Below are positions 1 to 37,088 of a stretch of DNA of 37,088 nucleotides, in pieces. A program made the translations under genes and the position numbers. Each line of letters starts with the position of its first letter. Within the stretch, counting starts at the first letter, position 1. The DNA lies in assembly GCA_902509695.1 (NCBI GenBank), contig CABWYP010000008.1, forward strand, positions 1-37,088, read 5' to 3'. Origin of the DNA: an uncultured Alphaproteobacteria bacterium (GTDB lineage: Bacteria; Pseudomonadota; Alphaproteobacteria; HIMB59). The notes beneath the pieces are model-generated. The model was not told where the DNA came from. It ran no database searches and saw nothing but the letters and a program-made list of their open reading frames with translations.

Positions 1-1
1 T

Positions 2-727
2 GAAAAAAACTTTACTCTTGCTTTAGAGGGAAGCCTCAAAAGACTACAAACAGATTACATTGATTTGTATCAACTTCATTGGCCAGAGAGGAACACTAAT
101 TTTTTTGGAAAGCTAGGATATGTTAGTCAAAACGAAGAGGCAAAATGGACTCCGTTTGAAGAAATTTTAGAAACAGCACAAAAATTTATTAAACAAGGAA
201 AAATCAGATATCTAGGGTTATCAAATGAAACACCTTATGGCTTATCTAGTTATATAAACTTATCAAGCTATAAAAACTTACCAAGAGTCATGTCTGTTCA
301 AAATCCATACAGCCTTTTGAATAGAACTTATGAAGTGGGTATGTCTGAAATCTCTATAAGAGATCAAGTAGGTTTGCTTGCATATTCACCATTAGCCTGC
401 GGAATACTTACAGGTAAATATAGAAATTCTCAAAAGCCTGAGGGTGCTCGATTAACAATGTGGGAAGACTGGTTGAGGTATTCTAGTGAGAGATCCCTAC
501 GCGCTACAGAAGAATATTACAAAATAGCTGAGAGAAATAATTTAACCCTGACACAACTATCATTGGCATTTGTAAATCAACAAGATTTTGTGACAAGCAA
601 TATCATTGGAGCTACAAAAATATCTCAACTCAAAGAAAATATTGAATCTGTAAATATTAAATTATCTAAGGAGGTTTTAAGTGACATTAATCAAGTTCAT
701 GAAAACAACCCCTCACCGGCACCATAA
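2..727 (+). CDS. tas: Aldo/keto reductase, Tas-like (5' end outside window)
   Basis: This is the C-terminal two thirds of an NADP-dependent aldo/keto reductase. The reading frame is open back to base 2, so the true start lies upstream of the window. Frame 2 reads SLKRLQTDYIDLYQLHWP, the classic AKR stretch leading to the substrate-pocket His. It continues with FGKLGY, GKIRYLGLSNETPYG, QNPYSLLNR, LLAYSPLACGILTGKY and GATKISQLKENI, and ends in PAP. From memory these match E. coli Tas closely, including the FGKLGY insertion and the PAP end. The catalytic Asp/Tyr/Lys region is not in the window except for the His segment. The protein is cytosolic and the physiological substrate is unknown. It is followed after 8 bases by the pterin dehydratase gene on the same strand, probably one transcript. 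Confidence 0.9.
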   Translation, partial: EKNFTLALEGSLKRLQTDYIDLYQLHWPERNTNFFGKLGYVSQNEEAKWTPFEEILETAQKFIKQGKIRYLGLSNETPYGLSSYINLSSYKNLPRVMSVQNPYSLLNRTYEVGMSEISIRDQVGLLAYSPLACGILTGKYRNSQKPEGARLTMWEDWLRYSSERSLRATEEYYKIAERNNLTLTQLSLAFVNQQDFVTSNIIGATKISQLKENIESVNIKLSKEVLSDINQVHENNPSPAP

Positions 728-735
728 AAATTTCT

Positions 736-978
736 ATGTCTGAGTGGCCTAAAGATAAAAAAGAGAGAATATTCAAGGTATTTAAATTTAAAAATTATAG
801 GCAAAGCTTTGCTTTTGTTACTCAAATAGCGATGTTGGCTGAAAAAAAGAACCACCATCCTGAGATAATTTTAGACTATGGTAAAGTTACGGTGTCTCTT
901 ATTTCGCATGATGTTAATGCTATAACTCAAAGAGATCTAGATTTAGCAAATCAAATCGATAAACTTTATAACAAATGA
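736..978 (+). CDS. phhB: 4a-hydroxytetrahydrobiopterin dehydratase (pterin carbinolamine dehydratase)
   Basis: This is a small cytosolic enzyme of the PCD/DCoH family, which dehydrates 4a-hydroxy-tetrahydropterin to recycle the pterin cofactor of aromatic amino-acid hydroxylases. In proteins lacking such a hydroxylase it may help molybdopterin enzymes. The 80-residue product carries the family signature KKNHHPEI around residues 36-43, with the paired histidines of the active site. It also has the FxFKNYRQSFAFVTQIAMLAE helix before it and VTVSLISHDVNAITQRDLDLA after it. It is somewhat shorter than usual (about 95-110 residues), missing the N-terminal strand region. The start is ATG at 736. The last codons overlap the next gene by an ATGA junction, so the two are translationally coupled. 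No hydroxylase is in the window. Confidence 0.88.
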   Translation: MSEWPKDKKERIFKVFKFKNYRQSFAFVTQIAMLAEKKNHHPEIILDYGKVTVSLISHDVNAITQRDLDLANQIDKLYNK

Positions 979-1373
979 TTTACCTTATAGGTATCCCAGG
1001 TCTGATCCCATTTTATCTTTGTTTTTACAACATAGACTTAATTTTTTTGGATTTTGATAAGCAAATGTTTATCCACTATTCAACGGTTATTCTATCTTTT
1101 TTAGGTGCAGTATACTGGGGAGTGTATTTACAATCCAAAAATAATATCGCAATTTTATTTAGTGTTTGTCCTGCAATATATGCTTTTTTTGTTTTGGCAA
1201 TGGATTTTAAATTTGATGAAACAGTTGGACTTTTTATTATCGGTTATTTCATTGTTTTATGTTTTGATTTCTTTTTTTATTTTAAAGAAAAAATTATACA
1301 AACAGATTATTTCATTTTAAGACTCATTTTAACTGCAGGAATAGCTCCAGCACATATCTTATATATTTTTTAA
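975..1373 (+). CDS. DUF3429-like integral membrane protein
   Basis: This is a 132-residue hydrophobic protein with about four predicted membrane spans (roughly residues 2-24, 34-51, 57-76 and 85-103, plus a C-terminal hydrophobic end). The segment YSTVILSFLGAVYWG is typical of the DUF3429 family, in which a short helix with a conserved Gly-x-x-x-Trp follows the first span. The function of that family is not known. The start ATG overlaps the phhB stop (ATGA), so it is probably translated with it. It ends five bases before the convergent chrR-like gene. Assignment to DUF3429 rests on recognition of this motif and the topology only. Confidence 0.7.
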   Translation: MIYLIGIPGLIPFYLCFYNIDLIFLDFDKQMFIHYSTVILSFLGAVYWGVYLQSKNNIAILFSVCPAIYAFFVLAMDFKFDETVGLFIIGYFIVLCFDFFFYFKEKIIQTDYFILRLILTAGIAPAHILYIF

Positions 1374-1378
1374 TTAAA

Positions 1379-1990
1379 TTAATTAGCTATTAAATTTAAA
1401 AGCTTACCAAATTTCCCAGAAAATTTGATTTTACCATGAGTATAAGCTAGACCAATGCAACCAGTTTGAGCGTGCCCCACTGGGGTGTGGTGGTGATCAT
1501 CACTTCTAACTTGAACGGTGCCTTGATTGTAATTGCCATACTCATCACTGTACGATCCATGTAAAACTAAAAAACTTTCATTACCTTCATGTGTATGTTG
1601 TGGAATTTTAGCACCAGGCATAACATGAATTAACTCTAGTTTTTCATTTTTATCTTTAGGAAGCACGGATGCAATCTTTACATCTTTAAAAGATTTCCAT
1701 TTAAGCTTTTTATTTAACAAGTGACTTTGCAGAGTTCTTGGTAATTGACTTAAGAAAGGATCATGTGAAACTTCTGCTTTAGCTTTTTTCTTCACTTGAG
1801 CAGTGTTAATAACTTTCATCCAAAGGTCTTCGGAGATATCTGTTGGCTCTACTTTATTTAAAAAGTATCCTGCAATTTCATCTTTAGCCATATTAGTGAG
1901 TCTATTCTCAGGTACAATTTCCCCTAAGCATTGTTGAAATAACAAGCTAGCAGGGGTGTCAGCAGGATTTGTTAGTATTTCGAATGTCAT
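1379..1990 (-). CDS. chrR: ChrR-like cupin anti-sigma factor
   Basis: This is the probable partner and inhibitor of the ECF sigma factor encoded 11 bases upstream in the same operon. The C-terminal half (residues about 100-195) is a cupin of the ChrR type. The likely metal ligands are visible as QHTH (H132, H134), E138 and H168 in HHHTP, in the same order as the cupin zinc site of Rhodobacter sphaeroides ChrR. In that family the protein holds the sigma factor until singlet oxygen or related stress releases it. The N-terminal half is unusual: the family's zinc-binding anti-sigma motif (His...HxxxCxxC) is not present, and only one Cys (C21) occurs there. An AGAGA-type ribosome site precedes the ATG at 1990. 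It is convergent with the DUF3429 gene. Confidence 0.82.
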   Translation of the reverse strand: MTFEILTNPADTPASLLFQQCLGEIVPENRLTNMAKDEIAGYFLNKVEPTDISEDLWMKVINTAQVKKKAKAEVSHDPFLSQLPRTLQSHLLNKKLKWKSFKDVKIASVLPKDKNEKLELIHVMPGAKIPQHTHEGNESFLVLHGSYSDEYGNYNQGTVQVRSDDHHHTPVGHAQTGCIGLAYTHGKIKFSGKFGKLLNLIAN

Positions 1991-2001
1991 TTGTATCTCT
2001 T

Positions 2002-2598
2002 TTAATTAAGCATACTATCTACATTATTATTTAGATTAGCCATACTTCCATCTTGTTCCAATTTGCCGCGGATTTTTTCTAATGCTAATCGAATTCTAGA
2101 CTTAACTGTGCCTAGGGGAATTTTTGTGATTTCTGCAATTTCGCCATGAGATTTTTCTTCAAAAAAGTTCATCTTTAATAGATTTAGTTGATCTGGGGGA
2201 AGATCGTCTAGATATTGTGCTACCATCTCAAATTTTTGATCATGTTCTATATTTTCATCAGCTTTAGACTCAACAGGTGGCAATACAGCAGTATCTATGT
2301 CTTCTAATATGGCTTTTCTAGATTTTCTTAAAATATCAATTTTCTTGTTTCTGGCAATTGTGTAAATCCAAGTGCTGGGAGAGGCCACTTTTGGGTCATA
2401 ATAATCAGCCTTCGTCCATATTATCGTCATAGTTTCTTGAATAATTTCCTCTGCAATGGCCTCATCGGCTCCTGATTTCATTAAAAAAGATTTAAGCCTA
2501 GGACTAAAATAATCAAAAATTTTTTTAAAACTGCCAATATCTTGGCTTTCGGCGACATTAGCCAATGCCTCCACAAAAGGGTTTTTTACCTTAACCAT
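2002..2598 (-). CDS. rpoE: ECF RNA polymerase sigma factor (RpoE/EcfG-like group paired with ChrR)
   Basis: This is an extracytoplasmic-function sigma factor that directs RNA polymerase to stress promoters. Region 2 is seen as AEEIIQETMTIIWTKADYYDP and STWIYTIARNKKIDILRK, and region 4 as LPPDQLNLLKMNFFEEKSHGEIA followed by the helix-turn-helix IPLGTVKSRIRLALEKIR. Its length (198 residues from the chosen start) is normal. I prefer the ATG at 2598. A GTG nine bases further out (2607) is in frame with an AGAG eight bases before it, so the start is not certain. It lies first in the operon with the ChrR-like gene, which supports a reactive-oxygen or membrane stress role. It is divergent from the IalB-like gene with a 75-base shared promoter region. 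Confidence 0.9.
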   Translation of the reverse strand: MVKVKNPFVEALANVAESQDIGSFKKIFDYFSPRLKSFLMKSGADEAIAEEIIQETMTIIWTKADYYDPKVASPSTWIYTIARNKKIDILRKSRKAILEDIDTAVLPPVESKADENIEHDQKFEMVAQYLDDLPPDQLNLLKMNFFEEKSHGEIAEITKIPLGTVKSRIRLALEKIRGKLEQDGSMANLNNNVDSMLN

Positions 2599-2673
2599 AA
2601 TCTCCACGTATTATTCTCTATTTATTATTTTAAAAATCAATCTTAATTGGTATATTCGTTCATCAATTTTTAG

Positions 2674-3153
2674 ATGATTAAAAAAATATTCATATCTTTT
2701 GTCATGCTGCTTCTATTAAAAGGCAGTCTTCTAGCGCATGAGTTATCCATGGGCAAACATGATCATGGTAAATGGACATTAAAAAAAGTTGGCAATAGTG
2801 CTTGTTCAATTTTCCAAATCCCGGTTAAAGAGACCGGCAAATACACATCTAGAGGAACAGTTTTATTTTATGTGTTTAAAGAGGGAAATGCTGAATACGT
2901 TCGCATCGATGCCGGATATCCTTACGATCCTGATAAGTATGTCAAAGTCAGTATTGATAATATTAATTACCAGTTCTTTGGAGAAGACGACTCCGCTTGG
3001 TCCATGAAAGATGACAGTATTATAATTAATGGTATGAAAGCTGGAAAAAGCATGACCGTTGTCGGATACTCTAAAAGAGGAACGGAGACAATTGATACCT
3101 ATACACTTATTGGTTTCACCAAAGCTTATAACTCACTTCAACAAGATTGTTAA
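2674..3153 (+). CDS. Invasion-associated locus B (IalB)-like periplasmic protein
   Basis: This is a 159-residue exported protein. Residues 1-21 form a Sec signal peptide (MIKKIFISFVMLLLLKGSLLA then HE). The mature part matches the IalB family common in Alphaproteobacteria: KWTLKK near the start, a Cys in SACSIF, then AGYPYDPDKYVKVSIDN, AWSMKDDS, MKAGKSMTVVGYSKRGTETIDTYTLIGFTKA, and a final Cys that could pair with the first. The GTxxRGTxTxDTYxLxGF pattern is the best family marker. IalB of Bartonella was linked to erythrocyte invasion, but most family members are free-living periplasmic proteins of unknown role. It is divergent from the sigma/chrR operon, so it could be a target of that sigma factor. 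argG follows after four bases. Confidence 0.78.
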   Translation: MIKKIFISFVMLLLLKGSLLAHELSMGKHDHGKWTLKKVGNSACSIFQIPVKETGKYTSRGTVLFYVFKEGNAEYVRIDAGYPYDPDKYVKVSIDNINYQFFGEDDSAWSMKDDSIIINGMKAGKSMTVVGYSKRGTETIDTYTLIGFTKAYNSLQQDC

Positions 3154-3157
3154 TTAG

Positions 3158-4351
3158 ATGAAAACAAAAATTGTTTTAGCATATTCGGGTGGTCTTGACA
3201 CCAGTGTAATTTTAAAGTGGCTTCAAACTGAATACAATGCTGATGTGATTGCCTATGCTGCTGATTTAGGTCAAGGCGCAGAGCTAACTGAAGCAAAAGT
3301 GAAGGCAAAAAAATTAGGTGCAAAAAAAATCTATATTGAAAATTTAAAAGAAGAATTTGTTCGTGACTATGTTTTTCCTATGTTTCGTTGTAATACAATT
3401 TATGAGGGTGAATATTTACTTGGTACATCTATCGCAAGACCTTTGATTGCAAAAAGGCAAATAGAAATTGCTAAAAAAGAAAAAGCTAATGCTGTTTCGC
3501 ATGGTGCAACAGGAAAAGGAAACGATCAAGTGAGGTTTGAATTTTCTTACTATGCGCTCGATCCTAAAATTAAAGTGATTGCCCCTTGGAGAGAGTGGGA
3601 TCTTTCTTCTAGAACAAAACTCCTTGATTTTGCAGCGAAAAACAAAATACCTATTATGAAACACAACCGAACCGAGTCACCTTATAGTGTTGATGCAAAT
3701 GTCTTACATCGATCAGCTGAAGGAAAAATATTAGAAGACCCATGGAAAAGACCTCCAGAAAATGTATTTGGTATTTCTAAAAGCCCTCAAGCAGCACCTA
3801 ACAAAGAAACAGTTATCACCATTCAATTTAAAAATGGCGACCCCATCGCTATTAATGGGAAAAAACTCTCACCTTTTAATTTATTAGAAAAGCTAAACAA
3901 ATTGGGTGCTTCTAATGGAATTGGAAGAGTAGATATCGTTGAAAATAGATATGTGGGAATAAAGTCCAGAGGGGTTTATGAAACACCAGGGGGGACAATT
4001 CTCCTAAAGGCACACCGCGCCATGGAGAGTATTACTTTGGATAGAGAAGAGGTATTCACAAAAGATGAGATCATGCCTAAGTATGCAAGGCTTGTTTATA
4101 ATGGTTATTGGTTTGCACCTGAGAGAGTGATGATGCAAAAAGCAATTGACGCAACACAAAAAAGAGTTAACGGTGAAGTGAAGCTCGTCCTATATAAAGG
4201 TAATGTAATTGTCACTGGCAGAAAATCACCCAACAGTCTTTATGATGAAGACCTTGCTACATTCGAGTCTTCTAATTATGATCAAAGAGATGCCGAGGGT
4301 TTTATTAAGCTTAATGCTTTGAGACTAAAAAAAAATAAGCTTAAATTCTAG
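3158..4351 (+). CDS. argG: Argininosuccinate synthase
   Basis: This enzyme catalyses the ATP-dependent condensation of citrulline and aspartate to argininosuccinate, the penultimate step of arginine biosynthesis, in the cytosol. The N-terminal ATP pyrophosphatase motif AYSGGLDTS (residues 8-16) is intact. So are [13 protein letters not shown] (aspartate/citrulline site), [14 protein letters not shown] and the C-terminal [14 protein letters not shown] segment. The length of 397 residues is normal for the family. It starts four bases after the IalB-like gene on the same strand. Its 3' end overlaps the convergent NTF2-like gene by 11 bases, with no separate terminator visible. argH and other arginine genes are not in the window. 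Confidence 0.97.
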
Positions 4352-4727
4352 GACCAATGTTTCCTTCAGCTAAGTGAAGTGTATCAATTCTCTCTTCAAT
4401 TCTATAAATTTTATTTTCTTCGTTGTAGTAAAGAAAGTGTATATCCCATAAGTCATCTATAGTAGAAGACTTGCCTCTTGATGTAGTGATAAAAACTCTC
4501 TCTTCTTTATCATGATAAACTTTTTCAATAGTCTCACTCCAATGAGGAAAAGATTTTGCTAAATGTTCAAAAAGTTTAGGAATATCTTTTTTTCCATAAA
4601 TTCCAGCAGCAATATGTTTTGGGTGTAATACGAGTTTAAAATCATCAGTGCAATATTTAAAAAATTCATCAATATTATGATCCACTAATACTAAACTAAA
4701 TATTTTCTTTATTTCTTCTTTATTCAT
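4341..4727 (-). CDS. NTF2-like (SnoaL/DUF4440-type) small protein
   Basis: This is a 128-residue soluble protein from the ATG at 4727; a TTG three codons upstream is also in frame. The pattern is that of the NTF2/SnoaL cone fold. An N-terminal helix pair ([30 protein letters not shown] by composition) is followed by strands containing [23 protein letters not shown], then [26 protein letters not shown] and [19 protein letters not shown]. The last stretch, in which the field ends in an acidic-basic strand pair, is typical of the family. Such proteins may be enzymes (isomerases, dehydratases) or simple ligand binders, and no specific function can be read. It converges on argG with an 11-base overlap and stands alone. 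Confidence 0.6.
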
Positions 4728-4772
4728 TAGGTTCAAGAATAGAGAAAATAAAAATTTTATCTAATGATAAGT

Positions 4773-7199
4773 TTAACCGTGTGTGAGGAAATAGTCAGAA
4801 ATACCAAGCTCCATAAGATCAGCTATGGTGCTAATTATTTTATCTTTATGCTCAGGGCCAACAAGAATTCTATACATTACAGGATCAGACACCATTGTGG
4901 GCACAACCTCGACAGTCGTCCCGAGTTTACTGGAGACATCCTCTGCAACCCTTTGAGATACATTTTCTTTCCTGAAGGCACCAATCTGAATATACGCAGA
5001 TTTTGTCGGGCTATAAGAAGTTACTGACTCAATCTTCTCATTTAAACTATCTTGGAGAGCCCCTACTATAACTGTCTTATTAGGTTTAGGCTTAGACTTA
5101 AACTCAAAACTAGACTCTGAAATTTCTTCAATAACTTCTGCTCTAGCATCAATCTCTTTTGAGTTAATAGCTTCAATTAACTCATCTAATAACTCTTCAT
5201 TAATACTTTCATCAAGCTTCACAATTTCAGATAGTTTTTGTTCAATAGCTTTATTTAATGCGTTTAGCTGGTCCTCATTAATGGGGATATCTTCTTTGAT
5301 TTCTAAATCAGAGTTACCATTTTCATTAGGCTCTAGCTCTAATTTAGGTCCACCTAGTGTAAGATCCCATGTTAAAGTAAAACTTTCAGAAAGAGAGACA
5401 ACATCATTGCTTGCCTCAAGAGTGATATCCAATGCTCCCGTAGTTTGAGGCGGGTTACCTAAGAATTTATGTTGTGATGGTAGAAACACAATCCATTGAG
5501 GAAGAACATCGCCATTAGAAAGTTTAGCATTATATCTGGTCTTACCACTACCTTCTAAGTAAAAAGTTTTTTCATCAAACTTAAATTCAAAATCAACAAA
5601 GTTATAATTAGAAAAGTTAGCATTTTCTTGAGACACCTTTGTAGTTTGAGTTAAAATTGGGTTTTGATCGTTTAAAGGTGTGGTTACAAATGCGTTATAT
5701 CTTTTAGTCCATTTATTAAGATTTTCTTCTAAGACAGTTGCAAGATCCTCATCTGAAATTTGAGATAACTCAGCAGGAACAAAATTCATGCCCACTGATG
5801 AATATAACGTTCCTAAACTGTATTGCAGTTCTGCAAAGGCGATATCATTTCTTAATCGAGACACTAACAAACTGGCCTCTTCTCTAATAATTTCTAATTC
5901 TCCAAAACGAGATATCTTTTGAGCATTAGAGATAAGATCATTTATTCTTTGAGCTACATTGAGATAATGCTTGGCATTGCTGTATTCTCGAAGGCTTTGG
6001 GCGTAATTAATATTGGCTATGTGAACTTGAGATAAAACTGCCATGGAGAGAGCAAGTCTTTGTTCTTCGATAATCTGTTCATTAATTTTATTAACTTCGT
6101 TAATGTTTCCAGCTTGAAAAATATTCAATAAATTAGCCCCAAAAACAGCCCCATATTCGGCATTATCTTTGTTCAAAAGATACTTGTTTGAGTCATAGGT
6201 CCAAGTGGCATTGAACTGCAAGGAAGGTAGTAATGAAAGCATGGATGCTCTGGCTTCTTCTGCTGTTACTTTTTCTTGGTAGCGTATCTCTAAAAGCTCC
6301 GGTCTCGAAAATAAAGCAGCCTCTTCTTGATCTTCAATATTCATATCAAGTTCGCTTAAAGGATTATCAGTTTCAATAAGAGTAAATTCTTGATCTGGCA
6401 TTAAGCCCATAAGAGTGGCTAACTGAGTTCTAGAGTCCATCAAGGCTCTTCTTTGAGTATTTAAAATTTGAGCAACATCTAATAATTCTTTTTGATAAAG
6501 CAACGCATCCATAGGAGAGCTAATTAAAAGTTCTTCAATATATTCATAATCTTCAAGAGCTTGGTTCACACGTTCCATTAAAGGATTAATCTTAGCTAAG
6601 AGTTCATCAGCAGAAAGAGTTTTCCAATAAGCATAAATAACTTCTTTGGTAAGATTATGAATTGCTTTACGTTCTAGCTCTTTTGAAATTAAATAACGAT
6701 CAGCTTGCTGACCAGCACGAACATAAGACAATCCAAAATCAAGAGCATTCCATGTAAATCCAATATCTTGAGTTCTAGAAACGGCATCTTGTGAAACTGT
6801 ATAAGAGGGCGAGGAAAGTTCATTGGCTGCTTTGTTCTCTTCGTCTTCTGTTACCATGCTCACACTCGAGGAGGCTGGGTGTTCACGTAAGACTTTATAA
6901 CCTGCATTAGCGGAGAGTTTTGGTAACATGTCAAATTTTACAACATCAATCTGTCCCTGATTCAAAGCAGAGTCCATGATGTTGATGCGCAAATCTCGAT
7001 TGTTTTTAATAGCAATGGCGATGGCCTGATATAAATCAATTTCTAATGGGGCGTTTGCAGAGGTCTCTTTTAAAAATTCATAGTCTTCTTGAGAAGATGC
7101 TTGCACATTCTCTTTTAATAGTGGATCTGGCGTCCTACTAGAGCACGCAGCCAAAGTTACTGCCAATCCTAAAAATATAAATATCCCTCTTAGTCTCAT
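4773..7199 (-). CDS. TolC-type outer-membrane lipoprotein fused to cadherin-like and SPOR domains
   Basis: This is an outer-membrane exit channel of the TolC/OEP family with an unusual C-terminal extension (808 residues; a plain TolC has about 430-500). Residues 1-19 are a lipoprotein signal ending in the lipobox LAAC, with C19 as the lipidated residue. Residues about 50-475 form two OEP repeats of long helices, with LLPSLQFNATWTY marking the second repeat. Residues about 525-615 look like a dystroglycan-type cadherin (CADG/He_PIG) domain: YNAKLSNGDVLPQWIVF, GNPPQTTGALDITLEASND. An acidic Glu-rich linker follows (about 620-730). Residues 734-808 are a SPOR domain (AYIQIGAFRKENVSQRVAE ... YRILVGPE), which in other proteins binds peptidoglycan stripped of stem peptides. 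A GGGAG ribosome site precedes the ATG. It is divergent from the giant gene and probably provides its outer-membrane exit. Confidence 0.88.
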   Translation of the reverse strand: MRLRGIFIFLGLAVTLAACSSRTPDPLLKENVQASSQEDYEFLKETSANAPLEIDLYQAIAIAIKNNRDLRINIMDSALNQGQIDVVKFDMLPKLSANAGYKVLREHPASSSVSMVTEDEENKAANELSSPSYTVSQDAVSRTQDIGFTWNALDFGLSYVRAGQQADRYLISKELERKAIHNLTKEVIYAYWKTLSADELLAKINPLMERVNQALEDYEYIEELLISSPMDALLYQKELLDVAQILNTQRRALMDSRTQLATLMGLMPDQEFTLIETDNPLSELDMNIEDQEEAALFSRPELLEIRYQEKVTAEEARASMLSLLPSLQFNATWTYDSNKYLLNKDNAEYGAVFGANLLNIFQAGNINEVNKINEQIIEEQRLALSMAVLSQVHIANINYAQSLREYSNAKHYLNVAQRINDLISNAQKISRFGELEIIREEASLLVSRLRNDIAFAELQYSLGTLYSSVGMNFVPAELSQISDEDLATVLEENLNKWTKRYNAFVTTPLNDQNPILTQTTKVSQENANFSNYNFVDFEFKFDEKTFYLEGSGKTRYNAKLSNGDVLPQWIVFLPSQHKFLGNPPQTTGALDITLEASNDVVSLSESFTLTWDLTLGGPKLELEPNENGNSDLEIKEDIPINEDQLNALNKAIEQKLSEIVKLDESINEELLDELIEAINSKEIDARAEVIEEISESSFEFKSKPKPNKTVIVGALQDSLNEKIESVTSYSPTKSAYIQIGAFRKENVSQRVAEDVSSKLGTTVEVVPTMVSDPVMYRILVGPEHKDKIISTIADLMELGISDYFLTHG

Positions 7200-7261
7200 A
7201 TCGTCTCCCGCTAAACAGTTGGTAAAATTTCATATGTTCAAAAGAGGCACAACTAGATTAG

Positions 7262-7276
7262 GGCCCAAAATGGGCC
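7262..7276. promoter_or_regulatory. Palindromic operator candidate, site 1
   Basis: GGCCCAAAATGGGCC has perfect 5-base arms around AAAAT. It lies in the 83-base divergent gap between the TolC-like gene and the giant gene and ends six bases before the giant ATG. The same 15-mer with one mismatch (on the other strand) occurs at 26291-26305, and a 12/15 match occurs at 29011-29025. All three copies are intergenic in the same gene block, so a shared regulator site is the simplest reading. As RNA it could also form a short hairpin where a ribosome site would be expected; no Shine-Dalgarno is visible for the giant gene. Confidence 0.6.
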
Positions 7277-7282
7277 GCAAAA

Positions 7283-10200
7283 ATGAAATTAGGACTGATT
7301 TCGTTGTATTATAGCGCCTGTAAAATTATTGGAGAAGTAGGAGATATATCTTTGAGCAAAGATAATAAAACATATTCACAGCTGCATATTCAATTGCTGG
7401 AACCAAGAATTATGTTCGATGGTGCCGCTGTTTATGCTGCAAGTGAAGCTATTGATCTTTTAGACGATCAGCAATCTGCTTCTCGTGACAACAGTTCTCT
7501 TTCTTCTGATTTAAATTCTGTAATTGAAAATCCCAATTCTCGAAAAGAAATTGTTTTTATCGATAGCGGCGTTGATGATTACCAAACAATCGTTAACGCT
7601 ATCGACTCGTCGAAGTCTATTTATCTTATTGATGCAAACGATAATGGATTTTTGAAAATGCAAAATATTCTCCAAGACCAAAGCAGTATTGATGCAGTAC
7701 ATATAATAGGCCACGCTAGTGCGGGACAAGTAGTATTGGGTAATTCAATTTTGAATGCCGACACGATTAGTTCTTTTAGTAATACCTTACAATCCATTGG
7801 AAATTCTTTAACGCAAGATGGCGATCTTTTATTTTATGGTTGTAACTTAGCACAAGGCGAGCAAGGAAAATTATTACTTCAACAAATTGGAAATATCACT
7901 CAAGCGGATATCGCAGCCTCTGATGACATCACAGGTCAAGGAGGTGATTGGGAGCTTGAACATAATTATGGTATTGTCGAAACCAACGGCATTGAGGTAG
8001 TTGATTATAACTCTTCACTTCTTCAAACAGGTATTTCTTCTTTAAATGGATTTGTAGAAAACACAGGTACTAACTTAAGAGCAGGCACCTCTGCTGGAAG
8101 CCATGCCTCCTCTGCCTCTAATCACTCCGACGGATATAAACCATATGTGATTGCCTATGAGAGAACTGTAACTTCAGGCACTTATTCATTTTATAAGACC
8201 AATAACACCTCATCAGGTTTTGAGGAAAATGATAATGGTGTTCGAACAGCTGGCCCTAATATCAATTCTGGTACAACCTCCTATAATGCCTCTTCAGACC
8301 CCATGAACGTGTACCTTGTTTATGCCTCTGAAAATTCAGGACGAAATACTACGAGATCAGTGACTTTTGAGGGCGAAATTAAAGGTGTTTGGTTCAATAT
8401 GGATAATATCGTCTCTTATTCTGGAGTTAGCAAAAGTGGCGCTACTTACCATACGGAAAGCCAGCACGGTAGTGGAGGCCAGAATGCATACAGTACTGAA
8501 AAGTTAAAATGGAATTGGGGCACAAATATAAACATTAACAGTAAACCCAACCATAAATCTGATTGGTTTGGTGTCGATACTGACTCTAATACTTTATATA
8601 TAGGTTTTAATAACGGGGCTAATCATGGTGATACCATCAGGGTATTCACCGATGCCGGTGGCGCAGCACCAGTCGCTCGTAACGACTATGGTTGGGTTAA
8701 TGAAGACAGCACACTAACAGTTTCAAACGGAGCTAATGCTAATGTATCTGGATCTTATGATGCAAGTGGTGAGCATACAGGTGATGTTATTAATACTAGT
8801 AGTTCAAGTTATGCTGACACTGATGCCGATGGCGATACACTAACAGTCACAGCAGTTCGATTAGGATCATCAGAAGGATCTGGTACATCTGGTTCTGTGG
8901 GATCGGCTCTCACAGGAACATATGGTCAACTAACTCTTAATTCTAATGGTTCTTATACTTATGTTGCTAATCGATCTGCTGCAGATGCCCTCGATGCAGG
9001 GGATACTGCTTATGATTATTTTAATTACACCGTTAGTGATGGAACTGAAACAGATACAGCTGTTATCAGAATAGCTGTTTTAGGACTTAACGATGACATC
9101 ACTGCGGTAAATGACTACGGTGTTGTAACTGAAGATGCTACGCTCACTGTCACAAACGGAGAAAGTCATACCAACTCTGGTTCCTATGATACACATGGTG
9201 AACACTCAGGAGATATTTCTGCAAATGATACAGATGCCGATGCCTCTTCTACGAGTACCATCACTGCTATTCGAACTGGTTCTTCTGAAGGATCGGGTAC
9301 ATCAGGATCAATTGGGTCTGCTTTAACAGGTACCTATGGTCAACTCACTCTCAACGCTAATGGCTCTTATACTTATGTAGCAAATCAGTCAGCAGCTGAT
9401 GCCTTAGATGTAGGAGATAGTGTTTGGGACTTTTTTAACTACACCGTATCCGATGGTACGGATACTGATACGGCTTTAATTCAGATCAAAGTATTAGGAG
9501 CCAATGACACCCCAGTTGCTCAAAATGATGAAGGATTAATTGCTGAAGGCAGCACTTTATCTGTTTCAAACGGCGCTAATGCTAACGTTTCGGGATCTTA
9601 TGATGCTACTGGTGAACACACTGGTGATGTGATGGATACAAGCTCTAGTTCTCACAGTGACTCAGATGCAGATGCCAGCGCCAGCTTATCAATCACAGGA
9701 ATTAGAACAGGACAAGAAAGTGGCAGTGGCACTTCAGGCAGTGTGGGCTCCTCTTTAACAGGAACTTACGGTGCCCTGACAATTAATGCTAATGGTTCTT
9801 ATTCTTATGCAGCGAACAGTAGTATCTCTGGATTGGGATCAGGTGATACAGTTATAGATTATTTTACTTATACCGTCTCTGATGGTTCAGCAACAGATAC
9901 AGCGCAATTAAAAATTACAGTGATTGGTGTTGGTAATACTGCGCCAGTTGCACGAAATGATGTAGGTGTGATTGAAGAAGATAGCACCTTGTCTGTTAGT
10001 GATGGTGCCAATGCAAATGAAACTGGCGGCTCTTACAATGCCACGGGCGAACACTCCGGTGATGTGATTAATACAAGTTCGACAACTCACTATGATACGG
10101 ATGCAGATGGAGATACACTCACCGTCACTGCCATTCGATTAGGTTCTTCTGAAGGATCAGGTACAGCGGGTACTGTGGGTCAAGCCTTAACAGGTACCTA

Positions 10201-13200
10201 TGGTCAGCTCACACTAAATGCGAATGGTTCTTATTCTTACGTTGCTAATCAAACAGCAGCCGATGCTCTCGATGCAGGTGACTCGGTTACCGATTCATTT
10301 AATTATACAATCAGTGATGGTACAGCTACAGATATAGGCACTATCACCATTACAGTCTTAGGTATTAACGATGCACCCGTCGCTCAAAATGATGTAGGTG
10401 TGATTGCGGAAGGCAGTACTTTAACAGTTGCCAATAGTGCGAACGCAAATGTGTCTGGCTCATACGATGCTACAGGAGAACACTCCGGTGATGTCATTGA
10501 TACTAGTTCTAGTTCCCATACAGATTCCGATGCGGATGCTTCCTCATCTCTTAGCATTACACATATTAAATTAAGCGGTGGTTCTAATTCCACGGTTGCT
10601 TCGAGCAGCTCTTATAATAGTAATGGAACTTCTATTACGGGCACTTATGGTACGATAACTATTGGAGCTGATGGTTCTTATACTTATGCGGCAACCACTG
10701 ATGCTACTGATGCTCTGGATGCAGGAGAGTCAGCGACTGATACTTTTGTTTATACGCTCTCCGATGGTACAGCCATCACCACAGCCAATATAACGATTAC
10801 AGTTCTGGGCGCTAATGATGGCCCTGTTGCTCAAAACGATACAGGAACAGTCAATGAAGATGCCACCCTCACCGTCAGTGATGGTGATGGCACAAGTACT
10901 GTAGCTGGCGCCTCTTATGTTGATAGTATTAGCACTCATAGCTTAGGCAATGCAAGCATGACATCGCCACAAGACGTAAAATTTAACAATGATGGTACAA
11001 AAATGTTTGTTGCCGCTGATGGTGGTGATGCAATTGTAGAGTACACACTATCTACTGGCTATGATATTTCGACCGCCTCCTATGATAGTAGCTTTGGTAT
11101 TTGGACTCAAGATCGCAACCCAAGGGCCTTAGCATTTAACAATGATGGAACAAAAATGTTTGTGGTAGGGGTGACGGGTCAAGACATTAATGAATACCAT
11201 CTTACTACAGGCTTCGATGTTTCTACTGCATCCTATGATAGTAGGTTTAGTGTTTCCAGCCAAGAAAATGACCCAAATGGTTTAGCATTCAATTCAGATG
11301 GTACAAAAATGTTTGTTTCTGGTGATGGTACTGGTGATGCTGTTAATGAATACACACTATCGACCGGTTTTGATGTTTCCACCGCTTCCTATGATAGTAA
11401 ATTTAGTACCCTGTCTCAAGATACCTCATCTCAAGGCCTAGCATTTAGCAACGACGGAAAAAAAATGTTTGTTGCGGGTAATACGGGAGATGATATTAAC
11501 GAATATACGCTCTCTACGGGCTTTGATGTTTCCACTGCTTCTTTTGTGGGTAGTTTTGATGTGAGTTCTCAAGGTACTCAGCCTACAGGCATTACCTTTA
11601 ATAATGATGGAACAAAAATGTTTATTACGGACTCGTCTGGAAGTTTGGGTTCTCATAGTGTGGATGAATACACACTTACTACTCCTTTTAGTTTAGTTGA
11701 TGTTAGCGGTGAACATACGGGTGATGTTATTGACTCAAGTAACACCTCTACTCGCGATACTGATGTTGACGTTGAAACTTTAACAGTGACTGCTGTTCGT
11801 CTTGGTTCTTCTGAGGGATCAGGTACGGCTGGTTCTGTGGGATCGGCTCTCACAGGTACATACGGTCAGTTAACCCTTAACTCAAATGGTTCTTATACGT
11901 ATGTTGCTAATCAAACAGCCGCTGATGCTTTAGATGCAGGCGACTCGGTTACGGATTCTTTTAATTACACCGTTAGTGATGGCACGGCTACAGATACTGC
12001 GGTGATTACTATTACAGTTTTAGGTATCAATGACACTCCAACCGCTCAAAATGATGTGGGTGTGATCGTGGAAGACGGCACGTTAACAGTGACTAACGGT
12101 GCTAATGCAACTCTTGATGGCTCTTATGATGCCACGGGAGAAAATTCTGGTGACCTGATGGATACCAGTTCTAGCTCTCACAGTGACTCTGACTCAGATG
12201 CCTCTGCTTCTTTGTCGATTACCCAAATCAAAAAAAATGGTGGTTCTAACTCTTCCGTAGCATCGGGAAGTTCTTATAATAGCAGTGGTACGCAGGTAAC
12301 TGGAACCTACGGTACTCTCACTATTGGTGCTGATGGATCTTATACTTACGCTGCTACTCAAGATGCAGCTGATCCTTTAGACGCGGGAGACACCGCTACT
12401 GATGTTTTTGTTTATACTCTCTCTGATGGCACAGCGACCACTACTGCGACTTTAACCATTACCATCCTTGGTGCGAATGATGCCCCTGTTGCTCAAAACG
12501 ATACAGGCACCGTCAATGAAGATGCAACGCTTACTGTTTCAAACGGTGGTAATGCAGCAATTGTTGCAGGTGCTTCGCATGATGGTTCACCTTATGCAAT
12601 TGATGAAGGCTCAATACGTTCTTTAACATTTAACAATGATGGTACCACAATGTTTGTTGTCCATGCTAGTACACCAGCTGTTATATCCAAACATGCTTTA
12701 AGTACTGCTTTTGATATAACAACTGCCTCTCAAAGCACTACATACGACATTAGTTCTCATACAACTAGTCCACGCGGTTTATTATTTAACAATGATGGTA
12801 CCAAGCTTTATATAAACTCCGATCAAAACTCTAACAAAAAGATTTATGAATTTTCTTTATCTACTGCTTACGATATATCCTCCCTATCATCACCTTCCTC
12901 AACTGTTGTTAGTGGTCAAGACGGAAGTCCTAAAGGCGTAGCTTTTAATGCTGATGGAAGCAAAATGTTTTTAATTGGAGACACTGGTAATACTGTTCAT
13001 GAATATTCTCTTTCGTCAGCTTTTGATACTACGACAATATCATACACAAGTAGAAGTTTAGACGTCAGTTCCAAAGAAGTTACCCCAAGAGGTCTTTCAT
13101 TTAATTCAACTGGTACAAAATTATTTATCACAGGCCAAAATAGTGATGAAATACACGAATACAATCTTAGTACGGGTTTTAACTTATCTACAGCGTCTTA

Positions 13201-16200
13201 TAACGGTGCATTTGATATGACTGGCACAGTTACAAAGGCAAATGACATAGTATTTAATAATGATGGAACAAAAGTATTTATAGGTCAAACAGGTACAAAT
13301 AAAATTTTTTCATATTCCCTTTCAAGTCCATTTAGTTTAGTTGATATAACCGGGGAAAATACAGGAGATGTTCTTCATACTAGCTCCTCATCGAATTTAG
13401 ATAGTGATGCTGACGATAGTGCCTCTTTAACAGTTACAGCAATTAGAACAGGTTCAAGTGAAGGTTCAGGCACATCTGGTTCCATTGGTTCAGCTTTGAC
13501 TGGTTCTTACGGTCAATTAACTATTGCTGCAAATGGATCTTATTCTTATGTGGCCAATCAAACAGCCGCTGATGCTTTAGATGCAGGAGATATAGTTACG
13601 GACTCGTTTAATTACACGGTTAGTGATGGCACTGCTACAGATACAGCGGTGATTACTATTACGGTTATTGGTATCAATGATACTCCAACTGCCCAAAACG
13701 ATGTGGGAGTTATAGTTGAGGATGGTACCTTAACAGTGGCAAATAGTGCTAACGCAACATTAACAGGTACTTATGATGCCACGGGAGAAAATTCTGGTGA
13801 CTTAATCGATACAAGTTCTTCTTCTCATACTGACTCTGACTCAGATACCTCTGCTTCTTTGTCGATTACCCAAATTAAGAAAGATGGAGGTTCTAATTCT
13901 GCTGTGGGTATTGGAAGTTCTTACAATAGCAATGGCACTCAAGTTACAGGAACATACGGAACGCTCACGATAGGCGCCGATGGCTCATATACTTATGCTG
14001 CTACTCAAGACGCAGCTGATGTATTAGATGCGGGGGAAAGCGCTACTGATGTTTTTGTCTATACTCTTTCTGATGACACAGCGACCACAACTGCAAATTT
14101 AACAATTACTATTTTAGGCGCCAATGATGCCCCTGTTGCCAACAACGATGCTGGTGTGATAGTTGAGGACGGTACCTTAACAGTTTCTAACGGGTCAAAC
14201 GCTAATGTAACAGGAAATTATGACGCCACTGGCGAACACTCTGGAGATGTTTTAGATACCAGTGCTGCTTCTGAAGATACAGATGTTGATGTTGAAACAC
14301 TAACTGTTACTGCTATTCGAACTGGTTCATCTGAAGGATCAGGTACCGCTGGTACAGTGGGTTCTGCTTTAACAGGAACCTATGGTCAGTTAACATTAAA
14401 TGCGAATGGTTCTTATTCTTACGTTGCTAATCAAACAGCAGCTGATGCACTGGATGCAGGAGATGAAGCTGTAGACTATTTCAATTACACTGTCAGTGAC
14501 GGAACAGCAACTGACATAGCGGTGATCAGTATTAAAGTTTTAGGTGTCAATGATACACCAGTAGCTCAAAATGATGTGGGTGTAATTTTAGCGGGTAACA
14601 CTTTAACGGTTGCCAATAGTGCAAACGCTAATGAGTCTGGCGGATCTTATAATGCCACGGGGGAACATTCTGGTGACGTGATTAATACCAGCAGTGGATC
14701 ACATCAAGATAGTGATGCGGATGCTTCTGCTTCATTAACTGTAACTCAAATTAAAAAGAATGGTGGTTCTAACTCAAGCGTATCTTCGGGTAGTTCTTAT
14801 AACAGTAGTGGAACTTCTGTAACAGGTACTTACGGTACACTGACTATCGGTGCGGATGGTTCTTATACTTATGCTGCTACTGCAGATGCGGCTGATGGAA
14901 TTGCATCGGGAGAAACCGCAAACGATGTCTTTATTTATACTTTAAGTGATGGAACAGAAACAACGACTGCCAATATTACAATTACTATCTTAGGTGAAAA
15001 CGATAGTCCTATTGCACAAAATGATGTGGGTGTGATTATGGAAGGCAGCACTTTAACAGTTGCTAATAGCGCAAATGCTAATGTTTCTGGAAGTTTTGAT
15101 GCAACAGGCGAACACTCTGGTGATGTGATTGACACTAGCTCAAGTTCTCACACAGATACTGATCCAGATACTAGCAATACGTTAACAATCACTCATATTA
15201 AAAAAGACGGTGGATCAAATTCAACAGTTTCTTCGGGTAGTTCTTATAACAGTAGTGGAACTGCGGTCACTGGTGCCTACGGTACTTTAACTATTGGTGC
15301 AGATGGTTCCTATAGTTATGCAGCTCAATCCAATATTTCAGGTTTTGATGCAGGAGAGACACTGACTGATACATTCACATACACAGTTTCAGATGGCACA
15401 GCAACTACGACAGCTAATATTGTAATCACTCTTTTAGGAGATGATGGCTCTTCTAATAACGCACCTGTAGCTCAGAATGACGTGGGTGTAATTGCTGAAG
15501 ATAGCACCTTAACAGTTGCGAACAGTGCTAATGCAACACTCAGTGGCTCTTATGATGCCACCGGCGAAAACTCTGGTGATGTTATGGATACGAGCTCAAG
15601 CGGTCATACTGATAGTGACGCTGATGGGGACTCCATTACTGTTACTCAAATCAGAAAAAGTGGTGGCTCAGATTCTACGGTTTCTTCAGGTAGCTCCTAT
15701 AACAGCAGCGGAACTTCGGTAACTGGAACTTACGGTACTCTTGTTATTGGTGCGGACGGTTCTTATACTTATGCAGCCGATCAATCTGCAGCTGACGATC
15801 TTGATGCTGGCGACTCAGTGACTGACAGCTTTATTTATACTATCTCCGACGGAACAGCTACTGCTACTGCTACTCTTACAATCACAGTTTTGGGTATTAA
15901 CGACGCCCCAACAGCAGTCAACGACACAGATAGTGTTAATGAAGATGGCACAGTTACCAAGACAGGGGCCCAGGATGATGTACTTACAGATGACAGCGAC
16001 CCTGATGACTCAGCCACTCTAACAGTTACTGCAATACAGCCTAGCGGCGGATCTTCCTCTAATGTTTCTTCTGGAAGTACCTATGATAGCAGCGGAACCA
16101 GTGTTACTGGAACTTATGGTACTCTTATTATAGGTGCCGATGGTTCTTACACATACACCGCTGATCAATCCGCAGCTGATGATTTAGACGCTGGTGATAC

Positions 16201-19200
16201 TGTTGACGATGTCTTTACTTATACTGTCTCTGATGGCACAACAACCACAACAGCAACAATTACTATTACAGTTACGGGTGTCAATGATACACCAGTGGCT
16301 CAAAATGATGTGGGTGTGATTGCTGAAGATAGCACGCTTACCGTTACCAATGGTGCCAATGCGAATGTTTCAGGCTCTTATGACGCCACAGGAGAGCACT
16401 CTGGTGATGTTATGGACACAAGCTCTAGTGGACATACTGATAGTGACGCTGATGACTCAGCAACCTTGACAATTACTCAAATTAAAAAAGATGGAGGCTC
16501 TAACTCTTCTGTCTCTTCCGGTAGTTCCTACAATAGTAGCGGAACTTCAGTCACAGGTACCTATGGTACTTTAACTATAGGAGCCGATGGTTCTTATACT
16601 TATGTTGCAGACCAAACAGCAGCCGATGCTTTAGACGCTGGTGACAGCGCTGATGATGTTTTTGTGTATACTCTTTCTGATGGCACTGCTACTACAACTG
16701 CCAATATCACAATTTCTGTTTTAGGTATTAATGATGATCCTGCAGCAATTGATGATACCGATAGCGTTAGTGAAGACGGAACAGTAACAAAGACAGGTTC
16801 CCAAGATGATGTTCTCAACGATGATACAGATGCTGATGACTCATCATCATTAACTGTTACTGCAATTCAACCTAGTGGCGGTTCTTCCTCTAATGTTTCT
16901 TCTGGAAGTACCTATGATAGTAGCGGAACTTCAGTCACAGGTACCTACGGTACTCTTATCATTGGTGCCGATGGTTCTTATACATACACTGCTGATCAAT
17001 CAGCCGCTGATGACCTTGATGCTGGCGATTCAGCAAACGATGTCTTTACCTATACTGTCTCTGATGGCACAACAACTACAACGGCAACCATAACCATCAC
17101 GGTTAATGGTATTAACGATACTCCTGTTGCCCAAAACGACGTGGGTGTGATCGCAGAGGACAGTACTTTAACTGTCGCCAATGGCGATAATGCTAACGTT
17201 TCAGGCTCTTATGATGCCACCGGCGAACACTCAGGTGATGTCATTGATACAAGTTCCAGTTCTCATACCGATAGCGATGCTGATGACTCAGCATCGCTTA
17301 CCATTACTCAAATTAAAAAGGATGGTGGGTCTAACTCAGCAGTTTCTTCTGGTAGTTCCTACAATAGCAGCGGAACCTCTGTAACAGGTACTTACGGTAC
17401 GCTGACCATAGGAGCTGATGGTTCTTATACTTATGTAGCGGATCAAACTGCAGCGGATGCCCTAGATGCCGGTGACAGTGCTAATGATGTGTTTGTGTAT
17501 ACACTTTCTGATGGAACAGCTACGACTACAGCCAACATCACTATTTCTGTTTTAGGTATTAATGATGATCCTGCAGCAGTTGATGATACTGATGTTGTCA
17601 GTGAAGGAGCCACCGTCACAAAGACAGGGTCCCAAGACGATGTTCTCAATGACGATACTGATGCAGATGACAGTTCCAGTTTAACAGTTACAGCAATACA
17701 ACCAAGTGGCGGGTCCTCCTCCTCAGTCACTTCAAGTAGTACCTACGAAAGCAATGGTACGACAGTCACAGGAACCTACGGCACCCTCACCATTGGTGCC
17801 GATGGTTCCTATACCTACACTGCTAACCAAGATGCAGCGGATGCTCTCGATGACTCAGAGTCAGCGACAGATGTTTTCACCTATACAGTTTCTGATGGTA
17901 CGTCAACCGACACAGCAACCATAACCATCACAGTTAATGGTTCTAATGATGCTCCTGTTGCTAGAAACGATACGGGTACAGTTGAAGAAGACGCCACTTT
18001 AACAGTTAGTGATGGAGATAACGCTAATGCCGTAAGTGCCACTTCTTATGTTGATGGTTTTTCTGTCAGCTCACAAGAAAGCAACCCTCAAGGATTTAGA
18101 TTCAATAACGACGGTACCAAAATGTTCGTAATCGGCTCAAATGGAGATGATATCAATGAATACACTCTCTCCACTGGATTTGATGTTTCAACCGCCTCCT
18201 TTGTTGATAGTCTTGATATTAGTTCCCAAGAGACAGGTCCTCGTGATTTAGCTTTCAATAGTGATGGAACCAAGATGTTTGTTGTTGGGGTACAAGGTGA
18301 TGATGTCAATGAATATACCCTTTCTACCGCTTTTGACGTTTCAACATCCTCTTTTGTTGATAGTAAAGACATTAGCGGCCAAGATGGTAACCCTACAGGA
18401 TTAGCCTTTAATCAAGACGGCACTAAGATGTTTATTGCTGGAAACGCAGGAGATGACGTCAATGAATATACCTTATCTACAGGGTTTGATGTCTCTACGG
18501 CATCTTTCGTAGATAGTTTTTCTGTATCCTCACAAGATGCTCAACCAAATGGCTTAACATTTAACAGCGATGGTTCGAAAATGTTTGTTGTTGGAAATCA
18601 GGGAAATGACATTAATGAGTATGATTTAAGTTTAGGATTTGATGTTTCCACTGCTTCTTTTGTAGGAGCTTTAGATGTTAGCTCTCAAGATAGTTCCCCT
18701 AAAGCAATAAGCTTTAATCATGATGGCACTAAGTTATTTGTTTTGGGTTCTACAAATCAATCTGTTTTTGAATATACATTAACCTCACCTTTTAGTTTGA
18801 TTAACGTAGACGCTGAACATTCAGGCGATGTCATTGATACAAGCAATACTAGTTCTTATGACACAGATGTCGACGTGGAGACTTTAACAGTAACAGCTGT
18901 GAGATTAGGTAGCTCTGAAGGATCAGGAACCGCGGGTTCTGTGGGATCTGCCTTAACAGGAACTTATGGTCAACTGACACTTAACTCTAATGGTTCTTAC
19001 ACATATGTTGCAAATCAATCTGCAGCTGATGACTTAGATGCTGGTGATGTTGTCTACGATTACTTTAATTACACAGTTAGTGATGGAGATGCAACAGACA
19101 TTGCAGTCATTACAATCACTGTTGTTGGTATTAACGACACCCCAGTAGCTGTTAATGATACAGATAGCGTGAATGAAGATGCGACAGTGACTAAAACAGG

Positions 19201-22153
19201 TTCGCAAGATGATGCACTTTATGATGACACGGATGCTGATGACTCAGACTCTTTGACAGTTACCGGAATTGCACCAAGTGGTGGTTCGACATCTACTGTT
19301 TCTGAGGGTAGCACTTATGCAAGTGGAGGGACAACAGTCACAGGAACTTATGGAACACTTATTATAGGTGCTGATGGATCTTATACTTATACAGCCGATC
19401 AAGACGCAGCTGACGATTTAGATTTAAATGATACTGCAACAGACGTTTTCACTTACACAGTTTCAGACGGAGCGAATACAACTACGGCAACCATTACGAT
19501 CACTGTCACAGGTATTAATGACGACCCAGTTGCTCAAAATGACGTGGGTGTCATCGCAGAAGATAGCACTTTAACCGTTGCAAATGGCGCCAATGCTAAT
19601 GTTTCGGGCACATATGATGCCACAGGAGAGCACTCCGGTGATGTGATTGACACAAGTTCCAGTTCTCATACCGACAGCGATGCTGATGACTCAGCTACTT
19701 TAACAATTACTCATATTAAAAAGAGTGGCGGGTCTAACTCTACAGTCTCTTCTGGAAGCTCTTATAATAGCAGTGGAACTTCAGTGACCGGTACTTATGG
19801 TACTTTGACAATTGGAGCTGATGGATCGTATACTTATGCTGCTACTGAGTCCGCAGCTGATGATCTTGATGTGGGAGATGAAGTCACGGATGTTTTCACT
19901 TACACACTTTCTGATGGCACAGAAACTACTACGGCAAACATTACCATAACAGTTATTGGCATCAATGATGATCCTACCGCTGTTAACGATACAGACAGTG
20001 TTACTGAGGATGAAAGGGTTACAAAAAGAGGAACCCAAGATGATGTTCTGAATGATGATACTGACCCAGATGATAGTGCCAGTTTAGTTGTAACAAACAT
20101 TTCTCATACCAATGGCAATAGCGATACTGTTTCTTCTAGCACGACTTTTGCTACTGGCACAACTGTCGTTGGTACTTACGGAACACTTACAATAGGAGCT
20201 GATGGTTCTTATACTTATATAGCTGATCAAGATGCAGCTGATAGTATTGCTGATGGTTCTAGTGAAACGGATGTCTTTACTTACACAGTTTCAGATGGCA
20301 ATGGCGGTACAGACACTGCTACTTTAACAATTACAGTTAGTGGATCAGACAATGAAGTGGTGGCTGTAACGGATACAGGAGCCGTTGATGCAAGTAGTAC
20401 TCTCTCCAAGGGCGTTACAAGCGCTGGTCTTCTGTCCAACGACACAGATAACGGCAGTGCTGCACTTGATGTAGGTGAGGCTTCAGTCAGTGCTATTCGC
20501 ACTGGAAGAGAAAATAGTACTGGCACCAGCGGTACAATTGGTTCAACGTTAGTAGGTACTTACGGTACCTTGACTCTTAACTCTGATGGTACTTATACAT
20601 ACGCCGCAACTACTGCTGCTGCGGATGCGCTAGCGCCTTTGGAGACTGCTGTAGATTATTTTACTTATACCATTACAGATGGCACTAGCACCGATACAGC
20701 AGAACTTAGAATTACAGTTACAGGTGTTAACAACGCCCCTACTTCTACAAGCCCTCCAACTATTAATGCTGCTGAAAATCAAAGAATTATCATACAAACC
20801 AAGACTTTTTTTGATGACCCTGACCCTAAAAATAACACATTTGGTCAGCTAACTTATTCTACTAGTGGGCTTCCGGCGGGTCTTAAAATTAACGACGCGG
20901 GAAGAGTAACGGGTCGATTAGAAGAAGGAACCTATACTTTTACTGTAACTGCAACTGACGGAGGCAATCTTTCAACACAACAGACATTTACAATTGTCGT
21001 TGGTAAACCTGGAAAACCAGGTGAAGAAAAACCTGCTCCTATACGAGTTACCCCTAAAACTTTTGATGATGCTGTAGCAAATAAAGTAGTTGTTTTCCAA
21101 GAAGCAACAGAGCAAGTAGAATTTAATATGGAAACTCTAGAAGTAGGAAGTTCTTTAGAGTCCATTGTTAAAGAATATTCTTTTAATGGCGGCATGAAGG
21201 TTATTGACGTTGCTGTTGAGGACTTAAATATTGATCAAAGTGGACGTATTGGAGTTCAAGAAGATACAATTTTAGGCTTTGCTATCGGTGATGATTATAG
21301 ACTAAGCGTGAAACAATATACCGGAACTTTAGAAGATGGATCTTCATTGCCTGAATGGGTAAGAGTAGATCCTTCAACTGGACAAACACTTGTTCAATTC
21401 CCAGATAATGTATATTCCATCGATGTCAAAGTCATAGCCATTGATAAGGATAATACCACAAGAGAAATTAACGTAACTTTAGATAAGGGTGCTGTAAGCC
21501 AAGATAAATCACTTAAGCGAGACTTAAAACCTTTTGTAGATCGAAGCGCATCATTGAAGACAGAGGTTGTAGTTGATGACAAAGGCCAAGTAATACTTGG
21601 TGCATCAAACGGTGAATTAAATGATGCTAATCGTTCTGCTAATCTCAATGGTACTAATTTATTAAATTCTGAAAATGAGAATTCTAGTGATGAGCCACAG
21701 TCGTCAAATATAGACAATGATTTAGAATCTTCTGCAGCCATGAAATTAGCATCAGTGGCAAGAGAAGGAAATTCTGTCAAAGTCAAAATCAATGATGGGA
21801 ACAGCAACAACGTTACTCAATACAGCCTCAAAATGGCAAATCAAGATAACAACCCTCGAGCTGGGCAAATACCTAATTGGGTACAAATTGATTCTCAAAC
21901 TGGTGAAATTCAGGCCCAACCTCCAGAAAATGTTGATAGTATTTCACTTCAAATTCTAGCGGAAGATGATGATGGGACTATCAGAACCTTGGATATAGAG
22001 GTTGATTTTACTTTAGATGACTTATCTTTGAATATTGACCAACCTAATTCTGATGGAAAAATTGTTGAGTTTGCTTCCCTTCAGGACCAAATCAATTTAG
22101 AATTTGAGGGGTATGAAAATTATGGCGATAAATTTACTAAAGCTACTAGTTAG
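7283..22153 (+). CDS. Giant LEPR-motif/DUF4347/VCBS-repeat surface protein (4956 residues)
   Basis: This is a very large, acidic, Asp/Ser/Thr/Gly-rich protein, probably exported and surface-bound or released. No classical signal peptide is seen. Instead residues 39-49 read LEPRIMFDGAA, a motif known from the N-termini of other very large bacterial proteins. Residues about 88-240 match DUF4347, with HIIGHASAG (H144) and FYGCNLAQG (C187). Residues about 250-460 are unrecognised. Residues 462 to about 4485 hold 23 VCBS-type Ig-like repeats, three of which carry an inserted block of five propeller-like blades. Three cadherin-like modules follow near 4486-4575, 4655-4740 and 4830-4915. There are no RTX nonapeptides. 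The frame is intact over 14.9 kb. The C-terminus overlaps the next adaptor gene. Function as an adhesin or surface binder is inferred from the repeats. Confidence 0.9.
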   Translation: MKLGLISLYYSACKIIGEVGDISLSKDNKTYSQLHIQLLEPRIMFDGAAVYAASEAIDLLDDQQSASRDNSSLSSDLNSVIENPNSRKEIVFIDSGVDDYQTIVNAIDSSKSIYLIDANDNGFLKMQNILQDQSSIDAVHIIGHASAGQVVLGNSILNADTISSFSNTLQSIGNSLTQDGDLLFYGCNLAQGEQGKLLLQQIGNITQADIAASDDITGQGGDWELEHNYGIVETNGIEVVDYNSSLLQTGISSLNGFVENTGTNLRAGTSAGSHASSASNHSDGYKPYVIAYERTVTSGTYSFYKTNNTSSGFEENDNGVRTAGPNINSGTTSYNASSDPMNVYLVYASENSGRNTTRSVTFEGEIKGVWFNMDNIVSYSGVSKSGATYHTESQHGSGGQNAYSTEKLKWNWGTNININSKPNHKSDWFGVDTDSNTLYIGFNNGANHGDTIRVFTDAGGAAPVARNDYGWVNEDSTLTVSNGANANVSGSYDASGEHTGDVINTSSSSYADTDADGDTLTVTAVRLGSSEGSGTSGSVGSALTGTYGQLTLNSNGSYTYVANRSAADALDAGDTAYDYFNYTVSDGTETDTAVIRIAVLGLNDDITAVNDYGVVTEDATLTVTNGESHTNSGSYDTHGEHSGDISANDTDADASSTSTITAIRTGSSEGSGTSGSIGSALTGTYGQLTLNANGSYTYVANQSAADALDVGDSVWDFFNYTVSDGTDTDTALIQIKVLGANDTPVAQNDEGLIAEGSTLSVSNGANANVSGSYDATGEHTGDVMDTSSSSHSDSDADASASLSITGIRTGQESGSGTSGSVGSSLTGTYGALTINANGSYSYAANSSISGLGSGDTVIDYFTYTVSDGSATDTAQLKITVIGVGNTAPVARNDVGVIEEDSTLSVSDGANANETGGSYNATGEHSGDVINTSSTTHYDTDADGDTLTVTAIRLGSSEGSGTAGTVGQALTGTYGQLTLNANGSYSYVANQTAADALDAGDSVTDSFNYTISDGTATDIGTITITVLGINDAPVAQNDVGVIAEGSTLTVANSANANVSGSYDATGEHSGDVIDTSSSSHTDSDADASSSLSITHIKLSGGSNSTVASSSSYNSNGTSITGTYGTITIGADGSYTYAATTDATDALDAGESATDTFVYTLSDGTAITTANITITVLGANDGPVAQNDTGTVNEDATLTVSDGDGTSTVAGASYVDSISTHSLGNASMTSPQDVKFNNDGTKMFVAADGGDAIVEYTLSTGYDISTASYDSSFGIWTQDRNPRALAFNNDGTKMFVVGVTGQDINEYHLTTGFDVSTASYDSRFSVSSQENDPNGLAFNSDGTKMFVSGDGTGDAVNEYTLSTGFDVSTASYDSKFSTLSQDTSSQGLAFSNDGKKMFVAGNTGDDINEYTLSTGFDVSTASFVGSFDVSSQGTQPTGITFNNDGTKMFITDSSGSLGSHSVDEYTLTTPFSLVDVSGEHTGDVIDSSNTSTRDTDVDVETLTVTAVRLGSSEGSGTAGSVGSALTGTYGQLTLNSNGSYTYVANQTAADALDAGDSVTDSFNYTVSDGTATDTAVITITVLGINDTPTAQNDVGVIVEDGTLTVTNGANATLDGSYDATGENSGDLMDTSSSSHSDSDSDASASLSITQIKKNGGSNSSVASGSSYNSSGTQVTGTYGTLTIGADGSYTYAATQDAADPLDAGDTATDVFVYTLSDGTATTTATLTITILGANDAPVAQNDTGTVNEDATLTVSNGGNAAIVAGASHDGSPYAIDEGSIRSLTFNNDGTTMFVVHASTPAVISKHALSTAFDITTASQSTTYDISSHTTSPRGLLFNNDGTKLYINSDQNSNKKIYEFSLSTAYDISSLSSPSSTVVSGQDGSPKGVAFNADGSKMFLIGDTGNTVHEYSLSSAFDTTTISYTSRSLDVSSKEVTPRGLSFNSTGTKLFITGQNSDEIHEYNLSTGFNLSTASYNGAFDMTGTVTKANDIVFNNDGTKVFIGQTGTNKIFSYSLSSPFSLVDITGENTGDVLHTSSSSNLDSDADDSASLTVTAIRTGSSEGSGTSGSIGSALTGSYGQLTIAANGSYSYVANQTAADALDAGDIVTDSFNYTVSDGTATDTAVITITVIGINDTPTAQNDVGVIVEDGTLTVANSANATLTGTYDATGENSGDLIDTSSSSHTDSDSDTSASLSITQIKKDGGSNSAVGIGSSYNSNGTQVTGTYGTLTIGADGSYTYAATQDAADVLDAGESATDVFVYTLSDDTATTTANLTITILGANDAPVANNDAGVIVEDGTLTVSNGSNANVTGNYDATGEHSGDVLDTSAASEDTDVDVETLTVTAIRTGSSEGSGTAGTVGSALTGTYGQLTLNANGSYSYVANQTAADALDAGDEAVDYFNYTVSDGTATDIAVISIKVLGVNDTPVAQNDVGVILAGNTLTVANSANANESGGSYNATGEHSGDVINTSSGSHQDSDADASASLTVTQIKKNGGSNSSVSSGSSYNSSGTSVTGTYGTLTIGADGSYTYAATADAADGIASGETANDVFIYTLSDGTETTTANITITILGENDSPIAQNDVGVIMEGSTLTVANSANANVSGSFDATGEHSGDVIDTSSSSHTDTDPDTSNTLTITHIKKDGGSNSTVSSGSSYNSSGTAVTGAYGTLTIGADGSYSYAAQSNISGFDAGETLTDTFTYTVSDGTATTTANIVITLLGDDGSSNNAPVAQNDVGVIAEDSTLTVANSANATLSGSYDATGENSGDVMDTSSSGHTDSDADGDSITVTQIRKSGGSDSTVSSGSSYNSSGTSVTGTYGTLVIGADGSYTYAADQSAADDLDAGDSVTDSFIYTISDGTATATATLTITVLGINDAPTAVNDTDSVNEDGTVTKTGAQDDVLTDDSDPDDSATLTVTAIQPSGGSSSNVSSGSTYDSSGTSVTGTYGTLIIGADGSYTYTADQSAADDLDAGDTVDDVFTYTVSDGTTTTTATITITVTGVNDTPVAQNDVGVIAEDSTLTVTNGANANVSGSYDATGEHSGDVMDTSSSGHTDSDADDSATLTITQIKKDGGSNSSVSSGSSYNSSGTSVTGTYGTLTIGADGSYTYVADQTAADALDAGDSADDVFVYTLSDGTATTTANITISVLGINDDPAAIDDTDSVSEDGTVTKTGSQDDVLNDDTDADDSSSLTVTAIQPSGGSSSNVSSGSTYDSSGTSVTGTYGTLIIGADGSYTYTADQSAADDLDAGDSANDVFTYTVSDGTTTTTATITITVNGINDTPVAQNDVGVIAEDSTLTVANGDNANVSGSYDATGEHSGDVIDTSSSSHTDSDADDSASLTITQIKKDGGSNSAVSSGSSYNSSGTSVTGTYGTLTIGADGSYTYVADQTAADALDAGDSANDVFVYTLSDGTATTTANITISVLGINDDPAAVDDTDVVSEGATVTKTGSQDDVLNDDTDADDSSSLTVTAIQPSGGSSSSVTSSSTYESNGTTVTGTYGTLTIGADGSYTYTANQDAADALDDSESATDVFTYTVSDGTSTDTATITITVNGSNDAPVARNDTGTVEEDATLTVSDGDNANAVSATSYVDGFSVSSQESNPQGFRFNNDGTKMFVIGSNGDDINEYTLSTGFDVSTASFVDSLDISSQETGPRDLAFNSDGTKMFVVGVQGDDVNEYTLSTAFDVSTSSFVDSKDISGQDGNPTGLAFNQDGTKMFIAGNAGDDVNEYTLSTGFDVSTASFVDSFSVSSQDAQPNGLTFNSDGSKMFVVGNQGNDINEYDLSLGFDVSTASFVGALDVSSQDSSPKAISFNHDGTKLFVLGSTNQSVFEYTLTSPFSLINVDAEHSGDVIDTSNTSSYDTDVDVETLTVTAVRLGSSEGSGTAGSVGSALTGTYGQLTLNSNGSYTYVANQSAADDLDAGDVVYDYFNYTVSDGDATDIAVITITVVGINDTPVAVNDTDSVNEDATVTKTGSQDDALYDDTDADDSDSLTVTGIAPSGGSTSTVSEGSTYASGGTTVTGTYGTLIIGADGSYTYTADQDAADDLDLNDTATDVFTYTVSDGANTTTATITITVTGINDDPVAQNDVGVIAEDSTLTVANGANANVSGTYDATGEHSGDVIDTSSSSHTDSDADDSATLTITHIKKSGGSNSTVSSGSSYNSSGTSVTGTYGTLTIGADGSYTYAATESAADDLDVGDEVTDVFTYTLSDGTETTTANITITVIGINDDPTAVNDTDSVTEDERVTKRGTQDDVLNDDTDPDDSASLVVTNISHTNGNSDTVSSSTTFATGTTVVGTYGTLTIGADGSYTYIADQDAADSIADGSSETDVFTYTVSDGNGGTDTATLTITVSGSDNEVVAVTDTGAVDASSTLSKGVTSAGLLSNDTDNGSAALDVGEASVSAIRTGRENSTGTSGTIGSTLVGTYGTLTLNSDGTYTYAATTAAADALAPLETAVDYFTYTITDGTSTDTAELRITVTGVNNAPTSTSPPTINAAENQRIIIQTKTFFDDPDPKNNTFGQLTYSTSGLPAGLKINDAGRVTGRLEEGTYTFTVTATDGGNLSTQQTFTIVVGKPGKPGEEKPAPIRVTPKTFDDAVANKVVVFQEATEQVEFNMETLEVGSSLESIVKEYSFNGGMKVIDVAVEDLNIDQSGRIGVQEDTILGFAIGDDYRLSVKQYTGTLEDGSSLPEWVRVDPSTGQTLVQFPDNVYSIDVKVIAIDKDNTTREINVTLDKGAVSQDKSLKRDLKPFVDRSASLKTEVVVDDKGQVILGASNGELNDANRSANLNGTNLLNSENENSSDEPQSSNIDNDLESSAAMKLASVAREGNSVKVKINDGNSNNVTQYSLKMANQDNNPRAGQIPNWVQIDSQTGEIQAQPPENVDSISLQILAEDDDGTIRTLDIEVDFTLDDLSLNIDQPNSDGKIVEFASLQDQINLEFEGYENYGDKFTKATS
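10904..11700 (+). repeat. Nested propeller-like block 1 (five about 48-residue blades)
   Basis: This block is inserted inside VCBS unit 6, between its opening strand (NEDATLTVSDGD) and its GEHTGDV segment, at about residues 1208-1473. Five tandem units share FNNDGTKMFVxGxxGxDxNEYxLSTGFDVSTASY, with a linking SSQxxxPxGLAF. The repeated DGTKMFV strand and the length resemble beta-propeller blades (NHL, lactonase or similar). No exact family is recognised. Confidence 0.75.
12560..13350 (+). repeat. Nested propeller-like block 2 (five blades, most diverged)
   Basis: This block sits inside VCBS unit 8 at the same point as in unit 6, at about residues 1760-2022. Five units are seen with FNNDGTTMFVV, FNNDGTKLYIN, FNADGSKMFLIG, FNSTGTKLFITG and FNNDGTKVFIG as core strands, ending in SPFSLVD as block 1 does. 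It is clearly more diverged from blocks 1 and 3, so the insertion is not simply a recent copy. Confidence 0.72.
18028..18805 (+). repeat. Nested propeller-like block 3 (five blades)
   Basis: This block sits inside VCBS unit 19, again between EEDATLTVSDGD and AEHSGDV, at about residues 3582-3840. The five units with FNNDGTKMFVIG, FNSDGTKMFVVG, FNQDGTKMFIAG, FNSDGSKMFVVG and FNHDGTKLFVLG are close to block 1. This suggests the whole VCBS-plus-propeller unit was duplicated within the gene. Confidence 0.75.
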
Positions 22154-22850
22154 TCTTTTTACAATTTTATTTTTGTATTCAACACAGGCTTACTCTCAAG
22201 ATAGAGAGTCAAGAGCATTAGTTGTTGCCTCACAAGAAGCCGTCTTGTCTAGTGAACTGGCAGCACGAATTGAAAATATTGCTGTGAAAGAAATGCAAAG
22301 ATTTAAAAAAGGCGACTTACTAATTAAGTTCGATTGTAGTTTGTACGAGGCTCAAAAAGATGTTGTAAGTGCAAATGCAAACAGCGCTTTAATTAAATTG
22401 AAAAGTGACGAGCAAATGTTGCAAATGAGATCTATTGGTAAATATGAATTAGAACTATCAATTTCAGAATATGAAAAAGCAAAATCAGAATTACTTATCG
22501 CTGAGCTTAATGTTGAAAGATGCCAAATTAATGCACCTTTTGACGGGGCTGTAGAGGAAGTTGTCGTGAACACTTATGAGACAATCCAACCCCAAGTAGA
22601 ATTAATGAAAATTATTCAAACAGACATATTAGAGTTAGAAATGGTAGTCTCCAGTGAATGGATTTCATGGTTGAAAATTGGCCATCCTATTAAAGTTTAT
22701 ATAGATGAAATTCAAAAAGAATTTAACGCCTCCATCAGTGGTATCGGAGCTAATGTGGATGCGGTGAGTCAGACTATCCAATTAAAAGGGACGATTACTG
22801 ATACAAGCCCCGCCCTTCTCCCTGGAATGAGTGGTCGCGTTGTATTTTGA
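22122..22850 (+). CDS. Small periplasmic adaptor (RND/HlyD-type membrane fusion protein)
   Basis: This is a periplasmic adaptor of about 242 residues. The N-terminal hydrophobic stretch LLKLLVSLFTILFLYSTQAYSQ is a signal peptide. The rest is a compact membrane-fusion-protein core: a lipoyl-like half (LSSELAARIENIAVKEMQRFKKGDLLIKFD), a short helical hairpin (about residues 70-135), the second lipoyl half (CQINAPFDGAVEEVVVNTYETIQ), and a barrel ending in TDTSPALLPGMSGRVVF. In-frame starts exist at 22104 (TTG), 22113 and 22122. GAGGGG lies ten bases before 22122 but only one base before 22113, so I take 22122. The gene overlaps the giant gene by 32 bases, implying translational coupling. It probably bridges the inner-membrane parts to the TolC-like channel. 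Confidence 0.85.
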   Translation: MAINLLKLLVSLFTILFLYSTQAYSQDRESRALVVASQEAVLSSELAARIENIAVKEMQRFKKGDLLIKFDCSLYEAQKDVVSANANSALIKLKSDEQMLQMRSIGKYELELSISEYEKAKSELLIAELNVERCQINAPFDGAVEEVVVNTYETIQPQVELMKIIQTDILELEMVVSSEWISWLKIGHPIKVYIDEIQKEFNASISGIGANVDAVSQTIQLKGTITDTSPALLPGMSGRVVF

Positions 22851-24181
22851 GCCAAGAACAATTAAATCGTTTATCTAGAATATTTTCCTTTGAAAAGAAG
22901 TTAAGGGAAGCACAATCGTTTGTTGAAATAAGATATACCGTAACCAATGAACTCCGAAGCATTGCCCCTTTTATGTATGCTTTTTTTGGAGCATGGGTTA
23001 CCCCCAATAAGTTTAAAATTGAAGCTATTTCTGATATAGCAGTAGTTGAGCAAACCTCCTCAACAACTACTCTAGCTCAAAAGATAATTCGTCAAAAATT
23101 AAAAGAGGGATCTCCTGAAACTCACACTTTCTCTTTGAGTAAAAACGACCTTATCCCAGCTCGAGATGAAAATCCCCTACCAAATCAATTTTTATGGGTG
23201 CCATGCTTATCTACCCAAAAGGGCCCACAGGCTGCTTTGCTATTAGTTCGTAATGAAGAATGGAGTGAGCAAGAAATAGAATACATCAGACATTTAAGTA
23301 ATTCCATAGGTCACGCCATGGGATCTCTCAAAGAGAACAATTTTTTCGAAACTGCAGCAAAGACGATTAAAAATACTTGGTTTCAGTTTATAGTATTGGC
23401 CGGAATTACAGCGAGTCTGTTTTATCCAGTTTCCTTATCAACAATTGGACAGGCTGAAATTGTGCCCAAAGACCCCAACGTTATCAATGCACCTATTGAT
23501 GGTGTCATCAAAGAGGTTTTTGTTGAAAATAACGATGAAGTATCTTTGAACCTCCCTCTCATCTCTTTTGAAAAGACTCAACTTCAAAACGATTATGACT
23601 TAGCAGAACAAGAGCTACGCGTGATTGAAACAGAATTATTGCAAGCTCGGCAGTCCTCATTTCAAAGTAAGGCTGATAAAGCACTCGTGAGTCAATTAGA
23701 GACTAAAATAAAGTTAGCTCAAGAAAACGCTAACTACAAAAAAATACTCTTAGAAAGATCTACAATATCCTCCCCAGCTCACGGGATAGCGGTTGTTAAG
23801 AATAAGTCTCTGTTATTGGGTAAGCCATTCAATATTGGAGAAACAATTATGGTTGTAGCAAAACCTTCTGATGTATTGGTAGAAATTTTAATGCCTGTCA
23901 AAGACTCCATCACTATTAAAAAAGATGCAAATATCAATGTCTTTTTAGACTCCGATCCAATGAATGTATTAAAAGCGAAAGTTATAAAATTTTCTTATGA
24001 GCCCGAAATAACATCTGAGAATTTATTGGCCTACAGAGTGACAGCTCAACTAGCAGAATCAAAAAACCCTCCTCGAATTGGACTTCGAGGGTCAGCTAAA
24101 ATTTTTGGAAATGAAGTCAAACTTTTTTTTTATCTTTTTAGAAAACCAATAATTTTTGTAAGACAGACATTTGGCTTATAA
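22847..24181 (+). CDS. GAF-domain HlyD-like inner-membrane adaptor
   Basis: This is a 444-residue adaptor with a cytosolic sensor. Residues about 20-160 look like a GAF domain (FLWVPCLSTQKGPQAALLLVRNEEWSEQEIEYIRHLSNSIGHAM). Residues 178-197 are a single membrane span, so the remainder is periplasmic. HlyD elements follow: AEIVPKDPNVINAPIDGVIKEVFVENNDEV (about 203-232), a coiled coil (245-300), then ISSPAHGIAVV and a barrel to about 415. The end KLFFYLFRKPIIFVRQTFGL is hydrophobic. The start is TTG at 22847, overlapping the previous stop (TTGA); the next in-frame Met is residue 43, too deep in the domain. It abuts the M50 gene with no gap. GAF domains bind small ligands in other proteins, so ligand-gated export is possible but unproven. 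Confidence 0.83.
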   Translation: MSQEQLNRLSRIFSFEKKLREAQSFVEIRYTVTNELRSIAPFMYAFFGAWVTPNKFKIEAISDIAVVEQTSSTTTLAQKIIRQKLKEGSPETHTFSLSKNDLIPARDENPLPNQFLWVPCLSTQKGPQAALLLVRNEEWSEQEIEYIRHLSNSIGHAMGSLKENNFFETAAKTIKNTWFQFIVLAGITASLFYPVSLSTIGQAEIVPKDPNVINAPIDGVIKEVFVENNDEVSLNLPLISFEKTQLQNDYDLAEQELRVIETELLQARQSSFQSKADKALVSQLETKIKLAQENANYKKILLERSTISSPAHGIAVVKNKSLLLGKPFNIGETIMVVAKPSDVLVEILMPVKDSITIKKDANINVFLDSDPMNVLKAKVIKFSYEPEITSENLLAYRVTAQLAESKNPPRIGLRGSAKIFGNEVKLFFYLFRKPIIFVRQTFGL

Positions 24182-26284
24182 ATGATAACCCCCTCTATCA
24201 GGCAAAACTTACAGCTACTTCCTGGAACTCCAGCAGAAGATGGCTCCCCCTCTTGGCTGCTTTACGATAATTTAAGAAATAAATATTTCACTTTAGGTAT
24301 CAACGCCTTTCGAATGCTAAAACACTGGATAGCAGGTATGGACTCCAAAAAATTTATAGAGGAAATTGAAAAAAAAGGATTAATTATAGAAGAAGACCAG
24401 TTAAATGATTTTATAAACTTTTTAAAAATAAACAGTTTAATTTCTCATACTACTTCTGAGGATGTTCAAATATTGGTTAATCAACATCGGTCTCAACAAA
24501 AACATTGGTTTTTAAAACTCATTCATAATTATCTTTTTTTTAAGATTCCTTTAATCAAGCCAGATAACTTTTTAGATAAAACATTAAATTTAGCTAAATT
24601 TTTTAGTCAAAAAACCATTAGAGGTACAATCTACATTTTTGGTTTATTCGGATTTTATTTTGTTATCCAACAATGGGATGAATTTATATCTACCTTTTTA
24701 TATTTTTTTAATTGGAATGGGTTTTTACTCTATTTATTAGCTTTAGTAGGGGTAAAAGCTATTCATGAATTAGGTCACGCATATACTGCAAAAAATTATG
24801 GTTGTAATGTTAATTCTATGGGAATTGCTTTTTTAGTATTTTTTCCTTTTTTATACACAGACAACACTAATGCTTGGAGGCTGAGAGACCATAAAAAAAG
24901 GCTTACTATCAATTTTGCTGGTATCTCTACAGAACTTCATTTGGCCTTAATAGCAACATTTTTTTGGGGAATAGCTGAGCCAGGTATGATTAAAAGTATT
25001 GCCTTTTTCATTGCAACTACTGGTTGGATCTCGTCACTTTTGATAAATATCAGCCCATTTATGAGATTTGATGGGTACTATGTTTTCGCAGATTATCTAA
25101 AAATAGAAAATCTACAACCACGAGCCTTTGCTCTAGCTAAGTGGAAATTAAGGAAGTGGATACTAGGTTTTCATTTAAAAGCACCCGAGCAAATAAATAT
25201 TTCAAAACAGAATTTGATTATTCTTTACGCTTGGTCAACTTGGATTTATCGTTTTTTTCTTTTCCTAGGGATAGCATTTCTTGTTTATCATTTTGCTTTT
25301 AAGCTTTTAGGAATTTTCCTTTTTGTTGTTGAGATTTTTTGGTTTATTGCACTGCCTATTTTAAGAGAAATGAGAGAGTGGTGGAGACTTCGTACTCACT
25401 TGGCTTTATCATTTCAATTACTAAGGTCTATAAGTATCCTATTAATTTTATCGTTAATTTTATTTTATCCTTGGAAGAATTTCCAAAATATTCCTGCAAT
25501 TTATCAATCTGAAAAATTCATAGAAATTTATCCTCCAATAAATTCTCAAATTTTAGATATCTTTATTTCAGAAAAGCAAAATGTCCAAAAAAATCAAAAT
25601 TTATTAAAACTAGACTCACCTGCACTTATTTCACAAATAAAAATTATTTCTAAAGAGTTAGAATTAATCAATATCAAAATCAATAATGCCCTAGATTTAG
25701 AAAATAATAGAGCAGATCTATTGCCTTTGAAGAGCGAAAAACAAAAAATAGAAATCAATTTACAAAACTTAAAAAAAATTAAAGACTCACTTCTCATTAA
25801 AGCTCCATTTTCAGGAGAGATTACATTTTTAAATGAAATGAATAAAAACCAATGGTTTAATGAAGATACTCCATTGCTTTCTTTAGTTAATAAAAATTCT
25901 TTTGAATTAGTTGCTTTTCTATCAGAGAAAGAAATATCATCCTTAGATAGATCTCAATTGACATCTTTTATCCCCTCTACTACTGATCATTATAAAATTT
26001 CAGCTAGGATTTCTGATATTAGTAATTCTCCTGTTGATAATTTTGAATTGTATCCAATGGTTACCTCGTTATATGATGGTCCTATAGCGGTAAGAGAAAA
26101 CCCTTCAGGTGGAATTCAATCCGAAAGGGCTTATTACAAAGTTACTTTGGATATTGAACAAAATCCAATTTTAAATGAAAGAAAACTCACTGGGGTGGTC
26201 AATGTAGGTGTTAAGCCATATAGCTTTTTTAATCAATTTTTAGACTTTACAGCTGCAACACTTATCAGGGAATTAAGTTTCTAA
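24182..26284 (+). CDS. PqqD-like / M50 site-2-type metalloprotease / HlyD fusion protein
   Basis: This is a 700-residue inner-membrane protein of the putative peptide zinc metalloprotease group (YydH-like). Residues about 1-95 resemble a PqqD/RRE-type winged-helix domain (PSWLLYDNLRNKYFTLGINAFRML), a fold that binds leader peptides in peptide-modifying systems. Then come multiple membrane spans with the intramembrane zinc motif HELGH at 195-199 and the third-ligand region SPFMRFDG (D297), both intact. Residues about 440-690 form a HlyD-like periplasmic part: YPPINSQILDIFISEKQNV, coiled coil 480-535, IKAPFSGEITFL. ATG 24182 directly follows the preceding TAA. It is the best candidate for the core of the export complex; whether it cleaves anything is not known. 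Confidence 0.88.
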   Translation: MITPSIRQNLQLLPGTPAEDGSPSWLLYDNLRNKYFTLGINAFRMLKHWIAGMDSKKFIEEIEKKGLIIEEDQLNDFINFLKINSLISHTTSEDVQILVNQHRSQQKHWFLKLIHNYLFFKIPLIKPDNFLDKTLNLAKFFSQKTIRGTIYIFGLFGFYFVIQQWDEFISTFLYFFNWNGFLLYLLALVGVKAIHELGHAYTAKNYGCNVNSMGIAFLVFFPFLYTDNTNAWRLRDHKKRLTINFAGISTELHLALIATFFWGIAEPGMIKSIAFFIATTGWISSLLINISPFMRFDGYYVFADYLKIENLQPRAFALAKWKLRKWILGFHLKAPEQINISKQNLIILYAWSTWIYRFFLFLGIAFLVYHFAFKLLGIFLFVVEIFWFIALPILREMREWWRLRTHLALSFQLLRSISILLILSLILFYPWKNFQNIPAIYQSEKFIEIYPPINSQILDIFISEKQNVQKNQNLLKLDSPALISQIKIISKELELINIKINNALDLENNRADLLPLKSEKQKIEINLQNLKKIKDSLLIKAPFSGEITFLNEMNKNQWFNEDTPLLSLVNKNSFELVAFLSEKEISSLDRSQLTSFIPSTTDHYKISARISDISNSPVDNFELYPMVTSLYDGPIAVRENPSGGIQSERAYYKVTLDIEQNPILNERKLTGVVNVGVKPYSFFNQFLDFTAATLIRELSF

Positions 26285-26290
26285 ATAAAG

Positions 26291-26305
26291 GGCTCATTTT
26301 GGGCC
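26291..26305. promoter_or_regulatory. Palindromic operator candidate, site 2
   Basis: On the minus strand this reads GGCCCAAAATGAGCC, 14 of 15 bases identical to site 1, and the flanking TTA(A/G) is also shared. It lies 7 bases after the M50 gene stop and 46 bases before the ATG of the unknown 306-residue protein. It can be drawn as a bulged hairpin but has no T-tract, so I prefer an operator over a terminator. Confidence 0.55.
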
Positions 26306-26351
26306 TTAAAATATCAAAAAGTCAATAAATTCAGTGTAATATACGTTTCTT

Positions 26352-27272
26352 ATGATTATTTTAACTCAATCAAATAAAGACTTATCAACAAAAGAGTCCA
26401 CAAAGATAGGATCGCCAAGTTCTTTTTTTAAACTTAAGTGGATTGAAGAACAGGAAAGAATTAAGACTTTTAATCACCTCGACACAAAAGAAATTAGAAA
26501 TCCTTTTAAAGATAGACTGCATGTCACAAATTCTAAAGTGTCAGACTTTGAAAAATTTCAAGAAATCATGGAATCAAAAAGATTAAGTGATACAAAAATT
26601 TTCACTAAATTAAAGGCCATTATCAAACCCTACCAAACATTAGAATTTCAAAAAATTTCTGAAGAATTAGAGGCACTAGATTGCTTATTCTTAATACAGA
26701 ATAAAAAGATTATGAATTCCCATATGATCAAAACACTTACACAGAGCCTAAAACAAATTGAAAAATATTGTCAAAAAATAAAAAATGAGATTAATAACTC
26801 AATGAAAAAATCCAGAGTAAAAAAAGAAATGACTCCAAGTGATATGATATTAAAGAATAAATTAGGAGGTGATATTTCAAGTTCTAATATTTTCGAAGAA
26901 TTTTCTATTATTGCAAAAGAATGTCAGTATCTATCCGAAGCTAATAACACCGATGATTATAAGAGGACCTCTCCTTTATTTCCAGAAATGGAAAATCAAG
27001 AAATACCTTTAGATTACTTTATTATTTCTTTAAAAAATCTTTTTGAATGTGTAGATTTAAAAAATTTTAAAATAAATGATAAAAGCTCTGAGCTAAAAAC
27101 TTTTTGTTGGGAAGGAGTGCTACAAACCCCATCAATATGTTACACGCCCTACTCAACATTTCTGAAAGCATACAAGAGATGTCTCAGCAAACCGCCTGCC
27201 TACTTTGGACTATCTCATATTGTTAAAGAGAATGATTTTCTAATAACTAGAGAGAAAATATTAGTTTTTTAA
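26352..27272 (+). CDS. Unknown 306-residue cytosolic protein, giant-protein regulon
   Basis: I do not recognise this protein. It has no signal peptide or membrane span and is Lys/Glu/Ser/Asn-rich and largely helical by composition. One amphipathic helical stretch is at about residues 85-150 (KLKAIIKPYQTLEFQKI ... TLTQSLKQIEKYCQKIKNEI). A more ordered C-terminal part is rich in aromatic and Cys residues (ECVDLKNFKIND, TFCWEGVLQTPSICYTPYSTFLKAYKRCLSKPPAYFGL). It begins 67 bases after the M50 gene on the same strand with a site-2 palindrome between them. Its stop codon overlaps the convergent MFS gene's stop. The position suggests a cytosolic helper or regulator of giant-protein export, but that is only context. 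Confidence 0.6.
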   Translation: MIILTQSNKDLSTKESTKIGSPSSFFKLKWIEEQERIKTFNHLDTKEIRNPFKDRLHVTNSKVSDFEKFQEIMESKRLSDTKIFTKLKAIIKPYQTLEFQKISEELEALDCLFLIQNKKIMNSHMIKTLTQSLKQIEKYCQKIKNEINNSMKKSRVKKEMTPSDMILKNKLGGDISSSNIFEEFSIIAKECQYLSEANNTDDYKRTSPLFPEMENQEIPLDYFIISLKNLFECVDLKNFKINDKSSELKTFCWEGVLQTPSICYTPYSTFLKAYKRCLSKPPAYFGLSHIVKENDFLITREKILVF

Positions 27273-28498
27273 CTCTTATAATTGTAAGAAACTTTTAACA
27301 TTATCAAAGCACCTGAAAGTAATAAGATTATTGAAAAGGCAAGACCAACTCTTTGCGAAATAAGATACGTTAATGCAGCAGCGCATATTGGACCTATTAT
27401 AGCCGTAGCTTTCCCTGCAAAAGTAAACATTCCAAAACCAAAACCTTGATCCTTATCATCAGTCAATTCTGCCATCACCACTCTACTCGAACTTTGAAGT
27501 GGACCTGCAAAAAAAGTTCCTATGACAACTAATATCAAGAAAAGATCAGGATTTTTATTGATAGAGATCAATAATACAACCAACGATAAAAGGAATAGGG
27601 TATAAATTATGTTTTTTTTGTCATCTTTGAAAAAATTACCAAATAAATAGCATGCTAATGCCCCACTTATATTTGCCAGAATTCCTACTAGTAAAATTTT
27701 ACCAATTGAAAGACCCATTACTGTTGTCCCAAAAATTCCCATTGTTGTTGCAATAATAATCATGCCATCCATATAAAGCATTCTTGCTAATAAAAACTTA
27801 CCTGTATTGGTGAGAGTTTTTTTCCAAATTAAGTCTTTTATTTTTGAACTTGTTTTAGATTTTAGAGAAGTATTTTGTTGATCTATTCTACAAAAATATA
27901 ACAACGGAAGACAAAAGATTAAAAACCAAATAGCTAATATTAAATGGGAAAATCGAATGTTAAGCTGATTTATCTTTGACACGCCAAAAATGTTTTGGTC
28001 GGGCAAAATCAAATAATAGAGAAGAAAGGATAGCATTATAACACCACCTAAAAATCCTGAAGCAAAGCCAATACCTGAGGTCAAAGTTAAATCATTTTCA
28101 CTACAATTTTTCATAGTAGAGTTATATAGGCTATTGGATGCCTCGTAAGAAACGCTTCCAACAAATAAAATTATCAAGGCAATTAAAATAAAACCATTAG
28201 AGGGTAGAACAAAATAAAACAAAGCAATAGACAGAACTGTTAACAGACTAAATATTCTTAAATACTTTAAACGACCATTTACTTGACTGTCTGCAATATT
28301 TCCTATGAATGGCATTATGATCGCAATAAAGATACCAGCAATACCAATGGTTAGCTGCCATAGTGCTGTGCCTGTTTGTTGGCTGCTCGCTATATGATTT
28401 ACAAAGTAACTAGAAGTCAATGCACTAACAACTATCATTGGAAAAACTGAATTTCCAAAATCATAAAAAGAAAAGGCTGTTATTCTTCTAAAATTCAT
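27269..28498 (-). CDS. MFS transporter, UMF1/Atg22-like
   Basis: This is a 409-residue inner-membrane carrier with about 12 predicted spans. The N-terminal FYDFGNSVFPMIVVSALTSSYFV is the hallmark YDxxNSxF start of the UMF1 family (vacuolar effluxer Atg22-like). It is followed by the first-half MFS loop PFIGNIADSQVNGRLKYLR and the later SRVVMAELTDDKDQGFGFGMFTFAGKATAIIGP. Substrates of bacterial members are largely unknown; metabolite or amino-acid export has been suggested for the eukaryotic relatives. The start overlaps the regulator gene's stop (TAATG), so regulator and carrier form one operon. Its 3' end overlaps the unknown gene by four bases. Its link to the giant-protein block rests on sharing the operator palindrome upstream of the operon. 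Confidence 0.85.
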   Translation of the reverse strand: MNFRRITAFSFYDFGNSVFPMIVVSALTSSYFVNHIASSQQTGTALWQLTIGIAGIFIAIIMPFIGNIADSQVNGRLKYLRIFSLLTVLSIALFYFVLPSNGFILIALIILFVGSVSYEASNSLYNSTMKNCSENDLTLTSGIGFASGFLGGVIMLSFLLYYLILPDQNIFGVSKINQLNIRFSHLILAIWFLIFCLPLLYFCRIDQQNTSLKSKTSSKIKDLIWKKTLTNTGKFLLARMLYMDGMIIIATTMGIFGTTVMGLSIGKILLVGILANISGALACYLFGNFFKDDKKNIIYTLFLLSLVVLLISINKNPDLFLILVVIGTFFAGPLQSSSRVVMAELTDDKDQGFGFGMFTFAGKATAIIGPICAAALTYLISQRVGLAFSIILLLSGALIMLKVSYNYKS

Positions 28499-28989
28499 TA
28501 ATTAGTTTTGTCTTCTTCTGTTTCATTCTGCCAATTTATTTCAGAGAGGTTGTTAATTAAACGTGAAAGCTCTTTGCCTGTCTGTCTACCAAATTTTTCT
28601 ACTATTTTTGTGTAATTCTCCCCCACAATAATCCCATTATTTTGATCTTTTGCGAGAAGCTGAAAATCGATAAGTTTTTGCACGCGTCTTCTTGTAGACT
28701 CTTTTGGCTGGCCTAAAATATTAGATATACTTAATATTGATAGTTTTGAGCCCTCTAGCTGTTCTCTAATTTCTTTATCAGTTGATGCAACTAACTCTTC
28801 ATAAGATTTGTTATCCTTGGAATTGATTTTGTATAACCAATGGGCGACGACTGTATTGAGAGTCATCATTTCATCAATATCTATATTTAGTTCGCTGACT
28901 CTTTTATAGTAACTTGTCATAAACATTAACCAAGAATATGCTGCTTGGCTCCAATTCGATTTATTCTGCGAATCTGTATTACTATTCAT
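28498..28989 (-). CDS. Winged-helix transcriptional regulator
   Basis: This is a 163-residue soluble protein. Residues about 84-125 form a winged-helix DNA-binding domain: LSILSISNILGQPKESTRRRVQKLIDFQLLAKDQ (ends at the wing), with recognition helix ESTRRRVQKLI. This pattern is shared by MarR, Crp C-terminal and similar winged helices; no closer family is recognised. The N-terminal 75 residues are helical and may form the dimer or sensor part. The ATG at 28989 has no clear Shine-Dalgarno. A palindrome (site 3) lies 22-36 bases upstream, matching sites before the giant/tolC pair and the 306-residue gene. I infer that this protein binds those sites and autoregulates. It is first in an operon with the MFS gene. 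Confidence 0.75.
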   Translation of the reverse strand: MNSNTDSQNKSNWSQAAYSWLMFMTSYYKRVSELNIDIDEMMTLNTVVAHWLYKINSKDNKSYEELVASTDKEIREQLEGSKLSILSISNILGQPKESTRRRVQKLIDFQLLAKDQNNGIIVGENYTKIVEKFGRQTGKELSRLINNLSEINWQNETEEDKTN

Positions 28990-29010
28990 ATTTATAAAAT
29001 TATATTATTA

Positions 29011-29025
29011 AACCCAATATGGGCC
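29011..29025. promoter_or_regulatory. Palindromic operator candidate, site 3
   Basis: AACCCAATATGGGCC matches site 1 at 12 of 15 positions; the core CCCAAxATGGGCC is shared with site 1. It lies in the divergent gap between the winged-helix regulator and the small alpha/beta-barrel gene. A weaker look-alike, AACCCATTTCAGGTC, starts 23 bases further on (29034-29048), as expected for two dimers side by side. This second copy is much less convincing. Confidence 0.5.
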
Positions 29026-29051
29026 AAAATTACAACCCATTTCAGGTCATA

Positions 29052-29096
29052 AATTAGAAAATATTCCATAAATAGCTGTTTTAATTAGAAAATATT
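29052..29096. repeat. Pair of 14-bp direct repeats in a divergent promoter
   Basis: AATTAGAAAATATT occurs at 29052-29065 and again, unchanged, at 29083-29096, 31 bases apart (about three helical turns). It is in the same gap as site 3 and just upstream of the gene starting at 29113. The sequence is AT-rich, so chance cannot be ruled out, but a perfect 14-mer in so short a gap is notable. Confidence 0.45.
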
Positions 29097-29112
29097 AATA
29101 ATATTGGAAATT

Positions 29113-29454
29113 ATGAAATATATAAGTGTAGTAAAATTTACAGTCAAAACAGGACAGGAGTCAAAATTCATGGACTCTATTGTCAAATTTTCAAACCCTG
29201 ATGGAGTAATTTCTAGAAAAGTTGTTAAAACAGGTGAGCGTTCCTTTTGCAGCATCATGGAGTGGATCGATGAACAAAGTCTTGCAGGCGCCCGCCAACA
29301 GATGATTGCTTATCTAGATACTGTTAGAGATATTCTTGAAGAAATTAGTACTGAGCTTGGAGTAACCGACCCTGCCTCTGGTCCAGTAATAATTGATGAG
29401 CAGGGACTTGTTACAAGTCCTGGTGGAACCATCTCAGGAAAAATAAAAACCTAA
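29113..29454 (+). CDS. Small dimeric alpha/beta-barrel (ABM-like) protein
   Basis: This is a 113-residue cytosolic protein. The N-terminal 80 residues have the beta-alpha-beta pattern of ferredoxin-like dimeric barrels such as the antibiotic-biosynthesis-monooxygenase group: YISVVKFTVKTGQESKFMDSIVKF, then RSFCSIMEWIDEQSLAGARQQMIAYLDTVRDIL. The C-terminal tail (TDPASGPVIIDEQGLVTSPGG) is extended. I take ATG 29113 because GGA lies five to seven bases before it; a TTG at 29104 is in frame but would place that signal inside the gene. Enzymatic activity cannot be inferred. It is divergent from the regulator operon and convergent with folD. Confidence 0.6.
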   Translation: MKYISVVKFTVKTGQESKFMDSIVKFSNPDGVISRKVVKTGERSFCSIMEWIDEQSLAGARQQMIAYLDTVRDILEEISTELGVTDPASGPVIIDEQGLVTSPGGTISGKIKT

Positions 29455-29461
29455 TTTTTTA

Positions 29462-30370
29462 TTAAATAGATCTTGGGTCTTCTAACCCTGCATGACGGTA
29501 AGCAGACGTCACGGTATTTCTTAACAGACAAGCAATCGTCATCGGACCTACCCCCCCTGGAACAGGTGTAATTTTAGAGGCTACCTCTGATGCACTAGCA
29601 AAATCCACATCACCGACAATTTTACTTCCTTCACTTCCATCTTCTTTAGTCACAGGTATACGATTAATACCAACATCAATTACAACAGCACCTTTTTTTA
29701 ACCATTTTCCATCAACCATCTCGGGACGACCTGCAGCGACAACAACAATATCTGCATTCGCACAAACTGACTCAATGTCTTTTGTTTTGGAATGGACAAC
29801 GGTGACAGTACATGACTCCTCGATTAGTAATTGTGACATAGGCTTACCTACAATATTTGATCTTCCAACCACAACAGCATTTTTTCCTTTTAAGTCCTCC
29901 ACTTGATCTTTTAGAAGCAACAAAGATCCTAAAGGAGTACAGGGAATAAAAGCTTTTTTTAACATTTCTCCTCCAATGGAAAGCCTTCCAGCATTAATGG
30001 CGTGAAAACCATCAACATCTTTTTCTACAGTAATGGTATCTATTACTTTTCTCTCATCAATTTGTTTAGGAAGTGGGAGCTGAACAAGTATTCCATGAAC
30101 AGAAGCATCGTTATTGAGATCATCAATAAGTTTAAGTAAGGTTTCTTGGTCGGTACTGTCATCTAATTTGTAATCTTTTGTTTTAATATTGCACTCAGCA
30201 GCCATTTTTGTTTTTGCCCCTACATAGACTTTGCTAGCAGGATTTTCACCCACTAAAACCACAGCTAAACATGGTTCTACACTTTTTTGACTGATTAAGT
30301 TATCTGAGTCATGTTTGACTTCCGTTCTAATTTTCGCTGCAAAAGCTTTTCCATCAATAATATTTGTCAT
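29462..30370 (-). CDS. folD: Methylenetetrahydrofolate dehydrogenase / methenyltetrahydrofolate cyclohydrolase
   Basis: This bifunctional cytosolic enzyme interconverts 5,10-methylene-, 5,10-methenyl- and 10-formyl-tetrahydrofolate, feeding purine and formyl-Met synthesis. Its 302 residues carry the catalytic YVGAKTKMA segment (the Lys is the cyclohydrolase/dehydrogenase base), [15 protein letters not shown], the Rossmann stretch [17 protein letters not shown] and the end signature [11 protein letters not shown]. The length is normal. AGGAG lies about eight bases before the ATG at 30370. It is the last gene of a yggT-folD run on the minus strand, 14 bases after yggT, possibly co-transcribed with the ABC ATPase gene. 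Confidence 0.97.
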
Positions 30371-30384
30371 AATTAAATTCTCCT

Positions 30385-30669
30385 TTATCCCCTTGGCCAG
30401 TATTCAATAAGTAAATCTTTAAATAAATAAATTATCAATATCAATAGTACTGGTGAGATATCAATACCTCCTAAATTAGGAAGATATCTTCTAATGTAAT
30501 TTAAAGGAGGATCAGTGAGTTTTTGAAAACTCTCATAGACTTTCCATAAAAAAACATTTTGACTATTTAGAATATTGAAGTGAAAAAGCCACGATACAAC
30601 AACATAAAAGAAAACTATGAGCGTATAGAAATCTAGTATCCTTACTAAAAATAGCAGCAATGAATTCAC
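30385..30669 (-). CDS. yggT: YggT family membrane protein
   Basis: This is a 94-residue inner-membrane protein with two hydrophobic spans (about residues 3-29 and 68-88). Between them is the family signature [36 protein letters not shown], in which TDPxLxxIRRxxPxxGGxDxSP is highly characteristic. YggT proteins have been connected with osmotic balance and cell-division/cofactor clusters; the biochemical role is unresolved. It lies 22 bases after the ABC ATPase gene and 14 bases before folD, all on the minus strand. Confidence 0.92.
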
Positions 30670-30691
30670 TGTGATAAATTACAAAAAATTG

Positions 30692-31456
30692 TTAGTCGCG
30701 TCTATTAAATAAGAAATTACGACAGCGCTCTGATTGGGGATTTGTAAAAACTGTGTCAGGATGCCCTTGTTCTTCTACTAACCCATCATGAAGAAAAATA
30801 ACATTGCTAGAAACTTTTCTAGCAAATTCCATTTCGTGTGTGACTACTAACATAGTTTTACCTCCTTCTGCTAATTTACGCATAACAGATAAAACTTCGT
30901 CAACTAATTCCGGATCGAGTGATGAAGTGGGCTCATCAAATAGTAATATTTCAGGAGAGATCGCAAGAGCTCTAGCAATGGCAGCTCTTTGTTGTTGGCC
31001 CCCAGATAGGTGGGCAGGATACTCTCTAGCTTTGTCAGCAATGCCTACTTGCTGCAGTAAGTCCATTGCTTCTGCTTCTGAAGTTTCTTTATCTTTTCCT
31101 AATACATTAATGGGCGCCTCAGTTATATTATCCAAGATATTCAAATGCGACCATAGATTAAAACTTTGAAAAACCATTCCTAACTTTTTTCGAATAGAGA
31201 TTATTTTGGTTTGGAGAGCTTTATTAGGGTTTTCTAAATTTTCTCTCTCACAATGAATGGTCTGGCCACACACATTTATAGCACCAGACTGAGGTGTCTC
31301 TAAAAAATTGATACATCTCAAAAGAGTACTTTTTCCTGAACCGGAACTCCCAATAATGCTAATGACATCGCCTTGATTGGCTTGTAAATCGACACCTTTT
31401 AAAACTTTATTTTCTCCAAAGCTTTTCTCAAGTCCATTTATCTCCAATATCTTCAT
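30692..31456 (-). CDS. Polar amino-acid ABC transporter, ATP-binding subunit
   Basis: This is the cytosolic motor of the amino-acid importer whose other parts lie across the divergent promoter. Its 254 residues carry an intact Walker A (GSSGSGKST), the Q-loop (GMVFQSFNLWSH), signature (LSGGQQQR), Walker B (ILLFDEPTS), D-loop (SLDPELV) and H-loop (VTHE). The order and the spacing, including the SHLNILDNITEAP segment, are those of the HisP/OccP/GlnQ group. It is transcribed away from the binding-protein gene, with 169 bases between, and is followed by yggT and folD. No clear Shine-Dalgarno precedes the ATG. The substrate cannot be fixed from sequence. Confidence 0.93.
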   Translation of the reverse strand: MKILEINGLEKSFGENKVLKGVDLQANQGDVISIIGSSGSGKSTLLRCINFLETPQSGAINVCGQTIHCERENLENPNKALQTKIISIRKKLGMVFQSFNLWSHLNILDNITEAPINVLGKDKETSEAEAMDLLQQVGIADKAREYPAHLSGGQQQRAAIARALAISPEILLFDEPTSSLDPELVDEVLSVMRKLAEGGKTMLVVTHEMEFARKVSSNVIFLHDGLVEEQGHPDTVFTNPQSERCRNFLFNRRD

Positions 31457-31625
31457 TGCTTTGTTAATATTTCATTTTTTCTTAATCATTGATATTCCTA
31501 ATTATTTACTGATCTGTAGGAGTTTTATAAAAAGTTTATTCATTTAGCTCATTTTAGTTTATATTTCCTCTTAGTAATTATTCAATTTATAGAGGAAGAA
31601 TAAAAACACATTAAAGGAGAAAATT

Positions 31626-32348
31626 ATGAAGAAAATATTACTGTCAGCATTTGCTGCACTCTTTATGGTGGGTTCTGCTTTTGCAGACACCGTTAGAATG
31701 GGTACTGAAGGTGCTTACCCTCCATATAATTTTATCAATGATAATGGTGAGGTAGATGGATTTGAAAAAGATGTAGGTGACATGCTTTGTATTCGTGCAA
31801 ACCTAGATTGTGTTTGGGTTATCAATGAATGGGATTCCATCATTCCAAATTTAGTATCTGGTAACTACGACACTATCATTGCTGGTATGTCAATTACCGC
31901 GGAGCGCGATGAAGTAATTGACTTTACACAAGATTATTTTCCACCATCACCATCAGTTTATATGGGTTTAAGTGGATCAGATGTTGACGTAGATGGCGGT
32001 GTAATTGCTGCGCAGACTGCAACTATTCAAGCAGGATATGTTGCTGAAAGTGGAGCAACTTTGGTTGAATTTGCTACAGCAGAGGAAACTATTTCTGCAG
32101 TCCAAAATGGGGAAGCGGATGCTGTTTTAGCTGATGGAGATTATCTATCTTCAATAATCGCTGAGTCCAATGGAGAATTTGCTAATGTAGGTGAAGTATC
32201 AATTGGCGGCGGCGTTGGAATGGGTGTTCGTGAGTCTGATGGAGCTTTAAAAGCTAAAATGGATAAAGCTATTAGTTCTATGAAAGAGGACGGATCTCTT
32301 AACGCGTTGATTAAAAAATGGTTTGGCAATGATGCCAATACTTTTTAA
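31626..32348 (+). CDS. Polar amino-acid ABC transporter, periplasmic binding protein
   Basis: This is a 240-residue family 3 solute-binding protein. The Sec signal MKKILLSAFAALFMVGSAFA is cut before DTVRMG. The mature part begins with VRMGTEGAYPPYNFINDNGEVDGFEKDVGDMLC, the usual ligand-lobe start. It continues with NEWDSIIPNLVSGNYDTIIAGMSITAERDEVIDFT (the xxMxxTxERxxxxxFxxPY region) and ends in LNALIKKWFG. The family imports polar amino acids or related compounds (Lys/Arg/His/opines). A strong AGGAG lies about seven bases before the ATG. A hairpin terminator follows, so this gene is probably expressed more than the permeases. Bases 31675-31796 (residues about 17-57) have a perfect inverted copy at 34285-34406. 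Confidence 0.93.
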   Translation: MKKILLSAFAALFMVGSAFADTVRMGTEGAYPPYNFINDNGEVDGFEKDVGDMLCIRANLDCVWVINEWDSIIPNLVSGNYDTIIAGMSITAERDEVIDFTQDYFPPSPSVYMGLSGSDVDVDGGVIAAQTATIQAGYVAESGATLVEFATAEETISAVQNGEADAVLADGDYLSSIIAESNGEFANVGEVSIGGGVGMGVRESDGALKAKMDKAISSMKEDGSLNALIKKWFGNDANTF

Positions 32349-32366
32349 GATCATTTGAAAATAACT

Positions 32367-32403
32367 GAATATGAAGACAGTTTTACTGTCTTCATATTCT
32401 TTT
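32367..32403 (+). terminator. Rho-independent terminator or attenuator after the binding-protein gene
   Basis: GAATATGAAGACAGT pairs perfectly with ACTGTCTTCATATTC across a TTT loop (15-bp stem), followed by TTTT. It starts 19 bases after the binding-protein stop and 68 bases before the FAD oxidoreductase. The arrangement is typical for lowering expression of downstream transporter genes relative to the binding protein. Confidence 0.85.
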
Positions 32404-32470
32404 AAATTTCACTTTGATAATTTTATTTCAAAAAAAAAATAAAAATATATTTATTTGTTGGCATTGACGC

Positions 32471-33568
32471 TTGCCTAAGATGGTTATAGTTGGTGGAGGG
32501 ATTGTTGGTGCTTCTTTTGCCTATCATGCTCATTTAGCAGGATTAGATGAAATTACCTTAATTACTGATTTTATGCCTGGTGATAAAGCTCAAGCGACAA
32601 GCAACACCTGGGGTTGGGTAAATGGATACGCTGTTAATGACAAAAACTATGCTGCTTTTAGACTGGCCAATTTATCTTATTGGATAAAGCTAATAGACAA
32701 TATCAATAGTCTAGAAAAAACGAGCAAAGGTGCTTTCTTTTGGGATTTTCATGATACTGAGCTTACTGAAATTATAGCCCAACATCAAAACTGGGGACAT
32801 TCAGTAAAAGAAGTAGATCAATCACAGATGGAAGTGCATCTCCCCAACCTTCTGCATAAACCATATAAAGCTGGATTTGGACAGGATGATCTTGCGATTG
32901 AAGGCTCAAAAGTAACGAAAGAATTAATTAAAGCAAGTGGCTGCAAGGTTAAAAATATTCGCGTTAACAAAATTATTTATGACGGAAATAATGTTAATGG
33001 AGTAGAAACTGATCAAGGCATAATCTACACTGATGAGGTGATTATAGCTGCTGGGCTTGGCACCCCCAATCTACTTTCAAGTTTAAAGGTAAATTTTAAA
33101 ATGCATTCCAGTCTTGGACTTTTGGCATACACTAAGCCTCTTTCTGATTTATTATTAAAACACCCAATAACTGGAACAGACTTTCATGCACGACAAGACG
33201 ATAAAGGAAGATTAGTTATTGGCGGTAAGTTTGATGATGATGCAAGTAAAGAAAAAAATATTCAAGAAGCAGCAATGAAACTTATTAAAGAAATGGAAAA
33301 GAGGCTTAACTATAATTTCACTTTAAAGCTCGATCACTATACACTTGGTATCCGTCCTTTACCTTTGGACGGAAGACCAAAAATTGGTCGCCTTAAAAAT
33401 GAGCAGGATGAAAGCATAAAAGGTGTTTATATTGCTGTTATGCATTCAGGTATTACCAATGCACCACTAGCTGGTAAGTTAGGCATTGAAGAAATCATGA
33501 CAGGAAAAAAACATTCATTGATTTCTGATTTTTCACCTCAAAACCTGTCAAGTAAAGGTTGTAATTAA
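32471..33568 (+). CDS. FAD-dependent oxidoreductase, DAO/DadA-like
   Basis: This is a 365-residue flavoenzyme of the D-amino-acid oxidase superfamily. The N-terminal Rossmann motif is VIVGGGIVGASFAYH, with an adjacent TWGWVNGYA segment. A central TDEVIIAAGLGTPNLL follows, and the C-terminal end has TLGIRPLPLDGRPKIGRL and YIAVMHSGITNAPLAGKLGIEEI, the usual FAD-closing region. Related enzymes oxidise amino acids, sarcosine-like amines or opines. Its position between the binding protein and the permeases suggests it acts on the imported substrate. Starts at TTG 32471 or ATG 32480 are both possible; neither has a ribosome site. An AT-rich tract precedes it. The permease gene follows after one base. 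Confidence 0.82.
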   Translation: MPKMVIVGGGIVGASFAYHAHLAGLDEITLITDFMPGDKAQATSNTWGWVNGYAVNDKNYAAFRLANLSYWIKLIDNINSLEKTSKGAFFWDFHDTELTEIIAQHQNWGHSVKEVDQSQMEVHLPNLLHKPYKAGFGQDDLAIEGSKVTKELIKASGCKVKNIRVNKIIYDGNNVNGVETDQGIIYTDEVIIAAGLGTPNLLSSLKVNFKMHSSLGLLAYTKPLSDLLLKHPITGTDFHARQDDKGRLVIGGKFDDDASKEKNIQEAAMKLIKEMEKRLNYNFTLKLDHYTLGIRPLPLDGRPKIGRLKNEQDESIKGVYIAVMHSGITNAPLAGKLGIEEIMTGKKHSLISDFSPQNLSSKGCN

Positions 33569-33569
33569 G

Positions 33570-34346
33570 ATGTTTAGTTATTGCGCTGACCCAAAAACCC
33601 TTGAAGGATTAATGTGGTTGTCTTGTTATATCACCACAGCCAAACATATGTCATTTTATGTTTCTTTTCTTGTTGTTATGGGCCTAATATCTCTAGCTGC
33701 TCCATTAGCAATGGCTTTTGGTTTTGCAGGTGCTATTGCAGCAAGATCATCAATCAGGGTTTTTCGTCTTATTGGTAAAGGTTATTTGGCTATGATAAGA
33801 GGAATACCAGATATTGTTTTTTTTCTATTTATTCCCATTGCCCTTGATCAAGCATTTGAATTTTTGCGGCATAAGGTGCTCTGTTCTGACGTCACAGAGC
33901 CAATCCGACAGGGTAACGATTTTGTCGTGTGTGCAGCTGCCAAACTCCCCTTAAGCACAGCTAGTGAATGGGTGCATGATATGTATGGTTTTTTATTGGC
34001 TTTACTCGCCTTTGGTTTTGTTTTTGGTGCTTTTACAGGAAATGTTCTCTCTGGCGCCATGACAGCAGTTCCAAAAACTCAACTTGAAACAGGAGAGGCA
34101 TTCGGATTTTCACCACGACAAATTTTTAGAAGAATTCTATTGAAACAGATGTGGGTTTATGCCCTTCCTGGTTTATCAAACCTGTGGATGATATTAATAA
34201 AAGCAACTCCGCTTCTGTTTCTTTTGGGTATTGAAGATATAGTTTACTGGGCCAAAGAGCTTGGTGGAATTAAAACTGGTGTTTACGAATACAAAGCATG
34301 TCACCTACATCTTTTTCAAATCCATCTACCTCACCATTATCATTGA
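33570..34346 (+). CDS. Amino-acid ABC permease (HisQ-like), C-terminus replaced by inverted sequence
   Basis: This is one of two inner-membrane subunits of the importer. The first about 240 residues look normal: membrane spans, GYLAMIRGIPDIVFFLF, and the EAA loop ETGEAFGFSPRQIFRRILLKQMWVYALPGLSNLW that docks on the ATPase. After GGIKTGVYEY (about 34292) the reading frame runs into a 122-bp inverted copy of the binding-protein gene, adding KACHLHLFQIHLPHHYH and then a stop. The last membrane span and tail expected in this family are missing. Bases 34407-34436 read GQATMAGKT plus stop in the same frame, five bases before the second permease. From memory this resembles the native end of such permeases, so the gene probably originally ran to 34436. 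It is either truncated or an assembly artefact. Confidence 0.8.
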   Translation: MFSYCADPKTLEGLMWLSCYITTAKHMSFYVSFLVVMGLISLAAPLAMAFGFAGAIAARSSIRVFRLIGKGYLAMIRGIPDIVFFLFIPIALDQAFEFLRHKVLCSDVTEPIRQGNDFVVCAAAKLPLSTASEWVHDMYGFLLALLAFGFVFGAFTGNVLSGAMTAVPKTQLETGEAFGFSPRQIFRRILLKQMWVYALPGLSNLWMILIKATPLLFLLGIEDIVYWAKELGGIKTGVYEYKACHLHLFQIHLPHHYH

Positions 34347-34406
34347 TAAAATTATATGGAGGGTAAGCACCTTCAGTACCCATTCTAACGGTGTCTGCAA
34401 AAGCAG
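34285..34406 (-). repeat. 122-bp perfect inverted copy of bases 31675-31796
   Basis: Read on the minus strand, this block is identical, base for base, to residues about 17-57 of the binding-protein gene. Paired positions always sum to 66081. Identity stops abruptly at both ends (34284 and 34407). Junction bases are shared with the surroundings only over a few nucleotides (ACGAAT at one end, GCAG at the other). The block interrupts the first permease gene. It is about as long as the permease segment it displaces. Confidence 0.95.
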
Positions 34407-34441
34407 GGACAAGCAACTATGGCGGGTAAGACATAATTAAT

Positions 34442-35281
34442 ATGAATTGTTTTCAAACTCTTTCTGACTATAGTTTTCGATCATTAGGTTATGGCGAACG
34501 GCTTCTCCCAAAAGCTGACATCACCCTTTGTGAACAATTTGTTTTAATTGGATCTGGGATGATTTGGAATATTTATTTTGCCTTACTTGCATTACTTTTT
34601 GGGTTTTTCTTTTCTACTATCTTGGCTTTAGGTAAAAATTCAAAATCTTCTATGCTTAATGTCCCCTCTCGCACATTTATTTTTATCTTTAGGGGATCTC
34701 CTTTATTTATTCAATTCTTCTTTGCATATGAACTATTTGTAATTTTGCCAAAGTTAGGATTTGATTTGAATTTAGGCTTTCTTACAATCACTGTAGAGAC
34801 CCGATGGCTCACCAAAGCTTGGTTGGGTGCTTTAATTGTTTTATTCTTTAATACATCTGCTTATGCAGCAGAAATTTTTTACGGAGCATTACGAGCTGTT
34901 TCGATTAAAGACATAGAGTCGGCTGACGCTTTTGGCCTGACAGGAACAAAAAAATTTAAGCGAATTATTTGGCCAACTATGCTTCGTTTGGCTTGGCCGT
35001 CCTATACCAATGAGGCTATATTTTTATTTCATGCAACTTCATTAGTCTTTTTTACTGGTTTTCCTGCATGGCAACAAAAAGGTGATGCGATTTACTATGC
35101 CAGTTACTTTGCAGATAAAACATTTAACCCTTTTATTCCTTACCCTATAGTCGGTTTATATTTCATTTTAATGACATTAATTGTTATTGGTTTATTTGGG
35201 TTAATTAATAAAAAGTTGAATAAACATTTATCTCCTAATGAGCGTAGTAAGTTACGTATTAAGTTAAAATTAATAAGATAA
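34442..35281 (+). CDS. Amino-acid ABC permease (HisM-like)
   Basis: This is the second membrane subunit of the importer, 279 residues with about five spans. Recognisable parts are LIGSGMIWNIYFALLALLFGFFFSTILALG, the FIFRGSPLFIQFFFAYELF segment, and the ATPase-coupling EAA loop LRAVSIKDIESADAFGLTGTKKFKRIIWPTMLRLAWPSYTNEAIFLFHATSLVFF. The N-terminal extension before the first span is longer than in typical HisM (about 30 residues), as in relatives paired with the other permease type seen here. It follows the first permease by five bases if that gene's native stop is at 34436. It appears intact and ends the transporter operon. Confidence 0.9.
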   Translation: MNCFQTLSDYSFRSLGYGERLLPKADITLCEQFVLIGSGMIWNIYFALLALLFGFFFSTILALGKNSKSSMLNVPSRTFIFIFRGSPLFIQFFFAYELFVILPKLGFDLNLGFLTITVETRWLTKAWLGALIVLFFNTSAYAAEIFYGALRAVSIKDIESADAFGLTGTKKFKRIIWPTMLRLAWPSYTNEAIFLFHATSLVFFTGFPAWQQKGDAIYYASYFADKTFNPFIPYPIVGLYFILMTLIVIGLFGLINKKLNKHLSPNERSKLRIKLKLIR

Positions 35282-35368
35282 CTAGACGTATAAATTACCA
35301 GCAAAAATTAATTAATATTTTACTCATTAAAACTTTATTTATATTAGATAATAAATAATATTAAAAAC

Positions 35369-35764
35369 ATGGGTAAATCACGATTTGTATTAGCACTCAA
35401 CGGTCTTGTAATGATGATAATAGGTATATGCTTTTTTACTTTTAATAATCATATCAATTTAACTATGTTTCCAGGTATTGCTGAAAATCAACTGGCATTG
35501 GAGGTTGCTACCGTATTGAGGTATATAATGGGATCTGGCATATTTACAATTGGAATAATTTTATTTTTGGCAAGAATTTCTGCTAAATCAGGAGCTCAAA
35601 GATTATTAATGGGCTCTAGTATTGGTTTCCTTCTTATATTCCTAACAACTATTTTTGTAAAATACCAATATGATTCTATCGATATACCCATTGTAGGAAT
35701 TATTATTTTTCCAATATTAAGTTTGCTTTCTTTGTACGTTTCATCAAGGCCTTTCCAAGAGTAA
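35369..35764 (+). CDS. Small four-span membrane protein (DUF4345-like)
   Basis: This is a 131-residue hydrophobic protein with four predicted spans (about residues 5-24, 46-68, 80-99 and 107-125). The first loop contains GIAENQLALEVATVLRYIMGSGIFTIGIILFLAR, in which an Arg-Gly-rich second span is reminiscent of DUF4345-type proteins. The match is weak and no function is known. It stands alone on the plus strand, 87 bases after the permease operon, and ends six bases before the convergent ccmH gene. The ATG at 35369 has no strong ribosome site. Confidence 0.6.
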   Translation: MGKSRFVLALNGLVMMIIGICFFTFNNHINLTMFPGIAENQLALEVATVLRYIMGSGIFTIGIILFLARISAKSGAQRLLMGSSIGFLLIFLTTIFVKYQYDSIDIPIVGIIIFPILSLLSLYVSSRPFQE

Positions 35765-35770
35765 AAAATC

Positions 35771-36136
35771 TTATTTTTGTTGGATATATTTTTTTCTTAC
35801 AACAATTAATATAATTAAAAAAATAAAAATAGGACTTAGCCACAAAAGAAAATGATTTTTTGAGGGTTTAAATGATATCTCTTCTCCATAAATCAGAACT
35901 AACTCATCATTAATTTCTTTAAATGAGATACCTTTTTCATATTTTTTTTTAATTTGTTCTTTTAAATTAATGGCAAATTCGGTATCTGATTCTTGAATAC
36001 TTTGCCCATCACATACTAAACATCGAATAGTTTTATAATAATCAGATAGATTATTCTCATTAGACCAAGTTAAAGAAGAAAAGATTAAAAATAATATGAT
36101 TAATAATGTTTTAGAGATATTTTTCGACATCTTCAT
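35771..36136 (-). CDS. ccmH: Cytochrome c maturation protein CcmH
   Basis: This is a membrane-anchored thiol protein that reduces apocytochrome c or its heme-binding cysteines for the Ccm heme-lyase complex. Its 121 residues start with a signal or anchor (about 8-25), then the redox motif RCLVCDGQSIQES (usual form RCxxCxxQSI). A helical region and GISFKEINDELVLIYGEEISFKPS follow, and a C-terminal membrane span (about 93-113) precedes a basic tail. It is the short CcmL-type without a CcmI domain. It overlaps ccmG by 26 bases. The order ccmF-ccmG-ccmH is the standard operon order. Confidence 0.92.
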   Translation of the reverse strand: MKMSKNISKTLLIILFLIFSSLTWSNENNLSDYYKTIRCLVCDGQSIQESDTEFAINLKEQIKKKYEKGISFKEINDELVLIYGEEISFKPSKNHFLLWLSPIFIFLIILIVVRKKYIQQK

Positions 36137-36593
36137 AAAAAAGTGGCCCTTGAATTTTTTTTTGAGTTAATGACTCTTTAATAAAATATGTCTCAGGGAC
36201 TCCAATCAGCCCCATTTCATATGCAATCGTTCCATCATCTCTTATAACATACTCAAAGGGGTTTCCATTTTTTTTAATCCAATTAACAAAGTTTTCTTCA
36301 TCATCTCTAAAGTTAACACCAACAATCTTGACACCCTTTGATTTTAATTCCATTAATAAAGGGTGTTCTGCTAAGCAGGGCTTACACCAAGATGCAAAAA
36401 AATTAATAATATAAAAATCCCCTAAGTTTTCCTGATTAATATTTTCTGATCTGTAAAAATCATTGGTTTCAAAAAGAATATCAGGAACTTGTTTTGAGTT
36501 TAATTTTTGTGAAGAAGGTTGATAGATGTAATAGAAACTACATATCAATAATATTATTATGCCAGCCAATGGGATTATGAGATTTTTTTTCAT
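36111..36593 (-). CDS. ccmG: Thiol:disulfide interchange protein CcmG/DsbE
   Basis: This is a 160-residue periplasmic thioredoxin-like reductant of the Ccm pathway, anchored by a hydrophobic N-terminus (about residues 5-24). The thioredoxin active site FFASWCKPCLAEHP is intact (WCxPC). A cis-proline loop is seen at GVPETYFI, and the family insertion FRDDEENFVNWIKKNGNPFEYVIRDDGTIA sits between them. It overlaps the ccmF stop by four bases (ATGA) and the ccmH start by 26, so all three are coupled. No unusual features. Confidence 0.93.
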   Translation of the reverse strand: MKKNLIIPLAGIIILLICSFYYIYQPSSQKLNSKQVPDILFETNDFYRSENINQENLGDFYIINFFASWCKPCLAEHPLLMELKSKGVKIVGVNFRDDEENFVNWIKKNGNPFEYVIRDDGTIAYEMGLIGVPETYFIKESLTQKKIQGPLFYEDVEKYL

Positions 36594-37088
36594 TTTCTTT
36601 TAATTATTGATAAAAATATTGAAAAAACTAACAGCATAGCGCTCAACCATAATAGGTTAATTAATGGCTTATATACAATGTTTATTGAGACCTTGTTGGT
36701 GTCTATCATAGATATTGTTGCATAATACTGACTGAGATATCTATTAACAGTACTTACTTCATTGGTAACTTGACCAGAGGGCTGATAAATATTTTTAGAG
36801 GGCCTTAGAGGATATTCTAGGTTATTTTCTATCACTAAAAGATCGACAGAAATTCTTTGATGGTTGCTCAGGGCCTCGTCTTGAATACTTTTTAATAATA
36901 GAGATGTTTCATCATTCAGTGAAATTTCAGTATCTTTCCCTTTCTCAAATAAAATATTTCTCTCATAATCAAATTGTTCTGTAAAGACAGCAGCTACTAT
37001 GAACAACCCAATACTTAAATGAGCAAGCCATTGTGAATAAAAACTTTTATCCTTATTAAAATTTTTAAAAAAAACTAAAATACTTTTT
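36590..37088 (-). CDS. ccmF: Heme lyase CcmF, C-terminal part (5' end outside window)
   Basis: The reading frame is open to the window edge, so only about the last 165 residues are seen. It reads SQWLAHLSIGLFIVAAVFTEQFDYERN near the edge, a membrane span followed by the periplasmic end domain. It continues with the stretch RPSKNIYQPSGQVTNEVSTVNRYLSQ ending in IVYKPLINLLWLSAMLLVFSIFLSIIKRK, the last span of CcmF. The KxxYxxxxxxxxEV pattern before the final span is typical. CcmF attaches heme to apocytochrome c in the periplasm. Its stop overlaps the ccmG start. A TTG at 37006 is an internal codon, not the start. Confidence 0.88.
   Translation of the reverse strand, partial: KSILVFFKNFNKDKSFYSQWLAHLSIGLFIVAAVFTEQFDYERNILFEKGKDTEISLNDETSLLLKSIQDEALSNHQRISVDLLVIENNLEYPLRPSKNIYQPSGQVTNEVSTVNRYLSQYYATISMIDTNKVSINIVYKPLINLLWLSAMLLVFSIFLSIIKRK

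Follow-up and report, generated by a model that had tools for sequence, protein, structure and literature searches.

PqqD/RRE folds bind leader peptides, and an ATP-driven pump is thought to define type I secretion. A close functional precedent for the protein studied here is the daptide protease MpaP, which has been described as an RRE-dependent, M50-type intramembrane enzyme that cuts off the leader (PMC10036551) and in which, likewise, a leader-recognition domain at the N-terminus is joined to an M50 membrane protease. In PCATs, it is a domain of the inner-membrane transporter that reads and cuts the leader, and the limit for C39-processed substrates is roughly 10 kDa (PMC8277102). Much longer proteins are represented by the NCBIfam family LEPR-XLL (NF012209), whose N-terminal LEPR motif is of the same kind as the one described below, and similar giants or S-layers have been handled as ordinary type I secretion system (T1SS) cargo (PMC7730722, PMC13274458).

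The window, by which we mean the whole stretch of 37,088 nucleotides analyzed here, comes from an uncultured alphaproteobacterium whose genome is 65% complete, and it carries a gene cluster that resembles each of these systems in part. Its M50 protein falls below the equivalog cut-off for daptide proteases, has an additional HlyD adaptor, and is accompanied by no modifying enzymes, and the presumed substrate has thousands of residues and is not a RiPP; MpaP is thus a precedent in function and not evidence of family membership. TolC and HlyD-type adaptors are common to the cluster and to type I secretion (HlyB-HlyD-TolC, and AMS/PCAT with C39), but here there is no ABC ATPase, the candidate leader reader is an RRE and the protease is of the M50 type, and the cargo is far larger than C39-processed substrates. 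With the giant RTX/Bap adhesins (LapA, BapA, SiiE, and the DDxP proteins) the cluster shares a giant cargo built of cadherin/Ig-like repeats (NF045619 and TIGR01965), whereas its putative signal is N-terminal rather than C-terminal and its operon has no retention-protease pair. As compared to LEPR-XLL, the motif in the window is of the FDGAA type; leaders of the LLSA type go with a sister exporter. The parts (RRE folds, an RRE-M50 leader peptidase, LEPR-XLL, and HlyD/TolC) are known, but we found no account, in the open literature searched, of their assembly into an ABC-less exporter for giant proteins, and no open-access paper was found to describe an RRE-M50-HlyD/LEPR system.

Results

The cluster comprises a giant protein, two adaptors (HlyD1 and HlyD2), an RRE-M50-HlyD protein, and a divergent TolC-family gene. 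The giant (7283-22153, + strand; 4956 aa, with a likely true start at TTG 7352) is adhesin-like, with Cadherin_4, VCBS, and tandem-95 repeats by Pfam and NCBIfam profiles. It is followed by HlyD1 (22104-22850, +), an RND-type periplasmic adaptor (TIGR01730, E 1.4e-32) with an N-terminal hydrophobic segment, and by HlyD2 (22847-24181, +), which has an N-terminal domain, one hydrophobic segment (residues 179-200), and a HlyD domain (PF13437, E 2.3e-9). These three genes lie 5' of the M50-HlyD gene (24182-26284, +; 700 aa) and are closely packed or overlapping. The outer-membrane channel (4773-7199, - strand; PF02321, E 9e-19) is encoded divergently from the giant. The locus thus has the TolC-type channel and HlyD adaptor that characterize type I systems, but no ABC ATPase was found among the ORFs of the cluster. 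Some features of these proteins are worth recording in their own right. The TolC-family protein ends in He_PIG (Ig-like) and SPOR (E 1e-4) domains, which is unusual for an outer-membrane channel, and the N-terminal region of HlyD2 (22847-23380, ∼175 residues ahead of the hydrophobic segment) matched no Pfam or NCBIfam family and looks GAF-like by eye.

The motif LEPRIMFDGAA (DNA 7397-7429) occupies residues 39-49 of the longest ORF of the giant. In two relatives (L039 and L040), the frame is interrupted by a stop codon, so that translation has to begin at a GTG 15 residues ahead of LEPR; because a TTG at 7352 in the window aligns with this forced start and has AGGAG upstream, it is probably the true start, and the motif would then lie at residues 16-26. 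The giant has no hydrophobic 19-residue stretch at its N-terminus of the kind expected for a Sec-type signal, its residues 1-83 are predicted to be disordered, and Pfam and NCBIfam profiles detected neither an RTX domain nor a C-terminal T1SS signal domain in it. The initial annotation, which had described a giant with a leader-like N-terminus and no Sec signal, was therefore correct except in the probable numbering of the motif. The leader (7352-7459, +) was delimited by comparison of 79 distinct leaders and is disordered in the model; the conserved block starts ∼3 residues ahead of LEPR and continues for 17 residues beyond it. The consensus, from 78 distinct leaders, is [IL]xALEPR[ILM][ML][FL]D[GA]AAxATAx[ED], in which the search imposed L, E, R, and D but left the flanking A, AAxAT, and ED positions free. 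The window copy scores 13.9 bits against NF012209 (LEPR-8K; cut-off 17), with the match at the correct place. Immediately 3' of the leader is a DUF4347 domain (7550-7987, +; PF14252, E 4e-45) with a predicted caspase-like fold and a conserved His144/Cys187 pair, as judged from conservation and a fold search; it may be an autoprotease.

Because the sequence evidence for the N-terminal domain of the M50-HlyD protein (residues 1-112, core about 1-90; 24182-24517, +; predicted cytosolic) is weak, its assignment to the PqqD/RRE fold was accepted mainly on structure and transitive homology. Alone, the domain has no PqqD match in Pfam, and a direct profile comparison against four classical PqqD-like sequences gave no significant match, so proof of PqqD identity by sequence only was abandoned. 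Among 58 relatives, PqqD was nevertheless the commonest weak Pfam match (8 of 58; best E 0.0056), and PqqD-type chaperones lead the NCBIfam matches (WgkC-type PqqD, E 5e-5). The sister exporter family reaches 35.9 bits for PqqD, above the Pfam cut-off of 23.4, and its PqqD domain matches that of the window family by profile comparison (hhalign, E 8e-8). An AlphaFold model of residues 1-112, built with 58 homologs, has a pLDDT of 86 overall and about 91-94 over residues 1-80, with the winged-helix-like order strand-strand-strand-helix-helix-helix. In a Foldseek search of the PDB, all matches with a probability of at least 0.95 were RiPP leader-binding domains: TbiB1 with the TbiA leader (5v1u/5v1v), CteB (5why), PqqD (5sxy), and TfuB1 with its leader (6jx3). 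The E-values were modest (0.008-0.12), but the match set was uniform. The predicted fold thus bears out the earlier proposals that the M50 fusion starts with a PqqD-like domain and that this domain is RRE-like, with leader-bound RRE structures coming first in the PDB, and residues 1-90 are, on the strength of the model, assigned to the PqqD/RRE fold.

The M50 (site-2 protease-like) membrane domain (24518-25462, +; PF02163, E 3.3e-9) has the HExxH signature as HELGH (residues 195-199; 24764-24778) and the third-ligand Asp in an xDG motif (Asp297 in MRFDG; 25070). His195, Glu196, His199, and Asp297 are invariant in 15 diverse members with 28-74% identity to the window protein, and because of this invariance the domain is likely an active enzyme. 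Residues 28-403 match the NCBIfam profile of the daptide intramembrane protease (NF041824, daptide_HExxH; E 5e-37), with 127.8 bits against the equivalog cut-off of 300. The remainder of the protein (25499-26284, +) is a HlyD-type periplasmic adaptor (PF13437, E 2.4e-11). No daptide biosynthetic genes were seen in the list of window ORFs. The suggestion that the locus couples a peptide-maturation module to export did not hold, and a RiPP cluster was ruled out, since there is neither a RiPP precursor nor a modifying enzyme nearby.

To place the motif in a wider context, we consider 398 Pseudomonadota genomes, 69 of which have a full M50-HlyD exporter. The strict pattern LExRxxFD[GA]A occurred in 56 genomes, and 53 of these also had the exporter (Fisher p = 1.2e-47); where motif and exporter were on the same contig, 44 of 45 motifs lay within 35 kb of it. 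In several of the 16 exporter genomes lacking the strict motif, a variant leader is encoded next to the exporter, and the variants include LEPRILLDAA and LEQRIAFDAA. A relaxed search found LEPR-type leaders in most of ten strict-negative exporter genomes and only background strings in 40 exporter-free genomes. A chance origin of the motif was ruled out, as the reversed pattern gave ∼4 matches and the exceptions resemble chance strings. In many genomes tagged giants outnumber exporters, and the tag is also found on orphan giants (1985-5517 aa) encoded at a distance from the exporter. Several tagged giants have no DUF4347 (among them that of Eleftheria and some orphans of genomes G100, G077, and G085), so the motif is not merely part of that domain; because such orphans keep it, the tag is more than an attachment to DUF4347 and, from these sequence patterns, is probably a trans-acting address.

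A sister class of exporter (class B), related at about 300 bits to that of the window (class A), is found in a comparable cluster that contains large ORFs. Its PqqD domain is divergent (YRGxxWYVLQD...MDGxRTV), and its giants start with LEPRFLLSA, MEPRLLLSA, or LEERLLLSA; at loci L251-L263 and L279-L288, which have LLSA-type leaders, the giants can exceed 6,500 aa. The pattern LExRxLLSA occurred in 15 of the 398 genomes, and the first scan found the class B exporter in 11 of the 15 (p = 5e-13). That scan scored two candidates per genome, so that a class B copy beside two class A copies escaped it (G065); direct search added G065 and G296, for 13 of 15, and the remaining two resemble chance strings. 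The FDGAA motif was in no class-B-only genome, and no cross-pairing was seen in the 398 genomes. The two pairings, FDGAA with class A and LLSA with class B, are thus essentially mutually exclusive.

All members of classes A and B that were examined have the PqqD domain, whose form differs from one leader subtype to the other. Co-variation of leader and RRE, which the initial annotation had led us to look for, was accordingly seen between classes, where the subtypes switch together, but not at the level of residues within class A: there, leader distance correlated with the RRE (partial Mantel r = 0.27, p = 0.0005) about as well as with the M50 core (0.24), and an RRE-specific co-variation was dropped. 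Because leader distance tracks the M50 core equally, the receptor is not narrowed to the RRE, and whole-operon inheritance could account for part of the subtype association. Of the original idea that the motif is an address or cleavage tag read by the RRE-like domain, it is the address behavior toward the exporter family that stands, as seen in the 53 of 56 genomes, the orphan giants, and the subtype switch.

The absence of a pump extends beyond the operon. No T1SS ABC protein of the HlyB/PrtD/LssB kind scored over the cut-off in the window's genus, where only MsbA- or PglK-type proteins were found. Four relatives that have the system and are 86-94% complete possess one ABC exporter each, of the MsbA type where scanned (G019 and G013). 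Some larger genomes with the system, such as G207, G247, and G117, also encode bona fide T1SS ABC proteins, and these may recruit an unlinked pump. The machine is widespread: a single genome collection contains at least 595 such loci, and the gene order is conserved in Azospirillum, Variovorax, Kosakonia, Burkholderia, and on E. coli plasmids. An almost identical exporter gene is present in 24 of 5,426 complete E. coli genomes. In one E. coli plasmid copy (L025, 2319-22070), the operon of five genes is flanked by IS5- and IS1-like elements with no ATPase between them.

Discussion

Because the tag is almost confined to exporter-bearing genomes, our findings suggest a previously undescribed, tag-guided export machine that works without the usual ATP-driven pump. 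Specifically, we favor, with a probability of roughly 60%, a leader-guided export machine for giant adhesins that has no ABC ATPase and that captures and cuts the leader with a daptide-like RRE-M50 protein. The giant would be made in the cytosol, with an unfolded leader ending in LEPRxMFDGAA in place of a Sec signal. In the inner membrane, the M50-HlyD protein would capture this leader with its cytosolic PqqD/RRE domain, probably by beta-strand addition, and hand it to the membrane site of the M50 domain, which would cut it, probably within or just after FDGAAxATA; capture and cutting would follow the daptide logic. The chain would pass by way of HlyD1, HlyD2, and the HlyD part of the M50 protein to TolC with no ABC ATPase, and folding of the repeats outside could, as a conjecture, provide part of the driving force, for which an unlinked ABC or PMF pump could also be recruited. 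Direct binding of the leader by the RRE, its cleavage, the route, and the energy source are what we infer here. A wider proposal, to which we would give slightly less than even odds, is that such loci constitute an undescribed, ABC-independent class of envelope secretion, in which RRE-M50-HlyD proteins read LEPR in the cytosol, cut in the membrane, and deliver giants to TolC. Leader and receptor would come in two or more specificities, and the class would span SAR11-type marine bacteria, Nitrospira, and many Proteobacteria.

The reader of the leader need not be the PqqD domain. LEPR could be an export address recognized by the N-terminal domain of HlyD2 or by the M50 groove, with the PqqD domain a regulatory or docking relic; a large N-terminal part of HlyD2 likewise lies outside the periplasm, and leader divergence follows the M50 core as closely as it does the RRE. 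We consider this unlikely in view of the leader-binding role of PqqD/RRE folds, the leader-bound complexes that are the best structural matches, and the retention of the domain, in subtype-specific form, by all class A and class B members examined. It has also to be asked which protease acts on the leader. The conserved His144/Cys187 of DUF4347, constantly spaced in most giants checked, and the caspases among its fold matches would fit removal of the leader by the giant itself, leaving the M50 domain to act elsewhere, for example in release or quality control. However, the giants that keep the leader without DUF4347 (in Eleftheria and among the orphans), together with an exporter that always retains its M50 catalytic residues, make autocleavage distinctly improbable.

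An export signal may, on the other hand, not be what the motif is. Two-step T1SS adhesins have TolC-linked N-terminal retention modules (Smith et al. 2018, as cited in PMC7730722), and in these adhesin-like giants the motif might similarly be a retention or anchoring element, comparable to the LapA module, that acts in the periplasm or at TolC rather than as a cytosolic address. Since the conserved block is ∼20 disordered residues with no folded plug, and since its subtype switches with an exporter bearing a cytosolic leader-binding fold, we regard this as very unlikely. Ordinary type I secretion, powered by a housekeeping ABC exporter (MsbA-like or unlinked) with the M50-HlyD protein only maturing the product, would account for the TolC and HlyD parts and for the T1SS ABC genes of the larger genomes. 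It fits poorly with the relatives of the window's genus whose only ABC exporter is of the MsbA type, with the IS-bracketed plasmid operon, and with the lack of an RTX or C-terminal T1SS signal domain in the giant, and we give it little credence.

If the leader-guided machine is real, the LEPR-XLL motif, a marker of very long bacterial proteins, gains both a function and a partner, the reach of leader-reading RRE domains widens beyond small RiPPs to include secreted giants, and there is a TolC-dependent route without an ATP-driven pump. Because the machine is so widespread, it may be the means by which many bacteria, very small marine species among them, bring their largest proteins to the surface. 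Two further features of the window deserve mention. The giant contains, at 10981-11535, an array of ∼153-bp repeats with FNxDGTKMFV units that is distinct from its VCBS repeats, and 3' of the exporter lies a gene for a 306-aa protein (26352-27272) that has no family match and is absent from the plasmid copies of the operon examined.
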